This document shows positions 1 through 64,000 of a DNA stretch of 64,000 nucleotides, piece after piece. Source of the DNA: Streptosporangium minutum (GTDB taxonomy: Bacteria > Actinomycetota > Actinomycetes > Streptosporangiales > Streptosporangiaceae); contig NZ_NGFP01000010.1 in NCBI RefSeq assembly GCF_002149035.1, forward strand, positions 1 to 64,000. Reading direction: 5' to 3'. The position numbers were made by a program, and so were the translations under genes. The stretch's first letter is position 1, and every line of letters begins with the position of its first letter. Under the pieces are notes generated by a model that searched no databases, was not told the origin of the DNA, and was given only the letters and a program-made list of their open reading frames with translations.

Positions 1-264
1 ACGGCGAGGCCGCGAACGACACCGCCAGCGCCGCCGTGACCTCTCCGGCCGCGAGCCTGCCCAGCAGCTCGTCCCCGGTCCCGATCAGGGCCGAGGTCGC
101 GGTGGTGCTGGAGGAGCTGGGGCGGGCGGTGGCGCCGGTCCCGTTCCTCACCAGCTCGGTGCTCGCGACCTCGGCCCTGATCGGGACCGGGGACGAGCTG
201 CTGGGCAGGCTCGCGGCCGGAGAGGTCACGGCGGCGCTGGCGGTGTCGTTCGCGGCCTCGCCGT
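1..264. repeat. Perfect 101-bp inverted repeat (1-101 with 164-264)
   Basis: Bases 1-101 are the exact reverse complement of 164-264 (paired positions sum to 265), with 62 bases between the arms. The right arm lies inside the acyl-CoA dehydrogenase gene, so the left arm is an inverted copy of that gene's own coding sequence. The left arm may continue beyond the window edge. Either this is a real inverted duplication or, more likely, a fold-back chimera at a contig end. Confidence 0.95.
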
Positions 265-986
265 ACAGGCCGCCGGCCGGGGGTGTGACCGTCCGGGACG
301 GCGTGCTGAGCGGGCAGGTGCGCGCGGTCGCGGGAGCCGATGTCGCCGATGTGCTGCTGGTGCCGGCCGGTGGCGGGCTGTACGCCGTGGACACGGCCGA
401 CGTGACCGTGGAGGCCGCCGCCTCGCTCGACCTGACCCGGCCGGTCGCGACGGTGACGCTGTCGTCCGCGCCGGGCAGGGAGATCGCCGGCGCCGACGTA
501 CGGCGGGCCCTGGTCACCGGGGCGGGGCTGCTCGCCTCCGAGCAGCTCGGGGTCGCCGAGTGGTGCCTGGGCACGACGCTCGCCTACATCAAGGAGCGCC
601 ACCAGTTCGCCCGGCCGGTCGGCTCCTTCCAGGCGATCAAGCACCGGATGGCCGACCTCTGGCTGGACGTGGTCCGTGCCCGCGCGGCGGCGAGGAACGC
701 CGCCGACCTGCTGGCGGCGGTCCCGCGCATCGCGACGGACGCCGCTGACGCGGCGGCCGTCGAGGCGGGCGAGCTGGCGGCGGCGGTGGCCAAGTCCTGG
801 TGCTCGGAGGTGGCGCTGCGCGTTGCCGAGGAGGCGGTGCAGCTCCACGGCGGGATCGGGATGACCTGGGAGCACCCGGTGCACCTGTATCTCAAGCGCG
901 CGAAGTCCACGGAGATCGCGCTCGGCACCCCCGGCGCCCACCGGGACGCCCTGGCGGTCCTGGCGGACCTGCCCGCTCCCGCCTGA
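3..986 (+). CDS. Acyl-CoA dehydrogenase, 5' partial
   Basis: FAD-dependent acyl-CoA dehydrogenase, which introduces an alpha-beta double bond in acyl-CoA substrates. Genuine homology starts near base 102 (VVLEELGRAVAPVPFL). The C-terminal four-helix domain is clear: IKERHQFARPVGSFQAIKH, then LHGGIGMTWEHPVHLYLKRA and a final GTPGAHRD. The catalytic base and FAD-contact segments of the last domain are present, but the N-terminal domain is absent. The frame is open to the left edge, and a GTG at 36 could act as a start. However, residues before about codon 33 derive from the inverted copy of bases 164-264 and do not resemble the family. The product as drawn is therefore a truncated or artefactual N-terminus on a real dehydrogenase. 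A terminator hairpin follows at 1069. Confidence 0.8.
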   Translation, partial: GEAANDTASAAVTSPAASLPSSSSPVPIRAEVAVVLEELGRAVAPVPFLTSSVLATSALIGTGDELLGRLAAGEVTAALAVSFAASPYRPPAGGVTVRDGVLSGQVRAVAGADVADVLLVPAGGGLYAVDTADVTVEAAASLDLTRPVATVTLSSAPGREIAGADVRRALVTGAGLLASEQLGVAEWCLGTTLAYIKERHQFARPVGSFQAIKHRMADLWLDVVRARAAARNAADLLAAVPRIATDAADAAAVEAGELAAAVAKSWCSEVALRVAEEAVQLHGGIGMTWEHPVHLYLKRAKSTEIALGTPGAHRDALAVLADLPAPA

Positions 987-1068
987 CCCCGTCCTTTCCC
1001 GATCGGCGGCGCGGCCCTGTCGGGCATCGGCTGCGGATCGAGCAGGCGGCGAGCGAGAGTCGCGAGCA

Positions 1069-1105
1069 TGCCCGGCCACAGAGCCCCCGCTTCCGTGGCC
1101 GGGCA
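1069..1105. terminator. Terminator hairpin between convergent genes
   Basis: An 11-bp perfect stem, TGCCCGGCCAC at 1069-1079 and GTGGCCGGGCA at 1095-1105, with a 15-base loop. It lies between the acyl-CoA dehydrogenase and the converging CU044_5270-like gene. There is no T-tract, as is common in actinomycetes, so it could serve both strands. Confidence 0.55.
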
Positions 1106-1116
1106 CGAGCGGCCCC

Positions 1117-2160
1117 TTACTCGGCCGTGGGCGCCACCGGCTCGGAGTCGGTCCAGCCGGACTCCAGCACCACCTCGGTGCGGTCGCCCTTGTCCGGCAT
1201 GCCGGTGACCAGGAAGGCCAGCACCATCGAGGTGTCCCGATCGATGATCAACCTGCCCTGGGTGGGCCGGCCCTGCTGGATCGGGAACGTGACCGCGACG
1301 CCCGGCCTGCCTCGCGGGTCCGTGGTGTCGCCCTCGACCCGCACGGAGGGCAGCGCCGCCAGTGCCCGGTACGCGGCGCCCCGCACCTCCGGAGAGGTGG
1401 GCAGTTCGTACAGCAGCGACGCCAACACCCTCGGCAGGTTGTCGTCCACGGCGTCCTCGACGACGTCGCTCGCACGGATCGCATCCAGCATCCGGTTCTT
1501 CAGAGCCTCGGGGTCGGCGGGCAGCGCCTTGACCTCTTCCAGAGTCAGCTGCTCACCCTCCAGGAGGGGGAACTTCTGCCTGCCCTTGTGGGGGACCAGC
1601 TTCCCTTCGCCCGGCGAGGTGGAGAAGCCGCCGTCCTCGACCTTCCATTCGGCCGGTGAGCCGTCGCGACGCCAGGCCTCCACGTCGAGGGGGCGCGTGG
1701 CCAGCTTCCGGACGCCGGACCAGGCCCGGCCCTCCTTGGAGATCCAGTTCTCGACGAGGTTGGAGGTCTCCAGCTGGTACGTGTCGCCTTCCTTGCCGTA
1801 CGGCTTGGCCCACCGCATCGTGTACAGCCGCTTGACGTGCCAGTAGGCGCCCTCGGGAGCGGCCTCGGCCCTGGTCGCCGCGGCCAGCAGGATCGAGTGA
1901 CCGGACAGGACGGTCGTGCTGTTCCCGGGGGAGGTCGTGCTGTTCCCGGAGGAGGGGGAAAGCGCGGGGGCGGAGGTCGTCATGCCGGGTACGAAGACCG
2001 CCGCCGCGACCGCGGCCGCCGTGGCGAGTCCCGCGACACCGGCCTGCCACGGCAGGCGCCGCCTGGTCGCCGCGCGCATCCGTGCCTGCACCCGCGTCTT
2101 CGCGAACGGGTCGTCGTCGGGCCGGCCGTACAGCTCGCGGACCTCGGTGAGCTCATCCAT
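1117..2160 (-). CDS. CU044_5270 family protein, putative membrane partner of the ECF sigma factor
   Basis: A 347-residue protein of the actinobacterial CU044_5270 type: a short cytoplasmic N-terminus (about 1-38, starting MDELTEVRELYGRPDDDPFA), one membrane segment (about 40-60, rich in Ala and Val), a Ser/Thr-rich spacer, and a large extracytoplasmic domain. Its start overlaps the end of the upstream sigma factor gene by 8 bases, so the two are translationally coupled. In this arrangement the protein is assumed to work with, or restrain, the sigma factor. No ZAS-type zinc motif (HxxxCxxC) is visible, so calling it a classical anti-sigma factor is not supported. The biochemical function is unknown. 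Confidence 0.75.
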   Translation of the reverse strand: MDELTEVRELYGRPDDDPFAKTRVQARMRAATRRRLPWQAGVAGLATAAAVAAAVFVPGMTTSAPALSPSSGNSTTSPGNSTTVLSGHSILLAAATRAEAAPEGAYWHVKRLYTMRWAKPYGKEGDTYQLETSNLVENWISKEGRAWSGVRKLATRPLDVEAWRRDGSPAEWKVEDGGFSTSPGEGKLVPHKGRQKFPLLEGEQLTLEEVKALPADPEALKNRMLDAIRASDVVEDAVDDNLPRVLASLLYELPTSPEVRGAAYRALAALPSVRVEGDTTDPRGRPGVAVTFPIQQGRPTQGRLIIDRDTSMVLAFLVTGMPDKGDRTEVVLESGWTDSEPVAPTAE

Positions 2161-2713
2161 GATTGGCCTCCATCGGGTTGGCGCCGCCCAGAGCGGCGCG
2201 GATCTTGGCTCTGGCGCGGCTCAACCGTGAGCCGACCGTGCCGTAGGAGATGCCGAGCGCGGCGGCGATCTCCTCATGGCTCAGTCCCGCCAGGGCCGTC
2301 AGGAGCAGGACGTCGCGCTCACCCCGTCCGAGACGGGCGATGGCCTCGGCGAGGGCGGGACGCAGACTCTCGGCGCTGACCTGTGCCGCCACGCGTTCCT
2401 CGTGGCTGGGCGCGTCGGCCGGGGGGCCGTGCCTGTCCACGGCCCGCAGCGCGCGGACCTCGGTTCTGCGGTGCTTGTGGATGAGGTTGGTGACGATGCC
2501 GTACAGCCAGGTTCTGACGCCGGCCTTGGCGGGGTCGTACCGCGCCCGCTTGCGGAACGCCGTCAGGAACGCCTCGGCGACCACGTCCTCGGCCGGTCCG
2601 GGGCCGAGTCGCTGGACGACGTAGCGGTGGATCTCGCTGAAGTAGGCGTCGAAGACGGCGGAGAAGTCGTCGAGCGACTGATCCGGCGGCCGTTCGACCG
2701 GCGTGGTTGTCAT
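2153..2713 (-). CDS. RNA polymerase sigma factor, ECF subfamily
   Basis: An ECF sigma factor of about 186 residues that directs RNA polymerase to a small regulon. Region 2 (FDAYFSEIHRYVVQRLG, then AEDVVAEAFLTAFRKRARYD) and region 4 (RLGRGERDVLLLTALAGLSHEEIAAALGISYGTVGSRLSRAR) are both intact. There is no extra C-terminal domain. The start at 2713 is preferred over an in-frame ATG 30 bases upstream because GAGAGG sits 6 bases before it. It is followed, with an overlap, by the CU044_5270 gene, which probably encodes its regulator. The upstream leader holds a 45-bp tandem repeat. Confidence 0.9.
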   Translation of the reverse strand: MTTTPVERPPDQSLDDFSAVFDAYFSEIHRYVVQRLGPGPAEDVVAEAFLTAFRKRARYDPAKAGVRTWLYGIVTNLIHKHRRTEVRALRAVDRHGPPADAPSHEERVAAQVSAESLRPALAEAIARLGRGERDVLLLTALAGLSHEEIAAALGISYGTVGSRLSRARAKIRAALGGANPMEANHG

Positions 2714-2798
2714 CGAGAACCTCTCGTGGCGAATGTCGGTCATGGGGTATCACCCGATGGGCCGATTCGCTTTCCCGATCACCGGAAGGGTTCCGGGT

Positions 2799-2888
2799 TC
2801 AGCGGGTCGCCGAGGTGCCGTGTTAGCGGGTCGTCCGGCCGCTTTCAGCGGGTCGCCGGATGCCGTGTGGGCGGGTCGTCCGGCCGCC
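2799..2888. repeat. Two-copy tandem repeat, about 45 bp unit
   Basis: Copies at about 2799-2843 and 2845-2888 share the order 'agcgggtcgcc', 'tgccgtgt', 'gcgggtcgtccggccgc' with a few substitutions. The repeat lies upstream of the sigma factor start and before the terminator of the MFS gene's side. It encodes no plausible protein. A role in the sigma factor's promoter region is possible but not shown. Confidence 0.75.
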
Positions 2889-2921
2889 GGGGGAGGCGCG
2901 CGGCGGATCCGGACAGCATAA

Positions 2922-2968
2922 AGCCCCTGGTCGGCCTCATGCTGCGAGCATGAGGCCGACCAGGGGCT
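2922..2968. terminator. Strong hairpin terminator after the MFS transporter gene
   Basis: A perfect 22-bp stem (2922-2943 with 2947-2968) and a 3-base GCG loop. It stands 48 bases past the stop codon of the MFS transporter on the minus strand and is the strongest intrinsic hairpin in the window. It also insulates the sigma factor's leader from the pump transcript. Confidence 0.85.
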
Positions 2969-3016
2969 CCGCCTGGGCGCGATCGGGGAAGGCGGCGACC
3001 GCCTATCGGTGAAGGC

Positions 3017-4459
3017 TCAGTGGACCGGGTCGGCGTCCTCGCGGGCCTGCCTGGGCAGGAGGAAACCGACCAGGAAGGTCAGCGCGACCATCCCGGCGAC
3101 GACCCAGAAGGTGCTCCGCGCCGCGGCGGTGGGGTCGCCGCCCGTCGCGCCGAAGAAGACGGTGCCGAGCAGGGCCACACCGAGCGCCGCCCCGACCTGC
3201 TGGAGCGCGGTGAGCGTGCCGGAGGCGGAGCCGGTCTCGTGCGGCTCGACACCGGCCAGCGCGATCTCGAAGTACGGTCCCATGATCAGTCCCGATCCCA
3301 GGCCGGTGACCAGCAGGGCGGGGGCGAGCTGCCAGGGGCCGACATCCGGGCCGAGCAGCAGCAGGAGGGCGATGACGCCGACCGTCATGATCGCGGCACC
3401 CGCGTGCAGCACCCTGCGGCCGTGCCTCCTGACCGCCTGCATGGCGCCCATTCCGATGATCATGCCCACGGAGAGCGGGACGCCGGCCAGGCCGGCCTTC
3501 AGCGGGGTGTAGCCGAGGCCGAGCTGCGTGTAGAGGTTGAAGACCAGGCCGAACCCGCTGAAGGCGGCGAAGTAGATCGTCCCGGTGAACATGCCGCCGA
3601 TGAACGCGCGCTTGCGGAACAGGCTCGGCGCGATCAGCGGGTCGCCGCCCCTGCTGTTCTTGCGCGACTCGTACCAGCCGAAGAGCGCGAACACCGCCAG
3701 GGAGCCGGCCATCATCACGAACGTCCAGGCCGGCCAGTCGTGCTCACGGCCCTGGACCAGCGGGAAGACGATCATCAGCGAGCCGAGGGAGGCCAGGAGC
3801 GCGCCGGGGAGGTCGAGCTTGAGCGAGCGGGTCGGCCGGGTGGCGGGCAGGAACCTCACCGCGGCCAGCACCGTGAGCAGGCCGATCGGCAGGTTGATCA
3901 GGAAGATCATGCGCCAGCCGGTGCCGAAGAAGTCGGCGTCGACCAGCCAGCCCGCCAGGATCGGGCCGCCTATCGCGGACAGTCCCATGATCGGGCCGAA
4001 CGCGCCGAAAGCCGCCTGCAGCTCCTTGGGCGGGAACATCTCCTTCATCATGCCGAGCCCCTGCGGGACCATCGCGGCCCCGAACAGGCCCTGGACCACG
4101 CGGGCGGCGATCACGGTCTCCGGTGAGACGGCCACCGCGCAGAACAGCGAGCCGACCACGAACCCGGCCGCGCCGATGAGGAACATCCGCTTGCGGCCCA
4201 CGATGTCGCCCAGCCGCCCGCCGGTCAGCAGGCCGGCGGTCATGGCCAGCGTGTATGCCACGCCGAGCCACTGGATCATCGAGGTCCCACCGCCGAGGTC
4301 GGCCTGCATCGTCGGACCGGCGATGTTGGTGACGGTGGCGTCGAGGAGCTCCATCACGGAGCCGGCGAGGATCACGAAGAGCGCGGGCCAGCGCCACCTG
4401 TACGGCGCGGGCTCGGTGGCTTCCCGGGCATCCAGCGGGCGGATGTCGAGGGTGGTCAT
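3017..4459 (-). CDS. MFS drug efflux transporter, DHA2 (14-helix) family
   Basis: A 480-residue inner-membrane proton antiporter of the EmrB/QacA type. After a short cytoplasmic N-terminus the first helix carries the family's ELLDATVTNIAGPTM signature (about 37-51), and motif A, GGRLGDIVGRKRMF, lies between helices 2 and 3. About 14 hydrophobic segments are seen, with no large loop. GGAGG precedes the ATG closely. Substrates cannot be read from sequence; export of hydrophobic drugs or dyes is usual for the family. The upstream region holds several palindromes that look like operators, but no regulator gene is adjacent, so control is probably by a regulator encoded elsewhere. Confidence 0.9.
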   Translation of the reverse strand: MTTLDIRPLDAREATEPAPYRWRWPALFVILAGSVMELLDATVTNIAGPTMQADLGGGTSMIQWLGVAYTLAMTAGLLTGGRLGDIVGRKRMFLIGAAGFVVGSLFCAVAVSPETVIAARVVQGLFGAAMVPQGLGMMKEMFPPKELQAAFGAFGPIMGLSAIGGPILAGWLVDADFFGTGWRMIFLINLPIGLLTVLAAVRFLPATRPTRSLKLDLPGALLASLGSLMIVFPLVQGREHDWPAWTFVMMAGSLAVFALFGWYESRKNSRGGDPLIAPSLFRKRAFIGGMFTGTIYFAAFSGFGLVFNLYTQLGLGYTPLKAGLAGVPLSVGMIIGMGAMQAVRRHGRRVLHAGAAIMTVGVIALLLLLGPDVGPWQLAPALLVTGLGSGLIMGPYFEIALAGVEPHETGSASGTLTALQQVGAALGVALLGTVFFGATGGDPTAAARSTFWVVAGMVALTFLVGFLLPRQAREDADPVH

Positions 4460-4555
4460 TGCTCCTCCAGAGCCTGGCGTGCGGGGGATATGTGAACGCT
4501 ACGAGGGTTCGCGGAAAGAGTCGCTCCGCGAACGTGCTCAGATCGAGGATCTTTC

Positions 4556-4606
4556 GTGGAACGATTCGTTCTGTTCCACTATATCAGAACGGAATGCTTC
4601 ATTCCG
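4556..4606. promoter_or_regulatory. Operator-like palindromes upstream of the MFS pump
   Basis: Three palindromes are clustered here: GTGGAAC..GTTCCAC (4556-4579, 10-base spacer), GAACGATTCGTTC nested inside it (4559-4571), and CGGAATG-CTT-CATTCCG (4590-4606). A TATAGT-like -10 on the minus strand lies between them. This fits TetR- or MarR-type repression of the pump. The rest of 4460-4784 shows nothing else recognisable. Confidence 0.6.
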
Positions 4607-4784
4607 ATATTTTTCGGATGGCTTTCCGGTCCGCTCGACCCTCCGCTCCGGATCCCCGTCGCGGTCACAGGCACCACGTTATGCCGGGTGTAGGTCATCT
4701 CCTGTCCTACATGACGCCGGTGCCGGGACCTGGTGGGAACCGGCCGCCGGACGCCGTGAAACTCGGCCCCCGCGGCCGGTTGGA

Positions 4785-5540
4785 TCAGCCGCGGACGGCG
4801 CAGAGGAGCCGGTTGTTGCCGCGCTGCCACAAGGAGCCGATCTCGGTGAAGCCGGCGTCACGGAGGGCGTTGACGTGCTCGGAGAGCAGGGGAGACTCCG
4901 AGCCGTGGTGGTCGGCGCCCGCGGTGGCGCGTTCGGAGTGGAGCTCGGCGAAGGCGGGGTCGGCGGCGACCGCGTCCCACCACTGGCGCCAGTCTTCTGG
5001 GCGCCGGCCGGCGAACACGCGCTCGGTCTCCCGGTCGTGCACGGCGCGTTCGAGGCGGGCGATGGCCGGAGCGGTGTCGTCGGTCTCCATGTGGTCGCCG
5101 TTGAGCAGGAGCCCGCCCGGACGCAGCACGGTCGCCAGCTCGGCGTACATCTTCTGGAGCTCCGGTCCGGAGATCCAGTGCAACGCGGTGGTGCTCACCG
5201 CGACGTCGGCCGGTCCGTCCAGGCCCAGGGAGTCGGTCCATCCGGGTGTGCGCAGGTCGACGGAGACGAACCTGAGACGAGGGTAGGCGGCCCGGCCGAG
5301 GCCGAGCAGCAGCGGGTCCGCGTCGACCGCGACCACCGTCGCCCCGGGCAGCCGCTCCAGAAGACGGGCGGACAGTGAGCCCGGCCCACAGCCGAGGTCG
5401 ATGACCAGCGGATCGGGGCGGCCCGCCGCCTCGACGGCGTCGATCAGTGCAGTGAAACGCTCCTCGCGGTCGGGCAGGTAGCCCTCCTGCTGGCGGTCCC
5501 AGCGCGCGATCCACTCGAGTGCGGCATCGTGGGTGAGCAC
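4785..5540 (-). CDS. Class I SAM-dependent methyltransferase
   Basis: A Rossmann-fold methyltransferase of about 251 residues. Motif I is LVIDLGCGPGSLSARLLERL, followed by the acidic motif II VVAVDADPLLLGLGR and a motif IV-like DVAVSTTALHWISG. The acceptor substrate cannot be deduced. I start it at GTG 5540, which has AAGGAG seven bases upstream and gives MLTHDAALEWIARW. A GTG at 5582 would add 14 residues but lies inside the palindrome shared with the divergent CGNR gene. The divergent layout suggests that the CGNR protein controls this gene. Confidence 0.8.
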   Translation of the reverse strand: MLTHDAALEWIARWDRQQEGYLPDREERFTALIDAVEAAGRPDPLVIDLGCGPGSLSARLLERLPGATVVAVDADPLLLGLGRAAYPRLRFVSVDLRTPGWTDSLGLDGPADVAVSTTALHWISGPELQKMYAELATVLRPGGLLLNGDHMETDDTAPAIARLERAVHDRETERVFAGRRPEDWRQWWDAVAADPAFAELHSERATAGADHHGSESPLLSEHVNALRDAGFTEIGSLWQRGNNRLLCAVRG

Positions 5541-5551
5541 AATCGTCTCCT

Positions 5552-5607
5552 TGTAACTGTCGTCTAGGCTTGTGGCAGTCACAAACTAAAGCGCGAGGAT
5601 GTAACTG
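5552..5607. promoter_or_regulatory. Divergent operator region, methyltransferase/CGNR regulator
   Basis: The 72-base divergent gap contains the inverted repeat TTGTG-gcagt-CACAA (5570-5584), flanked by two direct copies of TGTAACTG (5552-5559 and 5600-5607). The symmetric layout between two divergent starts fits binding by the CGNR protein to control both genes. Confidence 0.5.
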
Positions 5608-5612
5608 GTCAA

Positions 5613-6182
5613 GTGGATTTCAACAGTCACGCTGATGCGATCGTCCGGGTGGCGGTGGGCCTGGTCAACGAGCTGACCCCCGGGGAGAGGCGGGGACGCG
5701 CCTTCCCGCTGCCGCGCGAGCTTGCCGCCGCCGCCGCCGAGGGCCTGCGGACCGGCTATCCGAATCACCGGGAGGTCACCGAAGGGGAGGCCGGTGAGCT
5801 CGTCGAGATCGCGGCGCGGCTGCGCCGGGTCTTCGACGCCGTCGCGACGGGAGACATCGACGCGGCGGCCCTGCAGGTCAACGGTCTTCTTGAGGAGACC
5901 CGCGCCCGGCCGCTGCTCGACCGGCACGACGGAGAGCCATGGCATCTGCACTTCCACGGCCCCGGCGGCACCATGGCCGGCGACTGGGCGGCGAGCTGCG
6001 CCACCGGACTCGCGATCGTGCTGGGGAGCGAGTTCCACGACCGCCTCGGCGTGTGTACGGCGCCGCACTGCGATCGGGTGTACGTGGACGTGTCCCGCAA
6101 CGGCACCCGCCGGTTCTGCGGCACCGCCTGCCAGAACCGCGTCAAGACCGCGGCCTTCCGCGCCAGGGGCAAGGTCCCGTGA
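5613..6182 (+). CDS. CGNR zinc finger domain protein, putative transcriptional regulator
   Basis: A 189-residue protein of the actinobacterial ABATE/CGNR type. The N-terminal helical domain (about 1-130) is the predicted ligand-sensing part. The C-terminal zinc finger (about 143-180) reads GVCTAPHCDRVYVDVSRNGTRRFCGTACQNR, here quoted by its ends: cysteines at CTAPHC and CGTAC, with an arginine-rich tail. The family is thought to bind DNA and sense small molecules. GTG start at 5613. It is transcribed away from a methyltransferase and shares an operator-like region with it, which suggests local control. Confidence 0.8.
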   Translation: MDFNSHADAIVRVAVGLVNELTPGERRGRAFPLPRELAAAAAEGLRTGYPNHREVTEGEAGELVEIAARLRRVFDAVATGDIDAAALQVNGLLEETRARPLLDRHDGEPWHLHFHGPGGTMAGDWAASCATGLAIVLGSEFHDRLGVCTAPHCDRVYVDVSRNGTRRFCGTACQNRVKTAAFRARGKVP

Positions 6183-6267
6183 CGGTGCCCCTGCTGACTG
6201 CCGATCGCCGGGTAGCACCGCGGCCAAGCCAGGCAACCCGTCCCACCGTCGAACCAGAAACTCGATT

Positions 6268-6299
6268 CCTGATTTTGAGCCTGAATCAGGGAGTAGTAT
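6268..6299. promoter_or_regulatory. Operator/promoter of the toxin-antitoxin-like pair
   Basis: A perfect 7-bp inverted repeat, CCTGATT (6268-6274) and AATCAGG (6284-6290), is followed by a TAGTAT -10-like box at 6294-6299, 24 bases before the ATG of the HTH gene. The position fits autorepression by the HTH protein. Confidence 0.5.
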
Positions 6300-6323
6300 G
6301 GGTGAGAAGGGGGCGCCGTACTC

Positions 6324-6926
6324 ATGACCGATGTCAAGCCCAGGAAGTCTCCGGCAGGAGCGGCCAAGAAGCGAGAGCGTCACACGCTCTCGGCGCAGCG
6401 CGGGAACGATGTCGCCGGTACAGCACAGGCCCCTCGCAGGAAAGAGCTTGAGGAGCGGGCAGCGCTGGCCCTGTTCGATCAAGCGCAGCGCCTGGACGGA
6501 GTAGCCGCCAGCACCCATGAGACCGGCACCCGTGACACGGTCAGGGAAGTCGTCCAGGACCTGCTCGCCCATGCCGAGCCGGTGCGGGCGACGATCGCAT
6601 CGAAGATCCTCGGTGTTGACGAGAAGACCGTTCGCGCGTGGGTCAAGGAAGGGCTGCTCATCCCGGTCAGGGAAAAGCCTCGATTGATGCTTGAAGCCGA
6701 ACGCTTGTACACCGTGGCAACGCTTGTTCAGGATCTGCGCCGGGACGGTCACGCCCGCAATCTCGTCGAGTCGGTCTGGTATCGCCTGCAAGACCGGGGA
6801 CTCCTGGAGAATGATCAGTTGATCGACGGCCTCCGGCAGATGGAACGGGGCGAGGGCCGTCCGTGGCGGGAGATCAAGGCCGAGTGGAGTTCCAAGAACT
6901 CGGAGCCGGCCGCCGGTGAAGACTGA
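6324..6926 (+). CDS. HTH protein, putative antitoxin or repressor
   Basis: A 200-residue protein. The basic N-terminus (about 1-45, many Lys/Arg) looks disordered. A helix-turn-helix follows at about 90-115 (ASKILGVDEKTVRAWVKEGL), and after it a helical region with VATLVQDLRRDG and VESVWYRLQDRGLL. Its stop overlaps the next gene by 11 bases, the compact spacing typical of antitoxin-toxin operons. The palindrome upstream supports autoregulation. I do not recognise a named family, so the antitoxin role is inferred from order, overlap and the DNA-binding domain. Confidence 0.6.
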   Translation: MTDVKPRKSPAGAAKKRERHTLSAQRGNDVAGTAQAPRRKELEERAALALFDQAQRLDGVAASTHETGTRDTVREVVQDLLAHAEPVRATIASKILGVDEKTVRAWVKEGLLIPVREKPRLMLEAERLYTVATLVQDLRRDGHARNLVESVWYRLQDRGLLENDQLIDGLRQMERGEGRPWREIKAEWSSKNSEPAAGED

Positions 6927-7368
6927 GGTCTATCTCTCGGTGCTCGCGGAGAAACAGGCCGAGACCTTACGCGGGGCAGATCTGCAGGCGTTTGTCGCCT
7001 TCGTTGGTGATCTGGAAGCTCGTGGTTGCGCAGCCCTTGGATATCGGCTCACCGGGGAGATTCCGGTGAGCCGGCTGTGCGTCAAGCATTTGCGGGATGC
7101 CACGCGCGTCGTGGTCGCCTTCGAAGCGCCGGGTCGCGCCTGGGTTCTGATGCTGGGGCCTCATGATGAGCGCGATCGGACACAGGATGTCTACGCCTCC
7201 CTGTGGCAGGTGTGCGGATTGGACGCGCCGCCGGTGGGTAGGCGAACCAAGCCCGCCTGCTGTGACGATGACGGCGCGGATCCAGACCTATCTGAAATCG
7301 ATGACCTGGTGGCCCGTTGCCGGGATCTCGTCAAGCCGTCTCGTCGGCGGCGTAAGCGTGCCGGCTGA
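6916..7368 (+). CDS. Small protein, possible ParE/RelE-fold toxin
   Basis: A 150-residue protein. The segment CVKHLRDATRVVVAFEAP followed by WVLMLGPHDERDRTQDVY has the beta-strand pattern of ParE/RelE-type toxins: small predicted domain, basic strand, then a GPHD turn. The tail is acidic and then strongly basic (PSRRRRKRAG). It is translated from a start inside the preceding HTH gene. Toxin activity is an inference from operon form and weak fold resemblance. The alternative is an uncharacterised DNA-associated protein. Confidence 0.5.
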   Translation: MKTEVYLSVLAEKQAETLRGADLQAFVAFVGDLEARGCAALGYRLTGEIPVSRLCVKHLRDATRVVVAFEAPGRAWVLMLGPHDERDRTQDVYASLWQVCGLDAPPVGRRTKPACCDDDGADPDLSEIDDLVARCRDLVKPSRRRRKRAG

Positions 7369-7390
7369 CGGACTCCTGCCGGAACGGCAG

Positions 7391-7609
7391 TCAGATATCG
7401 GGCGGTACCAGTGTCAAGCCAGGTGACCCACCGGCGAGCTGAGTTGCCGCTCTGATTCCCGTGACGGCTCTGCTCCATTGAGCATGAGGGCAAGGTGCTG
7501 CGTTACCAACGATGCGGTCGGTTTCAAGAAAACCGGCGCAGCGGGCATGACCCTTGTGGTCGGCGTCCAGAGCGTCCACTAGCGGACCGGCATCGAGAAG
7601 CGTCGTCAC
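7391..7609 (-). pseudogene. PIN-domain (VapC-like) toxin remnant
   Basis: The first 29 residues (VTTLLDAGPLVDALDADHKGH..) match the start of VapC PIN ribonucleases, including the first catalytic Asp in LLDAGPLV. After about residue 30 the reading loses all PIN features, and the further acidic residues of the active site are missing. It is best read as a frameshifted or truncated VapC relic. The start is GTG, on the opposite strand to the adjacent toxin-antitoxin-like pair. Confidence 0.55.
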
Positions 7610-7797
7610 ATCGGACGGTTCAACCCTTCGCGAAGGATCTCTTCATGCCGTTCGTGAGATCTCCGACGCCTGAGTTCAGGGTCCGGGTGGTGATCGGCCG
7701 GTGGTACTGGTGATCGACCTCACGCCGGGGGCAGAACTGGAGGCAGTCCGAGAGCAGATGGAAGACGGTGCGTCCCCGACGAAGGAGTGATCAGGTC

Positions 7798-8096
7798 GTG
7801 GCCGAGATGGTGCCCACCCCGCTCTGTGAGGTGCTGGGGGATGCCCTGCGGAGGGTCGGGCCGCTGATCCAGGAGATCGACAAGGACGTCGAAGCGCCGT
7901 ACCGGCAGTTTCACTCGGGCAAGGTGTGGACGGGGCCAGCAAACGTTTCGGCGGACAGCTCGCCGACTACCGCACGCGTGCCCGCGGCTCGGGGGAGAAG
8001 ATCCTGTCCGACCTGCGCCAGGCGCCGGCCCGCACGCCGCGTCAGGTGAGCGGGCAGGAGGCCAGGATGACCAGAAGCAGGTACGGCCTGTCCTGA
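7798..8096 (+). pseudogene. WXG100-like small protein, frameshifted
   Basis: From GTG 7798 (GAAGGAG at 7781) the frame reads VAEMVPTPLCEVLGDALRRV and continues to KVWTG. It continues sensibly only after a one-base shift at the GGGG run 7932-7935, as ASKRFGGQLADYRTRARGSG..., ending at TGA 8096. Joined, this gives W-T-G-A-x-x-F-x-x-x-L, the WXG motif of type VII secretion substrates, in a protein of about 100 residues. One added G would restore it. A 29-codon open frame (7701-7790, VLVIDLTPGAELEAVREQ..) ends just before it and may be another gene relic. No ESX secretion genes are nearby. Confidence 0.55.
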
Positions 8097-8106
8097 CGGT
8101 GTCAGG

Positions 8107-8691
8107 TCACTTCGGGCGCAGCGAGGTGAGCAGCAGGTCGGCGAAGTGCTCGCCGACCTCGGCGCCGGAGAGCGCGCCCTCCGCGCTGTACCAGGTGCCC
8201 AGGTGGTGGACCGAGCCGAAGAAGAAGTCGACGACGATCTCGGCGGGGGTGTCGTCCCTGAAGACGCCCTCGCGCTGGCCCTCGGTGACGAGGTCGCGGA
8301 AGCGCTCGTGGTAGCGGCGGCGTTCGGCGCGGACGCTCTTGCGGGTGTCGGGGGCGAGCAGGTGCATGGAGCGGAAGAAGATCTTGGAGTCGTCCAGGTT
8401 CTCCACCGTGGTCAGCACGACGTCGGCGGCGGCGGCGTGGAGGCGTTCGGCCACCGGGCCCGGTCCGTCGGCGATCCGGGTGAGCCGCTCCATCTGCATG
8501 CGCAGCACGCGGCCGTAGATCTCGTGGAGCAGGTCGTCCTTGGAGTCGAAATAGTGGTACATGGCGCCCTTGGTGACGCCGGCCGCCGCTACGATCTCCT
8601 GCACCGAGGTGCTCTCGAAGCCCCGGTCGGCGAACAGGCGGGTGGCCTCGCCGATCAGGCGCTGCCGTACCGGCTCCTTGTCCTGCGTCAT
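8107..8691 (-). CDS. TetR family transcriptional regulator
   Basis: A one-component repressor of about 194 residues. The N-terminal HTH is clear: RLIGEATRLFADRGFESTSV, then VAAAGVTKGAMYHYFDSKDDLL. The C-terminal ligand domain is of the type common in lipid and CoA regulators. The start at 8691 is chosen over an ATG 30 bases upstream because GGGGGAC precedes it. A perfect ACCGAC-TG-GTCGGT palindrome lies 31 bases upstream, so autoregulation is likely. No obvious target gene is adjacent; the next gene is a divergent NERD protein. Confidence 0.9.
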   Translation of the reverse strand: MTQDKEPVRQRLIGEATRLFADRGFESTSVQEIVAAAGVTKGAMYHYFDSKDDLLHEIYGRVLRMQMERLTRIADGPGPVAERLHAAAADVVLTTVENLDDSKIFFRSMHLLAPDTRKSVRAERRRYHERFRDLVTEGQREGVFRDDTPAEIVVDFFFGSVHHLGTWYSAEGALSGAEVGEHFADLLLTSLRPK

Positions 8692-8721
8692 CTGTCCCCC
8701 AAGGTGTGGTGCGGCAAGCAT

Positions 8722-8735
8722 ACCGACTGGTCGGT
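8722..8735. promoter_or_regulatory. TetR operator ACCGACTGGTCGGT
   Basis: A 14-base palindrome with perfect 6-bp arms, directly upstream of the TetR gene at 8691 and within the divergent gap to the NERD gene. This ACCGAC/GTCGGT form is common for TetR regulators of fatty-acid or CoA metabolism. Confidence 0.7.
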
Positions 8736-8877
8736 CAAACCGGTGGCAGGTATCTGGGTTGTGTTATTTCCATCACCTTTGGATGCCTGGAGCCCCTGCT
8801 TGGGTATTTCATGATTGAGGGATCTTCAGCGTCGCAGATCCGCCTCACTGCCACCAATCGACTCTGGGGGGTTCGCT

Positions 8878-9639
8878 GTGTCCGGCGGATCAATCTACGT
8901 GACGCCCGATGACCAGGTGCACGGCCTGTCACCCCAGGTCATGTACGAGCAGTTCTGGATCAAGGAGGCCGATCAGCGCCGGAAGGCGCGCGCGGTCAAG
9001 GCCGCGGTCGGCCTGGTCGTGGGCATCCTGCTCGCCTACCGCTTCGACCTGCCCAGCCCCCCGGTGATCGGGATCGTGGCCGGCCTGCTGGTCGGCGCCG
9101 CCGACATGTTCTGGGCCTGGCACTCCTACGAGGCCACCGCCGTCTGGCGCGGCAGACGCCGGGGCGAGACCATCACCGGCAAGCTGCTCCGCCGCAAGCT
9201 CCGCAGGCACGGCTACCGCATCCTCGACGGCCGTGCTGTGCCCGGACAGGCGTCGATCGACCATCTCGTCATCGGCCCCGGCGGCATCTGGGTGGTCGAC
9301 AACGAGGCCTGGGACCCCGAGACCGAGATCGCCCGGTACGGCGAGCGGCTGTTCCTCGGCGAGAAGTACGGCTCGAAGGTGGCCAAGGCGCTCGTCGACG
9401 CCTCCGAGTCGCTGGCCGCCGTGCTCTCCAAGGAGTCGGGCATCCCCGTCACGATCGAACCGCTGCTCGCCGTACACGGCGGGGAGCTGAGGCGGACGGT
9501 CACCGCCGAAGGGCTCACGCTGCTCAAGCCGCGCCTGGTGGCGCGCTGGATCATACGGGGGCCGCGCGCGGAGTTCGACGAGAGCCAGGTGGAGTTGCTC
9601 GCCCGGACCGCCGCCCGGGTGCTGCGCCGGATGAGCTGA
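8878..9639 (+). CDS. NERD (nuclease-related) domain membrane protein
   Basis: A 253-residue protein. A short N-terminus is followed by two hydrophobic segments (about 42-90: AVGLVVGILLAYRF and VIGIVAGLLVGAADMFWAW), then a NERD domain (about 105-210). The NERD signature is seen in GYRILDGRAVPGQASIDHLVIGP and GIWVVDNEAWDP. NERD domains resemble Mrr/PD-(D/E)xK nucleases, and activity here is unproven. GTG at 8878 is preferred because of the GGGGGG run before it; an earlier GTG-type start at 8815 lacks this. Codons from 9511 onward are duplicated at 10981-11109. Confidence 0.75.
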   Translation: MSGGSIYVTPDDQVHGLSPQVMYEQFWIKEADQRRKARAVKAAVGLVVGILLAYRFDLPSPPVIGIVAGLLVGAADMFWAWHSYEATAVWRGRRRGETITGKLLRRKLRRHGYRILDGRAVPGQASIDHLVIGPGGIWVVDNEAWDPETEIARYGERLFLGEKYGSKVAKALVDASESLAAVLSKESGIPVTIEPLLAVHGGELRRTVTAEGLTLLKPRLVARWIIRGPRAEFDESQVELLARTAARVLRRMS

Positions 9640-9897
9640 CCGACCGGCCCCGCCGTGCCGTACGGCGGCCGGGGCATGTCAGGAGCCTCCCTCCGGACCA
9701 GGGCGATTCACCAGGAACGGGCCGGGCGGTGTCACGCCGGCGCGAGTCGGCCCGGGAGACGGTGTCGGCCAAGACCGCGGCCTGAGGGCGCCGGTTCACG
9801 GCTGTCCTGTCCCTGGCTTGGTTCACTGCTGCCCTGTACTGGTTTAAGGACTCTTCGGTTTTGAGAGAGGGATGTCCATCCTCGGAATCGAAGAGCC
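9511..9897. repeat. Left copy of 0.4-kb direct repeat (NERD 3' end plus downstream)
   Basis: This covers the last 43 codons of the NERD gene and about 258 bases beyond. It is repeated with a few substitutions at 10981-11406. Inside is a 26-bp tandem motif (ggttcac..ctgtcc..). The two copies flank a two-gene module (9904-10829), whose start codon lies 6 bases past this copy. The ribosome binding site of that module, AAGAG, falls at the repeat's edge. Confidence 0.95.
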
Positions 9898-9903
9898 ACT
9901 AAC

Positions 9904-10305
9904 GTGATACTCATGAAGCGCGTCCAGCAGTACCAAGCGGCCTCCGTCGCAGTGCTTGCGGGCTGGCTGACCGATCATCCTGACGAGGAGACACGCTGGC
10001 GCCTGGTCGCCGAGTTTCTGGAGGAGTACCGGCACGAGCCGCCTGTGGTCCGACTTGCTCTGTTGTCTCCAGAGCCCTCCAGCGTGGGAGACCCACACTG
10101 GGACGTCTTTCTTGCCGCGCTCGCCGAGCACCTCGCCGCGAAGGACGGTCATGCCGGCCCCCCCTGGACTGAATCACGGCGACTCCGCCAGTTCTGGTTC
10201 CCGTTCAACACCCCCGCAGCCCGCGTCGACGCATTCGTCCACGCACCGGCCTCATTCCGTCGCCGTGGCGTCTTTATCCACCCCCAGGAGCTGGAAGTCG
10301 CATGA
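9904..10305 (+). CDS. Uncharacterised protein paired with a nucleotidyltransferase; putative antitoxin
   Basis: 133 residues, no known domain recognised. It is largely helical in look (QQYQAASVAVLAGWL; RWRLVAEFLEEYRHEPPVVR), with a C-terminal segment FNTPAARVDAFVHAPASFRRRG. The stop overlaps the next start by 4 bases (ATGA), so the two are translated together. GTG 9904 has AAGAG eight bases upstream; ATG 9913 is the alternative. The two-gene unit sits between long direct repeats, so it was probably acquired as one piece. An antitoxin role is inferred only from pairing with a MNT-like protein. Confidence 0.6.
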   Translation: MILMKRVQQYQAASVAVLAGWLTDHPDEETRWRLVAEFLEEYRHEPPVVRLALLSPEPSSVGDPHWDVFLAALAEHLAAKDGHAGPPWTESRRLRQFWFPFNTPAARVDAFVHAPASFRRRGVFIHPQELEVA

Positions 10306-10829
10306 ACGATGCGCCTCTGCTTGATCGGGCTGCGATCGAGGACGCATTCCAGCGTCTCGGCGACCGTCTTGCCCGCCGGGGGGTCATTGCCGACCTCTAT
10401 ATTTTCGGTGGAGCAGCCATGGCATTGGCGTACGATGCCCGCCGGTCCACTCGTGACATCGATGCCGTTTTCGAACCGCACGGGATCGTCCTTGATGAGG
10501 CACGGGCGGTCGCATCCGAGCTTGGCCTGCCATCATGGTGGCTCAATGAGCAGGCCAGCGCTTATGTCGCGCCGGGCGGAGACAGCTCGGCTCGGCGAGT
10601 CTTCGACCATCCGGGCCTACGTGTATCGGCAGCATCGCCAGAACATCTACTCGCGATGAAAGTTCTGGCCGCTCGCCGACGGGACACCGGTGATATTCGC
10701 GCTCTTGTCGAACGCCTTACCCTTGACTCGGCTGCTGAAGTCCTCGCTCTGTGCGCAGAGATCTTTCCCGACGAACCTGTCCCTGATCGGGCCCGTCTCA
10801 TGCTGGAAGACCTGTTCAACGGAGGCTGA
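10302..10829 (+). CDS. Nucleotidyltransferase-fold protein (DUF6036/AbiEii-like), putative toxin
   Basis: 175 residues. The Pol-beta-type nucleotidyltransferase signature is present: the glycine pair in IFGGAAMALAY (about 32-42), followed by the metal-binding D-x-D in RSTRDIDAVF (about 46-55). The C-terminal helices include SPEHLLAMKVLAARRRDTGDI, the MK..A.R.R..D pattern of DUF6036/AbiEii proteins. Family members act as toxins or in abortive infection by transferring nucleotides to RNA or protein; this function is inferred. It is coupled to the preceding gene by ATGA. Confidence 0.75.
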   Translation: MNDAPLLDRAAIEDAFQRLGDRLARRGVIADLYIFGGAAMALAYDARRSTRDIDAVFEPHGIVLDEARAVASELGLPSWWLNEQASAYVAPGGDSSARRVFDHPGLRVSAASPEHLLAMKVLAARRRDTGDIRALVERLTLDSAAEVLALCAEIFPDEPVPDRARLMLEDLFNGG

Positions 10830-10980
10830 AGGTCTGCCGACCGACGCGCCGGGTTGCCGAGGGCGACGGACCGTGCCGGCCTCCGCGGGGTCCGGCCCTC
10901 CAGGCGCCGACGTCCTCGGCTATGCGGGTGCGCCGGCGGACAGAGGGCCGTTTTGTTCCAGTTTTCCCGGCTCTCCGACG

Positions 10981-11109
10981 GGGCTCACGCTGCTCAAGCC
11001 GCGTCTGGTGGCGCGCTGGATCATACGGGGGCCGCGCGCGGAGTTCGACGAGAGCCAGGTAGAGCTGCTCGCCCGGACCGCCGCCCGGGTGTTGCGCCGG
11101 ATGAGCTGA
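10981..11109 (+). pseudogene. Duplicated NERD 3' end (43 codons)
   Basis: This encodes the same C-terminus as the NERD protein (GLTLLKPRLVARWIIRGPR.. to ..AARVLRRMS), without an upstream start of its own. A longer frame that runs into it from inside the nucleotidyltransferase gene is a chance fusion. Most differences from the parent are synonymous (gcc to gct-type changes), so the copy is fairly recent. Confidence 0.8.
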
Positions 11110-11406
11110 TCGACCGGCCCCGCCGTGCCGTACGGCGGCTGGGGCATGTCAGGAGCCTCCCTCCGGACCAAGGCGATTCACCAGGAACGGACCAGGGCGA
11201 TTCACCGGGAACGGGCCGGGCGCTGTCACGCCGGCGAGAGTCGGCCCGGGAGACGGTGTCGGCCAAGACCGCGGCATGAGAGCCGCGGCATGAGAGCGCC
11301 GGTTCACGGCTGTCCTGTCCCTGGCTTGGTTCACCGCTGCCCTGTCCCTGGCTTAAGGACTCTTCGGTTTTGAGAGAGGGATGTCCACCCTCGGCATCGA
11401 AGAGCT
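10981..11406. repeat. Right copy of the 0.4-kb direct repeat, expanded
   Basis: A copy of 9511-9897 that is 39 bases longer. The extra length comes from two small internal tandem duplications: the 'accagggcgattcacc' unit near 11185-11210 and a 'gcggcatgagag' unit near 11270-11295. The remainder differs by scattered substitutions. The insertion is clean: sequence before 10981 and after 11406 shows no similarity to the left flanks. No integrase or transposase is seen. Confidence 0.95.
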
Positions 11407-11600
11407 GGGAATGCCGTCCCGCCTGGGGGTTTCGGGCAGACCCGAAAAGCGTGGACGACAAATCCGGATCATAATTAGGGTTCTTTTACCGAATAGCTGT
11501 AAGGGCCAACCGATTTGCGCGGCGAAGGGAGCCCGGAGCCGGGCTCGTGTCGAGGAGCGAGTCGGGTGGCGGCAGCTGGCGTAACAGAAGAAGGAGCCCG

Positions 11601-11924
11601 ATGAAGGTTGGAGTAAGAAAAGCGCTCAAGGCGGCCGTGATCGGTGGGCTGATGGCCGGAGCGGTGATCGTGCCGGCGACGGCCGCGCACGCGACGCCTT
11701 CCAACTGCAGTGACAAGTACGTGCTTCACGAGTACTGGGTGAACTGCACAAGCGGAACGGGGTACTACCGCGCAAAGGTGCGATGCTACAAAATCGGCTC
11801 TTCGCAGTACACGACCCGGTACGGCGCGTGGAGGAAGGTGGGCGAAGGGCTCTCGATCGCCAGCTGCCAGAGCAGCGAAGAGCCCGCGTCCGGCACGTGG
11901 GTGCTGAGCAACACCAAGCCCTGA
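11601..11924 (+). CDS. Small secreted cysteine-containing protein
   Basis: 107 residues with a Sec signal peptide: KVGVRKALKAAVIGGLMAGA, then VIVPATAAHA with AxA-type cleavage before TPSNC. The mature part of about 75 residues holds four cysteines (SNC, VNC, VRC, ASC) that could form two disulfides, and many aromatic residues. AAGGAG stands 7 bases before the ATG. No family is recognised. Another small secreted protein with four cysteines follows 430 bases downstream. Confidence 0.75.
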   Translation: MKVGVRKALKAAVIGGLMAGAVIVPATAAHATPSNCSDKYVLHEYWVNCTSGTGYYRAKVRCYKIGSSQYTTRYGAWRKVGEGLSIASCQSSEEPASGTWVLSNTKP

Positions 11925-11954
11925 CCAGGGGATTCGGAGCAGACGTTCGTGTCG

Positions 11955-12170
11955 CGCCCTCACGCGGCCCGGACGCCCGGCCCGCATGATCGGCGTGCCG
12001 TCAGGGGACAGCGGGGCGGCGGCGGACAGCGCGCCCGTGTCTGCGAGGTGGACGGCCAGGTCGCCCCGAATGCGCGCGGGTTCGAGGTCGGGCGGGCGCG
12101 TCTCGCGTCCGCCGACCTTGAGCGCCGTGTCGCCGCGCACGAGGACCTCCGGCCCGTGCAGGGACTGTTC
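11955..12170 (-). pseudogene. Unidentified coding relic
   Basis: On the minus strand, one frame shows clear coding bias (almost every third base G or C): HGPEVLVRGDTALKVGGRE, then PPDLEPARIRGDLAVHLADTGAL and PLSPDGTPIMR. It begins right after a stop codon, has no good start, and on its left runs into the antisense of the secreted protein gene. It is likely a leftover piece of a gene whose family I cannot name. No other gene is seen in 11925-12353. Confidence 0.35.
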
Positions 12171-12353
12171 TCATTTGAGATAAGCCAATAAGACCGCTAA
12201 CGGGGGTCCCGTCAGTATCCGCCGAACCCCCAACGGATATGCAGGCCACGGGACCTTCCGGGGTTCGCCCTGGAAAACCCTTCGCCAAGGCTCCGACCGG
12301 CATTCCCGTTGCTTTCACGGCGATTACTGCCGAGACCCCAGAAGGAGACGACA

Positions 12354-12743
12354 ATGGCGTCACATAAGATCAGCCGTCGGATGGTCACCGTCGCGGCGGC
12401 GTTCGGCCTGGCACTGTCAACCACCTTGGTCGCCAATCCGCAGCCTGCCGCTGCTCTCGCCTGCGGGGGCGCCTCGGCCAAAACGCCGTGGAAGTCGGGC
12501 AGCACCATCTGGGGGGAGGGATTCGCCGGCTCATGCAGCGGTGACTACCGAATCACGATCGAGCGTTCACGGTACTACGGCTGGGAGAGCATGGCACAGT
12601 CGATCTGGATCAAGGCCAATGAGGGCACGGTGGTGACCTACAACTGTGCGGGTACAGGGACCCACACGTTCAGGACCACTGTCTGGAAAAGCGGCTCGGC
12701 GGGCACGATCGCCACGTCGGGAACGTTCAGGACCTCCTGCTAG
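12354..12743 (+). CDS. Small secreted protein
   Basis: 129 residues. The signal peptide is long and basic at its start (MASHKISRRMVTVAAAFGLA), with cleavage expected after NPQPAAALA. The mature domain (about 95 residues) has four cysteines, at the start (ACGG), SCSG, YNCAG and the very C-terminus (RTSC), and a beta-rich look with many Thr, Ser and Trp. GAAGGAG precedes the ATG by 7 bases. Function unknown. It resembles short secreted antimicrobial- or inhibitor-like proteins only in overall form. Confidence 0.75.
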   Translation: MASHKISRRMVTVAAAFGLALSTTLVANPQPAAALACGGASAKTPWKSGSTIWGEGFAGSCSGDYRITIERSRYYGWESMAQSIWIKANEGTVVTYNCAGTGTHTFRTTVWKSGSAGTIATSGTFRTSC

Positions 12744-12764
12744 GGCCTGCTCGGAGTTCGGATC

Positions 12765-13057
12765 CTCAGATGGGTCGGAGGCTCCGGATTCACAGGACGG
12801 CACCGGCGGACGGAGTCCTGCCGGATAGCTCCCCGGCGTCTTGCCGAAGCGGAAAGCCGTCCCGCGCCACTCCTTGATCTTGCTGGTGCGGCGCTCCACG
12901 GTGTCGCGGTCCTTGTACAGCAGCGCGTCATGGGTGACCGGGCGGCCGCCGCGTGAGCCCTTCTTGCGGTCGGCCGCCCGGTCCGCCTTCTCCGGGATGA
13001 CTGCCTTGATGTGCCGCCGGTGCGGGTAGGCGAGGTCGGCGAGGTCGGCGCGCGAGT
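12765..13057 (-). pseudogene. IS5-family transposase 3' remnant
   Basis: The frame reads ...YPHRRHIKAVIPEKADRAAD, RKKGSRGGRPVTHDALLYKD, RDTVERRTSKIKEWRGTAFR, FGKTPGSYPAGLR. This is the C-terminal catalytic part of IS5-type DDE transposases, with the GRP and NTVER-like E motif and the K-WRG box. The N-terminal half and both terminal repeats are missing. The remnant begins immediately after the stop codon of the luciferase-like oxidoreductase, which marks an old rearrangement boundary. Confidence 0.8.
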
Positions 13058-13975
13058 TCAGCCGGCGTGCAGCCTGGTGATGAGCTCATGCGCGACGTCG
13101 AGGAACTGATCGCGCGAGGACGTCGTCGTCTGCAGGTCGACGAACGCCTCGTGGGCGCCGGCCTGGGCGAGGGTCAGCAGGTAGTCACCGATCTGCTGCA
13201 CGGTCCCGGCGTGCGGCACCTGGTCGTCGGGCGCGGGAGAATCGGTGATCTTCGGATTGACGCGCACCACCATTCGCAGGGCCGACGGGTCGCGGTCGAC
13301 GCGGGCCGCGGTCTGCAGCGCGACATCCCACAGGGAGGTCAGATAGGGCATGGGTATCGCCGCGCTCAGCCAGCCGTCGGCCCGCCTGCCGATCCTCTCC
13401 ATGGACGAGGGCGTGTAACCGGCGAGCAGGACCGGGGGGCGCGGCCGCTGGAAGGGCTTGAGGTCGATGTGCGACGGCGGCACGGTCCAGAGCGTGCCCT
13501 TGTGCTCGACCACCTCACTGCTCCAGACGGCCTCCATCAGGTCGAGCGTCTCTTCGAGCCGGTCTCCCCTCCCCTGCCAGGGCACCCCGGTCGCGGTGTA
13601 TTCGTCACGCAGCCAGCCGAGACCGATGCCGACGTCCAGCCGTCCGTGGCTGAGCAGGTCGAGCGAGGTCAGCATGCGGGCGAGCAGGACCGGCGGCTGC
13701 CACAGCGCGTTGAGCGTGCTGGTTCCCAGCCGGACCTCCCGGGTGCTGACGGCGGCCAGCGTCAATGCGGTCAGCGGGTCGAAGAACGTCGCGAAGGCTG
13801 GGGGGATCTCGCCGTCTCCTCCCGGGTAGGGATCGCTGGGTGCGAGCGGCAGCATGATCCGATCACCCGCCCACAGGCTGCTGTAGCCCATGGCCTCCAG
13901 ATCCGCGCTGGCCTGCCGGATGAAATCCGGGTCGGCGAAGGCACCGTACTGCGGGACTGCATATCCGATCTGCAT
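13058..13975 (-). CDS. LLM class flavin-dependent oxidoreductase
   Basis: A 305-residue luciferase-like monooxygenase (TIM barrel) that uses FMNH2 or F420H2. It begins MQIGYAVPQYGAFADPDFI. The family's conserved stretches are RLDVGIGLGWLRDEYTATGV and RPPVLLAGYTPSSMERIGRR, followed by ADGWL. ATG 13975 has AAGGAA seven bases upstream. The frame extends 71 codons further without good start signals. The F420-dependent subgroup is likely in an actinomycete but not proven. The gene ends exactly where the IS5 remnant starts. The 282-base gap upstream shows only promoter-like sequence. Confidence 0.88.
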   Translation of the reverse strand: MQIGYAVPQYGAFADPDFIRQASADLEAMGYSSLWAGDRIMLPLAPSDPYPGGDGEIPPAFATFFDPLTALTLAAVSTREVRLGTSTLNALWQPPVLLARMLTSLDLLSHGRLDVGIGLGWLRDEYTATGVPWQGRGDRLEETLDLMEAVWSSEVVEHKGTLWTVPPSHIDLKPFQRPRPPVLLAGYTPSSMERIGRRADGWLSAAIPMPYLTSLWDVALQTAARVDRDPSALRMVVRVNPKITDSPAPDDQVPHAGTVQQIGDYLLTLAQAGAHEAFVDLQTTTSSRDQFLDVAHELITRLHAG

Positions 13976-14257
13976 GAGAAATTCCTTGATACTTCGCCAT
14001 GGAAAGCCGGGAAGAACTGAGGTGCATATTCCGTACGCATCTCGATGCCTGGACGCTCCCGGCCTCGCGTCCAGGGAGATGTTAGGCAGCACCTCTTGGA
14101 TATGACTTGTTGTCGGGTTGGGGCGTGGGTCTGGCGCGCCGTCGGCCGGCTCCTCCGTCCACCTCCCGGCCCGCTGGGCGGGCGGCAACCAGCCCAGTTC
14201 GATCGCCGGCTGCGAGCTGGGCGAGGGGGAGGCGTGATCCGCACGGAGCAGGTCGGG

Positions 14258-14722
14258 TCACCCCGGCACCTGGAACCAGACGGATCTGCCCGCCTCGTCG
14301 TCGTGGCGGGACGATCCCCATGCGGTGGCGAGCAGGTCGACCAGCCACAGGCCCCGCCCGCCGTCGCTGTCGGCGTCCGGGACGTGTACGGCCGGGGCGC
14401 TGCTGACCGATCCGTCGTCGGTGACCTCCACGTGAACCGCTCCGGGGTCGTGGGTCAGGTTGACGGTCACCCGGCCGCCCGCCGTACGGCCGGAGTCGGA
14501 GTGGGTGACCGCGTTGGTGATCACCTCGCTGAGCAGCAGCAGGACGTCGTCGAGCGCCGGGGGTGCGAGCCGTACGGCCAGCAGCCCGTGCGCCCAGGCG
14601 CGGGCCGCCGGTACGGAGGACACCTCGCCGGGGAACTCCCTGCGCCACGAGCCCTGCTGCGCGTCCGCGCGGGGAGTCCCCGGGGCGGCGTCGTGGGAAC
14701 TGATCCGCTCCTCCGGTCTCAT
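14258..14722 (-). CDS. ATP-binding regulatory protein, anti-sigma (RsbW/SpoIIAB-like) kinase fold
   Basis: 154 residues with a GHKL ATPase domain: the N-box VLLLLSEVITNAVTHSD, a G1-like VEVTDDGS, and the G2 box DGGRGLWLVDLLATAWG. Single-domain proteins of this type are abundant in Streptomyces-like genomes and act as anti-sigma or anti-anti-sigma switches. Start ATG 14722 overlaps the stop of the upstream gene by 4 bases, with GAGGTGAA as ribosome binding site. It is co-transcribed with the small protein at 14719. Confidence 0.85.
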   Translation of the reverse strand: MRPEERISSHDAAPGTPRADAQQGSWRREFPGEVSSVPAARAWAHGLLAVRLAPPALDDVLLLLSEVITNAVTHSDSGRTAGGRVTVNLTHDPGAVHVEVTDDGSVSSAPAVHVPDADSDGGRGLWLVDLLATAWGSSRHDDEAGRSVWFQVPG

Positions 14723-15066
14723 CCGTTCACCTCGGTCATGACGATGTCCGCCGCGTTGTCGGCATCTGCCAGCACCCATTCGCCCCGCCGCCACAGGCGC
14801 GCCCACCACGGCCGCCAGGTGAACACCCAGCCGCAGTAACGCCGGATGACCGTGATCCGGGCCAGGGTCCCCGCTGCCGAGTGGACCTCCAGGATCGGCT
14901 GCCCGGTCACCGGCAGGACGAGCGAGGTGCGGACCCCGAGAGCGCGTAGGTCCCAGCCGAGCCGCACCAGGTGGACGAACCGCTCCTGCTGCTCCGCGGT
15001 CGTGGGATCCGGAGGTTTCCGATGGCCGCGGGCGGAACGGGAAAGGCTGTTTTCCTGATCGCGCAT
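14719..15066 (-). CDS. Uncharacterised actinobacterial protein
   Basis: 115 residues. A polar N-terminus is followed by a conserved-looking domain: LRALGVRTSLVLPVTGQPIL, then VIRRYCGWVFTWRPWWARLWRRGEWVLADA. The tryptophan-rich part is characteristic of a family that accompanies RsbW-like ATPases and DUF397/Scr1 genes in Streptosporangiales. It is coupled by a 4-base overlap to the ATPase gene, so it is probably a partner in the same switch. No known catalytic motif is present. Confidence 0.65.
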   Translation of the reverse strand: MRDQENSLSRSARGHRKPPDPTTAEQQERFVHLVRLGWDLRALGVRTSLVLPVTGQPILEVHSAAGTLARITVIRRYCGWVFTWRPWWARLWRRGEWVLADADNAADIVMTEVNG

Positions 15067-15288
15067 CGCTCGTTTGTCTCCTGTTTGAAGGGGGCTCTTA
15101 TCGCTTTCTTTTCCTTCCTGTCGGAAAGAGAAGGCGTGTGCTTAGATTGCCCTTGCAGCAGGTGAGGCAATGGCCGGACCGGTGGGCTGGGGGATGGCAG
15201 CCAATGTCAGGTACCGGCTTGTCTAAACCGGCCGCTGGTATTCCCGTCGGAGCAGAAGGTCCGTTTTTCTCTTTTTAGGGGGAATGCG

Positions 15289-16116
15289 ATGAGCGTCGAT
15301 CCTTTTTCCGGTCCCGATTCCCCCCGGGTGCGGTTCGGGGCCGAGATGCGCCGCCTGCGCGAGGAGGCTCAGCTCTCCCAGGGGGCGGTGGCCGCACGGC
15401 TGGGGTGCACGCAGACTCAGGTGAGCCGCCTGGAGGCCGCCACCCGGACCCCGTCCAAGTCCGACGCCGAGCGGCTGGACCGGCTCTTCGGCGCGGGCGG
15501 CGGCACGCTCTTCACCGGGCTGCACCGGCGCATCCTCGCCCGTCCGGGCAGCCCGGACTGGTTCACGAGCTGGGCCGAGGAGATCGAACCCGCCGCCCTG
15601 GTCCTGCGGTCGTGGGACCCGCTGCTGGTCCCGGGTCTTCTGCAGACGGAGTCCTACGCCCGCCATGTCTTCAACCATGCGCCTCTGATCACTCCCGAAG
15701 AGGTGGAGGAGCGTGTTGAAACGCGTATGCGGCGTCGGAGCATCCTCGACAAGGACGGTCCTCCCCTGCTCCTGGTCCTCGCGGACGAGGGTGTGCTGCG
15801 CCGTCGGGTCGGCGGGCCGGAGGTGATGCGGGAGCAGCTCGGTCACCTATTGGAGATAGCCCGGCGGCCATCCATCTCCATCCAACTCGTCGATCAGCAG
15901 TGCCTATCAGGCATGCTGGGCGCCTTCATGATCGCCAAGCTTCCGAACGTACAGCCGGATGTCATTCATGCGGGCTCTTCAGTGGAAGGGCAGGTTTCGG
16001 CTGATCCCATTCAGGTGACCTCAATATGGAACCGCTATGAAGCGATACGTCGATGGGCTTACCCTGAACATATGTCCCTCAAAATGATCGAAGAAGTGAG
16101 GCGGGAATGGACCTGA
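15289..16116 (+). CDS. HTH regulator with DUF5753 (Scr1-type antitoxin-like)
   Basis: 275 residues. The N-terminal XRE helix-turn-helix (about 13-65) reads MRRLREEAQLSQGAVAARLG, then CTQTQVSRLEAATRTP. The C-terminal DUF5753 domain (about 95-270) carries SWDPLLVPGLLQTESYAR and VDQQCLSGMLGAF. Proteins of this type pair with DUF397 proteins as toxin-antitoxin-like or developmental (BldB/WhiJ-like) switches. The next gene, a DUF397 protein, starts 10 bases before its stop. The 222-base upstream gap is AT-richer than its surroundings and probably holds the promoter. Confidence 0.88.
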   Translation: MSVDPFSGPDSPRVRFGAEMRRLREEAQLSQGAVAARLGCTQTQVSRLEAATRTPSKSDAERLDRLFGAGGGTLFTGLHRRILARPGSPDWFTSWAEEIEPAALVLRSWDPLLVPGLLQTESYARHVFNHAPLITPEEVEERVETRMRRRSILDKDGPPLLLVLADEGVLRRRVGGPEVMREQLGHLLEIARRPSISIQLVDQQCLSGMLGAFMIAKLPNVQPDVIHAGSSVEGQVSADPIQVTSIWNRYEAIRRWAYPEHMSLKMIEEVRREWT

Positions 16117-16313
16117 GCGCCGCTGTGTGGCGGAAGTCGTCGCTTTCTGGCGACGATGGTGGTCAGTGTGTCGAGGTCGCCGACAATCTGCCGGGTGTGG
16201 TCGGGGTCCGTGACAGCAAGGACCCCGAGGGTCCCGCGCTGCTCTTCACTCCCGCCGAGTGGCGGACCTTCGTCGGGGGCGTCAAGTCGGGTGCGTTCGA
16301 CCGGCTGTCCTGA
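16107..16313 (+). CDS. DUF397 protein, copy 1
   Basis: 68 residues covering the full DUF397 domain: VWRKSSLSG..GGQCVEVAD, then VRDSKDPEGP and FTPAEWRTFVGGVKSG. It overlaps the DUF5753 regulator by 10 bases and shares its transcript. The family is proposed to be the small partner of Scr1/WhiJ-type regulators. A near-identical paralogue follows 29 bases later. Confidence 0.88.
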   Translation: MDLSAAVWRKSSLSGDDGGQCVEVADNLPGVVGVRDSKDPEGPALLFTPAEWRTFVGGVKSGAFDRLS

Positions 16314-16342
16314 TCCTCCACAGGTGAGGAAGTGAGGCGGGA

Positions 16343-16549
16343 ATGGACCTGAGCGCCGCAGTGTGGCGGAAGTCGTCACGTTCTGGTGACAACGGTGGTC
16401 AGTGCGTCGAGGTCGCCGACAACCTGCCGGGCGTGGTCGCGGTCCGTGACAGCAAGGATCCCGATGGCCCCAAGCTGCTCTTTACCCCCGCCGAGTGGCG
16501 CTCCTTCATCGGTGGCGTCAAGGACGGAGATTTCAACCATTCGTCCTGA
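16343..16549 (+). CDS. DUF397 protein, copy 2 (tandem duplicate)
   Basis: 68 residues and very close to copy 1 (VWRKSSRSG..GGQCVEVAD; VRDSKDPDGP; FTPAEWRSFIGGVKDG). The duplication includes the leader 'gaagtgaggcgggaatg', which in copy 1 is the 3' end of the regulator gene and here serves as a stand-alone ribosome binding region. The duplicated unit therefore ran from inside the regulator gene to the end of DUF397. Confidence 0.88.
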   Translation: MDLSAAVWRKSSRSGDNGGQCVEVADNLPGVVAVRDSKDPDGPKLLFTPAEWRSFIGGVKDGDFNHSS

Positions 16550-16614
16550 TTGCCGGAATTAACCTGGTTTCGGCCTGCCCTTAATTGGGGCACTGTTCAA
16601 TCCTTTTTGTCTCT

Positions 16615-16646
16615 AACCCCCGATCGGACAACCGATCGGGGTTTTT
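16615..16646. terminator. Intrinsic terminator after the DUF397 genes
   Basis: AACCCC..CGATCGG, a 4-base ACAA loop, then CCGATCGGGG followed by TTTTT. This is a classical stem with a T-tract, rare in this window. It separates the Scr1/DUF397 unit from the restriction-modification operon. Confidence 0.85.
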
Positions 16647-16770
16647 CTGCGTCTCCGTAACGATGCTGAGCAGGTCTGGGATAGAGGTCTGAGAATTCCT
16701 GGTTCGCGCTGCACGATTTGAGGTATTCTGCAAGGCTTTGCTGAATCCGGCGTGATGTCTGTGAGGATGA

Positions 16771-19700
16771 ATGGTTAATGGGGTCGGTGGGCTGGCAGGC
16801 GGATCGCCCAACTTCGGATTCCTGCTTGCCCATGAGCCGCTGCTCGTGGTGTACGGAGCGGGCGCCGAGACGTCCGTCTTCACCGATCCCAACGGCGCCC
16901 TGGTCAAATGCCGTCAGTTCATCGAGGTTCTGACGACCGTCATGGTGCGCCGGACGGGCATAGCGGTGGCCGTTGACAACCGGTTGGGGACCCGGATCCA
17001 TGCCCTTTCCGACAACGGCGTCATCCTCAGGAGCGGCGCGGACGCCTTCCACGAGATCCGCCGGATTGGGAACAGGGCCGTTCACGAGCACTACGCCGAC
17101 ACCAGGGCCGCTCTCGACTCGGTGAACAAGTGCTTCCAGCTCGGCCTGCTCCTGCACCGCGCCATCACGGGCGACCGCCAGGTCATCACCTTCGTTCCGC
17201 CGCAGCCGCCCGTCGATGTGACCGGTCAGCTCCGTGAGGACCTCGAACGCTACAAGCGCGAGCTCACCGAGGCCCGGCTCATCCTGGACGGCAAGCGATC
17301 GCGCGCGGAGGCGGTCTCCGAGGCCAGGGCGAAGGCCGAGGCCGAGCTCAGCCGCGCGTTGCGGGAACGCGACCGGCTGGCCGCGCAGCTGGAGACGTTG
17401 CAGGGCACCGCGCAGCAGCTCAGGTCGGAGTTCGACGAGCGGACGCCGGACAAGGTCCCGATCTCCAGGCGCAGGCTCTTCATCGAGCAGGCGCGGGCGC
17501 CGGAACCGCTGACCGAGGCGCAGGCGCGCCGCGAGATCGACCGGATGCTCCGCGAGGCCGGCTGGGTCGTGCAGGACCTGGCCCAGCTCAACCCTCTGGC
17601 CGGCACGGGCGTGGCCGTACGGGAGTTCGCCTTCGCCCGGGGCAGGTCGGACTACGCCCTCTACGTCGACGGCATGCTCGTCGGCGTCATCGAGGCCAAG
17701 CGGGAGGGCACCTCGCTGACCGGGGTGGAGTGGCAGAGCGCCGGATACGCCGCTGCGCTCCCCAAGGCGTACGCCATGGCCACCTGGCGCAGGGACATCC
17801 CGCTGCCGTTCCGCTACGAGAGCACGGGGGTGGAGACCCGCTTCACCAACGGGCTCGACCCCGATCCCCGCTCCCGTGGCGTCTTCTCCTTCCACCGGCC
17901 GGAGACCGTTGCCGCCTGGATGGCCGAGGCCGACGACCGGCCGGACGCGCCGACCCTCCGCGCGCGGGTACGGCAGATGCCCGCCCTCGTCGAGACGGGG
18001 CTGCGTCCCGCCCAGATCGACGCGGTCAAGGGCGTCGAGAGCTCCCTCTGCCGGGACCTTCCCCGTGCCCTCGTCCAGATGGCCACCGGTGCCGGGAAGA
18101 CGTTCGCCGCCGTCACCCAGACATACCGGCTGATCAAGCACGCGGGCGCGAAGCGCGTGCTCTTCCTGGTCGACCGGAACAACCTCGGCGACCAGGCGGC
18201 GGCGGAGTTCCGCAACTACACCACGCCCGACGACGGCCGGAAGCTCTCGGAGCTGTACAACATCCAGCGGCTGGCCGGTGGGACCGTCCTGGAGTCGACG
18301 AACGTCGTGATCACCACGATCCAGCGGCTTAGCCTCGCCCTGCGCGGCGAGCAGCTCCCGCCGGACGACGACGACCAGGGGATCGACGACTACGTGCCCG
18401 ACCGGCCGGTGGACGCGCAGTACAACCGGCAGCTCCCGCCCGAGACCTTCGACCTGATCGTCGTGGACGAGTGCCACCGGTCGATCTACGGCAAGTGGCG
18501 GGCGGTGCTCGACTACTTCGACGCGCCCATCCTCGGCCTCACCGCGACGCCGACCGCCCAGACGCTCGGCTTCTTCGACCAGAACATCGCCTCGGAGTAC
18601 ACCTACGAGCAGGCCGTGGCCGACGGGGTCAACGTCGACTACGACGTCTACCGGATCCGCACGAAGATCAGCGAGAGCGGCAGCCGCATCCCGGCCCTCG
18701 ACGAGGAGGGCACTCGCACGGTCGTCCCGTTCCGGGACCGTCGCACGCGGATGCAGCGCTACGAGGAGCTGCAGGAGGACTTCACCTACTCCGGCGAGCA
18801 GATCGGCCGCTCGGTGCTGGCCAAGGACCAGATCCGGCTGGTCCTCAAGACCTTCCGCGACAAGGTCCTCCCCGAGCAGTACGGCAAGCGGACCGTCGTC
18901 CCCAAGACGCTCATCTTCGCCAAGAGCGACGAGCACGCCGACGACATCGTGCAGATCGTCCGGGAGGTCTTCGGCAAGGGCAACGATTTCGCCGCGAAGA
19001 TCACCTACAAGTCGAAGGACGTGGGCGACGACCCGAAGAAGCTGCTGCAGCTCTTCCGCACCAGCGCGGCCCTGCGGATCGCCGTCACCGTCGACATGAT
19101 CGCGACCGGGACGGACGTGCGACCGCTCGAAATCGTGTTCTTCATGCGTGGTGTGCAGAGCGCGGTCTACTTCGAGCAGATGAAGGGCCGGGGTGCCCGT
19201 ACCGTCGACGAGACCGAGTTCCGGCAGGTCAACCCCGACCGGTCGGCCCGCCGCAAGGACCGCTTCCTGCTGGTCGACGCGGTCGGCGTCACCGACAGCC
19301 CGCTGTGCGACGCGCGCCCGCTCGAACGGACGCCGTCGCTCAGCCTCAAGCAACTGCTGGCTAAGGCGGCGAACCTCTCGATCGACGAGCACGAGATCGC
19401 CTCTCTCGCGTCCCGGCTCGCCCGGCTCGACCTCGACATGACCGACGCCGACCGCGACGAGATCGCGCGGGTCGCCGAGGGCACCACGCTGCGCGACATC
19501 GTCCGGCGGCTCGTCGACGCCGTCGACACCGACGAGCTGATCGCAGTCCAGGACACGGGTGGGGACAGGGCGGTCCAGCGCCGGCTGCGTGAGGCCGTCG
19601 CCCCCCTCACCGCGAATCCCGACCTGCGCCGGCGCATCCTCGACATCCGCCACGACCGCGACACCGCCATCGACGACCTCTCGACCGATGAGCTGATTTC

Positions 19701-20259
19701 GGCCGAGGGAGTGGACATCGCCAAGGAGGCGGTCCAGTCGTTCCGCCAGTTCGTGAAGGAGCACCAGGACGAGGTGATCGTCCAGCAGCTCCGCCACGGC
19801 AGCGGACCGCGGCTGACGTACGCGCAGCTCCAGGATCTCGCCGACCGGGTGAAGCGGCTGCCGAACGTCTACAACGTCGACTTCCTCTGGAGGTCGTACG
19901 AGGAGCTGGGCGAGGCTCCGTCGCTGGGGGAGGGCGAGGCCGCCGTCACGGACCTGGTCTCCCTGCTCCGCCGCGAGCTCGGCGTGGACCGGGAGGTCCG
20001 GCCCTTCCGGTCGATCATCGAGGAGCGCTACGCCACCTGGCGCGCGAGCCAGGAACGTTCCGGGGTGACCTTCACCCCCGAGCAGCGCTGGTATCTCGAC
20101 CGGATCGTGGGCGTGATCGCCACGAGCGTCGAGGTCACCGTCGAAGACCTGCACGGCATGCCGTTCGACCAGCGCGGCGGCGCGTACGGCTTCGCCGACG
20201 CCTTCGGCGACCGCGCCGAATCCATTCTCGAAGAACTCAACAAGGAGCTAACCGCGTGA
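16771..20259 (+). CDS. hsdR: Type I restriction endonuclease subunit R (HsdR), DUF4145-containing
   Basis: A 1162-residue ATP-dependent DNA translocase and nuclease. In order: a DUF4145-like N-terminal domain (about 30-125); a coiled coil (about 148-215); the HSDR_N nuclease with D292 in RSDYALYVDG and the E-A-K motif at about 306-309; an SF2 helicase with Walker A ATGAGKT (about 437), DECHR (about 565), LTATPT (about 590) and motif VI MKGRGAR (about 803); and an EcoEI-type C-terminal domain that contacts the methylase. All catalytic motifs are intact. The stop overlaps the HsdS start by 4 bases. The long antisense frame across it is a GC artefact. Confidence 0.93.
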   Translation: MVNGVGGLAGGSPNFGFLLAHEPLLVVYGAGAETSVFTDPNGALVKCRQFIEVLTTVMVRRTGIAVAVDNRLGTRIHALSDNGVILRSGADAFHEIRRIGNRAVHEHYADTRAALDSVNKCFQLGLLLHRAITGDRQVITFVPPQPPVDVTGQLREDLERYKRELTEARLILDGKRSRAEAVSEARAKAEAELSRALRERDRLAAQLETLQGTAQQLRSEFDERTPDKVPISRRRLFIEQARAPEPLTEAQARREIDRMLREAGWVVQDLAQLNPLAGTGVAVREFAFARGRSDYALYVDGMLVGVIEAKREGTSLTGVEWQSAGYAAALPKAYAMATWRRDIPLPFRYESTGVETRFTNGLDPDPRSRGVFSFHRPETVAAWMAEADDRPDAPTLRARVRQMPALVETGLRPAQIDAVKGVESSLCRDLPRALVQMATGAGKTFAAVTQTYRLIKHAGAKRVLFLVDRNNLGDQAAAEFRNYTTPDDGRKLSELYNIQRLAGGTVLESTNVVITTIQRLSLALRGEQLPPDDDDQGIDDYVPDRPVDAQYNRQLPPETFDLIVVDECHRSIYGKWRAVLDYFDAPILGLTATPTAQTLGFFDQNIASEYTYEQAVADGVNVDYDVYRIRTKISESGSRIPALDEEGTRTVVPFRDRRTRMQRYEELQEDFTYSGEQIGRSVLAKDQIRLVLKTFRDKVLPEQYGKRTVVPKTLIFAKSDEHADDIVQIVREVFGKGNDFAAKITYKSKDVGDDPKKLLQLFRTSAALRIAVTVDMIATGTDVRPLEIVFFMRGVQSAVYFEQMKGRGARTVDETEFRQVNPDRSARRKDRFLLVDAVGVTDSPLCDARPLERTPSLSLKQLLAKAANLSIDEHEIASLASRLARLDLDMTDADRDEIARVAEGTTLRDIVRRLVDAVDTDELIAVQDTGGDRAVQRRLREAVAPLTANPDLRRRILDIRHDRDTAIDDLSTDELISAEGVDIAKEAVQSFRQFVKEHQDEVIVQQLRHGSGPRLTYAQLQDLADRVKRLPNVYNVDFLWRSYEELGEAPSLGEGEAAVTDLVSLLRRELGVDREVRPFRSIIEERYATWRASQERSGVTFTPEQRWYLDRIVGVIATSVEVTVEDLHGMPFDQRGGAYGFADAFGDRAESILEELNKELTA

Positions 20260-21659
20260 CGTTGTTCTCGATCCCTGATTCTTGGGCTTGGGCCTCATTC
20301 GGAGATGTTGCACGGATCGCAAGCAACTTAGTTGATCCCAAAGATTATCAGAATAAGCCGCATATAGCGCCTAATCACATCGAACCATGGACTGGTCGAA
20401 TTCTTGATTACGCGACCATCCAAAATGATGGAGTGACAAGCCCAAAACACTATTTTCACTCCGGCCAGATCCTCTATTCAAAGATTCGTCCATACTTAGC
20501 CAAGATTTCCTTGGTAGACTTTGAAGGCCTCTGTAGTGCGGATATGTACCCTATTGATACGAACCTCAATGCTAGATATTTAAAATGGTGGATGCTAACA
20601 CCTATGTTTGTCGAAGAATCTACGAAGCATCAAGGGCGAGTGGTGCTGCCGAAGATTAATGCAGAGGCGCTACGAAAGCTCTGCGTTCCAGTGCCTCCAC
20701 TGGAAGAGCAGTGCAGGATTGTCGCTGCTCTCGAAAGTCATCTCTCGCGACTTGATAAAATATCTCATGCGGTAGAAAGGGCCAGGATTCGCGCCTCGGC
20801 GCTGCGTCGTAAGGTTCTTGATGATGAAGATTCTCGACTTTCTGATGTTCCGTGGAAGCAGCTCGGGGAACTTCTTCGAGAGCCTTTGCGGAATGGTCAC
20901 TCAGCAAGAGCCACTCAAGACGCTACAGGGATCCGCACGCTGACGCTTACCGCTGTCACAAATAACCAGTTCATCGAAAAAAACACCAAACTTGCGGCGG
21001 CGGACCCTGACCGTGTCCGACATCTTTGGCTCCGCTCTGGGGATATCTTCATTCAACGCTCGAACACTCCAGAGTTGGTGGGGTCGTCAGCTCTTTATCG
21101 CGGTCCGGAAGATTGGGCGATATTTCCCGATCTCTTGATTCGGATCAGAGTCGCCCCTTCGTTGTTGCCAGAATTTGTTCATTTGATGCTATCTACTACT
21201 CGGACGAAAAGATATTTACGCTCATCCGCCAAGGGTCTTGCAGGTTCAATGCCGAAAATTGATCAAGGAACTATCGAACGGATAGAGCTGCCAACGCCCC
21301 CACTGGATGTTCAGCGTGAATTCGTCGAGTTTGTAAAAGCGCAGCAAGAGGGGGTTTCTCGCCTGATCGGAGGGCTGGAAGGCGCACGGAGCCGTTCAAG
21401 CCAGTTGCGCCGGTCGCTTTTGAGAGAGGCGTTTGCGGGCCGGCTGCTTCCACAGGACCCGACCGATGAGCCCGCCTTGGCATTGCTGGCGCGCATCAGA
21501 GCTGAACGAGCCAACCAGCTCAAGCCTCAGCGTGCCCGCCGTACCAAGCCAAAGGAATCACCCTCCGTGAGCCTCGCCGAGCCATCGGCCGCCAGCCGTA
21601 CTGAGTGGCCCGACTCGACCCGTACCCCCACCACCTACGAGCAGGGAGAACTGCTGTGA
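20256..21659 (+). CDS. hsdS: Type I restriction-modification specificity subunit (HsdS)
   Basis: 467 residues. Two target recognition domains (about 1-140 and 200-340) are separated by conserved helices, PVPPLEEQCRIVAALESHL (about 145-165) and PTPPLDVQREFVEFVKAQQ (about 345-365), the usual HsdS half-repeat design. The Ala/Arg/Pro-rich tail (about 420-467) is a likely extension. The first 1 kb is much richer in A and T than the flanking hsdR and hsdM, with codons such as aat, ata and tta. This marks the recognition module as imported. It is coupled to hsdR by ATGA-type overlap (GTGA) and to hsdM likewise. Confidence 0.93.
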   Translation: MTLFSIPDSWAWASFGDVARIASNLVDPKDYQNKPHIAPNHIEPWTGRILDYATIQNDGVTSPKHYFHSGQILYSKIRPYLAKISLVDFEGLCSADMYPIDTNLNARYLKWWMLTPMFVEESTKHQGRVVLPKINAEALRKLCVPVPPLEEQCRIVAALESHLSRLDKISHAVERARIRASALRRKVLDDEDSRLSDVPWKQLGELLREPLRNGHSARATQDATGIRTLTLTAVTNNQFIEKNTKLAAADPDRVRHLWLRSGDIFIQRSNTPELVGSSALYRGPEDWAIFPDLLIRIRVAPSLLPEFVHLMLSTTRTKRYLRSSAKGLAGSMPKIDQGTIERIELPTPPLDVQREFVEFVKAQQEGVSRLIGGLEGARSRSSQLRRSLLREAFAGRLLPQDPTDEPALALLARIRAERANQLKPQRARRTKPKESPSVSLAEPSAASRTEWPDSTRTPTTYEQGELL

Positions 21660-23233
21660 CGACGACCGTGTCCGACAGCGAGCAGGCCGAGCGGTCGGCC
21701 GAGGCGGCGCGGCTCGCGGAGGCGCGGCGGCTCGCGGACAAGATGTGGAGCTACTGCGACGTGCTCCGCGACGCAGGGGTGTCGGCGATCGACTACGTCG
21801 AGCAGCTGACTTACCTGCTCTTCCTCAAGATGGCCGACGAGCGGGCCAAGCTCCCGGAGAGCCTCGGCGGCGGGCGGATCCTGCCTGAGGGGATCAGCTG
21901 GGAGACGCTGAAGAAGCTGACCGGCGCGGCGCTGGAGGAGGCGTACCGGGAGACGCTGGCCGAGCTGGGCAAGGAGAAGGGCATCCTTGGGACGGTCTTC
22001 CGCAAGGCACAGAACAGGGTGCAGGAGCCCGCGCTGCTCAGGAAGCTAATCGTTGACCTCATGGACAACGAGACCTGGGGACGGCGCGGCACCGACGTCA
22101 AGGGCGACGCCTACGAGCAGCTCCTCGCCCGCAGCGCCACCGACGTCAAGTCCGGTGCCGGGCAGTACTTCACCCCGCGCCCGCTCATCAACGCGATCGT
22201 CGACTGCGCGCAGCCCACCCCCGGGGACACGATCATCGACCCGGCCTGCGGCACCGGCGGCTTCCTGCTGGCCGCCAACGACTACATCCGCAGGCACCAC
22301 ACAGACCTGACCCCGGGCCAGCGGCACCGCCTGACGCACGGGGAGGCGTTCCTGGGGACCGAGCTGGTGGACGGCACGGCCCGGCTCGCCGCGATGAACA
22401 TGCTGCTGCACGGCATGTGCCAGGCGGACGGTGAATCGCCCATCCAGACCGAGGACGCGCTCGCCACCTCCCCCTCCGTCCGCGCCTCCCTGGTGCTGGC
22501 CAACCCGCCGTTCGGAAAGAAGTCCGCGATCACGGTGATCGGCCTCGACGGCAAGGCGACCCGGGACGACGTCGCCTACGACCGGCAGGACTTCTGGCAG
22601 ACCACCACCAACAAGCAGCTCAACTTCGTCCAGCACATCGCCCGGTTGATGGCGATCCCCGGCCGCGCGGCGGTGGTCCTCCCCGACAACGTGCTCTTCG
22701 AGGGCGGCGCGGGGGAGGGGATCCGCCGTGCGCTCCTCAAGGAGTACGACGTCCACACCCTGCTCCGGCTCCCCACCGGGATCTTCTACGCGGGCGGGGT
22801 CAAGGCGAACGTGCTCTTCTTCGACCGGAAACCGGCCAGTGAGGAGCCCTGGACCAGGAACCTCTGGGTGTACGACTTCCGTACCGGCCAGCACTTCACG
22901 CTCAAGCAGAACCCGCTCCGCCGCGAGGACCTGCAGGAGTTCGTCGACTCCTACCTTCCGGGCAGGTCACCCGACGAGCGGGTGGAGACCGAACGGTTCC
23001 GGAAGTTCACCTATGACGAGCTGGTCGCCCGCGACAAGTGCAACCTGGACATCTTCTGGCTCAAGGACCCGAGCCTGGAGGACGCCGACGCGCTCCAGCC
23101 GCCCGAGATCATCGCGCAGGAGATCGTCGACGACCTGGAGGCCGCGCTGAGCGAGTTCGCCGCCATCGCCGAAGCCCTCCAGAACCGCGCCGTCGCTCAG
23201 GACCCCGGAAGCACACCGGCCGAAGACCTCTGA
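21656..23233 (+). CDS. hsdM: Type I restriction-modification N6-adenine methyltransferase (HsdM)
   Basis: 525 residues. An N-terminal helical HsdM_N domain (about 20-150) is followed by the N6-adenine methylase fold, with SAM-binding motif IIDPACGTGGFLLAA (about 192-206) and catalytic NPPFGKKS (about 283-290). It methylates the site set by HsdS to protect host DNA. GTG at 21656 overlaps the hsdS stop (GTGA); a longer reading from inside hsdS has no ribosome binding site. The order R-S-M is unusual, since M-S-R and R-M-S are more common. A hairpin terminator follows. Confidence 0.93.
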   Translation: MTTTVSDSEQAERSAEAARLAEARRLADKMWSYCDVLRDAGVSAIDYVEQLTYLLFLKMADERAKLPESLGGGRILPEGISWETLKKLTGAALEEAYRETLAELGKEKGILGTVFRKAQNRVQEPALLRKLIVDLMDNETWGRRGTDVKGDAYEQLLARSATDVKSGAGQYFTPRPLINAIVDCAQPTPGDTIIDPACGTGGFLLAANDYIRRHHTDLTPGQRHRLTHGEAFLGTELVDGTARLAAMNMLLHGMCQADGESPIQTEDALATSPSVRASLVLANPPFGKKSAITVIGLDGKATRDDVAYDRQDFWQTTTNKQLNFVQHIARLMAIPGRAAVVLPDNVLFEGGAGEGIRRALLKEYDVHTLLRLPTGIFYAGGVKANVLFFDRKPASEEPWTRNLWVYDFRTGQHFTLKQNPLRREDLQEFVDSYLPGRSPDERVETERFRKFTYDELVARDKCNLDIFWLKDPSLEDADALQPPEIIAQEIVDDLEAALSEFAAIAEALQNRAVAQDPGSTPAEDL

Positions 23234-23240
23234 GCCCGAC

Positions 23241-23275
23241 GGCCCCCGCCCGCGACAACCGTGGCGGGCGGGGCC
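23241..23275. terminator. Hairpin terminator of the hsd operon
   Basis: GGCCCCCGCCCGC (23241-23253) pairs with GCGGGCGGGGCC (23264-23275) across a 10-base loop, 8 bases after the hsdM stop. Very GC-rich stem and no T-tract. Confidence 0.7.
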
Positions 23276-23276
23276 C

Positions 23277-23353
23277 TCAGGCCGGTTCCTCGATGAAGGC
23301 CGCGATCTGGATGACGTTCCGCCATTCGTGCACCGCCGCGATCCCGTCGTGCG
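23277..23353 (-). pseudogene. C-terminal relic of a CoxE-like VWA protein
   Basis: About 24 codons ending at a stop at 23277: GIAAVHEWRNVIQIAAFIEE, then PA. This matches the last residues of the CoxE-like protein encoded at 27436 (VPMHECRNVVQLAAFIEE, then LA). The upstream part of the gene is gone. The match covers only the tail, so it is either a truncated paralogue or the trace of a duplication. Confidence 0.6.
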
Positions 23354-23389
23354 CCGGAGAACACCTCGTGCTCCGGCATCGGGCGCGTC

Positions 23390-24076
23390 TCACGTGGCGG
23401 TGTCGGGGCTCTGCCTCCGGCGGGCTTCGAGTGCGTCCAGAATGAGGGCCAGGCCGTAGCCGAACTCGCTCGTGTGGTCGTAGCCCGGTTGCAGGGCGTG
23501 GTCGACGATCATCTCCGTGAGGTACGGAAATTCGCCCGCCGGCAGGTGGTCGAGGATGTCGCCGGCCACTTCCCCGACATCGTCCGGCGTCGTCACCGGC
23601 AGGTTCGCCTCCTGAAGGACGAACCCGCCGACGTAGCTGTCGATGAGCGAGACGGCGTGCGCGGCCATCGGCAGCGTGAACCCCGCCTCCCGTAAGACAC
23701 CGAGGACGGCGTCGTGGTGGCGTAGCGTCGCCGGCCCCGGGGTGCGACGGGAGTCCATGAGGCCGAGGGCCCAGCTGTGCTGCGACAAGACCGCACGCGC
23801 GGAGGAAGCGCGCGTACGGATCGCGTCGCGCCAATCGCCGCACTCGGTACCGGGTAGCTCGATCGCCGCGAACACCATGTCGACCACGCCGTCGAGGATC
23901 GCGTCCTTGTTCGGTACGTGGTGGTAGAGCGACATCGCCTCCACGCCCAGCTCCTGCGCCACCCGTCGCATCGTGATCGCCTCCACGCCGCCGCGATCCG
24001 CGATCCGGATCGCGGCTTCCAGCACGCGACCTCTGCTGAGTGGTTGCCGTGGCGGTAGCGGTGGTGAGGGTGACAC
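23390..24076 (-). CDS. TetR family regulator (TetR_C type)
   Basis: 228 residues. The HTH reads RVLEAAIRIADRGGVEAITM, then RRVAQELGVEAMSLYHHVPNKDAIL, the MSLYHHV form of the TetR/TetR_C subgroup. GTG start. Divergent from a small deazaflavin-dependent oxidoreductase gene, with three near-identical operators in the gap. The simplest model is repression of both genes and induction by a small molecule that the oxidoreductase may convert. Confidence 0.9.
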   Translation of the reverse strand: MSPSPPLPPRQPLSRGRVLEAAIRIADRGGVEAITMRRVAQELGVEAMSLYHHVPNKDAILDGVVDMVFAAIELPGTECGDWRDAIRTRASSARAVLSQHSWALGLMDSRRTPGPATLRHHDAVLGVLREAGFTLPMAAHAVSLIDSYVGGFVLQEANLPVTTPDDVGEVAGDILDHLPAGEFPYLTEMIVDHALQPGYDHTSEFGYGLALILDALEARRRQSPDTAT

Positions 24077-24106
24077 GGCGGCTCCAAGTATGGGCGGGTT
24101 GACAAC

Positions 24107-24157
24107 CTTACATGCGTAAGCCAGCCTTGCGAGTGTAAGTCGCCTTACGGCCGTAAG
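24107..24157. promoter_or_regulatory. Triple TetR operator, CTTAC-N4-GTAAG
   Basis: Three palindromes stand in a row: CTTACATGCGTAAG (24107-24120), CTTGCGAGTGTAAG (24126-24139, one mismatch) and CTTACGGCCGTAAG (24144-24157). Centres are 19 and 18 bases apart, close to two helical turns. A perfect -35 box TTGACA (24099-24104) touches the first site. The array lies between the TetR gene and its divergent neighbour. Confidence 0.85.
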
Positions 24158-24249
24158 TCTTACCGGTTGGAATCGGCTGGAATCGGCTGTGAGCTCGGCG
24201 AACGTCTGACCCGCGACACGCCCCGACGGGGTGAGACAAGGAGATCCCG

Positions 24250-24624
24250 ATGCCGATGCCGCTGTGGTGGGGGCACGTGAACAAGCGGGTGTTCAACCCT
24301 CGTGCGATCGCGGGCGGGACGTGGCCGGTGCTGACGCACGTCGGTCGCAGCTCTGGCATGACCTACCGCACGCCGCTCGATGCGCACCCTGTTGACGGTG
24401 GCTACCTGTTCGTTCTGGTGTACGGATCGCGCTCGGACTGGGTGCAGAACGTCCTGGCGGCCGACGGGGCGCGGCTCCGGGTCGACGGGAGTGAGGTGGA
24501 GCTCGCCGCCCCACGCCTCGTCGGGAAAGACGAGGCGTTCCAGGCTCTCTCCGACGAGGTGACACGCCCACCGAAGCTACTCCGCATCACCGAGTTCCTC
24601 CGCATGGACCTGGCCGCGGGCTGA
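24250..24624 (+). CDS. Nitroreductase/deazaflavin (F420)-dependent oxidoreductase family protein
   Basis: 124 residues of the Ddn-like split-barrel family, which uses F420H2 or a related flavin to reduce small molecules. The signature segment THVGRSSGMTYRTPLDAHPV leads into GYLFVLVYGSRSDWVQNVLA, the G-R-x-S-G..R..P...V and Y-G...DW..N pattern. AAGGAG is 6 bases before ATG. Probably induced through the divergent TetR regulator. Substrate unknown. Confidence 0.85.
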   Translation: MPMPLWWGHVNKRVFNPRAIAGGTWPVLTHVGRSSGMTYRTPLDAHPVDGGYLFVLVYGSRSDWVQNVLAADGARLRVDGSEVELAAPRLVGKDEAFQALSDEVTRPPKLLRITEFLRMDLAAG

Positions 24625-24820
24625 CGATCGGGCGTCCAACGCGGAGCCGGGTGGCGGGCGAGCGCGTCGACCAGGGGAGAGGGCGGCGGCCTTGCGGGCG
24701 AGGAAGTCGAGCACGTCCCACTGCTGCATGAACGGACTTAGCGTACGTTCGCGTGCCGCTGCGATACGATCCCCGGCTCGCGTGTACCTGGTGACACGCT
24801 CCTCGGCGGCAGACCGCCTT

Positions 24821-26551
24821 CTACGGGCGTGACCTGCTTAGGTCCGATGCCGAGGAGGTGGCGGCGGGCGCGGGCAGAACTCCGGTGCATCGGAGCCGGT
24901 CTCGGGCCGCGGCGATGGCTTCGGGGGTGGTGGCGAAGACGTGACTGGCCTCATCGAGACGGGCGATGGTGCCGAGGGCGTGCAGGGGCTGGTGGTGGTC
25001 GGTGCGGATGCCGGAGATGTAGACGGTGATGCCGCGGCGCTGTAGGCGTTCAATGGCATCGCCCAGGACCAGAGCGCCGCTGGCGTCGATGGTGGTGACA
25101 CGGGACATGCGCAAGATCACCACGGAGACGGTGGCGACCTCGGACAGCTCCAGCAGAAAACGGTGGGCCGCGGCGAAGAACAGCGGCCCGTCCAGACGGT
25201 AGGCGACGATGTGCTCGGCCAGCAGGGCGTGTTCTTGCTCGGTGTGGTCGCCGGGCAGATCAGGGTGAATCGGCATCGCGTCCAGGCGGACGTCGCGCGA
25301 AATGGAGCGCAATGCCAGCGCGCCGGCCACGATCAGGCCGAGGATGACGGCCTGGACCAGGTCGAGCGCCAAGGTGGCGATAGCGGTCAACCCCAAGACG
25401 ACGGCGTCGCCGCGGGTGGAGCGGATCATGGCTTTGACCGAGCCGACCTCCACCATCCGCACCGAGGTGGCCAGCAGCACACCGGCCAGCGCGGCCAGTG
25501 GGATCTGGGCGACCAGGTCGGCGGCGGTGAACACGATCACGGCCAAGACACCCGCGTGAGCCAGCGCCGCCAGCCGTGATTGGGCGCCGGAGCGGACATT
25601 GACCGCGGTGCGGGCGATGGCGCCGGTGGCCGGGACGCCGCCGAACAGCGGGACGATGAGGTTGGCCAGGCCCTGGCCGAACAGTTCCCGGTCGGGGTCG
25701 TGCTTGTGGTTGACGCTCATGCCGTCGGCCACGGCGGCCGACAGCAGCGACTCCAACGCGGCCAAGGCCGCGACCGCGACCGCAGGAGCGAGCAGCGAGC
25801 TCAGCACGCTCACATCCACGAAGGCCAGGGAGGGGGAGGGCAAGGTGGCGGGCAGGTCTCCGATGCGCGCTACCGGCAGGTCGACCAACTGCGCCAGCAG
25901 GGTGGCGGCGGCTACGGCGAGCAGGGAGAAGGGTACGGTGGGCCGCCGGCGCGCCCCCAGCAGCATCACCGCGGCCACCGTCAAGGCGATGCCCAGTGCC
26001 CACCACCGCGGCTGGGCGAGGAAGTCCTGCGCGGCCTGCCAGGCCACGGCGAGGACCTTGTCTCCCTCCGGGGTCGGCACGCCCAGGGCGGCCGGGACCT
26101 GCTGTAGGCCGATCACACAGGCGATGCCGATGGTGAAGCCCTCCACCACCGGGGCAGGCACCAGGGCCATGTACTTGCCCGCGCGGCCCAGCGCCAACGC
26201 GATCAACATCAGCCCGGCCAGCACACCGACCATCAGCACACCGGAGGCGCCGTGCGCGTGCATGATCGGAACCAGTACCACCGTCATCGCCCCGGTCGGG
26301 CCGGACACCTGCAAGCCCGAGCCGCCGAACAAGGCCGCCAGTACTCCGGCGACCACCGCGGTGGCCAGGCCCGCTGCGGCGCCCATACCCGAGGAGATGC
26401 CGAACCCCAGCGCCAGCGGCAATGCCACGATCGCCACCGTCAACCCGGCTAGCAGGTCACGGCGGGGACGGCGGCCCATCGCGGCCAACTCCCCGCCCTC
26501 GGGCAGCACGCTGCGCAGGCGGGCCCAGCCCGAGGAGAACAAGGGGGTCAC
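24821..26551 (-). CDS. SulP family anion transporter with STAS domain
   Basis: 576 residues. The membrane part (about 30-430) includes DLLAGLTVAIVALPLALGFG and SGPTGAMTVVLVPI, the SulP/SLC26 hallmarks. The cytoplasmic C-terminal STAS domain (about 455-560) has VVILRMSRVTTIDASGALVL. The transported ion may be sulfate, bicarbonate or another anion and cannot be decided. Last gene of a three-gene operon; the GTG start overlaps the ArsR stop by 4 bases, so transporter output is tied to the regulator. Confidence 0.9.
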   Translation of the reverse strand: MTPLFSSGWARLRSVLPEGGELAAMGRRPRRDLLAGLTVAIVALPLALGFGISSGMGAAAGLATAVVAGVLAALFGGSGLQVSGPTGAMTVVLVPIMHAHGASGVLMVGVLAGLMLIALALGRAGKYMALVPAPVVEGFTIGIACVIGLQQVPAALGVPTPEGDKVLAVAWQAAQDFLAQPRWWALGIALTVAAVMLLGARRRPTVPFSLLAVAAATLLAQLVDLPVARIGDLPATLPSPSLAFVDVSVLSSLLAPAVAVAALAALESLLSAAVADGMSVNHKHDPDRELFGQGLANLIVPLFGGVPATGAIARTAVNVRSGAQSRLAALAHAGVLAVIVFTAADLVAQIPLAALAGVLLATSVRMVEVGSVKAMIRSTRGDAVVLGLTAIATLALDLVQAVILGLIVAGALALRSISRDVRLDAMPIHPDLPGDHTEQEHALLAEHIVAYRLDGPLFFAAAHRFLLELSEVATVSVVILRMSRVTTIDASGALVLGDAIERLQRRGITVYISGIRTDHHQPLHALGTIARLDEASHVFATTPEAIAAARDRLRCTGVLPAPAATSSASDLSRSRP

Positions 26552-26892
26552 GAGGAGCCGGCCTCCGCCTGGATCAGTTCGCTCAGCAACTCGTGCTGCT
26601 CGGTGAGCTTCTGGGTCAGCAACTTGCGGGCCGCGCGCAGCAACTCGGCCACATCCCCGCCGGCCAAGGCGTAGACCACGGTGGAACCGTCGCGGTGCGC
26701 GCCGACCATCCCCGAGCGGCGTAGTACGGCCAGGTGCTGCGACAGTCCCGTCGGCTCGACCTCAATGGCGGCCAGCAGGTCCCGCACCGGCATCGGGCCC
26801 TCCTGCAGCAGCTCCAGCACCCGGATCCGCACGGGGTGGCCCAGCAGTCGAAACAGCTCCGCCTTGGCCTCATACAACGGAACCGACATCAC
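26548..26892 (-). CDS. ArsR family winged-helix regulator
   Basis: 114 residues. An ArsR fold with AELFRLLGHPVRIRVLELLQ, then PTGLSQHLAVLRRSGMVGAH and GSTVVYALAG for the wing. No CxC or obvious metal ligand pair is visible in the recognition helix, so a metal-independent signal (redox or ion status) is more likely. The LLSELIQAE tail is dimer-like. It overlaps both neighbours by 4 bases. The inverted repeat at 27143-27162 is its probable operator. Confidence 0.9.
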   Translation of the reverse strand: MMSVPLYEAKAELFRLLGHPVRIRVLELLQEGPMPVRDLLAAIEVEPTGLSQHLAVLRRSGMVGAHRDGSTVVYALAGGDVAELLRAARKLLTQKLTEQHELLSELIQAEAGSS

Positions 26893-27089
26893 AGAGCCGT
26901 TCCCTCGCCCGGTCCGGCCTCATCCGAGCCGGTCGGCACACCGTGCGTGCGAGCCAACCGCGCCACATGGTCCCACTCCGCTTCGGCCAGCATCAGCGCG
27001 TCGACATCATCGCCACGACGGGCCGCCTCCAACGCCGCGGCTGCCCGGCGCCCCCGTTCCCTGACCGCGGCAGCGAAAGACCCGCTCAC
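26889..27089 (-). CDS. Small uncharacterised protein, first gene of the ArsR-SulP operon
   Basis: 66 residues, mostly helical and charged (AAAVRERGRRAAAALEAARR, then DVDALMLAEAEWDHVARLAR). The AEAEWDHVARLAR..GV segment is like small conserved actinobacterial proteins found before ArsR regulators. Its stop overlaps the ArsR start (GTGA). It sits 54 bases downstream of the operator. Confidence 0.6.
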   Translation of the reverse strand: MSGSFAAAVRERGRRAAAALEAARRGDDVDALMLAEAEWDHVARLARTHGVPTGSDEAGPGEGTAL

Positions 27090-27142
27090 AGCACACCCCT
27101 GACCTCGATCTCACCCGACAGTACACGCATCAACATATAGTT

Positions 27143-27162
27143 AATTGCGCAGATTCGCAATT
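27143..27162. promoter_or_regulatory. ArsR-type operator AATTGCG-N6-CGCAATT
   Basis: Perfect 7-bp arms with a 6-base spacer, in an AT-rich island upstream of the three-gene ArsR-SulP operon, overlapping the expected minus-strand promoter. The remaining 27163-27435 holds no convincing gene. Confidence 0.75.
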
Positions 27163-27435
27163 TGTGGAGAGATGGATAGGGCTACGGCGGGCAAACGGCG
27201 GAGGCCGCACTCAGCGGCGTTCCAGGCTTGGCTCTGGGGCGCGCTGGTTGTCCACCCGTCTGGCCTGATCGCTTGCTGCAGGGGCGGCTCGGCCCGTCTG
27301 ATGGGAGTTACAGGCAATGAGCAGCGATGACGTCCGGGCGCGTGCTGCCTGACCGGAGGATCTCAACCGGTTCAGCGTGGAGCGGTTCAACGCGGGCTGA
27401 GCTTTCCCCGCAGGACGGACACCTCGTTCTCGGTG

Positions 27436-28806
27436 TCAGGCCAACTCCTCGATGAAGGCCGCGAGCTGGACGACGTTGCGGCACTCGTGCATCGGGACGA
27501 TCTGCCCGTACGCCGTGGCCACCGAGTCACCGGTGTCCCACTGGCTCACCGGCTCCGGGTTGAGCCAGTAGGCGTGCCGGGCCTCCCGGCTCAGGCGTCT
27601 CAGCGTCTCCAGCGCGGGCGGCTGGTAGTTGGAGCGCGCGTCGCCCAGGATCAGCAGGGACGTCTTCGGCCCGATGGCGTCGCCGTACCGCTCGGCGAAC
27701 CGCTCGAAGGCGTTGCCGTAATTGGTCCGGCCGAACCGCACCATGTCGGCCTCCTTGGCCAGCCGGGTCATCGCCTCCACCACGTCGGCGCCGGGGACGA
27801 AGAACCGGGTGATCTCGTCCACGGTGTCCACGAAGCCGAACGCGCGGACCTTGGTGAACTGCTCGCGCAGCGCGTAGGTGAGCAGCAGCGTGAAGTGGGC
27901 GAAGGAGGCGACCGAGTCGCTGGTGTCGCAGAGGATGACCAGCTCGGGCTTGTGCGGGCGGCGCGGCTTGTTGAAGGTGGTCAGTGGCACCCCGCCGCTG
28001 GACAGCGAGGCCCGCACGGTCCGGCGGAAGTCCAGGCGCCCCCGGTGGCCGAGCCGGTGCTTGACGGTCAGCCGGGCGGCCAGGCGGCGGGCGAGAGGCT
28101 GGACCTCGCGGCGCAGCCTGGACAGGTCGGCCTTCGTCACCCTGAGGAAGTCGAGCTGCTCCAGCGGCGGCCGTACGGCGGAGCGCGCGATCCGCTCGAT
28201 CCCGGAGTCCTCGGCGATCCGGCGGCGCACGTCGGTGGAGACGGCGTCCTCGAAGCGCCTGGTGTTCTCCCCGATCCGCTGCCGGGCCACCTTCTCCGCC
28301 AGGCCGCCGCGCTCCTGGCCGGCCAGCACCTCGGCGAGCAGCCGGGCCATGAGCGTCTCGGGGGACAGCGCCCGCAGCACCGAGTAGGAGAACCAGTTCT
28401 GCCGGCCGGGGCCCGCTGTCTGGCGGCCGAAGCGCTCCACCATCGCCCGGGCGAACTCGTTCATCCCGTCGGCGCCCAGCAGCAGCTCGGCCAGCCGGTC
28501 CCGCAGCTCGGGGACCGCCGCGGTCTCCAGATCCGGCCCGGCGGCGTCCGGGCCGTCCTCGGGGCGCGGGCCGTACAGGCCGGTGGTCGACGCGGGGAAC
28601 CACAGGTCGAAGAGCGTGTCGAAACCCGGCCGGTGCGAGGGCCGCTTGACCAGGGTCGCGGCGTAGGCGGCGCGCAGCGACTCCCGCTCGGCCAGGTCGA
28701 TCACCTGAAGCGCCCGTGCCGCGTCCAGCCCCTCGGCCAGCGAGACCGGCAGCCCGGCCTCACGCAGCGCGTGTACGAAGCCGACATGCCGGTCGAGCAG
28801 GCTCAC
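27436..28806 (-). CDS. VWA domain protein, CoxE-like
   Basis: 456 residues. The C-terminal half is a von Willebrand A domain with the metal-binding DTSDS (about 295-299, DxSxS), then RFGRTNYGNAFERFAERYG and LLILGDARSNYQ. CoxE-like proteins work with MoxR AAA+ ATPases as chaperone-like machines for cofactor insertion or protein assembly. The MoxR gene is directly upstream (64-base gap), so they form one unit. No metalloenzyme target gene is adjacent. A fragment of a related gene tail is at 23277. Confidence 0.88.
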   Translation of the reverse strand: MSLLDRHVGFVHALREAGLPVSLAEGLDAARALQVIDLAERESLRAAYAATLVKRPSHRPGFDTLFDLWFPASTTGLYGPRPEDGPDAAGPDLETAAVPELRDRLAELLLGADGMNEFARAMVERFGRQTAGPGRQNWFSYSVLRALSPETLMARLLAEVLAGQERGGLAEKVARQRIGENTRRFEDAVSTDVRRRIAEDSGIERIARSAVRPPLEQLDFLRVTKADLSRLRREVQPLARRLAARLTVKHRLGHRGRLDFRRTVRASLSSGGVPLTTFNKPRRPHKPELVILCDTSDSVASFAHFTLLLTYALREQFTKVRAFGFVDTVDEITRFFVPGADVVEAMTRLAKEADMVRFGRTNYGNAFERFAERYGDAIGPKTSLLILGDARSNYQPPALETLRRLSREARHAYWLNPEPVSQWDTGDSVATAYGQIVPMHECRNVVQLAAFIEELA

Positions 28807-28870
28807 CTCCCGCCCCCCTGCTTCCCGGTCTGTCCGTTCACAGGGCCTCCCGCCCCTCGGCTCCGGCCGC

Positions 28871-29722
28871 TCACAGCGCCAGTTCCTTGCGTGCCCGGGT
28901 CTGGTCGGAGGCGTGCTTGAGCACGACCCCGAGGGTGGCGCCGACCGTCGCCTCGTCCAGCTCGGTACGGCCCAGCGCGAGCAGCGTGTTGGCCCAGTCG
29001 ACGGTCTCGGCGATGGAGGGCGCCTTCTTCAGCTCAAGGGTGCGCATCGTGGCGACCGTACGGGCGAGCTGCTCGGCCAGGCCCGCCTCGATCGCGGGCA
29101 CCTGCGCCAGCACGATGTCGCGCTCGCGCTCCGGCGACGGATACTCCAGGTGCAGGTAGAGGCAGCGCCGCTTGAGCGCCTCGGACAGCTCGCGGGTCGC
29201 GTTGGAGGTCAGCACCACGTACGGCCTGCGCACGGCCGTGATCGTGCCGAGCTCGGGGATCGTGACCTGGTAGTCGGAGAGGATCTCCAGCAGCAGCCCC
29301 TCCACCTCGACGTCGGCCTTGTCGGTCTCGTCGATCAGCAGGACCGTCGGGGTCTCGGACCTGATCGCCCGCAGCAGGGGCCTTTCGAGCAGGAACTCCT
29401 CGGTGAAGATGTCGTCGTGGGTGGCGTCCCAGCCCTCGCCGTTTCCGGCCTGGATGCGCAGGAGCTGCTTCTTGTAGTTCCACTCGTACAGCGCCCTGGC
29501 CTCGTCGAGCCCCTCGTAGCACTGCAGCCGGATGAGCGAGGCCCCGGTCGCGGCCGCCACGGCCTTGGCGAGCTGGGTCTTGCCCACCCCCGCCGGGCCC
29601 TCGGCGAGCAGCGGCTTGCCCAGCGCGCCGGCCAGGAAGACCGAGGTCGCGATGGAGTCGTCGGCGAGGTAGTCCACGGCGCTGAGCCGCTCCCGGACGT
29701 CGGCGGGCGAGGCGAACCACAT
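28871..29722 (-). CDS. MoxR family AAA+ ATPase
   Basis: About 283 residues. Walker A is GPAGVGKTQLAKAVA (about 41-55), Walker B VLLIDETDKAD (about 127-137), sensor 1 in VVLTSNATREL, and the C-terminal helical lid is present. It acts with the CoxE-like VWA protein downstream. I start at ATG 29722, with GGGAG five bases upstream; GTG 29728 abuts the ribosome binding site and is less likely. Confidence 0.9.
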   Translation of the reverse strand: MWFASPADVRERLSAVDYLADDSIATSVFLAGALGKPLLAEGPAGVGKTQLAKAVAAATGASLIRLQCYEGLDEARALYEWNYKKQLLRIQAGNGEGWDATHDDIFTEEFLLERPLLRAIRSETPTVLLIDETDKADVEVEGLLLEILSDYQVTIPELGTITAVRRPYVVLTSNATRELSEALKRRCLYLHLEYPSPERERDIVLAQVPAIEAGLAEQLARTVATMRTLELKKAPSIAETVDWANTLLALGRTELDEATVGATLGVVLKHASDQTRARKELAL

Positions 29723-29823
29723 GTGCACTCCCAGTACAGGACCGAATGTTGTTCTACCCTAGCGGCTCAAGGTTCTCCGTTTCGAAGCCCTCTGGAAAGT
29801 GCGCTATCCTTCAAGAGCTTCAC

Positions 29824-29900
29824 GCGCCGCTAGCTCAGTTGGTTAGAGCAGCTGACTCTTAATCAGCGGGTCCGGGGTTCGAGTCCCTGGCGGCGCACCA
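29824..29900 (+). tRNA. tRNA-Lys (anticodon CUU)
   Basis: 77 bases including an encoded CCA. Acceptor stem GCGCCGC/GCGGCGC, D-arm GCTC..GAGC, anticodon stem GCTGA/TCAGC with loop CTCTTAA (anticodon CTT), and T-loop TTCGAGT. All stems pair, with one G-U in the T-stem. Confidence 0.97.
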
Positions 29901-29904
29901 GCGG

Positions 29905-29937
29905 AAAGCCCAGGTCGACATAGCCGACCTGGGCTTT
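29905..29937. terminator. Terminator after tRNA-Lys
   Basis: AAAGCCCAGGTCG (29905-29917) pairs with CGACCTGGGCTTT (29925-29937) across a 7-base loop, followed by CTTCTT. It stops the tRNA transcript before the convergent GAP1-like gene. Confidence 0.85.
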
Positions 29938-29959
29938 CTTCGTTGGACGAGCCGTGTGC

Positions 29960-32257
29960 TCAGGAGTCGGGCGAGGCCGGCGCGGACGGCGGGCGCGACT
30001 GGTGCCGGTGCGGCTCGATCCTGGTCGGCAGCCGTATCCCCAGCAGGAGGGCCAGGAATCCGGCGGCGCTCCCGGCGGCGACCAGGGAGAGGGCGGGCCA
30101 GAAGGGGTCCTCCCTCCAGTCGCTCTCCCGGTCCCCGGCATGGGGGACGGCGCCGGACGGTGATGGCAGGGCCGACTCGACCAGCCGGGCGGCCGCCGTC
30201 ACCGGGGAGTCGAAGTCCTCCGATGCCAGCCTGCCGGGGTCGATGGACCGGGCGACCGTGTCCAGCGCGTCGCGCAGCGCGCGGCCACCGGCCTGGTTGC
30301 ACAGAATGAGCAGCGAGCGGCTCGGCATCCCGGCGAGCGCTTCCGATCGGGGATAACCGCTGTCGCGGGCGGCCTCGCGGGGCACGATGGCGGCTTGCAC
30401 CGCCTTGTCCCGGAGAGCGCGCAGTGGGTCGGTCCCCGGGACGGTCTCCAGATGCAGCCAGGGATGGCGCTGCCGCAGGATCTGCTCAGGCCGCTCCCGG
30501 GAGGGCCCCTCCTGGGAGGTGTCCGGCACAGAGATCCGGACCTCCTTGTCCGGGCGTGCGAAGGCCGCCGTCAACTTCTCCGGCTTGATCAGACCGGCGT
30601 CGTAGACCAGGACGTCTCGGTTCGGGACCGGGATGGCGGCGACCGCGGAGAACCCCTGCGCCGCCGGCGGATCCACCGGCCACGTCGGCAGGGCACCCGA
30701 GAGGGCGGGATCCGCCGGAGGGATCTCCACGAGGACCACGGCCGGCTCCGCGACGGGTGCGGTCTCGGCGGGGGCGTCACTCAGCCGGATCTCGGACCGA
30801 TAGCCCGTCCGCTGGACGGCCTTGGCCACGAGGTTCCTGGCGAACGCGTCCTCCTGCCCGGGCGGAGCCTGGACGACGACCGTGCCCGGTTCCGTCCCTG
30901 CCGAGTCCCCCGCGGCGGGGGGATCGCCGCCGGGGGCGAGCAGCATCGCGACGACACCGGTGCCGATCAAGGTGATGGCCAGCGTCGCGAAGGCCACGAC
31001 CATGGTGACCTTGCCGTGCAGGCCCCAGCCGGGCCGGAGCCGCCTTTCGCGGTCGGCCTGTTCCAGCTCGCCGAGCGCGGCCCGCATCGAGGGCGGCACG
31101 GTGTTCGGAGCCGGGCCCGCGGCGGCCGTCGGCCGGTGGGGCACGGTGCCCGGGGCCGGGCCTACGGCGGCCGTCGGCCGGTAGGGCACGGTCACCGCGG
31201 CGGGCGGGACCGCCCCGGCCTCCGGGACACCGCCCCCTCCTCCCGGAACCGGATCACGATCCTCGGAACCGGGCGCGCTGGGGCCGGGCAAGGCCTTTCG
31301 ATGCCCCGCCGCGACGACCGTGTCCGCACCGGGGCCCCCTGCCCGGGGATCCTCCGAGCCCGGCTTCGCCTTCCGCCACACGCCGGTGGCGTCGGGGGAC
31401 AGCAGCCCGGAGCCGGCGTATTCAAGCAGCCGTGCGGCGTTCGGTAGGTCCTCGGGGCCGAACGACAGCGGATCGGTCAGCCCGGCGAGCCCCCGCAGCA
31501 TGTCCTCGAGCTGGACATCGTGCCGGGCCAGCAGGCCCAGGCACACGTTCGCCCGGCCGTCCCGCCAGGTGATCTCCGCTCCGTGGCCCCACCGCACCTC
31601 GTAGGCGTTCTCCGGCGCGTGCCGCGCGAAGGACAGCCTGAGCTTGTGCCGGGCCGTGCTGCTGGTCCAGGTCGCCGCGGTCAACCTCGTCCGCATGCCG
31701 TACGGCAGGAGCGCGGCGACGGTGTCCAGAAAGCGCAACCGTTCGATCATGGGAACCCTGTCCGCGCCCACCACGCAGACGGGCCGCCCGGTCAGCAGCA
31801 GCGCGGCGGCGTACCGCGCGTCCGACCCGGGGACGAGGGCCGTGGGGTCGAACTCCGGCACGCGTACGACCAGGGGAGGGGACGGGGTCGCCGGCAGGCC
31901 CGCGAGGGCGTGGTAGAGGGCCTCATAGGACACCTGATGGACGGCCAGATCCTGGTACGGGACGTAGAACCAGCGGGTGTAGGCGATCTTACGGTTGGTG
32001 GCGTCCCGGTGCCCGGACCACTCCTGGGCCGCGAGCACGATGTGGTGCGACACCTGCTCGCGCTCCCTGGTCGCCGCGACCGCGATCGTCACCTGGGGCA
32101 GATCCGCCGAGAGACCCGTGGCGTACCTGCTCCTGATCTTCTCGAAGACCTCGGGCCCGAGGCGGTCGTCGCTCCAGTCGAGCAGCTCGTAGTCGTCGTG
32201 GGCGCCGGGCCGCTTCCCCTCCAGCGCCCACTCGAATCCGATCTCGTGGTCGGTCAC
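29960..32257 (-). CDS. Membrane-anchored GTPase-associated (GAP1-like) protein with an extracellular solute-binding-like domain
   Basis: 765 residues. The N-terminal cytoplasmic part (about 1-330) contains LLPYGMRTRLTAATWTSS and resembles the GAP1-type partners of bacterial TRAFAC GTPases. A Pro/Ala-rich linker follows. TM1 is at about 415-438. An extracytoplasmic domain (about 440-715) has the layout of periplasmic binding proteins (LLILCNQAGGRALRDALDTV near its end). TM2 is at about 716-741, with a short basic tail. GTG 32257 overlaps the GTPase stop (GTGA). The architecture suggests that the outer domain senses a ligand and the inner domain talks to the GTPase. The GAP assignment is by resemblance, not proof. 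Confidence 0.6.
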   Translation of the reverse strand: MTDHEIGFEWALEGKRPGAHDDYELLDWSDDRLGPEVFEKIRSRYATGLSADLPQVTIAVAATREREQVSHHIVLAAQEWSGHRDATNRKIAYTRWFYVPYQDLAVHQVSYEALYHALAGLPATPSPPLVVRVPEFDPTALVPGSDARYAAALLLTGRPVCVVGADRVPMIERLRFLDTVAALLPYGMRTRLTAATWTSSTARHKLRLSFARHAPENAYEVRWGHGAEITWRDGRANVCLGLLARHDVQLEDMLRGLAGLTDPLSFGPEDLPNAARLLEYAGSGLLSPDATGVWRKAKPGSEDPRAGGPGADTVVAAGHRKALPGPSAPGSEDRDPVPGGGGGVPEAGAVPPAAVTVPYRPTAAVGPAPGTVPHRPTAAAGPAPNTVPPSMRAALGELEQADRERRLRPGWGLHGKVTMVVAFATLAITLIGTGVVAMLLAPGGDPPAAGDSAGTEPGTVVVQAPPGQEDAFARNLVAKAVQRTGYRSEIRLSDAPAETAPVAEPAVVLVEIPPADPALSGALPTWPVDPPAAQGFSAVAAIPVPNRDVLVYDAGLIKPEKLTAAFARPDKEVRISVPDTSQEGPSRERPEQILRQRHPWLHLETVPGTDPLRALRDKAVQAAIVPREAARDSGYPRSEALAGMPSRSLLILCNQAGGRALRDALDTVARSIDPGRLASEDFDSPVTAAARLVESALPSPSGAVPHAGDRESDWREDPFWPALSLVAAGSAAGFLALLLGIRLPTRIEPHRHQSRPPSAPASPDS

Positions 32258-33261
32258 GAGACCACCGTCGGCCGGATCGCGGCGAGCCGCTGCCCCAGCC
32301 AGAGCATGGGCTCCACCACGTTGATCGGATGCAACTGCCCCCGGATGCGTGAATCCTCGTCCGCCTCTCCGGGGACCATGTTCTGGAAGTCGTCCCAGTC
32401 GAAACGCTTCGTGCGCCGGTCCACATAGAAGCCGATCGAGGACGTGGCGAAGAAGCGGATCCGATCCGGGTGGAAGAACTGGTCGAGCGCCTTGAGCACC
32501 ATGTCGGCGGTGCCACTGGCCGACACCTGGCACAGCTCGTGGAACAGCTCCCGCGCGTCCTCGCTGGTCACCCGGGGCAGCCGGTACGGATCGTCGATGT
32601 CCACGGTGAGCAGCCGTCGCTTCTCCGCCGTCTCAAGCACCCGGGGGTCGTCGAACTTGGTGACGCACACGGCGATGTGGTGCGGCAACTTCCCGTCGGT
32701 GAACTCGCCGGCGGCGAGCATCCGCTCGGCGAGCCGGGTGAGCGGGGCGTGCATGTGGTCGAAGGCGTCCCCGAGGGTGAACTCCCTGATCGGGTCGTAG
32801 AGGAAGACGATGCCCCGGCTCCGCTCAAGGTTGTCCAGCAGCTTTTGCAGACGGGGGTCTCCCGAGCCGTCCAGAGCGCTCGGGCCGCCCGCCGGGCCGT
32901 ACCACCCCCCGGGAGCGTCGGTCATGCCGATGCCTATCCGGGCCGGCGGCCCCGGCTTGGCCTTCCTGCTCCAGAAGCCGGGCTTGCGGAGAGCGGGGCC
33001 GAGCAGCGTCCAGTGATAGCGCTCCATGGTCATGTTCGCCTCGGGGAACAGCTTGCCCCGCAACAGGGCGTTGGTCTTCTCGATCAGGTAGTCCGACGAC
33101 GCGGGGTCGGATCCGATGATCTTCCAGTCATCGTCGCTCTTGGTCAGGGCGATGAACAACGCCGCCAGCAGAGTGGTTTTGCCACTGCCGGGAGCGCCCC
33201 ACATGGCGATGTTGTGATCGGGACGTTCCCGGCTCGGATCGGGCTGCATGCGCGTCGTCAC
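32254..33261 (-). CDS. TRAFAC-clade GTPase
   Basis: 335 residues. G1 P-loop AMWGAPGSGKTTLLAALF (about 19-36), G3-like DAPGGW (about 113), G4 TKFD in VCVTKFDDPRVL (about 198). The G4 motif gives guanine specificity. A partner-binding C-terminal part ends with INVVEPMLWLGQRLAAIRP. GTG 33261 overlaps the stop of the preceding gene (GTGA) and is preferred for coupling; ATG 33249 is possible. It is the middle gene of a three-gene minus-strand operon. Confidence 0.75.
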   Translation of the reverse strand: MTTRMQPDPSRERPDHNIAMWGAPGSGKTTLLAALFIALTKSDDDWKIIGSDPASSDYLIEKTNALLRGKLFPEANMTMERYHWTLLGPALRKPGFWSRKAKPGPPARIGIGMTDAPGGWYGPAGGPSALDGSGDPRLQKLLDNLERSRGIVFLYDPIREFTLGDAFDHMHAPLTRLAERMLAAGEFTDGKLPHHIAVCVTKFDDPRVLETAEKRRLLTVDIDDPYRLPRVTSEDARELFHELCQVSASGTADMVLKALDQFFHPDRIRFFATSSIGFYVDRRTKRFDWDDFQNMVPGEADEDSRIRGQLHPINVVEPMLWLGQRLAAIRPTVVS

Positions 33262-34691
33262 TCCGTCTCGTCGAGCAGGGGGAACGGGAGATGGACCGGG
33301 GAGGAGGCGACCAGGCCGAGATCGGCGGCCAGGCCGCGCACGTCCACCGCCTCCAGATGGGCCAGGGCCGCCGCGCCGATCCGGTGCCACACCTGGTGCG
33401 CCTGGTCGGCGGGCTGGTCGCAGATCGCGCCCAGCACCGTGCCCTGCCGCTGCCGCAGGGCGGCGAGCAGCTTCCGCCAGTCGTGCCGGTGGGGGCAGGG
33501 CAGGATCCTGGACTGGTCGGTGCGAGCCGGGTGCGGTGGGAGGCCTCCGACGGTGAGGATGACGGCGGGCGCCGGATCCGCCCGGCCGAGCCGTTCGACC
33601 ACCACGGCGAGCATGTCCTCAAGCTGCGCCGCGTGGGGATGGTACGGATATCCCCTGGCCACCGCTCCCCGTTCCTCCAGCGCGCCGAGTGCGTTCAGAG
33701 CCTCTCCCGCGCCGGCCTCCCAGGCCGCGATCCGCACCGGGAACTCCGGCGCCGACGGGTCGTACGAGTGCGCCGCGTAGGCGAGGAGGGAGACCCGGAG
33801 CAGGCCACCGAGCTCGCCGGAGGCAGAGCTGATCATCTGGCGTGCCCGGCTCAGCCGTTCCGCGACCTGGTCGTCCGCTCCGCAGACCTCCACCGCGCAG
33901 ACGAGGTGCGCCGGGCCGCTGCCCCCCGCCAGCCGATCCGGGAGCGCGGCGACGAGCTGATCCCAGCCCCGAGGGTCGGGCGAGAGCGCGGGCAGGCCGG
34001 TGAACCGTACGCGGCCGGGCCGTACCAGCTCGGCGGTCACCTCATACCGGCCGGGCGCGACCGGGGCGGACTGCACGGACAGCAGCCGCGGCTTCGGACC
34101 CTGCCAGGTGACCACGGCGAACGCGGTGCCGTGCGCGCCCGCGGCTTCGCAGCGGAGGGCGACCCGGGTCCGGGCCCCCGGACGGGAGCCGAGGGGGAAG
34201 AGCTGCCTGCTGGTCAGCCGAGGTCGGCTGGTATCCGAGTCGACGAGGACGACGATCAGCTCGTACGACCTGGTCAGCGGGTCGTCGGCGATGACCTCCC
34301 GGATCAGTGCGGCGATCGGGGCTTCGGCTCGCAGCACCTGCGCGGCGGGATGTGCCGCGCGCAGCCAGGCGAGGGCCTGCTCGACCTGCGGATCAGCGGA
34401 GGACGCGGCTACGAGCATCACGTCGGCGGTGGACGAGGCGGCGCGGGCCATGCGTAGCACGGCCTCCCGGGTCTCGGCCGGATGGGTGCCCCACCCGCGT
34501 TCGCCCGCGAGGCCCGGCCAGGTCGCCGACCAGCTCCGGCCGCGGGGGCGGCCGTTGTCGTCCCGGTGGAGCAGGAACGTGGTGACGCCGTCGGCGGCGA
34601 TCTCCACCAGGGTGAGGCGATCGGTGTCGGCGAGGTCGGCCAGGGCCTGGGCGATCGCCTTCCTGCTCAGATCCCTGTCGGGCTCCGGCAC
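33258..34691 (-). CDS. Uncharacterised partner protein of the GTPase operon
   Basis: 477 residues, soluble, no signal or membrane segment. Alpha/beta patterns recur: LIVVLVDSDTSRPRLTSRQL near residue 155 (a DxDxS that weakly recalls a VWA metal site), AHLVCAVEVCGADDQVAERL, and AVILTVGGLPPHPARTDQSR. The last part (HRHDWRKLLAALRQRQGTV..ICDQPAD) again looks Rossmann-like. It could be a VWA-type adaptor. GGAGG is 7 bases before GTG 34691. First gene of the operon, divergent from the DUF4407/kinase genes. Confidence 0.6.
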   Translation of the reverse strand: MPEPDRDLSRKAIAQALADLADTDRLTLVEIAADGVTTFLLHRDDNGRPRGRSWSATWPGLAGERGWGTHPAETREAVLRMARAASSTADVMLVAASSADPQVEQALAWLRAAHPAAQVLRAEAPIAALIREVIADDPLTRSYELIVVLVDSDTSRPRLTSRQLFPLGSRPGARTRVALRCEAAGAHGTAFAVVTWQGPKPRLLSVQSAPVAPGRYEVTAELVRPGRVRFTGLPALSPDPRGWDQLVAALPDRLAGGSGPAHLVCAVEVCGADDQVAERLSRARQMISSASGELGGLLRVSLLAYAAHSYDPSAPEFPVRIAAWEAGAGEALNALGALEERGAVARGYPYHPHAAQLEDMLAVVVERLGRADPAPAVILTVGGLPPHPARTDQSRILPCPHRHDWRKLLAALRQRQGTVLGAICDQPADQAHQVWHRIGAAALAHLEAVDVRGLAADLGLVASSPVHLPFPLLDETE

Positions 34692-34927
34692 GAGGAGTCC
34701 TCCATAGATATGTCGTATTAGCTGCGCTGCGTCCCTGGTGTCCCGATTGGTCGGCGTATATAACGTTAGGAGGTGCCGCTGGGGCGAGGTGCTGTATCGG
34801 GATTCCTCGATGAAATTCTATCGGGTATCTGTAAATACGATATTGGGCGCCTATGATATCCCCTCCGGGGAGCCGACGCCGTTCCAATCGGTGCCGACGC
34901 GATGAGACTCCCTTTGCGAGGAGGAGT

Positions 34928-36328
34928 ATGAGACGTTTCCTGAGCGCGCTGTCCGGGGTTTTGGTCGCGCTGTCAGGAGCGCGACCCGAGGTTCTCCGGA
35001 CGTGCCCGACCGAACGCGGCAAATTCGAGGGCATCGGGGGCGCCGTTCTCACCACGAGCGTGCTCGCCTTCGTCTCCATGACGTTCGCCCTCAACAGCAC
35101 GCTCAGCGTCAACATCGTCCTCGCCGTCGCCGCCGCTCTGCTGTGGGGCCTGGCGATCCTCAGCCTTGACCGGTGGCTCGTCTCCACGATCAGGGCTGAC
35201 GCGCCGAACCGCTGGGCGCTGGCCGCGCCGCGCGTCCTCGTCGCCGTCGTGCTCGGCCTGGTGATCTCCACTCCTCTGGTGCTGCAGGTTTTCAAGGCCG
35301 AGATCGACACCCAGATCACCGAGATGAAACAGCGGCGCGGTGACGCCTTCGCCGTACAGCAGGAGCAGGGCGCGGTGGGAAAGAGCGTCAGCCAGCTCCG
35401 CAAGGAGGTGGCCGATCTGCGGCAGGTGATTTCCTCCGGCGGCGACGTTCCCCTTGACATAGAACAGGACTCGAAGATAAAGGCGCTGTCCGCCCAGCGC
35501 GCCGATGAGCAGAAGCGAGCGGACAAACACTACAAAGAGTGGCAGTGCCAGCTCTATGGTGGTCCAAACTGCATCAAAAAGGGCAATGGTCCACTCGCTC
35601 AGGAGAGCCGGCGTGCGTACGAAAAAGACAAGGGGCGCATCGAGCTGCTCACCCGGCAGATAGAGGACCGAAAGCGGGAGTTGAACGCGACCGGGGAACA
35701 GGCCAAGGGGACACGGCTCGCCGCCGCGGAGGAGGCCCTGCCCAAGGCCCAGCGCCAGCTCGACGCCGCGGTCGAGCAGCAGGCCCGGATCCAGCGGTCC
35801 TTCGACGAGGACAACCTGGCCACCGACGGGCTGCTCATCCGGCTCCGGGCGCTCAACGAGCTGACCGGCAAGGACATCACCCTCAGCATGGCCCGGCTGC
35901 TGCTGTTCGCGTTGTTCCTGCTCATCGAATGTCTGCCGGTCGCGGTGAAGCTCATGCAGCGGCCCGGCATCTATGAGAAGGCGCTCGCGCTCGCCGAGCG
36001 CCAGGAGCTGGACGGCATGCGCGATGAGTTCGGTGTTCGCGCCGGGTCCCGGTCCCGGCCGGCGGAGCCCGGCGGGTCGGACAGCGTCTGGAGCATCTGG
36101 TCGCCCCGGGAGGACACCTCGCGACGGCCCGGCGCCGCCTTCGGGGAGGAGACGCGGCCACCCCGAGGACCGAACGGCACCCAGGCCGAGTCGGCTGACC
36201 CCGGCTACGAGTACGGGCCCATGGAAGACCAGGCCCTGCGTGGCATGACGGACACCCGCATCATGCGGAGACCGGGACCGGGTGCGGAGCGCTCGGGCGG
36301 GATCGAACTGCTCCCCGACGAGGACTGA
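34928..36328 (+). CDS. DUF4407 coiled-coil membrane protein
   Basis: 466 residues. Three membrane segments near the start (about 35-57, 60-80, 97-118), a long coiled coil (about 120-310, rich in Glu, Lys and Gln), and a fourth membrane segment (about 321-341, LLLFALFLLIECLPVAVKLM). After these comes a Pro/Arg-rich cytoplasmic tail (about 370-466). The coil would project outward between TM3 and TM4. ATG 34928 has GAGGAGGAG right before it. Ten bases separate it from the kinase gene, so its tail, which is rich in Ser and Thr, is a plausible kinase substrate. Confidence 0.8.
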   Translation: MRRFLSALSGVLVALSGARPEVLRTCPTERGKFEGIGGAVLTTSVLAFVSMTFALNSTLSVNIVLAVAAALLWGLAILSLDRWLVSTIRADAPNRWALAAPRVLVAVVLGLVISTPLVLQVFKAEIDTQITEMKQRRGDAFAVQQEQGAVGKSVSQLRKEVADLRQVISSGGDVPLDIEQDSKIKALSAQRADEQKRADKHYKEWQCQLYGGPNCIKKGNGPLAQESRRAYEKDKGRIELLTRQIEDRKRELNATGEQAKGTRLAAAEEALPKAQRQLDAAVEQQARIQRSFDEDNLATDGLLIRLRALNELTGKDITLSMARLLLFALFLLIECLPVAVKLMQRPGIYEKALALAERQELDGMRDEFGVRAGSRSRPAEPGGSDSVWSIWSPREDTSRRPGAAFGEETRPPRGPNGTQAESADPGYEYGPMEDQALRGMTDTRIMRRPGPGAERSGGIELLPDED

Positions 36329-36337
36329 GGCCACCGG

Positions 36338-37771
36338 ATGACGGCACGAATCGTCCAAGGCCGGTACGAGCTGAGGTCCCGGCTCGGCAGGGGCGGCATG
36401 GGCACGGTGTGGCTCGCCTGGGACCGGACGCTGCGGCGATCCGTCGCGCTCAAAGAGGTCGTGCTGGCGCCGTACGGCGAGGACATGGCCGTACGGCGGA
36501 AGAGGGCGCTGAGCGAAGCGCGTGCCGCCGCGCGGATCCGGCATCCGGCGGTCGTCGACATCTACGACGCCTTCATGGACGACGGATCGCCGTGGATCGT
36601 CATGGAGTACATCGAGGGCACGTCGCTGGACCGCCGGATCGAGCGGCAGACCCTCTCCCGGCGGCAGGTCCTCTCCGAGCGGGAGATCACCCGGGTGGGA
36701 CGTGAGGTGCTGGACGGACTGGCCGCCGTGCACGACGCGCAGGTGCTGCACCGGGACGTCAAACCGGCCAACATCATCGTTGATCCCGACGACCGGGTCT
36801 TCCTGGTCGACTTCGGTATCGCGCGGATCTCCGGGGAGAGCGGCCTCACGTCGGCCAACATGCTGCTCGGAACCATCGAGTTCATGGCGCCGGAACGGAT
36901 CGACGGGCACGTGGTGGGGCCGGCGTCGGACTTGTGGTCGCTGGGAGTGACGCTGTTCTGCGCGCTGGAGGGCTACTCGCCGTTCCTCCGTGACAGCCCG
37001 CTCGAAACGGTGCGGGCGGTCACCGCCGGCCGGCCTCCGCGCTTCCGGCGACCGGGTCCGCTCGCCGACGCGATCGCCGGCCTGCTCGTCACCGCCCCCG
37101 CTCGGCGGATGGGGGCGGCCGAGCTGGGGCGGCGGCTGGACACGATCCTCGCGGGCCCGGCGCCGCGGCCCCATGAACGGCAGGAGCCGGAGCGGCGCAC
37201 CGGCCCGGGAACGGGCCAGGAGGCACGGCGCGGACACGGTGCGCACGGCTCGGGGCCGGTCCGGGATCCGGCCCGGGCGGGGGAAGGCCGCGACGGCGGA
37301 AGCCCGCTGCTCGATCGGCCCCGCCAGGAGGCCGCCACCCTGCTCGGCTCGATGGAGCCGAAGGCCGCCGGGCGGCTCCTGGGCGGCGCGGCGGAAGCGT
37401 CGGGCACGGCAGCCGAGGTGCTGGCGCTGCTGCCGCCGCCGCGAGCCGCGCGGGTGATCGACCACATGCCCCCGCATCGGGCGGCCAGGCTGGTGGGCGC
37501 GATGCCCCCCAGCCGGAGCGCGAGCATCCTGGCGCACACGGATGACCGTGTCACGGCCGCTGTCCTCGGCGCGCTCGGCATCGTCCCCGCCGCGGTCCGC
37601 CTGGTGGAGGCGATGACGGTGCGGCGCGCCTGCCGGGTGCTCGGATACGTGCCGCCCGCCGTCGTCGCGGAACTGCTGTCCGCGACCTCGGACGGCCGTG
37701 CCGATCGGCTCCTCGACGGGCTCAGCCGCGCCGTACGCGACGAGATCGCCCGCCTGACCGGCGGAGCGTGA
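36338..37771 (+). CDS. Serine/threonine protein kinase with MgtE-N-like C-terminal repeats
   Basis: 477 residues. A Hanks-type kinase (about 7-260): glycine loop LGRGGMGTVW, VALKE lysine, VLHRDVKPANIIV (catalytic loop, about 137-149), DFGIAR, and a GTIEFMAPE activation end. The linker is disordered and rich in Gly, Arg and Glu (about 265-325). The C-terminus (about 330-475) is built of repeated short helices, with LGSMEPKAAGRLLGG, IDHMPPHRAARLVGAMPPSR and LGYVPPAVVAELLSA, like the superhelical N-domain of MgtE. No membrane segment or PASTA repeat is present. It probably reports to, or acts on, the DUF4407 membrane protein just upstream. Confidence 0.88.
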   Translation: MTARIVQGRYELRSRLGRGGMGTVWLAWDRTLRRSVALKEVVLAPYGEDMAVRRKRALSEARAAARIRHPAVVDIYDAFMDDGSPWIVMEYIEGTSLDRRIERQTLSRRQVLSEREITRVGREVLDGLAAVHDAQVLHRDVKPANIIVDPDDRVFLVDFGIARISGESGLTSANMLLGTIEFMAPERIDGHVVGPASDLWSLGVTLFCALEGYSPFLRDSPLETVRAVTAGRPPRFRRPGPLADAIAGLLVTAPARRMGAAELGRRLDTILAGPAPRPHERQEPERRTGPGTGQEARRGHGAHGSGPVRDPARAGEGRDGGSPLLDRPRQEAATLLGSMEPKAAGRLLGGAAEASGTAAEVLALLPPPRAARVIDHMPPHRAARLVGAMPPSRSASILAHTDDRVTAAVLGALGIVPAAVRLVEAMTVRRACRVLGYVPPAVVAELLSATSDGRADRLLDGLSRAVRDEIARLTGGA

Positions 37772-37910
37772 CGGTGTCGGCTCCGCCTGGGGCGGTGCGT
37801 CGGAGGGGCCGGGGACACGAGTGGACGGACGGCGGCCGGCGAGCATGCCGCGGTCCCGTGGTGCGCATGACGTCGCCACGCCCTCACGCCACGCGACCAG
37901 CGCCCGGTGG

Positions 37911-38522
37911 TCAAGTGGATTGGTCGGCGTCAGCGGCGAGCCCGGCGAGGAAGTCGTCGACGAGCTCGATCTGGTGCTCCGGCGGGAGCCTGTCCGGGGC
38001 GAAGAGCGCCTGCACCACCAGGCCGTGCGTGAAGGACAGCGCGGTCGTCGCCAGCCGCCACGCGTCGGCCCGGGCGGGCAGCTCGCCCAGGCGCTGCGCG
38101 TCCTCGATCGCGGCGCGCAGCACCGCGCGGATGCGCTCGTACCGGGTGGCCTGCGCCGCGAAGAGCGCGGGGTCGGAGAGCGCCACGTCCCAGGAGCCGA
38201 CCCAGATCCGGTTGATCGCCACCCCGTCCGGCGTCAGCGGGAGTATGTCGAGCAGGTGGATGCGGAGTGCGGGCAGTCCGGTCGCGGCGGGCGCCTCCAG
38301 GCGCGGGCGCTGCCGCGTGCGTGCCTCCAGGATGTCGAGGGCGTGCGCGATCAGCTCGTGCTTGCCCGCGAAGTAGTGCGTGACGAGCCCGGTGGAGGCC
38401 CCCATGGCCGCCGCGACCGCGCGCAGGGTGAGACCGGCGAACCCGTGCTCGGCGAGGACCCGCCAGACCGCCTCGGAGACGTCGTGGCGGCGGGCGTCGT
38501 GGTCGGTGCGGGCGGGGCTCAT
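37911..38522 (-). CDS. TetR family regulator (BetI-like C-terminus)
   Basis: 203 residues. The HTH reads VSEAVWRVLAEHGFAGLTLR, then VAAAMGASTGLVTHYFAGKHELI. The C-terminal domain (RIHLLDILPLTPDGVAINRI) is of the TetR_C_6/BetI type. It is divergent from a GNAT acetyltransferase, and a palindrome between them is its likely operator. ATG start. Confidence 0.9.
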   Translation of the reverse strand: MSPARTDHDARRHDVSEAVWRVLAEHGFAGLTLRAVAAAMGASTGLVTHYFAGKHELIAHALDILEARTRQRPRLEAPAATGLPALRIHLLDILPLTPDGVAINRIWVGSWDVALSDPALFAAQATRYERIRAVLRAAIEDAQRLGELPARADAWRLATTALSFTHGLVVQALFAPDRLPPEHQIELVDDFLAGLAADADQST

Positions 38523-38537
38523 GGTCTACTAGCCTAC

Positions 38538-38555
38538 ATACCGAACGTTTGTTAT
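38538..38555. promoter_or_regulatory. TetR operator between the regulator and GNAT genes
   Basis: ATACCGAACGTTTGTTAT, an 18-base palindrome around AACGTT with 7 of 9 positions symmetric. It overlaps an upstream candidate start of the GNAT gene, which supports the later start at 38575. Confidence 0.6.
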
Positions 38556-38574
38556 GAATGTGCCCGGAGGTCCG

Positions 38575-39159
38575 ATGTTCGCCCTTCCCCTCACCGACCG
38601 CGCGGAACTGCGGCCCCTTGAGCCGTGGCTGGCCGAGGAGTTCCTCGCCAACCTCGACCGGGCGCGCGAGCACATCTCGCCGTGGGTGTCGCCGACCTTC
38701 GTCGCCACCGACCTCGCCGAGGCCCGTGCGGTGCTGCGGCGCTACGCCGACAGGCGGGCACAGGACGCGGGCGGCATCTGGGGGATCTGGCTGGAGGGCA
38801 CACTCGTCGGCGGCGTGCTGTTCGTGTCGTTCGACGCCGCGCTGGGCGTCTGCGAGGCGGGCTGCTGGCTCGAACCCGGCGCGGAGGGCAACGGGTTGAT
38901 CACCCGCGCCGCCGAGCGGATCGTCGGCTGGGCGGTGAACGAGCGCGGCATCCAGCGCGTCGAGTGGCGCACCAACGCCGACAACGCGCGCAGCATCAAC
39001 GTCGCCAAGCGGCTGGGCATGACCCGCGACGGCACCCTGCGGCAGGCCTACCCGCGCGAGGGCCGGCGCATCGACATCGAGGTCTGGTCGGTGCTCGCCG
39101 ACGAGTGGCGCGCCCGCGAGGCGCGGAGCGACGCGGGCGCGGCCGGCTCGGCGAGCTGA
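38575..39159 (+). CDS. GNAT family N-acetyltransferase (RimJ/RimL type)
   Basis: 194 residues, a single acetyltransferase domain that uses acetyl-CoA. Seen are WLEGTLVGGVLFVSFDAALG, the CoA-binding region GNGLITRAAERIVGWAVNER, and the GIQRVEWRTNADNARSINVA segment with SINVAKRLGM, typical of RimJ/L enzymes. CGGAGG precedes ATG 38575 by 4 bases. The acceptor may be a protein N-terminus or a small molecule. Divergent TetR control is likely. Confidence 0.88.
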   Translation: MFALPLTDRAELRPLEPWLAEEFLANLDRAREHISPWVSPTFVATDLAEARAVLRRYADRRAQDAGGIWGIWLEGTLVGGVLFVSFDAALGVCEAGCWLEPGAEGNGLITRAAERIVGWAVNERGIQRVEWRTNADNARSINVAKRLGMTRDGTLRQAYPREGRRIDIEVWSVLADEWRAREARSDAGAAGSAS

Positions 39160-39241
39160 GGCCGGTCTTTTCCGCCGCCGCGCGGGGCGACCACTCGCGC
39201 CCGTCCGGGTCGGGGACGGCGGCGGCATGACGCCTGGAACG

Positions 39242-40018
39242 TCAGATGAGCGCGGGCTCGTCGGTGAGGGCGACGCGGATGGCCGACGGATCGTCGCCGG
39301 GGAGCGGAACGGCGAACACCGCCGTACGCCCTCCGGCCGCGTAGACCACGAACCGCAGGCCGTCCTCGTCCCACACGTCCTGGACGTCCGAGGTGAGCCG
39401 CGCGGACGCCGAGCAGTAGGCGGGGCTGAGATAGAGGAGGCGCATCGTGACCTCCAGCGGGATCTCCTGTGAGGAGGGTACGGCGAGCGGCTTGCGCAGC
39501 CGTACGAGAAGCCGGCGCAGGGGCATCAGCCAGTGGCGGTCCAGCTCAGCCGAGAGCCCCAGCAGGGCGACGGCCTCCGCCAGGCCCAGCACCACGAGCC
39601 ACGGGTCCACCGGATACAGCCGCGCCTGGACCGCCACGAGGCTCATGACGAGCAGAAGTCCCGCCCGGGCGAATCCGCGCCAGTTCACGGGCCGCGAGTG
39701 CGCGCCCAGACAGCCGCACGACGAGGCGGGCGCGGCCAGGTGCGCGTAGGTGAGATAGACCAGGAATCCCGTGGAGAGCACGGCCGCGGCCGCACCCTCC
39801 ACGGGGAGGGCGGGCGGCAGCAGCAACGCGACCGCCACAGCGAGCTCCAGCACTCCGACGAGCCGGAGTGCGGGGACCGCGCGCGCCGAGCCGACCAGCC
39901 GGCCCAGGGCGGTCTGCCCGGCCTGCGCCCGCATCCGCCGGTCGAGCAGTTTCATCAGGGCGGCCCAGAGCAGGAAGAGGCCGATCACGTACGGCTGCAG
40001 CGCGGCGATCCCATACAT
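39242..40018 (-). CDS. MauE/DoxX family redox-associated membrane protein, first copy
   Basis: 258 residues. At least four membrane segments (about 8-22, 50-70, 80-95, 115-132, and one near 145). MauE-type cysteines are in the APASSCGCLGAHS loop (about 98-110), the C-x-C pair thought to handle disulfides. A soluble C-terminal part (about 175-258) is added. MauE proteins help to form disulfides in secreted proteins. It ends a three-gene operon that starts with a 15-cysteine protein, which is a fitting client. Confidence 0.8.
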   Translation of the reverse strand: MYGIAALQPYVIGLFLLWAALMKLLDRRMRAQAGQTALGRLVGSARAVPALRLVGVLELAVAVALLLPPALPVEGAAAAVLSTGFLVYLTYAHLAAPASSCGCLGAHSRPVNWRGFARAGLLLVMSLVAVQARLYPVDPWLVVLGLAEAVALLGLSAELDRHWLMPLRRLLVRLRKPLAVPSSQEIPLEVTMRLLYLSPAYCSASARLTSDVQDVWDEDGLRFVVYAAGGRTAVFAVPLPGDDPSAIRVALTDEPALI

Positions 40019-40027
40019 CTGTCGCTC

Positions 40028-40624
40028 CTAGTGAGGGGAGAAGACGGTGGCGATGTCGACTTCGTTGGTGTCCGGCCGCCAGGCGCCCAGGATCTGCACG
40101 TGCTGGCCCACGCGCAGCAGCGACAGGTCGGCCGAGGGCGGCGCGTCGGAGTAGACGGCGATCGACTTGCCCGCCACGCGGTGGCAGAGGACCTCCTGTC
40201 CCTTGTGGTCGAGATGGATCTTCTCGCTGGTGATGTTGCTGACGTGCCCCTTGATGTTGACGATGTTGAGCCAGACCGACTCGGCGGCCAGCACCCCGTC
40301 GGGCATGCGGACGCCCCGGGCGTAGAGGCCGTCACCGGGCCTGGCCTGGTCGAAGCTGGTGGGGCCCAGCTTCCACAGGCTCGTTCCGTCGACGACCCTG
40401 ATGTTGTGGAACACCATGTTCGACCCCAGGACGAGCAGCGTGTTGTCCTTGATGGAACGGATCCGGCCCTCGGCGAAGTCGGGGTCGGGCGCGCCGGGCT
40501 CGACGTCGGGTGCGGCGGCGCCGAAGGCGGCCTCCGGGCCGAGTGATCCCAGCGCGGTCGCGGCGACGACGCCGGCCCCGCCTCCGAGAACGGCGGACTT
40601 GAGCAGTTGCCTTCTGCTGGTCAC
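40028..40624 (-). CDS. Tat-exported protein of unknown function
   Basis: 198 residues. A twin-arginine signal (TSRRQLLKSAVLGGGAGVVA) with cleavage near GAAAPD. The mature part is beta-rich and contains two related segments: RIRSIKDNTLLVLGSNMVFH and HVSNITSEKIHLDHKGQEVL, each of the kind seen in small OB-like (DUF5666-type) domains. Only one cysteine is visible, so it is not itself disulfide-rich. It lies 9 bases after the cysteine-rich gene and 9 bases before the MauE gene. Confidence 0.7.
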   Translation of the reverse strand: MTSRRQLLKSAVLGGGAGVVAATALGSLGPEAAFGAAAPDVEPGAPDPDFAEGRIRSIKDNTLLVLGSNMVFHNIRVVDGTSLWKLGPTSFDQARPGDGLYARGVRMPDGVLAAESVWLNIVNIKGHVSNITSEKIHLDHKGQEVLCHRVAGKSIAVYSDAPPSADLSLLRVGQHVQILGAWRPDTNEVDIATVFSPH

Positions 40625-40633
40625 GACGGCCTC

Positions 40634-41083
40634 CTAGGGGGTCGAGATCTCACATGGCCGGAGGCCGGTCGACAGGCTGGCGATCCGGCTGTAGGCGGCC
40701 GGGGTCAGGTCGATGATGCGGTCGGTGGCGCAGGTCGCGCCGCAGCAGCTGCGCTCGCCGCAGAACAGGTCCGTCTGCGGGCCGCAGTCGGCGATGGAGG
40801 TGACGACGCTGGTGCCGCTGCACAGCGCGGTGATCCGGTGCTGGAAGCCGCAGGTCCTGCGGCTCAGCGCGAAACCGCAGCTGTCCGGCCGGGTGATCGC
40901 CCAGCAGGCGTCCGAGGTGTTGGGCCAGGCGTGTTGCAGGTTCCCGGAGTTGCAGGTGCCGCAGGCTCCCTTGCCTGTGCTGCTGCAGGGCCCCCAGGCC
41001 GTGCCGCAGCAGAACCAGGAGACCTCTCCTCGGACGGCTGCCTGTAAGTCGATGGGCGGGTCGGTGGGCTGGCTGCGCGCCAT
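40634..41083 (-). CDS. Cysteine-rich protein, probable double-psi beta-barrel (expansin/RlpA-like)
   Basis: 149 residues with 15 cysteines. The core resembles double-psi beta-barrels of expansin and RlpA type: CGTCNSGNLQHAWPN, then SVVTSIADCGP (the barrel's D-C-G-P) and RIIDLTPAAYSRIASLSTGL. No Sec or Tat signal is visible, which is strange for a disulfide protein, so export may use another route or a partner. Start ATG 41083 has AAGGAGG six bases upstream; an ATG at 41089 abuts it. First gene of the MauE operon. Confidence 0.6.
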   Translation of the reverse strand: MARSQPTDPPIDLQAAVRGEVSWFCCGTAWGPCSSTGKGACGTCNSGNLQHAWPNTSDACWAITRPDSCGFALSRRTCGFQHRITALCSGTSVVTSIADCGPQTDLFCGERSCCGATCATDRIIDLTPAAYSRIASLSTGLRPCEISTP

Positions 41084-41139
41084 GCGCATCCTCCTTGGGG
41101 GGTGGGCTCCGACGGTTCCCGATCAGGTGGTGTAGCTAT

Positions 41140-41187
41140 ACGAAATTTTCTGACATTTCACATGAATAACATGTAATTAAATTTCGT
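41140..41187. promoter_or_regulatory. AT-rich promoter region with inverted repeat
   Basis: ACGAAATTT (41140-41148) and AAATTTCGT (41179-41187) form a perfect 9-bp inverted repeat around an AT-rich core that itself has ACATG-N5-CATGT. It lies upstream of the cysteine-rich protein operon and just inside the 3' end of the next TetR gene. Confidence 0.5.
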
Positions 41188-42250
41188 CAATGCCTGATCG
41201 GCCGTCGCCCGGACCTGCCGGAGACCCCGCCGGTGTGTCACCTGCCGCTCTGACCGCGTCGAGCAGGGCGGCGACGCCGTCGAGCATGCGGTGGAGGCCG
41301 AACTCGAAGATGTTCTCCGGCTCGGACGCCTGAAACGCCTCGGTGCCGAACTCCGACACCATCGGAAGATGCGCGGTGCGCAGGGTGCGGTGGAGCGCGT
41401 CCTGCCGGGCGTCCGCCCACTGTTGCCGGGTGTTGCGGGTCGCCCGCGCCGCCTGCGCCTCGTGGGCGAGAGGCATGGCCGCGCTCTGCAGGTATGTGCC
41501 GATCATGATGGCGATCTGGACCATGGTGGCGAAGTCCAGCCGATGGCCGTCCAGGGCCCGCATGCGCCAGTCCGTGTACGCCATGAGGCTCGGGGCGATC
41601 GGCGGCCGGGTGGTGACCGCGACGAGGTGCGACACCCAGGGATGATCTCGGTAGAGCGCCCACTCCTCGCGCGCGGAGAGCTCCAGCTTGGCCCGCCAGC
41701 CGTCCGGGCCCGGTTCGGGCAGCGGCCGTTCCCCGAAGACGGTGTCCACCATGAGGTCGTTGAGCTCCTCGCGGCTTGCGACATACCGGTACAGCGACAT
41801 CACGCCCACCCCCAGCTCGGTGGCGACGCGCCGCATGGACACCGCGGCGACGCCGTCGCGGTCGGCGAGCTCGATCGCGGTGCGCACGATGAGCCGCTGA
41901 TCCAGGGTCCCTTCCGAAAGGCCGGTCTCGGTGCTCTCGGGCATCCGCCGGGCGTCGGCTCCGGGATCGGCCCGGGGGCCGGCTCCGGGATCGGCCCGGG
42001 GGCCGGCTCCGGGATCGGCCTGGCCCTCGGCTCGGCCCTCGCCCTGGACTCCGCCCTGGACTTCGGCTCGGACCCCGGCTCGGCCCTCGCCCTGGGCCTC
42101 GGCTCGGCCGCCGGGCCGGGTGTCGGTCGCGGAACGGTCCGCGACCCGCATCCGGTAGGCCCGCGCCCGGCAGGCGCGCGAGCAGTACCGCGGCGGCCGC
42201 CCCCGCACGGCGAGGCGCAATGTCCGTCCGCACATCTCACACGTCGGCAC
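41177..42250 (-). CDS. TetR family regulator fused to an N-terminal zinc-ribbon-like domain
   Basis: 357 residues. The N-terminus has CEMCGRTLRLA..GRPPRYCSRACRARAYR, a four-cysteine zinc-ribbon-like module (about 4-33). A low-complexity linker (about 40-105) includes repeats of AGPRADPG. The TetR part follows: RTAIELADRDGVAAVSMRRV, then ATELGVGVMSLYRYVASREEL, with a TetR_C-type effector domain. GGAGG is 8 bases before GTG 42250. The zinc module could add DNA or protein contacts. Operator-like palindromes lie just upstream, and the divergent ABC exporter is the probable target. Confidence 0.8.
   Translation of the reverse strand: MPTCEMCGRTLRLAVRGRPPRYCSRACRARAYRMRVADRSATDTRPGGRAEAQGEGRAGVRAEVQGGVQGEGRAEGQADPGAGPRADPGAGPRADPGADARRMPESTETGLSEGTLDQRLIVRTAIELADRDGVAAVSMRRVATELGVGVMSLYRYVASREELNDLMVDTVFGERPLPEPGPDGWRAKLELSAREEWALYRDHPWVSHLVAVTTRPPIAPSLMAYTDWRMRALDGHRLDFATMVQIAIMIGTYLQSAAMPLAHEAQAARATRNTRQQWADARQDALHRTLRTAHLPMVSEFGTEAFQASEPENIFEFGLHRMLDGVAALLDAVRAAGDTPAGSPAGPGDGRSGIDEI
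41950..42022. repeat. In-frame 24-bp tandem repeat, about 2.5 copies
   Basis: 'ggctccgggatcggcccggggg' recurs at 24-base steps. In the TetR fusion's frame it encodes the Pro/Gly/Ala/Asp linker. Such repeats vary in copy number by slippage and would change linker length without frameshift. Confidence 0.85.
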
Positions 42251-42273
42251 GCTTGATGACCTCCGTCGATTTA

Positions 42274-42297
42274 CGTCACGAAACTCGTGGCGTGACG
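42274..42297. promoter_or_regulatory. Nested operator palindromes, TetR/ABC exporter divergent gap
   Basis: CGTCACG (42274-42280) pairs with CGTGACG (42291-42297), and CACGA-AAC-TCGTG (42277-42289) lies inside. The location, 24-47 bases before the TetR start and about 100 before the exporter gene, suits a regulator that controls both. Confidence 0.65.
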
Positions 42298-42399
42298 AAA
42301 TTATAGGCAGTGAACGTGACTATGTGTATATTTACCGCTCTGACCTGCGGATTTAATAAAATTCAATCTTTTGATCCATAAGTGCGGTACGGTGTATTT

Positions 42400-43220
<821 letters not shown>

Positions 43221-43224
<4 letters not shown>

Positions 43225-44558
43225 TGTGGAGGCTGGCCTTCCTCACGGTCCGCGCCCACATCGGGTCGTACCTCGCCTCGGCCGCCGTGATGGCGACCGG
43301 CACCGCCCTGCTCACCGCGTTCGCGAGCCTGCTGGAGACCGGGCTGGAGACCGGGCGCAGCTCCGGGTTCCTGATCATGCTGCCCGCCATCCTGGGCGGG
43401 TGGACGGTGGCGATCGTGGCTTTCGGCGTGGTCTCCACCGTCTCCCTGACGATCCAGCACCGGGAGCAGGAGCTCGCGCTGCTGCGGTCGATCGCCGCCA
43501 CCCCGCGGCAGATCCGGCAGAACGTCGTGCTGGAGACGGTGATCGTGGCGCTGCCGGCGGTCGTGGCCGGTCTGCTGCCCGGTGTCGCGCTCGGCGCGGT
43601 CGTCCTCGGGCGGCTGGTGGACGGCGGTCTGGTCGGTGCTTCCACCCGGTTGAGCGCCGGCTGGCTCTGCGTCGCGGTCGGCGCGGGCACGTCCCTGGCC
43701 GCGGCGGTCGCCGCCGCCCTGATCTCCAGCAGGCGAGCCGCCTCCATCCCGCCCGTGCGCGCGCTGGGCGAGGCGTCGCCGTCGGCGACCCGGCTGCTCA
43801 GCCGTGCTCGGGCGGTCGGCGGCCTGGGGTTGCTGGCCGTCGGTCTGAGCCTGGCGGCGGGGACTCTCTTCATGGAGAACGGTCCGCTGCTCTCCAGCAC
43901 CGCGGGCCCGGCGGGCGTCGCCGTCGCCGTCGGGCTCGCCCTGCTCAGCCCGCTGGCCGTGACGCCCGTCGGATGGTTCGCCCACGCCCGGCTCGGAGCC
44001 ACCGCCCGGCTGGCCGCCCGCAACACCCGCGTGCGGGCCAGGCACAGCGCCGGCGTGGCATCTCCGCTGATCCTCCTGGTCGGCATCGCGGCCGGAACCC
44101 TCTACATGCAGAGCACGGAGGACGGCGCCCATCGGGGACCCGCCGTCGCGGGCGACGTCGGCGCGCAGCTCGCCCCCGTGAACTACCTGATCGTCACCAT
44201 GATCATCGGCTTCTCGGCGATCGTGGTGGTCAACACCCTTGTCGCGGCCACCCGCCGGCGACGCCGCGAGTTCGGCCTCCTGCGGCTGTCGGCCGCCACC
44301 CGTGGCCAGGTGCTGGCAATGGTCACCGTCGAGGCCGCCGTGACCGCGGGCATCGCCGTCGTGCTGGGCACCGTCGCCGCCGCGGCCACGACGGTGCCCT
44401 ACAGCCTGGTCAAGACCGGCTCGCCGATCGCGTCCGGCCCGGCGTGGATGTATCTCGCCATCGTCGGCGGCGCCTTCCTGCTCGTGATGCTGGCCACCGT
44501 CCCGACGACCGTGGGCGCCCTGCGCACCCGGCCGATCGACGCCCTCTCCGCGGCATGA
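43221..44558 (+). CDS. FtsX-like ABC permease
   Basis: 445 residues. Two groups of membrane helices (about 15-250 and 300-440), each with an FtsX-like core (REQELALLRSIAATPRQIRQ and RRREFGLLRLSAATRGQVLA). These are the coupling motifs after the first helix of each half. Partner of the ATPase (ATGA overlap). The substrate is probably a hydrophobic compound or peptide; a divergent TetR suggests induction by that compound. Confidence 0.92.
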
Positions 44559-44741
44559 CCGCCGGGCGGGCGGCCTTCACCGTCCCGGATCCGGAGGGCG
44601 GTCTTCACCGCCCCCGGACCTCCGGGGGCGGCGGACCGGCCCGCCGACGACACCGGGGACACCGGGGACACCGAAAGCGTGATCCCGGTGTCCGCCGATC
44701 GCGACGTGCCTCCGCGGACCGCGGTCAGGGAACACCCGGCC

Positions 44742-45710
44742 TCACGCGGGTGCGGCCGCGAGCAGGGAGTCGGCCACCGTGGTGCGGGCGTAGAGGACCG
44801 AACGGCCGGCCCGGTGGGCGGTGACCAGACCGGCGTCGCGCAGCGCGGTCAGGTGCTGGGAGACCCCCGCCGCCGACAGGCCGGCCCGGCGCGCGAGCTG
44901 GGTGGTGGAGGCCGGAGTCTCCAGCTCGGCCAGGAGCAGCGCGCGTGACCGGCCGATCACGGCGGCGATGGCGGCGTTGTCCGCGCTCGCGCGCCGTTCC
45001 CAGACGGTCCCGAAGCCTCTGGCCGGATAGGCGAGCTGTGGCGTGTCCGGTGCGACGATCCTGATCAGGACAGTCGGCCAGGCGAACACCGAGGGCACCA
45101 GGATCAGTCCGGCGCCGGCGCCCTCCCGGGTGACCGTGCACTGCCGTCTGACGAGCCGCAGAGTGTCGTCGTCCCAGCTCACCGAGGTGTGCAGGTCGTT
45201 GAGCAGGTGGGCGGCGCCGTACTCGGCGACCTGCCTGGCCCGGTGGAAGACGTCCGCCTCCAGCACCGCGCGGACGCGGGCCCAGTAGGGGCCCAGGGCC
45301 AGCTCCCAGTAGGTCTCGATCTCGGCCGTCACGCGGGAGAGATCATCCTGTGGCAGCTCCCACGGCTCCCGGGAGTCCGCCGCCAGGTGGCGGAGGTCCT
45401 CCCGCACCTGCTCGGCCGGGGTCTCCCGGATCGCGGCGAGCTCGGACTCCAGGGTGGGGAACGGTGTGGCCGGGGTCGGGGTGAGGAAGTCGGCGAGATA
45501 ACCTCCGGCGGGGATCAGGCGGGCCAGCCGGCCGCGGTCCAGACCCGCCGCCCTCAGCCGGGGCAGCACCTGCTCGGCCCATGACCGGTGCGGTGCCGGT
45601 ACGGGGGAACCGACCAGCAGGCGGAAGCTGGTCACGACCTCCCACATGGGGGAGACGGCGAAGCAGGTGTGCGCCAGGTCGCCCGTGGAGAAGGCCAGCT
45701 CGGACTGCAT
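44742..45710 (-). CDS. ArsR-type winged-helix regulator with N-terminal DUF5937-like domain
   Basis: 322 residues. The large N-terminal part (about 1-230), with WEVVTSFRLLVGSPVPAPH and VFAWPTVLIRIVAPDTPQLA, is typical of actinobacterial regulators with an extended sensor. The C-terminal winged helix (about 250-320) reads STTQLARRAGLSAAGVSQHL, then TALRDAGLVTAHRAGRSVLY. GGGAGA precedes the ATG. It is divergent from an MFS transporter 42-80 bases away, the likely target. Confidence 0.85.
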   Translation of the reverse strand: MQSELAFSTGDLAHTCFAVSPMWEVVTSFRLLVGSPVPAPHRSWAEQVLPRLRAAGLDRGRLARLIPAGGYLADFLTPTPATPFPTLESELAAIRETPAEQVREDLRHLAADSREPWELPQDDLSRVTAEIETYWELALGPYWARVRAVLEADVFHRARQVAEYGAAHLLNDLHTSVSWDDDTLRLVRRQCTVTREGAGAGLILVPSVFAWPTVLIRIVAPDTPQLAYPARGFGTVWERRASADNAAIAAVIGRSRALLLAELETPASTTQLARRAGLSAAGVSQHLTALRDAGLVTAHRAGRSVLYARTTVADSLLAAAPA

Positions 45711-45788
45711 GTGCTCTCCCGGATGGTCGAGTATTCGGTCTGAGCTTAATCAATGGCCGCATCGCGCGGAGCGCCGCAGGATCTCCGC

Positions 45789-47030
45789 ATGCCCTCTCTG
45801 CGCTCCTCCGTGGCCGACCAGTTCGGCGGCCTCTCCCGGCAGGTCTGGATCCTGTTCGCCGGGACCGTCGTCAGCCGGATCGGCTACCTGGTCACCCCGT
45901 TCCTGGTGTTCTACCTGGCCTCGCGCGGCATCTCGGCCGAGCAGACCCCGTACATCCTGGGCGCGCTGGGCGCGGGGCACCTGATCGGCCCCATGCTGGG
46001 CGGCCTGCTCGCCGACCGTCTGGGCCGGCGGCCCACGATGCTGATCGGGCTGGTCGGGAACGCGGCCGCCAACGGAGCGCTGTTCGTGGCGCCGGGGGTG
46101 ATCACGCTGGCGCTGGCCGCGCTGACGCTCACCATGGCCGGCGCGATGGTCGGCCCGGCGGCGTACGCGGTGCTGGCCGACACGGTGGCTGCCGAGCGCC
46201 GCCGGGCGGCGTACTCGCTGTTCGGCTGGGGAGTCAACGTCGGCACCGCGGTCGCGGGCGTGCTCGGCGGGTTCCTGGCCGAGCAGGGCTACTGGCTGCT
46301 GTTCGCGGTCGACGTCGTCAGCGCGCTCGGGTACGCGCTGATCGTCGTGGTCTTCCTGCCGGCCGACCGGTCCGCCCGGCGCCCGGCGAGGGAGAACGGC
46401 GGCGCCGGCTACGGGGTGGTGCTGCGCGACCGGCTGATGCTCGCGCTGCTGCCGCTGTTCGGCGTCCAGCTGGCGGTCTACTCGCTGACCGAGGTCGCCC
46501 TGCCCCTCGCCGTCCGCGACGACGGGCTCTCTCCCGCCGTCTACGGCTACATGGCGATGATCAACGCGGTGGTGGTCGTGGTGCTGCAGCCGGTCGCCAC
46601 GGGTCTGCTCTCCCGGCTGCCGCAGCTGCCGGTGCTCGGCGTGGCCAGCGTGCTGATCGCGGTCGGCGTCGCCCTGACGGGAGCGGCAGACCAGCCGGTC
46701 GAGTACGCCCTGACCGTGCTGCTGTGGTCGGTGGGCGAGGCCTGCGTCGGCGGGATCGCGGCCTCGATCATCGCCAACCTGGCGCCCGCCCACGCTCGCG
46801 GCCGATACCAGGGGGCCTTCCAGTGGACATGGGGCCTGGCCCGGTTCACCGCGCTGACCGTGGGCGCCACCGTCTACACCCACTTCAGCCCGGCCGTGCT
46901 GTGGTGGACCGCCCTGCTGGCCGGGATCGCGGCCGCGGTCGTGATCATGGCGATGGGCCCTGCCATCGCCCGCCGTACCGCGCCTCCGGAGGCGCAGGCG
47001 GAGAGTGCCGGCCTCGCGCTGACCGCCTGA
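45789..47030 (+). CDS. MFS transporter (DHA1-like)
   Basis: About 413 residues, 12 hydrophobic segments. Motif A, GGLLADRLGRRPTMLIGLVG, is present after helix 2. A related helix pair follows in the second half (FGVQLAVYSLTEVALPLAV). ATG 45789 has AGGA 8 bases upstream; ATG 45753 would add 12 residues and is possible. Likely drug or metabolite export, controlled by the divergent ArsR-type regulator. Confidence 0.88.
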   Translation: MPSLRSSVADQFGGLSRQVWILFAGTVVSRIGYLVTPFLVFYLASRGISAEQTPYILGALGAGHLIGPMLGGLLADRLGRRPTMLIGLVGNAAANGALFVAPGVITLALAALTLTMAGAMVGPAAYAVLADTVAAERRRAAYSLFGWGVNVGTAVAGVLGGFLAEQGYWLLFAVDVVSALGYALIVVVFLPADRSARRPARENGGAGYGVVLRDRLMLALLPLFGVQLAVYSLTEVALPLAVRDDGLSPAVYGYMAMINAVVVVVLQPVATGLLSRLPQLPVLGVASVLIAVGVALTGAADQPVEYALTVLLWSVGEACVGGIAASIIANLAPAHARGRYQGAFQWTWGLARFTALTVGATVYTHFSPAVLWWTALLAGIAAAVVIMAMGPAIARRTAPPEAQAESAGLALTA

Positions 47031-47195
47031 CGGCGGCGCGCGTCAGGGGCGGGACTCCGCCGGCGGCGTCGAGGCCGGGAGATCCGGCAGGTGTTCACGC
47101 GGACACAGCCGCCCATGTCTCTCGCCGCCCACGGGATCCGCGGATGCCCGCCGGGACCTGTTGACAGATCCCGGCGCCAATGGAGATCGTTTGCC

Positions 47196-47690
47196 GTGAG
47201 TGGATCAAGGCCGACGGAGGGGGGCGAGGCGAAGTTGATCATCCGTGGGCTGCTTACCGGTGTTCTCGTGCTCGTGGCGGGCGCCTTCTGGGCCCGCCTG
47301 CGTTACGTGGTGGTCACCGTCGAGGGAATGAGCATGGCTCCGACGCTGACCGACGGCGACCGCGTCCTGGTACGGCGGCGGCGGATCGGCCAGGTGGGCC
47401 AGGGCGACGTCGTCGTGCTGGAGCCTCCGTCCGATCCCGCCGGCCGGTACACGCCCGGCCCGGCCGGGGCCGACGGCCGGCTCTGGAACATCAAACGGGT
47501 CGCCGCGCTCCCCGGTGACCCGGTGCCGCCGGGGATCGCCACCGGCGACGGCGTGGTCCGCGTTCCCTCCGGGACGCTGGTGGTCCTCGGGGACAACCCG
47601 GACAGCGTGGACTCCCGGCAGCGGGGGTTCTTCCCCGCCGACCGGCTGCTCGGCGTCGTGCTGCGCCGGTTGGGCGGGCGGTCCCTCTAA
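47196..47690 (+). CDS. S26 family signal peptidase
   Basis: 164 residues. One N-terminal membrane segment (about 14-32, IIRGLLTGVLVLVAGAFW), then the catalytic Ser in VEGMSMAPTLTDGDRVLV (about 50) and the catalytic Lys in NIKRVAALPGD (about 97). The C-terminal box is VVLGDNPDSVDSRQRGFFP. It is short compared with housekeeping LepB, like the S26 enzymes found in peptide and Ni-SOD maturation loci. It may cleave the cysteine-rich peptide encoded at 50884, whose leader ends in A-K-A. GTG 47196; a TTG start near 47234 is an alternative. Confidence 0.82.
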   Translation: MSGSRPTEGGEAKLIIRGLLTGVLVLVAGAFWARLRYVVVTVEGMSMAPTLTDGDRVLVRRRRIGQVGQGDVVVLEPPSDPAGRYTPGPAGADGRLWNIKRVAALPGDPVPPGIATGDGVVRVPSGTLVVLGDNPDSVDSRQRGFFPADRLLGVVLRRLGGRSL

Positions 47691-47724
47691 CCGACGACGC
47701 GGGGCCGGCGAGGAAGGCACGACC

Positions 47725-50700
47725 TTGAGGTTTGGACTCCTGGGCCCGGTGCTGATCCAGGCCGGTGGCTCACCCTTACGGATCACGGCGCCCAAACAGC
47801 GCACGGTCCTGGCCATGCTGCTCGCGCGCGCCGGTTACGTCGTGCCGATCCGGACGCTGGTGACGGAGGTGTGGGACGAGCATCCGCCCCGCTCCGCGGT
47901 GGCCAACCTGCGCACCTACCTCATGCAGCTCCGCAGGGTGCTGCCCCTCTCCGAGGATCCGGCCGTCGAGCGGCTGGTCACCTCCGACGCCGGATACCTG
48001 CTGCGGGTCGAGCCGGCCGAGTTCGACCTCTTCCAGTTCGAGGCGCTCTCCGCGCGCGGCCGCCAGGCGCTGACCCGGCGGGACCTCGTCACGGCGCAGG
48101 ACGCCTACACCCGGGCCCTCGCCCTGTGGCGCGGGGGAGTGGCCGAGGACGCGCCGCTGGGGCCGACCCTGCGCGAGGTGGTCACCCGCCTCACCGACCA
48201 GTATCTGAGCGCGGTGGAGGAGTACACCGAGATCCAGCTCGCCCTCGGCAGCCCCACGACGGCGGCCACCCGGCTGCGGGAGCTGATCGGCCGCTACCCC
48301 CTGCGGGAACGGCTGCACGGCCAGCTCATGGTCGCCCTGTACCGGTGCGGCGACGTGGCCGGCGCGCTGGACGTGTTCGGGATGGCCCGCCGGGTCCTGG
48401 CCGAGGAGCTGGGGCTCGACCCCGGCCCGGAGCTGCGCCGCCTGCACCAGGCGGTCCTGCGCCGGGACGCGGACCTGATGGCGCCGGGGAGGCCGCCGAC
48501 CGGCGGGGACGCCGTGATCGGGGGAGCGGCCGTGCCGATGGGAGCCGCCGTGCCCGGCGGGACGACCGTGCCGCCGGGCGACGCCGTGACCGGGGGAGCG
48601 GCTGCGCCGGTGGGAGTCGCCGTGTCCGGGGGAGCGGCCGTGACCGCGCACGCCGGGGACGGGCCGCCGCGCCCGCGACAGCTGCCGCGGGAGCCGGCGC
48701 TGTTCGTGGGCCGGCCGGCCGAGCTGGCCGGGATGCTCGCCGTCCTGTGCGGCGAGCCGGCGCCGGGCGCGGGACCGCCGGTGCTGGCGCTGCACGGCCC
48801 CGGCGGCGTCGGCAAGTCGACGCTGGCGCTGCGGGCGGCGTACGCCGCGGCCGGCCACTACGCCGACGGCCAGCTCTACGTCGACCTGCAGGGGGCGAGC
48901 CCGGGACTGCCGCCGTTACGGCCCATCGAGGTGTTCGGCCGTTTCCTGCGGGCCCTGGGAGTGCCCCACGGCGAGGTCCCCGCCGCACCCGGGGAGGCGG
49001 CCGCCCGCTACCAGTCCCTGCTGGCCGGCCGGCGGGTCCTGGTCGTCCTCGACAACGCCGTCGACGCGGCCCAGGTGGGACCGCTGCTGCCGGCCGGCGG
49101 CGGCTGCGCGGCACTGGTCACCAGCCGGACGGCGCTGACCACCATGGACGCCGTGCCGATCGCCCTGGACGTGTTCGACGAGGCGGACTCGGTGCGGATG
49201 CTCACGCTGCTGGCGGGACAGGACCGGGTGGCCGCCGAGGCCGGGGCGGCGGCCGACGTCGCGCGCTGGTGCGGCTACCACCCGCTGGCGCTGCGCATCG
49301 CCGGCGCCCGTCTCGCCGGCCGCCCCGACTGGCCGCTCGTGCGGTTCGCCGAGCGGCTGCGCGACCAGCGGCGGCGGCTGGACGAGCTGCGGGCGGCCGA
49401 CCTGGGCATCCGGTCCTGTTTCGAGGTCAGCTACGCGGCGCTGACGGGCGGCGCGGGCCGGGCCACGGCCGCCGCGGCGCACGCCTTCCGGCTGTTCGGT
49501 GTGCTCGACGTGCCCGAGATCAGCGTCGAGCTCGCCGCCGCGCTCCTCGACGCCGACCCGAAGGCGGCGGAGGACGCGCTCGACGAGCTGGCGGAGGTCC
49601 GCCTGGTCGAGCCGGCCGGCGACGGGCGGTTCCGCATGCACGACCTGCTGCGGCTGTTCGCCGCGGAGCTGGCCGTCGTCCACGACCCGCCGGACGAGCG
49701 CGTGCGGGCCGTACGGCGGGCGCTGGACTGGTACCTCGACCTCTGCCATCAGGTGAACGACCTGCTCCAGCCGCATCTGCGGTCCGGCGACGGGCACCGG
49801 CCGAGCCGGCGGGACACCGGGGTGGCCCTCCGTGACCCCGCCGAGGCGGTGCGACGGTTCGAGACCGAGATGCCGTGCCTGATCGCGGCCGCGGCCCAGG
49901 CGGCGACGGGGGAACCGGCGGTCGCCTGCTTCGTCACCGACCTGATGCCGCTGATCAGGGCGCTGGCGACCAAGTGCGGGCACTGGCGGGAGTTCGAGAC
50001 CGTCGCACGGCTCGCCATCGAGGTGGCGCGGCGGCACGGCGACCGTCCCGGGGAGGCGGCGGCGCTCACGATGCTGGGACTGGTGGAGTGGAGGACCGGC
50101 CGGTCCGACGTGGCCCGCGACTGCCTGCGGCGCGCCCTCGAACTCCGGCGCGACCTGGGCGACCGGGAGGCCGAGGGGATGGCGCTGCACAACCTCGGCT
50201 GGCTGAGCACGCGCAGCGGCGACCTCGACGACGCCCTCGGCCACATCATCGCGGGCCTGCGGCTGCTTGAGGCGCACGGGTCCAGCCGGGTCGGGATGGT
50301 CAGGCACAACCTGGGCGAGGTCCTGCTGCGGCTCGGCCGGTTCACCGAGGCGGCGGACTGCCTCCAGCGGTGCCTGGCCCTCCGCAGGTCGGACGGCGAC
50401 TCCTTCGGGGAGGGCATCACCCTGGCCGCGCTCGGCCGCGCCTACTGCCTGCTCGACCGCAGGGACGAGGCTCTGGCCACACTCGGGGAGGCGCTGCGCC
50501 ACTGCCGCGAGACCGGCAACCGGGAGGACGAGTGGGAGGTGCTGCTCAGCAGGTCGGAGATATGGCTGCGCCGCGGGGACCCGGCCTCGGCCGCCGCCGA
50601 CCTCGCCCGGGTGCTGGAGCTGACCGCGCGGACCGGTGAGCTCTACGGTCAGGCCGCCGCCGCCCGCCAGCTCGCCAGGGCGCGCGCCGCGCTGGGCGAC

Positions 50701-50805
50701 CCCGCCGCGGCGGCGGAGGAGGCGCGCCGGGCCGCGGAGCTCTTCGCGTCACCCGCCATGCGGCCTGATCCGGTGCTGGAGAGGCTGCTCACCGCCCCGC
50801 TGTAG
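47725..50805 (+). CDS. SARP-type transcriptional regulator (AfsR/DnrI/RedD family) with NB-ARC and TPR
   Basis: 1026 residues. OmpR-like DNA-binding domain (about 1-95, RFGLLGPVLIQAGGSPLRIT), BTAD (about 96-245), and a Gly/Ala/Val-rich spacer with imperfect 9-10 residue repeats (about 255-305). An NB-ARC ATPase follows with Walker A GPGGVGKSTLALRAAYA (about 356-372), VLVVLDNAVDAAQVG, then C-terminal TPR repeats (about 780-1000). I use TTG 47725: AGGAAGG lies 7 bases before it and it begins the domain exactly. SARPs activate antibiotic or peptide clusters by binding direct heptamer repeats; such repeats occur at 50799-50828, next to its own stop codon. Confidence 0.92.
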   Translation: MRFGLLGPVLIQAGGSPLRITAPKQRTVLAMLLARAGYVVPIRTLVTEVWDEHPPRSAVANLRTYLMQLRRVLPLSEDPAVERLVTSDAGYLLRVEPAEFDLFQFEALSARGRQALTRRDLVTAQDAYTRALALWRGGVAEDAPLGPTLREVVTRLTDQYLSAVEEYTEIQLALGSPTTAATRLRELIGRYPLRERLHGQLMVALYRCGDVAGALDVFGMARRVLAEELGLDPGPELRRLHQAVLRRDADLMAPGRPPTGGDAVIGGAAVPMGAAVPGGTTVPPGDAVTGGAAAPVGVAVSGGAAVTAHAGDGPPRPRQLPREPALFVGRPAELAGMLAVLCGEPAPGAGPPVLALHGPGGVGKSTLALRAAYAAAGHYADGQLYVDLQGASPGLPPLRPIEVFGRFLRALGVPHGEVPAAPGEAAARYQSLLAGRRVLVVLDNAVDAAQVGPLLPAGGGCAALVTSRTALTTMDAVPIALDVFDEADSVRMLTLLAGQDRVAAEAGAAADVARWCGYHPLALRIAGARLAGRPDWPLVRFAERLRDQRRRLDELRAADLGIRSCFEVSYAALTGGAGRATAAAAHAFRLFGVLDVPEISVELAAALLDADPKAAEDALDELAEVRLVEPAGDGRFRMHDLLRLFAAELAVVHDPPDERVRAVRRALDWYLDLCHQVNDLLQPHLRSGDGHRPSRRDTGVALRDPAEAVRRFETEMPCLIAAAAQAATGEPAVACFVTDLMPLIRALATKCGHWREFETVARLAIEVARRHGDRPGEAAALTMLGLVEWRTGRSDVARDCLRRALELRRDLGDREAEGMALHNLGWLSTRSGDLDDALGHIIAGLRLLEAHGSSRVGMVRHNLGEVLLRLGRFTEAADCLQRCLALRRSDGDSFGEGITLAALGRAYCLLDRRDEALATLGEALRHCRETGNREDEWEVLLSRSEIWLRRGDPASAAADLARVLELTARTGELYGQAAAARQLARARAALGDPAAAAEEARRAAELFASPAMRPDPVLERLLTAPL

Positions 50806-50842
50806 CTCCGCTGTATCAGCGGCTGTATTTCCCCAAAATAGC
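50799..50842 (+). promoter_or_regulatory. SARP-type heptamer direct repeats and promoter of the peptide gene
   Basis: GCTGTAG, GCTGTAT and GCTGTAT start at 50799, 50810 and 50822, spacings of 11 and 12 bases, with 4-5 base gaps. Eight bases after the last one comes an AATAGC box (50837-50842) that could be the -10. This matches the known SARP layout of heptamers at 11-base steps ending 8 bases before -10. The first copy overlaps the end of the SARP gene. Confidence 0.6.
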
Positions 50843-50883
50843 GTTTCGGCTGTCCACATCGCTCTATGAAGGAGTGAATCCAG

Positions 50884-51075
50884 ATGAACGCTCTTCTGGG
50901 AAAGCTCGGCGACCGAGTGCTCGGGAAGCTGGTGCCGAAGGCGACCGCCAAGGCTGACACCTCCTACTACATGACCTGCTTCTGCTACGGGACGGCCAGG
51001 TACCAGAAGCTCTGCCACATCGTCGGCGGTACGACCGGCTGCGTGACGGGCTGCGAGAGGCGCGGGAGCTGCTGA
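50884..51075 (+). CDS. Cysteine-rich peptide, putative RiPP/bacteriocin precursor
   Basis: 63 residues. The leader (about 1-25, MNALLGKLGDRVLGKLVPKA then TAKA) has no cysteine and looks like an amphipathic helix. It ends at an A-K-A that a signal peptidase could cut. The core (about 26-63) holds six cysteines (CFC, KLC, GCVTGC, GSC), many Tyr and Gly, and a C-terminal cysteine: enough for three disulfides. GAAGGAG is 9 bases before ATG. No lanthionine, YcaO or radical-SAM enzyme is nearby. The neighbours (MauE, thioredoxin-like protein, exporter) favour disulfide formation. No family is recognised. Confidence 0.7.
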   Translation: MNALLGKLGDRVLGKLVPKATAKADTSYYMTCFCYGTARYQKLCHIVGGTTGCVTGCERRGSC

Positions 51076-51206
51076 CCGGGCAGAACCCGTAGGTCCGGGG
51101 GCCGAAGCTGCCGCCGGACTCCGGGCGTGTTCCGCGGGTCCTCACCGTGGCGGGGATCCGCGGAGCACGTCCGTCGCGGGGTGGAACGAGTGGTGAGACG
51201 GTGAAG

Positions 51207-51749
51207 ATGCTCTATTTGACGATCGGGTGCCGGGCGTTGCTGGCCGGTGTCTTCGTGATCGCGCTGGCGGGCAAGGTCCGCGGGCGGGCGGCGTTCGACG
51301 AGTTCGTGGGCTCGATCGTGGCCCTGGGGATGTTCCCGCGCGCCGGATCCGTGACGGCGGCGTACGCCGTGCTGGGGGCGGAGGCCGTGGTGATCCTGTC
51401 ACTCGCGCTGCCGTCCACCGTGCTCCTGGGATTCGCGGTGGCGATGGCGCTGCTCGCCGCTCTGACCGCCGGCATCCTGGCCGCCGTGCGCCGGGGGCGG
51501 CGCGCGCCGTGCCGCTGTTTCGGAGCCTCCGCCGCGCCGCTCGGCACGGCGCACGTGGTGCGCAATCTCGTCCTGCTGCTGGCCGGCGGGGCCGGGCTCA
51601 CGGCAGGGACCGTCGCCGGTGACGCCGGGGCCGGGGCACACCCGGCGGGCGTCGTCCTCGCACTGGTCACCGCCGCCGTGGGCGCCCTGCTCGTCGTACG
51701 CCTCGACGACCTGCTGGGCCTGTTCACCACCTCCGCCCCGCCGCGATGA
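51207..51749 (+). CDS. MauE/DoxX family redox-associated membrane protein, second copy
   Basis: 180 residues, four or five membrane helices. The MauE loop APCRCFGASAAPLGTAHVVR (about 100-119) has the family's C-x-C-F-G. A proposed partner of thioredoxin-like proteins in making disulfides. ATG 51207 is 9 bases from GGTGAG; GTG 51201 is too close to it. It follows the cysteine-rich peptide gene by 131 bases and precedes the thioredoxin-like gene by 43. Confidence 0.85.
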   Translation: MLYLTIGCRALLAGVFVIALAGKVRGRAAFDEFVGSIVALGMFPRAGSVTAAYAVLGAEAVVILSLALPSTVLLGFAVAMALLAALTAGILAAVRRGRRAPCRCFGASAAPLGTAHVVRNLVLLLAGGAGLTAGTVAGDAGAGAHPAGVVLALVTAAVGALLVVRLDDLLGLFTTSAPPR

Positions 51750-51792
51750 CGCGCGGGTGTGACGACTCGAAGTCCTTAAGTGAGGTTGCTCG

Positions 51793-52305
51793 ATGCCTTT
51801 TCTGATCGCCGCCGTCGTCCTGGTCGGCATACTCTGCCTCTTCGACCTGGTGCTCACCTTCGCGGTACTGCGCCGCCTGCGCGAGCACACCGCCGAGCTG
51901 GAACGGCTCGCCGGACCGGCGCGGTTCGGTCCTCCCTACGACCCGGGAGTCCTGGTCGGTCGCACGCTGCCCCCCGCGGGGGCGGACGGCGGCGAGCGGC
52001 CACGCCTCGTGGCGTTCTTCGACGTCAGCTGCGACGCGTGCCATGAGCACGCGCCGCGTTTCGCCGACGCGGCCCGCACCGGCACCGCCATGGCGGTCAT
52101 CTCCGGTGACGGCGGGAAGGCCGGCGACCTCATCGGGATGATCGGCGGCGCGGCGAGCGTCGTCACGGCGGAACAGGCCGACAGCCTGGTGAAGGCGGTC
52201 GGCATCGAGGCTTTCCCGACGTTCCTCCGGGTCGGCCCGGACGGCACGATCGTGGCGGCGGACACGGATCTGGACGCTCTCGCCGGAACGGCCCGCGCGA
52301 GGTGA
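51793..52305 (+). CDS. Membrane-anchored thioredoxin-like (TlpA-type) protein
   Basis: 170 residues. An N-terminal anchor (about 3-25) is followed by a thioredoxin fold outside the membrane. Active site FDVSCDACHEHAP (C-D-A-C, about 81-84) and cis-proline loop AFPTFLR (about 138-144). Probably exchanges disulfides with MauE and oxidises or shuffles the cysteine-rich peptide. Overlaps the ABC gene by 4 bases (GTGA). Confidence 0.88.
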   Translation: MPFLIAAVVLVGILCLFDLVLTFAVLRRLREHTAELERLAGPARFGPPYDPGVLVGRTLPPAGADGGERPRLVAFFDVSCDACHEHAPRFADAARTGTAMAVISGDGGKAGDLIGMIGGAASVVTAEQADSLVKAVGIEAFPTFLRVGPDGTIVAADTDLDALAGTARAR

Positions 52306-54170
52306 CGACGTCTCCGGTCTCGGACGCGGAACCGGACGGGGGCCGGTTCCGCCGTCTGTCGCGATACGCCGCGACGGTGGCGTCGCTGTGCTGGCGGGCC
52401 GGCCCGGGGCTGGCCCTGTCCCAGCTGGCGGCGACCGTCATCGGCGGCCTGTTGCCCTTGGGGACGGTGTGGGCGACGAAGCTCCTCATCGACGAGCTGG
52501 CGGCCGGCCGTACCGGCCAGGTGCTGCTGCCCGCCTGCGGCCTCACCGTCCTGGGACTGGCCGCCGGGGTGCTGCCGCATCTCATCGCCTACCTGCAGGC
52601 CGAGATGGAGCGCAGGCTGGACCGCCTGACGCAGGACCGCCTGTACACCGCGGTGAACGGGTTCCAGGGCCTGTCACGGTTCGAGAACCCCGATTTCCTG
52701 GACAGGCTGCGGATGGCCGCGCAGGCGACGGGCGGCGCGCTGAGGCCCATCACCTCCGGCCTGTTCGACATCGGGCGCAACGTCATCACGCTGGTCGGCC
52801 TGCTCGTCGCCCTGGCCGTGCTGAGCCCGCTGATGGCGGGGCTGGTGGCGCTCGCGGCGGTTCCCGCCCTGGTCGCGCGGATGTCGCTGGAGAAGCGGCG
52901 GATGAGGATGATCGCCGGGCAGTCCGCGGGAATCCGGCGGCAGGTCCTCTACTCCTCCCTCATCACCGAGGTGCAGGCCGCCAAGGAGGTTCGGCTCTTC
53001 GGGCTGGGCGACTTCCTCAAGGGCCGGATGTTCGGGGAGCTGGCCGCCATCCAGGCCGGTGAGCGGCGGCTGGACCGGCGGGAGGCGCTCACCCAGTCGG
53101 TGCTGGCGGTGCTGTCGGCCGCGGTCAGCGGCGTGGGACTGATATGGGCGGTGTACGCCGCCGTGGACGGCCGGTTGACCCTCGGTGACGTGACCGCGTT
53201 CGCCGCCGCCGTGGCCGGGACGCAGGCCGCGCTGATCGCGACGGTGGAGAACGCCGCCCATGCCCGCCAGGCGCTGTCCCTGTTCGGCTACCACGAGCAG
53301 GTGACGTCGCTCCCCGACGACCTGCCGGCCCCGCGATCGGCCGCCGCGCTGCCCGCGCTGCGGCGGGGCATCGAGCTGCGCGACGTGTGGTTCCGCTACG
53401 ACGACAGCCACCCGTGGGTGCTGCGGGGGGTCGACCTGACGATCCCGCACGGCGCGTCGGTCGCGCTGGTGGGGCTCAACGGGGCGGGCAAGAGCACCCT
53501 GATCAAGCTGCTGTGCCGGTTCTACGACCCGTCCCGGGGGAGCATCCTCTGGGACGGCGTGGACCTCCGCGAGGTGCCGCCGGCCGAGCTGCGCGCCAGG
53601 ATGGGCGTGCTCTTCCAGGACTACATGAACTACGACCTGACGGCGGCGGAGAACATCGGGGTGGGGGAGATCGAGGCGCTGTCCGACCGCGCCCGCATCC
53701 AGGCCGCGGCCGGGATGGCGGACGTCCACGAGACCGTCCAGGCGCTGCCCCGGGGCTACGACACGCTGCTCAGCCGGATCTTCTTCGGCCCGGAGGACGA
53801 GGACGACCCGCAGGCCGGAGTGGTGCTCTCCGGGGGGCAGTGGCAGCGCCTGGCCCTGGCCCGCGCGATGCTGCGCCAGGGGCGTGACCTGCTCATCCTC
53901 GACGAGCCCAGCTCGGGCCTGGACGCGCAGGCCGAGTACGAGGTGCACCGGCGGCTCCGCGAGCATCGCGCCGGCCGTACCAGCCTGCTCGTGTCCCACC
54001 GGCTCGGCGCGGTCCGCGACGCGGACCTGATCGTCGTGCTCGACGACGGCCGGATCGCGGAGCGGGGGACGCACGACGAGCTCACGGCCACGGACGGAGG
54101 ATACGCCCGGCTGTTCGAGATGCAGGCCCGCGGCTACCGCGAGGACGCCGGAGTCCAGGGATCACTCTGA
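52302..54170 (+). CDS. ABC transporter, fused permease and ATPase (exporter type)
   Basis: 622 residues. Six membrane helices (about 25-320), then the ATPase: Walker A GLNGAGKSTLIKLLC (about 392), signature LSGGQWQRLALARAM (about 508), Walker B LLILDEPSSGLD (about 528), and the H-loop VSHRLG. No C39 leader peptidase domain is attached, so leader cleavage would need another protease, such as the S26 peptidase at 47196. Probable exporter of the cysteine-rich peptide. Confidence 0.92.
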   Translation: MTTSPVSDAEPDGGRFRRLSRYAATVASLCWRAGPGLALSQLAATVIGGLLPLGTVWATKLLIDELAAGRTGQVLLPACGLTVLGLAAGVLPHLIAYLQAEMERRLDRLTQDRLYTAVNGFQGLSRFENPDFLDRLRMAAQATGGALRPITSGLFDIGRNVITLVGLLVALAVLSPLMAGLVALAAVPALVARMSLEKRRMRMIAGQSAGIRRQVLYSSLITEVQAAKEVRLFGLGDFLKGRMFGELAAIQAGERRLDRREALTQSVLAVLSAAVSGVGLIWAVYAAVDGRLTLGDVTAFAAAVAGTQAALIATVENAAHARQALSLFGYHEQVTSLPDDLPAPRSAAALPALRRGIELRDVWFRYDDSHPWVLRGVDLTIPHGASVALVGLNGAGKSTLIKLLCRFYDPSRGSILWDGVDLREVPPAELRARMGVLFQDYMNYDLTAAENIGVGEIEALSDRARIQAAAGMADVHETVQALPRGYDTLLSRIFFGPEDEDDPQAGVVLSGGQWQRLALARAMLRQGRDLLILDEPSSGLDAQAEYEVHRRLREHRAGRTSLLVSHRLGAVRDADLIVVLDDGRIAERGTHDELTATDGGYARLFEMQARGYREDAGVQGSL

Positions 54171-54207
54171 CGGCGGGGCAGTCCAGGGATCACTCTGACG
54201 GCGGGGC
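54153..54207. repeat. 28-bp tandem duplication over two convergent stop codons
   Basis: 'gtccagggatcactctgacg' plus 'gcgggg' occurs at 54153 and again at 54181. Each copy contains the stop of the ABC gene on the plus strand and a stop readable for the TetR gene on the minus strand. Only the first is used by the exporter; the TetR uses the second. A recent slippage event that keeps both C-termini intact. Confidence 0.9.
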
Positions 54208-54807
54208 GGGGGCGCGGCCGGGGCCCGCGACCAGGGCGCGGAGGCCGTCGCGGAACAGGGCGGTGTCGGCCTGGAGCAGGGTCCGCTGGACCATGAAACC
54301 GTGTACGAGGCCGATGAGGACCCGGGCGATGTGGCCGGCCGGCACGTCGCGCTCGATGAGGCCACGCCCCTGGTAGGTCTCGACCTGCTCGGTCATGAAG
54401 CGCTCCACGTCGGCGAACGCCCTGGCGAACTGCTCGGCGAGCAGCGGGGAGCGCTGGGCCTCCGCCCACACCTGGATCTCCAGCTTGGCCGTGTCGTGCA
54501 GCGCGTCGAGCCGCTCGACGGTGGAGGTCACCGCGGTCACCATGTCGTCGGGCCCCGGGGTGGAGCCGTCCTCCGACAGGGCCTTGAGCGCGGCGGAGAC
54601 CTCGGTCAGGGTCTCGGTGGCGATGGCGGCCACGAGGGCTTCCTTGCTGGGGAAGTAGCGGTACGCGCCGCCGGGGGACATGCGGGCCTCGCTGAGGACC
54701 TCCTGCATCGACGTGGCGTGGAAGCCGTTGCGGGCGAAGCAGGTGCGGGCGGCCTTGAGGAGCTGGGCGCGCCGCGCCGCCAGGTGCGCCGACGAGACGG
54801 GTGACAT
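54190..54807 (-). CDS. TetR family regulator
   Basis: 205 residues. HTH QLLKAARTCFARNGFHATSM, then QEVLSEARMSPGGAYRYFPSKEALV. The C-terminal domain is of TetR_C type with DALHDTAKLEIQVWAEAQRS. Start ATG 54807. Two operators at 54818 and 54870 lie between it and a divergent methyltransferase gene. It converges with the peptide exporter, so it probably regulates the methyltransferase and itself rather than the exporter. Confidence 0.9.
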   Translation of the reverse strand: MSPVSSAHLAARRAQLLKAARTCFARNGFHATSMQEVLSEARMSPGGAYRYFPSKEALVAAIATETLTEVSAALKALSEDGSTPGPDDMVTAVTSTVERLDALHDTAKLEIQVWAEAQRSPLLAEQFARAFADVERFMTEQVETYQGRGLIERDVPAGHIARVLIGLVHGFMVQRTLLQADTALFRDGLRALVAGPGRAPAPPSE

Positions 54808-54817
54808 GGCTCCATAA

Positions 54818-54889
54818 AAGAACGAATGTTCGCTCTTGTCAATCCGGTGCGGGCGTGGCAGCTTGAAGAGAGAACGAGCATTCGCTCTT
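54818..54889. promoter_or_regulatory. Paired TetR operators
   Basis: AAGAACGAATGTTCGCTCTT (54818-54837) and GAGAACGAGCATTCGCTCTT (about 54870-54889). Both have a GAACGAnnnTTCGCTC-like core, 52 bases apart. One covers the TetR promoter and the other the methyltransferase promoter. Confidence 0.8.
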
Positions 54890-54971
54890 TCCTAGGAGGG
54901 GGAGGGGCGGGGAAGACGCCCGCGCCCGGCCCGTCCAGGGAAGGCGTTCACGACAGCTCTGGAGGAGCACG

Positions 54972-55847
54972 ATGGCACACCGACCCGAACTCGCCGGCGA
55001 GCTGACCGGAATCGGCGCGACCGCCCTGGGGGTCGCCTTCCTGCGAGCGGAGGAGAGCCGCCGCGCGGACCGGCTCTTCGACGACCCCTACGCGCGGACG
55101 TTCCTCGACGCGGACGGCGTCGCCAGATCGGTGTGGACTGCCGCGCCGGCGTCCACCGGGCCGGGCTTCGCGGAGATGATGGCCGATCAGGTGGCGGTCC
55201 GCACGCGTTTCCTGGACCGGGCGTTGCTGGAGGCCACCGGGGCCGGGTGCGCCCAGGTGGTGCTGCTGGCGTGTGGTCTGGACACCCGCGCGTTCCGGCT
55301 GGACTGGCCCGCCGGGACGCGTGTCTTCGAGGTCGACTTCGCCGACGTGCTGGCGTTCAGGGGCGCCCGCCTGGCCGAGCATGGCGTCCTCGCGCGCTGC
55401 GACCGGGTGGAGGTCCCCGCGGATCTGCGCGACGACTGGCCGGGTGCGCTGGTCGAGGCGGGTCTCCGGCCGCACCTGCCGACCGCCTGGCTGGCCGAGG
55501 GGATCCTGTACGCCCTGCCGGCCGACGCCGCCGACCTCCTCCTGGATCGCGTCACCGGGGCCTCGGCCCCCGGCAGCGTCCTGGCGCTGGATCATATGGA
55601 GGACTCCGAACCGCTCCGTGCCGCCCGGCGGGCGATCTCCGCCGAGCTCGTCGACCTGTGGCGGGGCGGTCCCGCCGGGGACCTCGCCTCCTGGCTCCGC
55701 GGACGAGGATGGCGCCCGGCTCTCCATGACCTCGGTGAGGTCGCGGCAGAATACCGCCGCCCCGTGCCACCGGCGTTCGACCCGGAATGTGCGGGCACCG
55801 GCCGGGGGTGGCTGGTCACCGCCCGCCTGGCGGAAGATCGTCGATAG
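54972..55847 (+). CDS. SAM-dependent methyltransferase, TIGR00027 (leucine carboxyl methyltransferase-like) family
   Basis: 291 residues. Starts with TGIGATALGVAFLRAEESRR and DRLFDDPYARTFL, the family's hallmark, followed by QVVLLACGLDTRAFRLDWPA (SAM motif), VFEVDFADVLAFR, and TAWLAEGILYALP. Members are abundant in actinobacteria and methylate unknown carboxylates. GGAGGAG is 6 bases before ATG. Controlled by the divergent TetR through two operators. Confidence 0.9.
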   Translation: MAHRPELAGELTGIGATALGVAFLRAEESRRADRLFDDPYARTFLDADGVARSVWTAAPASTGPGFAEMMADQVAVRTRFLDRALLEATGAGCAQVVLLACGLDTRAFRLDWPAGTRVFEVDFADVLAFRGARLAEHGVLARCDRVEVPADLRDDWPGALVEAGLRPHLPTAWLAEGILYALPADAADLLLDRVTGASAPGSVLALDHMEDSEPLRAARRAISAELVDLWRGGPAGDLASWLRGRGWRPALHDLGEVAAEYRRPVPPAFDPECAGTGRGWLVTARLAEDRR

Positions 55848-55879
55848 CCGTCCCCGCGGGGGCCCGAGGGAGGCCGGAC

Positions 55880-56040
55880 GGCGGTCATCCGTACGGCCCG
55901 CTGAGGACGGCGGGTTTGCGGGGGATCGGGCTGGAGGGCGCCGTCATCCGTACGGCTCGCCGGTGATCGCGGGTTCGCGGGGGATCGGGCTGGAGGGCGC
56001 CGTCATCCGCCCCGCCCGCCGGTGACCGCGGGTTTACCGG
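55880..56040. repeat. 60-bp tandem repeat, 2.7 copies
   Basis: Units at about 55880-55939, 55940-55999 and 56000-56040 share 'gtcatccgtacggc', 'gcgggtt', 'gggggatcgggctggagggc'. Copies are over 85% alike. It lies just after the methyltransferase stop and codes for nothing convincing. In the rest of 56041-56505 I see an inverted repeat ATGTGG-N8-CCACAT (56415-56434), which may be an operator for the next gene, and no gene. Confidence 0.85.
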
Positions 56041-56505
56041 GCGCCGCCGCGGCGGAGGCATCGCGGTGTGCGAGTGTTGACGATCCGTTCTGGGGTGATA
56101 GCGGTGGGTTACACTCCCCGAAGAGGTATTTCCGGCAAGCTCCTGGCCGGCGGCGTCTCGCCGAGGACGCGCGCGCCGGCCGCCGCGGATCGGAGGTGCC
56201 CGTCGGGCACGAGACCGGCCAACGACCACGTACCGCTGTCGGATTTCCGCCCCTCCGGCGGTTCGGGGGGCCGGTTGCGCCTCCTCCGCTCCGGCAGTCC
56301 GGCGATCTTCGCTCGGCTGCTCGACGGGGACGCCGGACGCTGGTCCGCCCCGCCCGCCCCCGGGGAAGGAGTGGCTTGTTATGTAATGCAATCGAATGGT
56401 GGTATTTGGTACTAATGTGGCGTTTTGTCCACATGGAAAGTTCTGTGCCGGGAAAGGCCTCTGGAGTGGTGGAAAATCCGCCAGGACACATTCCCGGAGG
56501 TAGTG

Positions 56506-57147
56506 ATGGCGCTTCATACCCCACTCGCGGCGATCGCGGCGACCTCCGCTGCCGTGCTGGCACTGACGGGCGGCTCGGCGGCCTCGGCCCTGACGCCCAC
56601 GCCGATGCCGAGGCCGACCTCGACGTCGACGTCCTCAGGTGAGGGCCGGGTGCCGGCGCAGGACAGGCAGTTCCTGATCCAGGCGCATCAGGGCAACCTC
56701 GCCGAGATCGCCGCAGGCAAGGCCGCCGAGAGCAAGGGGAAGGCCGGCTCCGTCCGCTCGATCGGGGCCATGCTCGTCGCCGACCACACCAAACTCGACA
56801 AGAAGCTCCAGCAGGTCGCGCAGCGGCTGCAGGTGCCGCTGCCCTCGCAGCCCACGGCGCGTCAGCAGACCAAGGCCAAGGAACTGAACGCCCTGTCCGG
56901 CGTGGAGTTCGACAAGGCCTGGACCAAGGCGATGATCTACGGTCACCGTGCGGCCCTGGCTGCGGCCAACAAGGAGATCGCCGACGGGTCGGTGCCCCAG
57001 GTCAAGGCACTCGCCAGGGCCAGCAAGCCGGTCATCCAGGAGCACCTGGACCGGCTGCTCGCCGCGGAGAAGGCGCTCGGCGCCCTGAGCCCGGCCCGGC
57101 CGCCGTCGATCCTGACGGTGTCCCTGCCGCGGACGGCCGCCAGGTGA
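56506..57147 (+). CDS. DUF4142 domain secreted protein
   Basis: 213 residues. Signal peptide (about 1-28, ending SAASA), a short Pro/Thr/Ser linker, then a DUF4142 ferritin-like helical domain (about 48-185): DRQFLIQAHQGNLAEIAAGK, VRSIGAMLVADHTKLDKKLQ, and MIYGHRAALAAANKEI. The usual A-x-D/H positions (QAHQGNLAE, DHTKLD, GH) are present. GGAGG is 5 bases before ATG 56506. Role unknown; an extracytoplasmic stress protein is often suggested. Confidence 0.85.
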   Translation: MALHTPLAAIAATSAAVLALTGGSAASALTPTPMPRPTSTSTSSGEGRVPAQDRQFLIQAHQGNLAEIAAGKAAESKGKAGSVRSIGAMLVADHTKLDKKLQQVAQRLQVPLPSQPTARQQTKAKELNALSGVEFDKAWTKAMIYGHRAALAAANKEIADGSVPQVKALARASKPVIQEHLDRLLAAEKALGALSPARPPSILTVSLPRTAAR

Positions 57148-57199
57148 TCGTCCAAGCCGGGGAGCCCTCCGCCGGTCGTCGCCACCGCTGACGACCGGC

Positions 57200-57395
57200 A
57201 CGCCCGGACCGGGCCCGGCCCGGGCCCGGACGCCTGGACCGGGCTCGGACCGCCGGGAGGCCCGGACAGCCGGGAGGCCCGGCCCGGACAGCCGGGAGGC
57301 CCGGCGGGGAACAGGTCTGGAGGCCCGGCGAGGAACACGCCGGGAGACCGGGCTGGGAACACACTTGGAGCCCGGCGGGGAACAGGCCGCGCCGG
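57200..57395. repeat. GC-rich low-complexity repeat upstream of the GNAT gene
   Basis: Variants of 'gccgggaggcccgg' and 'gcggggaacaggc' alternate at irregular spacing over about 195 bases. It fills the gap between the DUF4142 and GNAT genes. Strong mRNA structure is expected, which could act as a terminator for the first gene. Confidence 0.7.
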
Positions 57396-57412
57396 GAGGA
57401 AATAATCGGCGC

Positions 57413-57994
57413 GTGCAGATCGTGTCGTATCCGGAGGCGGCCACCCCGCCCGAACTCCGCGCGCAGGTGTCGGCCCTGCAGCACCAGGCGTGGCCGGCGG
57501 AGGATCCCTCCGCCGTCACCGAAGGCGCGCCCACCCACGACCCCGGGCTGCGGCCGTTGTCGATGCTGCTGGTGGACGACGGCGTGGTGCTGGCAGCCCT
57601 GGACATCCTCTCCAAGGAGATCGTCCACGCCGGACGGCGCTACCGGGCCGGAGGTCTGAGCACGGTGGTGACGCGCCGGGAGGCGCGCGGCAGGGGCCAC
57701 GGCCGCCGCCTGGTGACAGCGGCCCGCGAGTCGATGGCCGCCATGGACCTGGATCTCGGGCTGTTCACCTGCGACCGTCCCCTGCAGGGGTTCTACGAGA
57801 GCGCCGGTTGGCGGCCGTTGCCCGGCGCGGTCCTCGTCGGGGGGACCCCTCAGGCCCCGTTCCCCAGCGACCGGCCCGGCTTCGGCAAGGTCACCATGGC
57901 CGGCTTCTTCTCGGTCGAGGCCCGTCGCCACCGATCGTCGTTCCAGCACTCCCGGATCGAGCTGTACCCGGGTGAGATCGACAAGCTCTGGTGA
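57413..57994 (+). CDS. GNAT family N-acetyltransferase
   Basis: 193 residues. GNAT core with RRYRAGGLSTVVTRREARGR and GHGRRLVTAARESMAAMDLD (the R/Q-x-x-G-x-G/A acetyl-CoA loop as RGRGHGRR), then LGLFTCDRPLQGFYESAGWR. GTG 57413 with GGAGG 11 bases upstream. An aminoglycoside-type or small-molecule acceptor is possible. No partner gene is clear; the next gene converges. Confidence 0.8.
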   Translation: MQIVSYPEAATPPELRAQVSALQHQAWPAEDPSAVTEGAPTHDPGLRPLSMLLVDDGVVLAALDILSKEIVHAGRRYRAGGLSTVVTRREARGRGHGRRLVTAARESMAAMDLDLGLFTCDRPLQGFYESAGWRPLPGAVLVGGTPQAPFPSDRPGFGKVTMAGFFSVEARRHRSSFQHSRIELYPGEIDKLW

Positions 57995-58108
57995 CGTCGC
58001 CCCCCGGTGGCCGGTGGCGGACGCCGTACCGCGTCGGGCGGTCCGCCCGCGGCGACGGCTGGGCCTCGGCCGGACGCGACGGTTCGGAGAACCTCTCCGA
58101 GGGCCGCC

Positions 58109-59053
58109 TCAGCGGCTGACCGCGTCCGCCGGGCGCAGGCGGTCCAGGTCGGAGCGGCGGGGCAGGCTCTCCCAGTCGCCGTCCGCGGCGACCGCGAAGG
58201 CGCCGGCCGCGCACGCGGTCGCGAGACGGCGTTCGGGGCCGGCGCCCTCCAGCGTCTCGGCGAGCCAGCCCGCGGCGAAGGCGTCTCCGGCCCCCACGGG
58301 GTCGAGTTCGGTGACGTGGTACGGCTCCGCGTGCCGTACGACGCCGTCGGAGAGCTCGACCGCGCCGAGCGGGCCGCGTTTGATGAGCACGTGGCGCGGG
58401 CCGAGGTCCGACAGGGCCCCGGCCAGGGCGGCCGGGTCCGCGCCGTCGACGATCAGACGGGCCTCCGCCTCGGTCGCGAACAGGACGTCCGTCGTCGCGA
58501 CGGTCTCCCGCAGCACGGCGGACGCCTCCTCGGGGCTCCACAGGGCGCGGCGGTAGTTGACGTCCGTCGACACGGTCACGCCCGCGTCGCGGGCCTCGGC
58601 GACCGCGACGCGCACCGCCTCCCGGGCGGAGGCGGACAGCGCGAGCGTGATCCCCGTGATGTGCAGCACGCGTGCCGACCGGATCAGCGAGACGTCGAGG
58701 TCCTCGGGCCGGAGCCGGGACCCGGCGCTGCCGGAGCGGTAGTAACGCACGTCGACCATCTCGCTCGTGCGCCGATTCTTGATCATCAATCCTGTCGGGG
58801 CGTCCGGATCGACGATCATCCCCTGGACGTCGACGCCCTCACCCGCCAGCGTCGAGCGGAGCAGCTCCCCGAACTCGTCGGCGCCGACCCTGCCGATCCA
58901 CGCCGCGCGCCGGCCGAGACGGGTGACGCCGATCGCCAGGTTCGACTCCGCGCCGCCCACGCTGAGACCGAAGTCACGGGCATGCCGGAGCAGGCCGGTA
59001 CGCCGTGCGGTGAACAGCGCCATGCTCTCACCGAGCGTTACCAGATCGATCAT
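58109..59053 (-). CDS. PfkB family carbohydrate kinase (2-keto-3-deoxygluconate kinase-like)
   Basis: 314 residues. Ribokinase fold: substrate start LVTLGESMALFTARRTGLLR, GGAESNLAIGVTRLG (PfkB motif 1), and ELDPVGAGDAFAAGWLA (motif 2, with the catalytic Asp in GAGDAF). Closest in pattern to KdgK-type kinases. It is co-oriented with the IclR gene upstream and near a sugar importer with GH20, so its substrate may instead be an amino-sugar derivative. Gap to IclR is 37 bases. Confidence 0.88.
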   Translation of the reverse strand: MIDLVTLGESMALFTARRTGLLRHARDFGLSVGGAESNLAIGVTRLGRRAAWIGRVGADEFGELLRSTLAGEGVDVQGMIVDPDAPTGLMIKNRRTSEMVDVRYYRSGSAGSRLRPEDLDVSLIRSARVLHITGITLALSASAREAVRVAVAEARDAGVTVSTDVNYRRALWSPEEASAVLRETVATTDVLFATEAEARLIVDGADPAALAGALSDLGPRHVLIKRGPLGAVELSDGVVRHAEPYHVTELDPVGAGDAFAAGWLAETLEGAGPERRLATACAAGAFAVAADGDWESLPRRSDLDRLRPADAVSR

Positions 59054-59090
59054 CAGAAATTGGTCCTTAGGTGCTCGTCGTCCGTGCCGG

Positions 59091-59879
59091 TCATCGAGTC
59101 GATCCCAGCTTCCTGGAGATGCGCAGTGCCGTCTCCGCCACCAGCGGCCCCAGGTCGCGGACCCGGGCGGCGGTGATCCGCGAGGTGAGGCCCGAGACGG
59201 AGATGGCCGAGGTCGCGGTGTCGGTGTGGTTGAAGATCGGTGCGGCGACGCAGCGCACCTCAGGCTCGTTCTCGCGGTCGTCGACCGAGTAGCCCCGCTG
59301 CCGGATCCGGCTCAGCTCGGCGCGGAGCCGGTCGGCCTCGGTGATGGTGTACCGGGTGATGTGCGGCATCCCGGCGGCCACGACCCTCTCGACGTCCTCC
59401 TCCGGCTGCCAGGCGAGGATCGCCTTGCCGACGGCGGTGCAGTAGACGGGGGCCCGGCTGCCGATGCGCGAGGCCATGCGCACGTTGGTCTCGTTCTCGA
59501 CCTTGTCGATGTAGACCACGTCCGGCGCGTCGTAGACCACGAGGTGGACGGTCTCCCGGACCTCGGTCATCAGCCGGTGGGACTCCTCGGCGGCGACCGT
59601 GCGCAGGTCGAGCGTGGCCAGGTAGGCCTGGCCCAGGTGGAGCGCGCCGTGCCCCAGCCGGTAGGCGCCGGTCCTGCGGTCGCGCTCCAGCAGCCTGGCG
59701 TCGATGAGCGGGGCGGTCAGCCGGAGCACCGTGCTCTTGGACAGGCCGACCGCCTCGGCGAGCCTGGTGAGCGACAGGCCCTGGCCGGCGCCCGCGTGGT
59801 CGCGCACGTGTTCCAGCACGGCGAGGGCGCGCCGGAGCGAGGCCGACTGGTTGCGTTCCGGGGCAGCTTCGTTCATCAC
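59091..59879 (-). CDS. IclR family transcriptional regulator
   Basis: 262 residues. The winged helix (about 10-70) reads LRRALAVLEHVRDHAGAGQG, then LSLTRLAEAVGLSKSTVLRL. The effector domain (about 80-255) has VYCTAVGKAILAWQPEEDVE and the GYSVDDRENEPEVRCVAAPI signature. It probably senses a sugar or its phosphate and controls both the kinase and the divergent importer. Direct repeats in the gap are candidate sites. Confidence 0.92.
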   Translation of the reverse strand: MMNEAAPERNQSASLRRALAVLEHVRDHAGAGQGLSLTRLAEAVGLSKSTVLRLTAPLIDARLLERDRRTGAYRLGHGALHLGQAYLATLDLRTVAAEESHRLMTEVRETVHLVVYDAPDVVYIDKVENETNVRMASRIGSRAPVYCTAVGKAILAWQPEEDVERVVAAGMPHITRYTITEADRLRAELSRIRQRGYSVDDRENEPEVRCVAAPIFNHTDTATSAISVSGLTSRITAARVRDLGPLVAETALRISRKLGSTR

Positions 59880-59952
59880 AGCCTCAGCGAAGTCTCGGCG
59901 GGTCGAACACGCAGGTCAAGTTAGGGGAGCCGAGGTCCCCAACGCTACTTTG

Positions 59953-59977
59953 CAGCACAAGGTTCTGCACTGCACAA
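59953..59977. promoter_or_regulatory. IclR-type direct repeats
   Basis: CAGCACAA (59953-59960) and CTGCACAA (59970-59977) are 17 bases apart, inside the divergent gap of the IclR gene and the importer. The surrounding TTTGCAG..CTGCACTGCAC stretch contains further TGCA steps. Confidence 0.45.
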
Positions 59978-60048
59978 CAAAACTCGCCGCCTCTTCCCGC
60001 GACCGGTGACCCCTTTCTAGGGTCTGCCGCCAACAGGAGGAGAGAGCT

Positions 60049-61311
60049 GTGAAGATCCTGAACTGGGCGGCGGCGGGTGTGGCCCTGCTGGCCCTCGCCG
60101 CGTGCGCCCCTGCCACCGCCCCGTCCGCGAGCGGCGGTGACGACAAGTCCGGGACCCTGCGGGTGTGGCTCTTCGACGAGCCCAACCGCGCCCCCAAGGA
60201 GAAGGTCGTCGCAGAGGCGATCAAGGAGTTCGGCGCCGCCAACGCGGACGTGAAGGTCGAGGTGACCTACATCCCGACGACGCCCGCCCGGCACGAGAAG
60301 TTCAAGGGCGCGTTCAACGACCCGGCGAGCGCCCCCGACGTCGCCGAGTACGGCAACACCGACCTCGCCGAGTACGCCGCCGCGGGGGGCTTCGCCGACC
60401 TGAGCGCCGACCTGGGGAGCTGGCCGGAGGGCAAGGACGTCGGCGCCGACCTGCTCAAGTCCGCGACCGTCGACGGCAAGGTCTACGGCCTGCCCTGGTT
60501 CATCGGCATCCGCGCGCTCTACTACCGCACCGACGTCTTCGAGGAGCTCGGCCTCAAGCCGCCCACGACGATCGAGAACCTCGCCTCGGCCGCCCGTGAG
60601 ATCCGCAAGAAGAAGCCCGAGCTGTACGGCGTCGCCGTCGGCGGCGAGTACACCTTCGGCGCGCTCCCGTTCGTCTGGGACGCCGGAGGCGACATCGAGA
60701 GCCTCGACAGCCCCGAGGCCCGCAAGGGCGTGCAGGCGTACACCGACCTGCTCAGCGACGACAACTGCCCGCCGCAGACCTGCGCGAGCCTCACCGGCGG
60801 CAAGACCGTCGAGCTGTTCGCCAGCGGCAAGGCGGCCATGGGCATCCTCGGCAACTTCAGCCGCTCCGCGGTCGACGCGGGCGCGGCGGCGGGCAAGTAC
60901 GCCGTGGTGCCGCTGCCGGGCGCCAAGGAGGGGGCGATCGCCCCGGCCTTCTCCGGCGGCAACAACCTCGGCGTCATGAAGAGCAGCAAGCACCGCTCGC
61001 TGGCCGTCAAGTTCCTGCAGCTGCTGGGCGGCAAGGCCTACCAGATCAAGATGTACGAGGCCATGGGCAACCTGCCCACGCTGACCTCGGCCCGTGACGA
61101 GCTCGCGGCCAAGGACTCCTTCCTCAAGCCGTTCCTCGACACCGTCGCGGCCGGCACCCGCTTCGTGCCGATCGACCCGGCCTGGGTGAAGATCGACAAC
61201 CAGAAGGTCATCCCGACCATGCTCCAGAAGATCGCCACCAAGCAGGCCACCCTCGACCAGGCCACCGACGAGGCAGCCGCGGCGGTGAAGGCCGCGTTCG
61301 GCCGGTCATGA
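60049..61311 (+). CDS. Sugar ABC transporter substrate-binding lipoprotein
   Basis: 420 residues. Lipoprotein signal with lipobox LLALAAC (Cys about 19), then a family 1 solute-binding fold: LRVWLFDEPNRAPKEKVVAE, VYGLPWFIGIRALYYRTDVF and GKAAMGILGNFSRSAVDAGA. Binds a carbohydrate outside the membrane and hands it to the two permeases that follow with 4-base overlaps. No ATPase is in this operon, so a shared MsiK-type ATPase is expected, as in related actinobacterial importers. GGAGGAG precedes the GTG start. Confidence 0.92.
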   Translation: MKILNWAAAGVALLALAACAPATAPSASGGDDKSGTLRVWLFDEPNRAPKEKVVAEAIKEFGAANADVKVEVTYIPTTPARHEKFKGAFNDPASAPDVAEYGNTDLAEYAAAGGFADLSADLGSWPEGKDVGADLLKSATVDGKVYGLPWFIGIRALYYRTDVFEELGLKPPTTIENLASAAREIRKKKPELYGVAVGGEYTFGALPFVWDAGGDIESLDSPEARKGVQAYTDLLSDDNCPPQTCASLTGGKTVELFASGKAAMGILGNFSRSAVDAGAAAGKYAVVPLPGAKEGAIAPAFSGGNNLGVMKSSKHRSLAVKFLQLLGGKAYQIKMYEAMGNLPTLTSARDELAAKDSFLKPFLDTVAAGTRFVPIDPAWVKIDNQKVIPTMLQKIATKQATLDQATDEAAAAVKAAFGRS

Positions 61312-62246
61312 CGGCGGTCACCACGGCGCCGGCGGACCCGGAGACCCGGGTCCGCCAGTCAACGCCACGTCCCAGGGGCAGGCTCCGGCCCTGGCTCTAC
61401 CTGCTGCCGTCCGCGGCGGTGCTGCTGCCGCTCTTCGGCTACCCGATCTACATGCTCGGCCTGCTGTCGGTGTTCGACTACCGGCAGGCACAGGTCAGCG
61501 GGGGCGAGCCGACGCGTTTCATCGGGTTCGACAACTACGCGACGCTCCTGGGCGACCAGCGCTTCTGGTCGGTGCTGGCGCAGACCGTGGTGTTCGCCGC
61601 CGTCCTGGTGATCGCGACGCTGGCGGTCGGCGCGGCGCTCGCCGTCGTGCTGACCAAGGCCGGCCGGGTGCCGCGCCTGCTGCTGTCGCTGGCGGCCATG
61701 GCCGCCTGGGCCGCGCCCGCGATGACCGGCTCGACGGTCTGGATGTTCCTCTTCGACGCCGACCTGGGCCTGGTCAACCAGCTCCTGGGCATCGAGGGCT
61801 ACAACTGGTTCTACGACAAGTGGGTCACGTTCGGCATCGTCGGCGCGACCGTGGTCTGGCACTCCTTCCCCTTCGTCATGGTCACGCTCTACGCCGGGAT
61901 ACAGGCCATCCCGAGCTCGGTGGTGGAGGCGGCCTCGCTCGACGGGGCCTCGGCCTGGCACAGCTTCTGGCGGGTCATCGTGCCGATGCTGCGGCCGCTG
62001 GTCACGATCGTGGTCATCCAGTCGATCATCTGGGACTTCAAGATCTTCACGCAGATCTACGTGATGACCAACGGCGGCGGCATCGCGGGACAGAACTCCG
62101 TGCTGAACGTCTACGCCTACCAGACCGCCTTCGGGTCCTCGGAGTACGGGCTCGGCTCGGCGATCGGTGTGATCATGACGCTGATCCTGCTCGTGGTCAC
62201 CCTGCTCTACATCCGCGCCCTCTACCGCAGCGGGGAGAAGCTGTGA
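61308..62246 (+). CDS. Sugar ABC transporter permease 1 (MalF-type)
   Basis: 312 residues, six membrane helices. The EAA loop SSVVEAASLDGASAWHSFWR, then VIVPMLRPL, is the contact for the ATPase. ATGA overlap with the binding-protein gene and GTGA overlap with the next permease. Confidence 0.93.
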   Translation: MTAVTTAPADPETRVRQSTPRPRGRLRPWLYLLPSAAVLLPLFGYPIYMLGLLSVFDYRQAQVSGGEPTRFIGFDNYATLLGDQRFWSVLAQTVVFAAVLVIATLAVGAALAVVLTKAGRVPRLLLSLAAMAAWAAPAMTGSTVWMFLFDADLGLVNQLLGIEGYNWFYDKWVTFGIVGATVVWHSFPFVMVTLYAGIQAIPSSVVEAASLDGASAWHSFWRVIVPMLRPLVTIVVIQSIIWDFKIFTQIYVMTNGGGIAGQNSVLNVYAYQTAFGSSEYGLGSAIGVIMTLILLVVTLLYIRALYRSGEKL

Positions 62247-63082
62247 GCAGATCCCGCCTGGCCGCCAACACCGTCGCGGTGGTCGCCGCGGTCGTCACGT
62301 TCTTCCCGATCTACTGGATGGTCCTGTCGGCGCTCAAGCCCGCGGGCGAGATCCAGTCGCTGGAGGTCCGCCCCTGGACCCTGGCCCCCACCTTCGAGCA
62401 CTTCCAACGCGTGCTCGGCGGCGAGAACTTCAGCAGATACCTCCTCAACAGCCTCGGCATCGCCCTGACGGTCGTCGTCCTGTCCGCGGTGGTGGCCTTC
62501 CTCGCCGCCGTGGCGGTCACCCGGTTCCACTTCCGGTTCCGCACGACCGTGCTGATCATGTTCCTGGTGGCGCAGATGGTGCCGGTGGAGGCGCTCACCA
62601 TCCCGCTGTTCTTCCTGATCCGCGACATCGGTACGGCGGTGCCGGGGGTGGGGCTCAACACGCTGGGCTCGCTCGTCCTGGTCCACCTGGCCTGCTCTCT
62701 GCCGTTCGCGGTCTGGATGATGCGGGGATTCGTGGCCGCGGTGCCCGAGGCCCTGGAGGAGGCCGCCATGATCGACGGCGCGAGCCGTTCCGTCATCCTG
62801 TGGCGGATCCTGTTCCCCCTCGTCGCGCCGGGCCTGATCGCGACCAGCGTGTTCTCCTTCATCGCCGCCTGGAACGACTTCATCTTCGCCAGGACCTTCA
62901 TCATCTCGGCCAAGGACAACCAGACCCTGCCCGCGGCCCTGCTGGTCTTCTTCAAACCCGACGAGAACGACTGGGGAGGAATCATGGCGGCCTCGACGCT
63001 GATGACCATTCCTGTGCTGATCTTCTTCGTGGCCGTCCAGCGCAGGCTGGTGGCAGGGCTCGGCGGGGCGGTGAAGGATTGA
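62243..63082 (+). CDS. Sugar ABC transporter permease 2 (MalG-type)
   Basis: 279 residues, six membrane helices. EAA loop EALEEAAMIDGASRSVILWR, then ILFPLVAPG. GTG 62243 overlaps the stop of permease 1. A longer open frame from 61820 is only the antisense-free extension within permease 1. Its stop overlaps the start of the hexosaminidase gene (TTGA). Confidence 0.92.
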   Translation: MSRSRLAANTVAVVAAVVTFFPIYWMVLSALKPAGEIQSLEVRPWTLAPTFEHFQRVLGGENFSRYLLNSLGIALTVVVLSAVVAFLAAVAVTRFHFRFRTTVLIMFLVAQMVPVEALTIPLFFLIRDIGTAVPGVGLNTLGSLVLVHLACSLPFAVWMMRGFVAAVPEALEEAAMIDGASRSVILWRILFPLVAPGLIATSVFSFIAAWNDFIFARTFIISAKDNQTLPAALLVFFKPDENDWGGIMAASTLMTIPVLIFFVAVQRRLVAGLGGAVKD

Positions 63083-64000
63083 CCCCCCAGGCCCAGACCT
63101 CGTACGGCCAGACCCCGTACGGCCAGACCCCGGACGGCCGGACCTCGTACGGCCTGATCCCGCTGCCTTCCTCGGTCCGGCCGGGCTCCGGCGAGTTCAC
63201 GCTGACCGCCGGGACCGCGCTCGACGCCCCGCCCGAGCTGTACGGCGTCGCCGCCTGGCTCCGCTCGGCGCTCGGCCCGGCCACCGGCTGCGCCCTCCTG
63301 CCGTCGGCGGCCGGGGCCCCGTCCGCCGCCGGTATCGACGGCGGGGACGGTGCCGGGGCGAACGCGGAGCATACGGCCGGGGGAGAGGGGCGCATCGTGC
63401 TGGCGCTCGGACCCGGTCTGGCGGCCGAGGAGTTCCGGCTCCGGATCACCCCCTCCGGCGTGCGGATCACCGGCGGTGACGCCGCGGGAGTGTTCTACGG
63501 GGCGCAGACCTTCCGCCTGCTGCTCCCGCCCGCAGCGCTGCGCCGTGCGCCCGTCGCGGGCGGCCCGCTGACCGTGCCCGCCACCGAGATCGAGGACCGG
63601 CCCCGGTACGGCTGGCGCGGATGCATGCTGGACGTCGCCCGGCACTTCATGCCCAAGGCGGACCTGCTGCGCTTCATCGACCTGCTCGCCCTGCACAGGC
63701 TGAACGTGCTCCACCTCCACCTCACCGACGACCAGGGCTGGCGGGTGGAGATCGCGAAGTATCCCCGGCTGACCTCGGTGGGGAGCTGGCGGTCGTCGAG
63801 CATGCTCGGCTCCCGCCAGCACGAGACCTTCCTGCCACGCCCGCACGGCGGCTTCTACACCGCCGACGACGTGCGGGAGATCGTCGCCTACGCGGCCGAG
63901 CGGTACGTGACCGTGGTGCCCGAGATCGACCTGCCCGGTCACACCCAGGCCGCGGTCGCCGCCTACCCCTGGCTCGCCCCGCAAGCGGCCGACGGCCCGA
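63079..64000 (+). CDS. Beta-N-acetylhexosaminidase (GH20), 3' partial
   Basis: At least 307 residues, cut by the window end. TTG 63079 overlaps the permease stop (TTGA), with GAAGGA just upstream. A 12-15-base repeat encodes the odd N-terminus (TSYGQTPYGQTPDGRTSYG). Then come a GH20b-type domain (about 30-180) and the GH20 barrel, with RYGWRGCMLDVARHFMPK, LNVLHLHLTDDQGWRVEI and VPEIDLPGHTQAAVAAYP. The catalytic D-E pair lies beyond the window. No signal peptide is seen, so it should act in the cytoplasm on imported chito-oligosaccharides. Confidence 0.9.
   Translation, partial: MTPQAQTSYGQTPYGQTPDGRTSYGLIPLPSSVRPGSGEFTLTAGTALDAPPELYGVAAWLRSALGPATGCALLPSAAGAPSAAGIDGGDGAGANAEHTAGGEGRIVLALGPGLAAEEFRLRITPSGVRITGGDAAGVFYGAQTFRLLLPPAALRRAPVAGGPLTVPATEIEDRPRYGWRGCMLDVARHFMPKADLLRFIDLLALHRLNVLHLHLTDDQGWRVEIAKYPRLTSVGSWRSSSMLGSRQHETFLPRPHGGFYTADDVREIVAYAAERYVTVVPEIDLPGHTQAAVAAYPWLAPQAADGP

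Follow-up and report, generated by a model that had tools for sequence, protein, structure and literature searches.

A divergent DO-GTPase/GAP1-like locus with a DUF4407 protein and a kinase in Streptosporangium: a candidate membrane switch

DO-GTPase/GAP1-N2 systems were described computationally by Kaur, Burroughs, Iyer and Aravind (2020, eLife 9:e52696, PMC7159879), who included an actinobacterial kinase theme in which PP2C and vWA occur with a kinase. According to these authors DO-GTPases carry a glutamate in the Walker B motif, and Hsp70 and vWA are encoded by separate genes in GAP1-N2 systems. In the open literature searched, GAP1/DO-GTPase systems were the subject of computational descriptions only, and no experimental test was found. 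Conservons, which are G-protein operons of actinobacteria that include a membrane sensor, control metabolism during interspecies contact (PMC8510531). Here we analyze a five-gene locus located in the window, which covers 64 kb of an actinobacterial genome of 9.58 Mb in 548 contigs, and compare it with these systems.

Gene organization and distribution

Five open reading frames (genes A to E) were found in two divergent units with one intergenic region in common (Table 1), and direct reading of the sequence revealed GTGA overlaps at both the A/B and B/C junctions; in both respects the preliminary description of this DNA was correct. B starts with GTG at 33261 and has an internal ATG at 33249, GAGGAGG precedes the start of D, and the gap between D and E is 9 nt. 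The intergenic region carries a Shine-Dalgarno-like (ribosome-binding-like) sequence at each end, for A and for D, and a block reading GGG.TATCATAGGCGCCCA on the A-coding strand, which is kept in Streptosporangium and Microtetraspora. No recognisable toxin or nuclease was found among the core five genes A-E.

Table 1. Features of the five-gene locus. Genes and the intergenic region are given in nucleotide positions of the window, protein regions in residues.
Feature	Position	Strand	Description
Gene C	29960-32257	-	765 aa; GAP1-like region, linker, two TM segments, SBP-fold ectodomain
Gene B	32254-33261	-	335 aa; divergent DO-GTPase2-like GTPase
Gene A	33258-34691	-	477 aa, soluble; alpha/beta N-part, beta-sandwich, vWA-like domain
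A-D intergenic region	34692-34927	.	236 bp; common to both arms
Gene D	34928-36328	+	DUF4407 protein, 466 aa, four TM segments
Gene E	36338-37771	+	477 aa; Ser/Thr kinase, MgtE_N/FliG-like helical tail
A, vWA-like domain	residues ~260-470		standard MIDAS absent
C, cytoplasmic GAP1-like region	residues 1-285		followed by a disordered linker
C, TM1	residues 419-437
C, class II SBP-fold ectodomain	residues 459-700		~265-aa domain between the TM segments
C, TM2	residues 723-741

The order E< D< / A> B> C>, which defines the type I locus, was found in approximately 40 loci of soil actinobacteria, belonging to Streptosporangiales and to Actinomadura, and is retained where protein identity has fallen to about 40%; some type I loci carry a second C, and the 4-nt overlap of B and C (-4) was present in 31 of 44 loci. 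A scan of named genomes revealed 79 loci, some of them from the same species, in Streptosporangiaceae, Actinomadura, Frankia, Nocardia, Lentzea, Actinoplanes and others. In type II loci (e.g. in Actinomadura, Lentzea and Nocardia) A-B-C are preceded by genes for a radical-SAM protein, a ~460-aa protein and a SpoVK/CbbX-like AAA protein; D is often nearby and the kinase is absent.

The association of the two arms was determined in 80 related genomes, 15 of which contain B. DUF4407 was found in 14 of these 15 genomes and in 9 of the 65 B-negative ones (Fisher p 7e-9, uncorrected for kinship), the latter being the nine genomes with D and without B. The preliminary description had made its proposal depend on the co-occurrence of the arms in other genomes, and the divergent pair is indeed kept in the approximately 40 loci across genera. 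The conserved synteny together with the co-occurrence of D and B indicates that the two arms are very probably functionally linked.

Within the genus the system was present in 10/16, a patchy distribution. In the window's clade it occupies one chromosomal site beside MoxR-CoxE, and MoxR-CoxE flanks the locus in all seven genomes of the window's group. Four genomes without the GTPase retain MoxR-CoxE; its genes were therefore rejected as sixth and seventh components and regarded as neighbours, not parts. In three further genomes of the genus a type I locus that is more distantly related lies at another site, and two of these three loci adjoin a second module, consisting of an A-B fusion, an AAA_lid protein and a MoxR/chelatase-type ATPase. 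A Pfam scan of one of the two (locus L028) showed a trypsin domain in the A-B fusion and an adjacent CHAT protease. Several Actinomadura loci are flanked by similar A-containing genes, one scanned flank having an AAA ATPase and a weak VMAP-M0 protein beside such a gene.

The GTPase and its membrane and soluble partners

B of the window contains the motifs GAPGSGKTT (G1), DAPGG (G3-like), DPIRE and TKFD (G4). GxPxSGKT, DxPGG and TKFD are kept in the B family (TKFD in 95 of 103 sequences) and DPxRE is invariant. Against Pfam DO-GTPase2 the window protein scored 25.7 bits, just below the cut-off of 27, and the alignment of B with canonical DO-GTPase2 proteins spanned its whole length (hhalign E 1.4e-18, 267 columns). 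The family-wide conservation of the motifs and the DO-GTPase2 homology revealed by profile comparison support the initial assignment of B as a TRAFAC-type GTPase with G1, G3-like and G4 motifs. In the Walker B motif most members have DxPGG (DxxGG) and only a minority GE, the position of the DO-GTPase DxxGE glutamate, as equated through the alignment, being mostly glycine. In the tree the B family formed its own clade (100/100), joined by long branches to four canonical DO-GTPase2 sequences; the B proteins of the window and of Streptosporangium canum share 93% identity. Judged from its sequence, B is a P-loop GTPase and a divergent relative of DO-GTPase2, not a standard member.

The N-terminal ~285 residues of C are conserved across all relatives. 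C of the window matched Pfam GAP1-M with 14.6 bits (cut-off 24), and GAP1-M matches were obtained for 30 of the 48 C proteins of type I loci and for 5 of the 25 of type II loci (best E 4.9e-4), the runner-up Pfam family matching 3 of 48 and 1 of 25 only. None of GAP1-N2, GAP1-M and GAP1-C exceeded its curated cut-off in C, the sub-threshold match being to GAP1-M alone. When C was compared with 42 regional GAP1 sequences using hhalign the score was 19.0, against up to 19.3 for shuffled columns; the alignment landed on the same spot as GAP1-M, residues 158-203 of the window protein. An HMM built from local GAP1 proteins did not retrieve C, and a phylum-wide search for GAP1-N2 yielded few members. 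We regard a remote homology between C and GAP1 as probable. The similarity to a GTPase-associated family, which the preliminary description had named as decisive for this protein, was found in a weak form in the GAP1-M matches.

The AlphaFold2 model of C was confident at residues 1-285 and over most of the ectodomain (pLDDT >90 in most of the latter). Foldseek assigned the ectodomain to the class II SBP fold (ProX/OpuAC/EgtU) with E 2e-6 and probability 1.00, and the topology agrees with the positive-inside rule. C thus has the form first ascribed to it, a two-helix membrane protein with an extracytoplasmic binding-protein-like domain. C proteins with two TM segments and the ectodomain constitute one clade with a single gain (one change, 100/99), which comprises the window's Streptosporangium group, Microtetraspora, Microbispora, Sphaerimonospora and Herbidospora. 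C proteins of the other groups mostly have one TM segment, at the C-terminus (tail anchor), or lack any (soluble). The suggestion of a GTPase gated from outside is plausible on anatomical grounds, but the ancestral mode was not an external one, since the outside domain is confined to one clade and the sister systems are tail-anchored or soluble. In one copy from Sphaerimonospora (L092) two TM segments are present and the outer part is nearly absent.

The ectodomain diverges about 2x faster than the cytoplasmic part, with, for example, 29% and 59% identity to Microbispora, respectively. R647 of the ectodomain is invariant in 23 sequences. The aromatic cage of betaine-type SBPs is not conserved, and thus the domain may bind something other than a betaine-type ligand, or nothing. 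Searches gave no convincing PDB sequence relatives of either C or A.

No Pfam match was obtained for A. Its model (mean pLDDT 88) shows an alpha/beta N-part, a beta-sandwich at residues ~143-231 and a Rossmann-like C-terminal half. Foldseek returned DnaK-type Hsp70 (E 1e-7, with low TM-scores) and vWA structures, the E values ranging from 1e-7 to 1e-5 and the TM-scores from 0.16 to 0.6 (TMt 0.5-0.6 for vWA). A vWA fold in A is supported by the model and by hhalign (E 4e-4), and the MIDAS aspartates are altered, with E replacing the first Asp and VGxRPPHP at strand 4. On the other hand, hhalign against Hsp70 was weak (E 0.08-0.18) and the TM-scores were low, so the Hsp70 part of A is regarded as a resemblance of modelled folds and as a lead only. 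The resemblance is of interest since the known GAP1-N2 systems encode Hsp70 and vWA separately.

The DUF4407 protein and the kinase

D matched Pfam DUF4407 with 272 bits (cut-off 31.3), and E matched Pkinase and MgtE_N with 166 and 44 bits, respectively, in agreement with the first assignment of these genes to a DUF4407 coiled-coil membrane protein and a kinase with an MgtE-N-like tail. D is predicted to cross the membrane with four TM segments; its coiled coil, which contains CQLYGGxxC, would lie outside, and its cytoplasmic tail has an acidic terminus; the Cys pair in the coiled coil of kinase-linked D copies is mostly in the form CQLYGGxxC. E of the window contains the kinase motifs VALK, HRDVKPAN and DFGIA, which are intact in most E copies, and MgtE_N was found in 34 of 34.

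The tail of D carries the motif EDxxLRxM-x-DxR (EDxALRxM-x-DxR in the window), which was present in 38 of 44 kinase-linked D proteins and in 0 of 11 kinase-less ones. LRxM-x-DxR occurred in 0.25% of shuffled D tails. We read LRxM-x-DxR as a putative docking motif for E, although it may track phylogeny instead of the kinase.

DUF4407 is also the last gene of an unrelated operon encoding an nSTAND3-type NTPase and two unassigned proteins. This operon was found in genomes lacking the GTPase, and in some GTPase-bearing genomes it ends with a second DUF4407 copy. That DUF4407 also closes nSTAND3 operons suggests that it is an output module common to two kinds of NTPase switch systems.

Proposed function and relation to known systems

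The reading we favour, with a probability of roughly 0.45, is that the locus encodes a membrane GTPase switch of a divergent DO-GTPase/GAP1 branch with DUF4407 as output and the kinase setting the threshold. B would act as the nucleotide switch, and C, co-translated with B, would tether it to the membrane through the GAP1-like cytoplasmic domain and, in the window's clade, would sense an external ligand through the SBP-type ectodomain. A, with its Hsp70-like/beta-sandwich and vWA parts, would be a cytoplasmic scaffold or a client-peptide binder coupling B to the output. D would be the membrane output or effector, with its cytoplasmic tail docking E, and phosphorylation of D or other parts by E would set the threshold. 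We infer complex formation, the ligand, the direction of signalling and the role of D as output. The signal is most likely of envelope or extracellular origin, and a phage, a competitor or development are all possible sources. A narrower version, put forward tentatively and with less confidence, is a ligand-gated G-protein/kinase receptor of a kind not described, in which the SBP-type receptor gates the GTPase and acts via the kinase-docked DUF4407. A conflict role would fit the company these proteins keep, and a signalling role the constancy of the locus.

An abortive-infection type of function against invaders is possible but rather unlikely. GTPase and GAP1 would then sense infection, DUF4407 would be a membrane-damaging effector and the SBP domain, instead of sensing a ligand, would take the place of a variable effector. 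A conflict function has been proposed for the class, with its extracellular and transmembrane parts, and PBP domains are reported in the effector position of another conflict system, EACC1 (Kaur et al. 2020). DUF4407 in nSTAND3 operons, the patchy presence in the genus, and sister loci adjoining trypsin-A-B fusions, CHAT, MoxR and the weak VMAP-M0 protein also point in this direction. Against it, the architecture is constant, an effector swap being seen in none of the approximately 40 loci, the system keeps its single chromosomal site beside MoxR-CoxE in the window's clade, and the only PADLOC matches among the genes were those of E to generic kinase models.

We consider it unlikely, and more so, that the locus is a conservon-like regulator of development or specialised metabolism having no link to invaders. 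The external SBP fold, the kinase and the constant architecture would suit signalling, as would the precedent of the conservons themselves, but a sensor histidine kinase, roadblock, DUF742 and Ras-like GTPase were not found in A-E with Pfam and NCBIfam, the locus has no regulator, and the DUF4407-nSTAND and MoxR/CHAT associations point to a conflict network. That the arms are two unrelated operons with only a promoter region in common, as their opposite strands and the nine genomes with D but without B might suggest, is very improbable, chance neighbourhood being largely refuted by the order kept across genera, by D near B in 14 of 15 B-positive genomes and by the linkage of D in kinase-less type II loci as well.

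For the membrane GTPase switch, the constant set of five genes, an outside domain with a searchable ligand and the kinase-tail motif pair make this small locus a practical entry to what such GTPase systems sense.

Class II SBPs (ProX, OpuAC, EgtU) share the fold of the C ectodomain, but here a GAP1-like protein carries the domain between its two TM helices, the aromatic cage is not conserved and the unit has neither permease nor ABC ATPase. The MoxR-vWA (VMAP/CoxDE) ternary systems resemble the locus in the vWA-type fold of A, and the A-containing fusions of sister loci adjoin MoxR-type ATPases and a VMAP-M0-like protein; on the other hand, the five-gene unit contains no MoxR and the adjacent MoxR-CoxE is kept in genomes without the unit. 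Conservons (cvn, Streptomyces) are also actinobacterial operons in which a membrane sensor is coupled with a GTPase switch, but their Ras-like CvnD, roadblock CvnB and histidine-kinase-like CvnA have no counterpart in A-E by Pfam and NCBIfam.

In DO-GTPase2/GAP1-N2 systems, too, the gene directly downstream of the TRAFAC GTPase gene is GAP1-like, GAP1 can bear extracellular domains and membrane segments, and Hsp70, vWA and actinobacterial kinase themes are found. The present locus differs in that the GTPase forms a separate clade mostly lacking the DxxGE glutamate, the GAP1 match is sub-threshold, and PP2C, tubulin, GrpE and an FNIII protein are absent (FNIII repeats gave no Pfam match in A-E). 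Compared with the GAP1-N2 kinase theme, the kinase here is active as judged by its motifs, but PP2C is missing and the vWA-like fold lies inside A instead of standing alone. The DUF4407 partner and the SBP ectodomain on C are additional; DUF4407 is not mentioned in the main text of Kaur et al. (2020), and the branch may be listed in the supplementary material. The preliminary description knew of no characterised system of this kind. The DO-GTPase/GAP1 class itself had been described (PMC7159879), but protein A, the partnership with DUF4407 and an SBP ectodomain on a GAP1-like protein look new.

Type II operons and modules adjoining type I loci

The type II operons, in which A, B and C lie behind a radical-SAM gene without the kinase, consist of genes for the radical-SAM protein, a protein of about 460 aa, a SpoVK/CbbX-like AAA protein, A, B and C, followed by two further genes. 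Their A protein has a zinc-ribbon-like N-terminal part, and DUF4407 is frequently encoded nearby.

Beside the trypsin-A-GTPase fusion protein at L028 are encoded a CHAT protease, an AAA_lid_2 protein and a MoxR/chelatase-type ATPase, a gene pattern matched at L027. The large A-containing protein at L121 had no Pfam match and is accompanied by an AAA_5 ATPase and by a protein that matches VMAP-M0 weakly; judging from gene pattern, similar modules lie beside the Actinomadura type I loci L114, L144 and L152.

Coordinates of related and neighbouring features
Feature	Location	Remark
Type II operons	L032:1839-15081; also L122-L158
Trypsin-A-GTPase fusion module	L028:12048-18758	adjoins type I locus
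Module with L028-like gene pattern	L027:1048-7872	adjoins type I locus
A-containing large protein module	L121:14780-20891	beside type I locus, Actinomadura
MoxR and CoxE-type vWA pair	window 27436-29728	immediately downstream of gene C
ArsR-type regulator, overlapping SulP-type transporter with STAS domain	window 24821-26892	sequence inspection only
Kinase and DO-GTPase2-like domains fused in one 1099-aa protein	L113:3816-7115
Second DO-GTPase2 gene of the window's own genome	G000:C362:3125-3568 (L077)	short contig
nSTAND3/DUF4407 operon, example locus	L202:2040-7302

Window neighbours and a second DO-GTPase2 gene

Within the genus, conservation of the MoxR/CoxE-type vWA pair does not depend on whether the GTPase system is present. 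GAP1-N2 was not found in the window's own genome, whose second DO-GTPase2 gene scores over the Pfam cut-off.

DUF4407 apart from the GTPase arm

At L200-L209, separate from the A-B-C genes, DUF4407 is the last gene of a conserved operon, preceded by genes for a protein of about 245 aa, an nSTAND3-type NTPase (about 700 aa) and a protein of about 340 aa. The first of these had no Pfam match and, by eye, carries cyclase-like motifs. This operon is possibly an undescribed four-gene system.

Follow-up and report, generated by a model that had tools for sequence, protein, structure and literature searches.

Can a signal from outside a bacterial cell reach a GTPase through a regulator that carries its own binding domain across the membrane? 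The question is raised by one gene in the window, a stretch of 64,000 nucleotides from Streptosporangium minutum (contig NZ_NGFP01000010.1, positions 1 to 64,000), which a preliminary description had read as a cytoplasmic GAP1-like part joined to an extracellular binding-protein-like domain. The open reading frame is real. It is the third gene of a minus-strand operon (P0003, then P0002, then P0001), and the genes of the cluster are as follows:

29960..32257, minus strand: P0001, a GAP1-like/binding-protein fusion (765 aa, GTG start)
32254..33261, minus strand: P0002, a GTPase gene (G1 GAPGSGKTT, G3 DAPG, G4 TKFD), DO-GTPase2-related by sequence
33258..34691, minus strand: P0003, conserved gene 1 of the operon (477 aa), with no credible Pfam match
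34853..36328, plus strand: P0004, a divergent gene for a DUF4407 membrane protein (Pfam, 6.6e-81), its position conserved in relatives
36338..37771, plus strand: P0005, a Ser/Thr protein kinase with an MgtE_N-like C-terminal part (Pfam, 1.5e-48), conserved in relatives

The GTG start of P0001 (position 32257) overlaps the stop codon of P0002 by 4 bases. The same 4-base overlap occurs in 25 of the 32 loci of relatives, with a spacing of +1 to +61 bases in six and no value for one. Downstream of P0001 lie a tRNA-Lys gene, a AAA gene that we take to be of the MoxR type (its Pfam label is AAA_5), and a CoxE-type vWA gene. The N-domain profile has one match in the window's own genome. A first scan of the genome contigs with P0001 found no relative, and plasmids held no match to it. 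Among the neighbors, the true start of P0004 may be internal to the annotated start at 34853. By eye, P0003 may combine a beta domain with a degenerate vWA domain; 26 members produced no credible Pfam match.

The topology of P0001 was examined by hydropathy and charge in 27 proteins, namely the window protein and those from 26 loci of relatives with the same C-terminal half (L081, a phosphatase fusion described below, and the fragment L085 were left out). Its parts are listed here from the N terminus:

31388..32257, minus strand: cytoplasmic N-domain (predicted), residues 1–290, with a longin-like part at ~3–120, an alpha/beta lobe at 130–222, and three helices at 234–283
31991..32005, minus strand: D85-x3-R89, in the loop between strands 4 and 5, a candidate arginine finger
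31643..31741, minus strand: the most conserved stretch, residues 173–205 (R-L-x-F-x-D...LLPYG-x-R...TW), in the putatively GAP1-M-related part
31004..31387, minus strand: low-complexity linker, residues ~291–418, Pro/Ala/Gly-rich
30947..31003, minus strand: TM1, residues 419–437, in to out (mean hydropathy 2.23)
30104..30931, minus strand: extracytoplasmic domain (predicted), residues 443–718 (folded core ~458–700), modeled with a type 2 periplasmic-binding-protein fold
30035..30091, minus strand: TM2, residues 723–741, out to in, then a short basic tail (mean hydropathy 2.13)

The helices proposed in the preliminary description, at about residues 415–438 and 716–741, were found at 419–437 and 723–741, where they bracket ~280 residues. 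Both are present in 26 of the 27 proteins; in L086, the one exception, TM1 is followed by the outside domain and the protein then ends without a TM2. This two-helix pattern is not due to chance. Positive charge flanking a membrane helix marks its inner side (the positive-inside rule). Counted over 20 residues on each side, TM1 has a net positive charge ahead of it and a zero or negative charge behind it in every one of the 27 proteins; for TM2, the charge ahead is zero or negative in 24 of 26 proteins, and the charge behind is positive in 26 of 26. From this charge bias, which around TM1 is shared by all 27 proteins, the middle domain is predicted to lie outside, as had been suggested, and the N-domain and the tail would face the cytoplasm. 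In L081, a relative of the middle domain starts with a lipoprotein-like signal (by eye), which agrees with the outside position.

Across the 27 proteins, the linker between the N-domain and TM1 spans 88–210 residues. It is 136 aa long in the window protein when counted from residue 283 (49% Pro/Ala/Gly), and in seven Streptosporangium proteins 136–210 Pro/Ala/Gly-rich residues separate the two domains. The Pro/Ala/Gly content is 41%–56% in Streptosporangium and Microtetraspora and 22%–34% in Microbispora and Herbidospora, in which the linker contains a stretch that looks helical by eye. The idea that the linker retains the helical domain of relatives without the outside domain was not borne out (best E value of 0.02, under inclusion).

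An AlphaFold2 model of residues 443–718, built from a 24-row alignment, has a mean pLDDT of 80.3 and a pTM of 0.76. It bears out the proposal of a mixed alpha/beta domain of ~275 residues and, together with the charge bias, predicts the domain to be neither unstructured nor cytoplasmic. Foldseek returned 301 PDB matches to this model at E ≤ 0.001, the first being AfProX (3mam, 8.2e-8); AfProX, EgtU, and TRAP-type binding proteins are at the top of the list, and OpuAC and OpuBC are lower. VIA-align gave similar neighbors, with EgtU (8dp6_B) at a Z of 12.4 (232 aligned, rmsd 4.6) and AfProX (3mam) at 12.3 (236 aligned, rmsd 4.4). Because of the Foldseek and VIA-align matches of the model, we assign the outside domain to the type 2 periplasmic-binding-protein fold as a predicted structure, in line with the substrate-binding layout noted earlier. 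Comparison with solute-binding families, a check that had been set beforehand, came out negative: none of the 24 outside-domain members matched a Pfam binding-protein family above the cut-off. Below the cut-off, one member matched SBP_bac_11 (0.041) and one matched Phosphonate-bd (0.076), neither of which is credible alone. The 14 matches of the outside-domain profile to PDB sequences up to an E value of 5 (best, 0.067), among them dehydrogenase, YrbA, and glycogenin fragments, were dismissed as chance, as were the Metal_resist and alpha-lytic prodomain Pfam matches of P0001 (E values of 0.0075 and 0.31, far under the cut-offs).

By sequence comparison, the outside domain evolves faster than the N-domain, with identities to the window protein of 24%–29% for the former versus 51%–57% for the latter in ten Microbispora rows. 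Tyr635 is invariant in the 24 rows of the outside domain and, by eye, missing in four Herbidospora rows, so a common pocket across outside domains is doubtful. In L081, from the genus Acrocarpospora (sister genome G041, A. corrugata), the outside domain is fused via a transmembrane segment to a PP2C phosphatase (1.6e-23). The fusion sits behind a lipobox, as judged by eye, and its gene is flanked by a vWA gene on one side and an APH/kinase-like gene on the other, with a Ser/Thr kinase gene near. Because it is used on two signaling outputs, GAP1-like and PP2C, the outside domain is most simply read as a portable sensor.

The N-domain family was found at 77 named loci, which belong to Streptosporangiaceae, Thermomonosporaceae, Frankiaceae, and a few Streptomycetaceae, and the nearest named relative of the window protein is from Streptosporangium canum (90% identity over 285 N-domain columns). 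The outside domain is present in 20 of the 77 loci. It was found in 28 of 341 genomes of the family in one search and in 30 of 341 in another; 7 of 16 genomes of the genus have this form. A class-wide draw of 394 genomes, in which the six best first-look candidates per genome were scored, produced seven outside-domain matches, all within the window's own family. A quick tree was built from 73 N-domains, five of the 77 rows having been set aside as short or odd. In it, 21 outside-domain rows and Sphaerimonospora mesophila fall on one side of a branch with an SH-aLRT value of 100. In the S. mesophila protein, which has no outside domain, the two TM helices are still present and are separated by about a dozen residues. 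A single TM helix forms the end of 16 of the remaining rows, and 35 have no such end. The tree needs two changes; with a root outside that clade, these are read as a single gain and a single loss of the outside domain.

On the cytoplasmic side, Pfam recognized only GAP1-M (PF20014) in the window protein, at 14.6 bits against a cut-off of 24. GAP1-M was matched at E ≤ 1 in 22 of 33 N-domain members (best E value of 0.0012), and the GAP1-M-like stretch of P0001 covers residues 158–205. For comparison by hhalign, eight true GAP1 proteins of other genomes were chosen from 20 matches; matches on the minus strand, short matches, and L095 with its long insert were not used. Residues 138–240 scored 23.0 against these eight rows, a value reached by none of 150 column shuffles, at a probability of 10.9; the whole-length local comparison had a probability of 2.0, and 4 of 150 shuffles reached its score. 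GAP1-N2 (PF20013) had no match in P0001, in the 33 N-domain members, or in the window's own genome, and homology of residues 1–137 to GAP1-N2 was not supported in global mode (score of 1.24, with 123 of 150 shuffles as high). These comparisons suggest that the N-domain is remotely related to GAP1-M. In a conservation alignment of 74 rows, which omits four of the 77 loci, L174, D178, L184–G187, R189, T196, and W197 are invariant (74 of 74). R89 is likewise present in all 74 rows and D85 in 73, and true GAP1-N2 rows have D-x3-R at the corresponding place (8 of 8). According to the available text on the longin-DENN GAP C9orf72-SMCR8, the catalytic arginine finger, Arg147 of SMCR8, comes from the longin domain (PMC8213707). 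Because a longin domain presents Arg147 in that case, R89 is by analogy a candidate arginine finger.

The AlphaFold2 model of the N-domain has a pLDDT of 89.6 and a pTM of 0.90. The DSSP order of its longin-like part is strand-strand-helix-strand-strand-strand-helix-helix, the order of longin domains, and it is followed by an alpha/beta lobe of about five strands and three helices. At E ≤ 0.001, Foldseek matched the model to only two PDB entries, TagF (9t0n, 1.4e-5) and a DENND1B/Rab35 entry (3tw8_C, 5.6e-5), and the TM-scores were 0.30–0.36. With VIA-align, a DENND10 entry (8p0v_M; 241 aligned, rmsd 5.6) and TagF (236 aligned, rmsd 5.0) each had a Z of 8.2, a value that by the program's own note is middling near 8 and can come from a common arrangement. 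Entries for DENND1A and DENND1B had Z values of 7.5 and 6.8, and the next ten rows are longin, GATOR, FLCN, or SEA entries (Z of 5.1–5.8, residues ~2–138). Besides TagF, the first 14 rows are all DENN, longin, FLCN, GATOR, or SEA entries or complexes, with chain names judged from entry titles and lengths; lower rows are PAS-like and other domains (Z ≤ 4.6). A search of PDB sequences with the N-domain profile found no DENN protein, and its single match up to an E value of 10 is a ribosomal protein. The N-domain is longin/DENN-like in its predicted fold. DENN membership is not claimed, because Z values of ~8 are middling, TM-scores are ~0.3, and the sequence profile has no DENN match. The module layout described in the available text on DENN proteins (longin, five-strand lobe, and helical d-DENN; PMC3521125) agrees with the DSSP order. 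The earlier suggestion that the N-terminal part resembles GTPase-associated proteins stands as far as the GAP1-M-like stretch, gene order, and predicted fold are concerned, and as a Pfam assignment the resemblance is remote.

The neighboring P0002 has a Pfam score of 25.7 bits for DO-GTPase2, just under the cut-off of 27. A GTPase alignment was made from the loci that hold a match (32 of 35), giving 33 rows with the window. Compared by hhalign with 14 true DO-GTPase2 rows, it produced a probability of 97.6, an E value of 4.3e-12, and a score of 87.6 (100 shuffles scored at most 21.9), and P0002 is thus related to DO-GTPase2 at the sequence level. The G1 motif GAPGSGKTT is present in 31 of 33 rows; the G3 aspartate and glycine and the G4 motif TK[FY]D are kept in all 33. 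The Walker B glutamate of DO-GTPases, as given in the available text of Kaur et al. 2020 (PMC7159879), is absent from the alignment, in which D-[APV]-[PE]-G-G, found in 32 of 33 rows, is aligned with DP[AS]GE of true members. A GTPase gene is directly upstream of the N-domain match in 69 of the 77 named loci when counted by hit end (65 if measured from the stop codon), ~2 kb upstream in four, and not found in four. Three loci (L035–L037) have two GAP1-like genes in tandem behind one GTPase gene, and this arrangement may lie behind three of the four loci with a GTPase gene ~2 kb away. A trypsin-GTPase fusion adjoins the relatives in L035.

The computed results are the outside position, the binding-protein fold, the GTPase motifs, the gene order, and the grouping of the outside-domain proteins in a single clade. 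The best explanation, to which we give somewhat better than an even chance, is that P0001 is a receptor-like regulator of the neighboring GTPase. Gene order, the GAP1-M-like stretch, and the predicted fold support a tie between the N-domain and the GTPase. We infer physical contact between the two, ligand binding, and the mode and direction of control: the cytoplasmic longin/DENN-like (GAP1-like) N-domain would bind the TRAFAC GTPase P0002 and alter its nucleotide state, acting either as a GAP or as a GEF, and the outside domain would report an extracytoplasmic ligand or protein. The signal would most likely pass by clustering, or by recruitment to DUF4407/kinase partners, and not by a rigid push, because a single membrane helix and a long low-complexity linker join the two domains. 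With the outside domain occupied, the regulator and the GTPase could be held or clustered at the membrane. The preliminary description had an outside ligand changing the GTPase state directly. That step is not supported, as the Pro/Ala/Gly-rich linker of 136–210 residues speaks against a direct relay; with more than 100 such residues between outside domain and N-domain, a rigid relay is unlikely in the window's species. The architecture given in the preliminary description is confirmed, and its reading is supported in part. Against the best explanation, the S. mesophila protein exists without an outside domain, and of the 77 loci four have no GTPase match and four have it ~2 kb away. The missing Pfam support for a binding-protein family and for GAP1-N2, the middling structural scores of the N-domain and the lack of DENN matches to its profile, the doubt about a common pocket, and the missing Walker B glutamate of the GTPase also count against it.

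Other readings were weighed against the same evidence. The outside domain could be a degenerate binding-protein fold that binds no small ligand and serves as an envelope anchor or in protein-protein contact (e.g., with DUF4407 or the wall), with the GTPase complex placed at the membrane. The missing Pfam match over the cut-off, the much faster divergence of the domain in Microbispora, the loss of Tyr635 in Herbidospora, and the S. mesophila protein, which dropped the domain and kept both TM helices, all fit this reading. However, no part of the fold is missing and its scores against true solute-binding proteins are good, the domain has been recruited to a second signaling output (PP2C), and fast divergence would fit sensors for different ligands too, and we consider a degenerate fold rather unlikely. 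It is less probable still that the transport link of the fold is what matters. The closest folds are indeed binding proteins of ABC transporters, and one of these might have become joined by accident to a cytoplasmic protein with an unrelated role, but no ABC permease match was found among the six scanned neighbors (P0002–P0005 and the MoxR and vWA genes), and all 20 outside-domain loci also contain the GTPase, P0003, DUF4407, and kinase genes. A chance fusion is already disfavored and, in our view, very improbable.

In another reading, the protein belongs to a biological-conflict (immunity) system of the kind put forward for DO-GTPase/GAP1, and its variable C-terminal part would be an effector or invasion sensor and not a receptor for an environmental ligand. 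GAP1 proteins with variable C-terminal effectors, including SLATT pores, and with TM segments are described in the available text of Kaur et al. 2020 (PMC7159879). The trypsin-GTPase fusion in L035 and the patchy distribution within the genus are also in favor of an immunity role. Yet no effector-like enzyme or pore was recognized in P0001, PADLOC had no match for it, and the outside domain stays with one clade, without swapping between close relatives. Immunity is distinctly unlikely on this balance, and a receptor-like regulator is the reading that we carry forward.

If the N-domain regulates P0002, the protein would be a single-chain link from an extracytoplasmic binding-protein domain to a bacterial GTPase regulator, and the function of DO-GTPase/GAP1 systems would become testable. 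The results suggest that, in this bacterium, a G-protein switch could be open to control by a signal from outside. A further-reaching proposal is a bacterial receptor with a true longin/DENN-type GTPase regulator inside and a Venus-flytrap binding domain outside, passing a ligand signal to a G protein within one polypeptide. Class C GPCRs are a comparable design for a receptor of the Venus-flytrap-to-G-protein kind. We regard this proposal as tentative and somewhat doubtful; if it is correct, longin-DENN modules also exist outside eukaryotes. The presence of a longin/DENN-like fold in bacterial relatives of GAP1 would also be relevant to how the DENN and longin GTPase regulators of eukaryotes arose.

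Several known systems share parts of this design. The outside domain has the predicted fold of ProX, OpuAC, and EgtU (Z of 10 to 12.6 over ~230 residues) and differs from them in its low identity (7%–14%) with no Pfam match over the cut-off, in being held between two TM helices, and in having no recognized transporter gene beside it. Conservons are the known actinobacterial G protein systems (AGPS) and, as is proposed for the P0001 cluster, couple a membrane sensor to a GTPase in an actinobacterial operon. In contrast to P0001, according to the available text, their histidine kinase-like membrane sensor is separate from the GTPase regulator, and they use an MglB-type roadblock and a Ras-like GTPase (PMC13343842). 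Pfam identified no histidine kinase, roadblock protein, or Ras-like GTPase in the five genes of the P0001 cluster. TagF of type VI secretion, also a bacterial regulator, is the best Foldseek match of the N-domain (9t0n). The available text states that it works beside a phosphorylation pathway and is fused to the phosphatase PppA in A. tumefaciens (PMC10482370). It binds Fha or TssM and blocks secretion, whereas the scanned neighbors of P0001 include no secretion gene; no GTPase partner of TagF is described in that text (PMC10482370), whereas P0001 adjoins a GTPase gene.

Longin/DENN regulators (the DENND1 GEFs and the FLCN-FNIP, C9orf72-SMCR8, and NPRL2 GAPs) resemble P0001 in predicted fold, in the strand-helix order of the longin part, in the invariant Arg in a loop of that part, and in the adjoining GTPase gene. 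P0001 differs in having no sequence match to them, in being bacterial, shorter, and fused to TM helices and an outside domain, and in its candidate partner, which is a DO-type and not a Rab, Rag, or Arf GTPase. The available text treats the DENN module as a fusion made in the eukaryotic stem and longin as related to the MglB roadblock GAPs (PMC3521125). No bacterial DENN protein was evident by title among the matches listed for DENN or longin with bacteria, archaea, or TagF.

The DO-GTPase/GAP1 systems were defined by Kaur et al. 2020, and GAP1 with TM and outside domains is already published: in the available text, GAP1 often has C-terminal TM helices and sometimes outside cadherin domains, and extracellular ligands are suggested for the latter (PMC7159879). 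TM and periplasmic-binding-protein domains are mentioned there for the EACC1 system and not for GAP1, and DENN, longin, roadblock, and TagF are absent from what is available of the main text (PMC7159879). In the literature searched, to which most subscription papers and bioRxiv preprints do not belong, no report was found of a binding-protein domain on a GAP1-like protein or of its longin/DENN-like fold. Compared with DO-GTPase/GAP1-N2, P0001 has no GAP1-N2 or GAP1-C match, P0002 has no Walker B glutamate, no FNIII component was recognized at the locus, and the outside domain has, as modeled, a type 2 binding-protein fold. The two arrangements are alike in having a GTPase gene followed by a GAP1 gene with a kinase gene nearby, in the TM helices and outside domain on the GAP1 protein, and in the GAP1-M-like stretch.

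Features in the window that bear on P0003, the first gene of the minus-strand operon that ends in P0001, and on the surroundings of this operon are as follows.

16771-23233, consecutive Type I restriction-modification genes (hsdR, hsdS and hsdM like)
27436-29728, CoxE-type vWA gene and MoxR-type AAA gene, past tRNA-Lys
33258-34691, minus strand, P0003, highly conserved

An alignment of P0003 with 26 rows has 55 invariant columns and a column identity that averages 60%, and despite this high conservation no credible Pfam family match was found for the protein. Judged by eye, one part of it is rich in beta structure and another resembles a degenerate vWA domain. The CoxE-type vWA and MoxR-type AAA pair is also present near the P0001 counterpart in six other Streptosporangium loci (L028-L033).

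Parts of P0001 occur in other arrangements in related genomes.

L035 5790-12268, tandem pair of GAP1-like genes and an opposite-strand gene
L036 1550-8167, tandem pair of GAP1-like genes and an opposite-strand gene
L192 155-3330, Acrocarpospora catenulata, N-domain copy and kinase-like gene
L167 from 2896 on, Sphaerimonospora mesophila, P0001 relative of 468 aa
L081 3216-9175, Acrocarpospora, genes for a Ser/Thr kinase, a vWA protein, a PP2C fusion and an APH/kinase-like protein, in that order

The tandem genes of L035 and L036 are without the outside domain and are followed by the opposite-strand gene. In L035 this gene encodes a trypsin-like peptidase whose C-terminal part resembles a DO-type GTPase, and the L036 counterpart has the same C-terminal part. 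The kinase-like gene of A. catenulata is directly upstream of the N-domain copy, and the 1.6 kb of contig upstream contains no GTPase match.

The S. mesophila relative keeps both transmembrane helices and has no outside domain between them; this domain appears to have been lost naturally. The PP2C phosphatase of L081 bears the same outside domain as P0001. Its order is a lipobox, the binding-protein-like domain, a transmembrane helix and PP2C.
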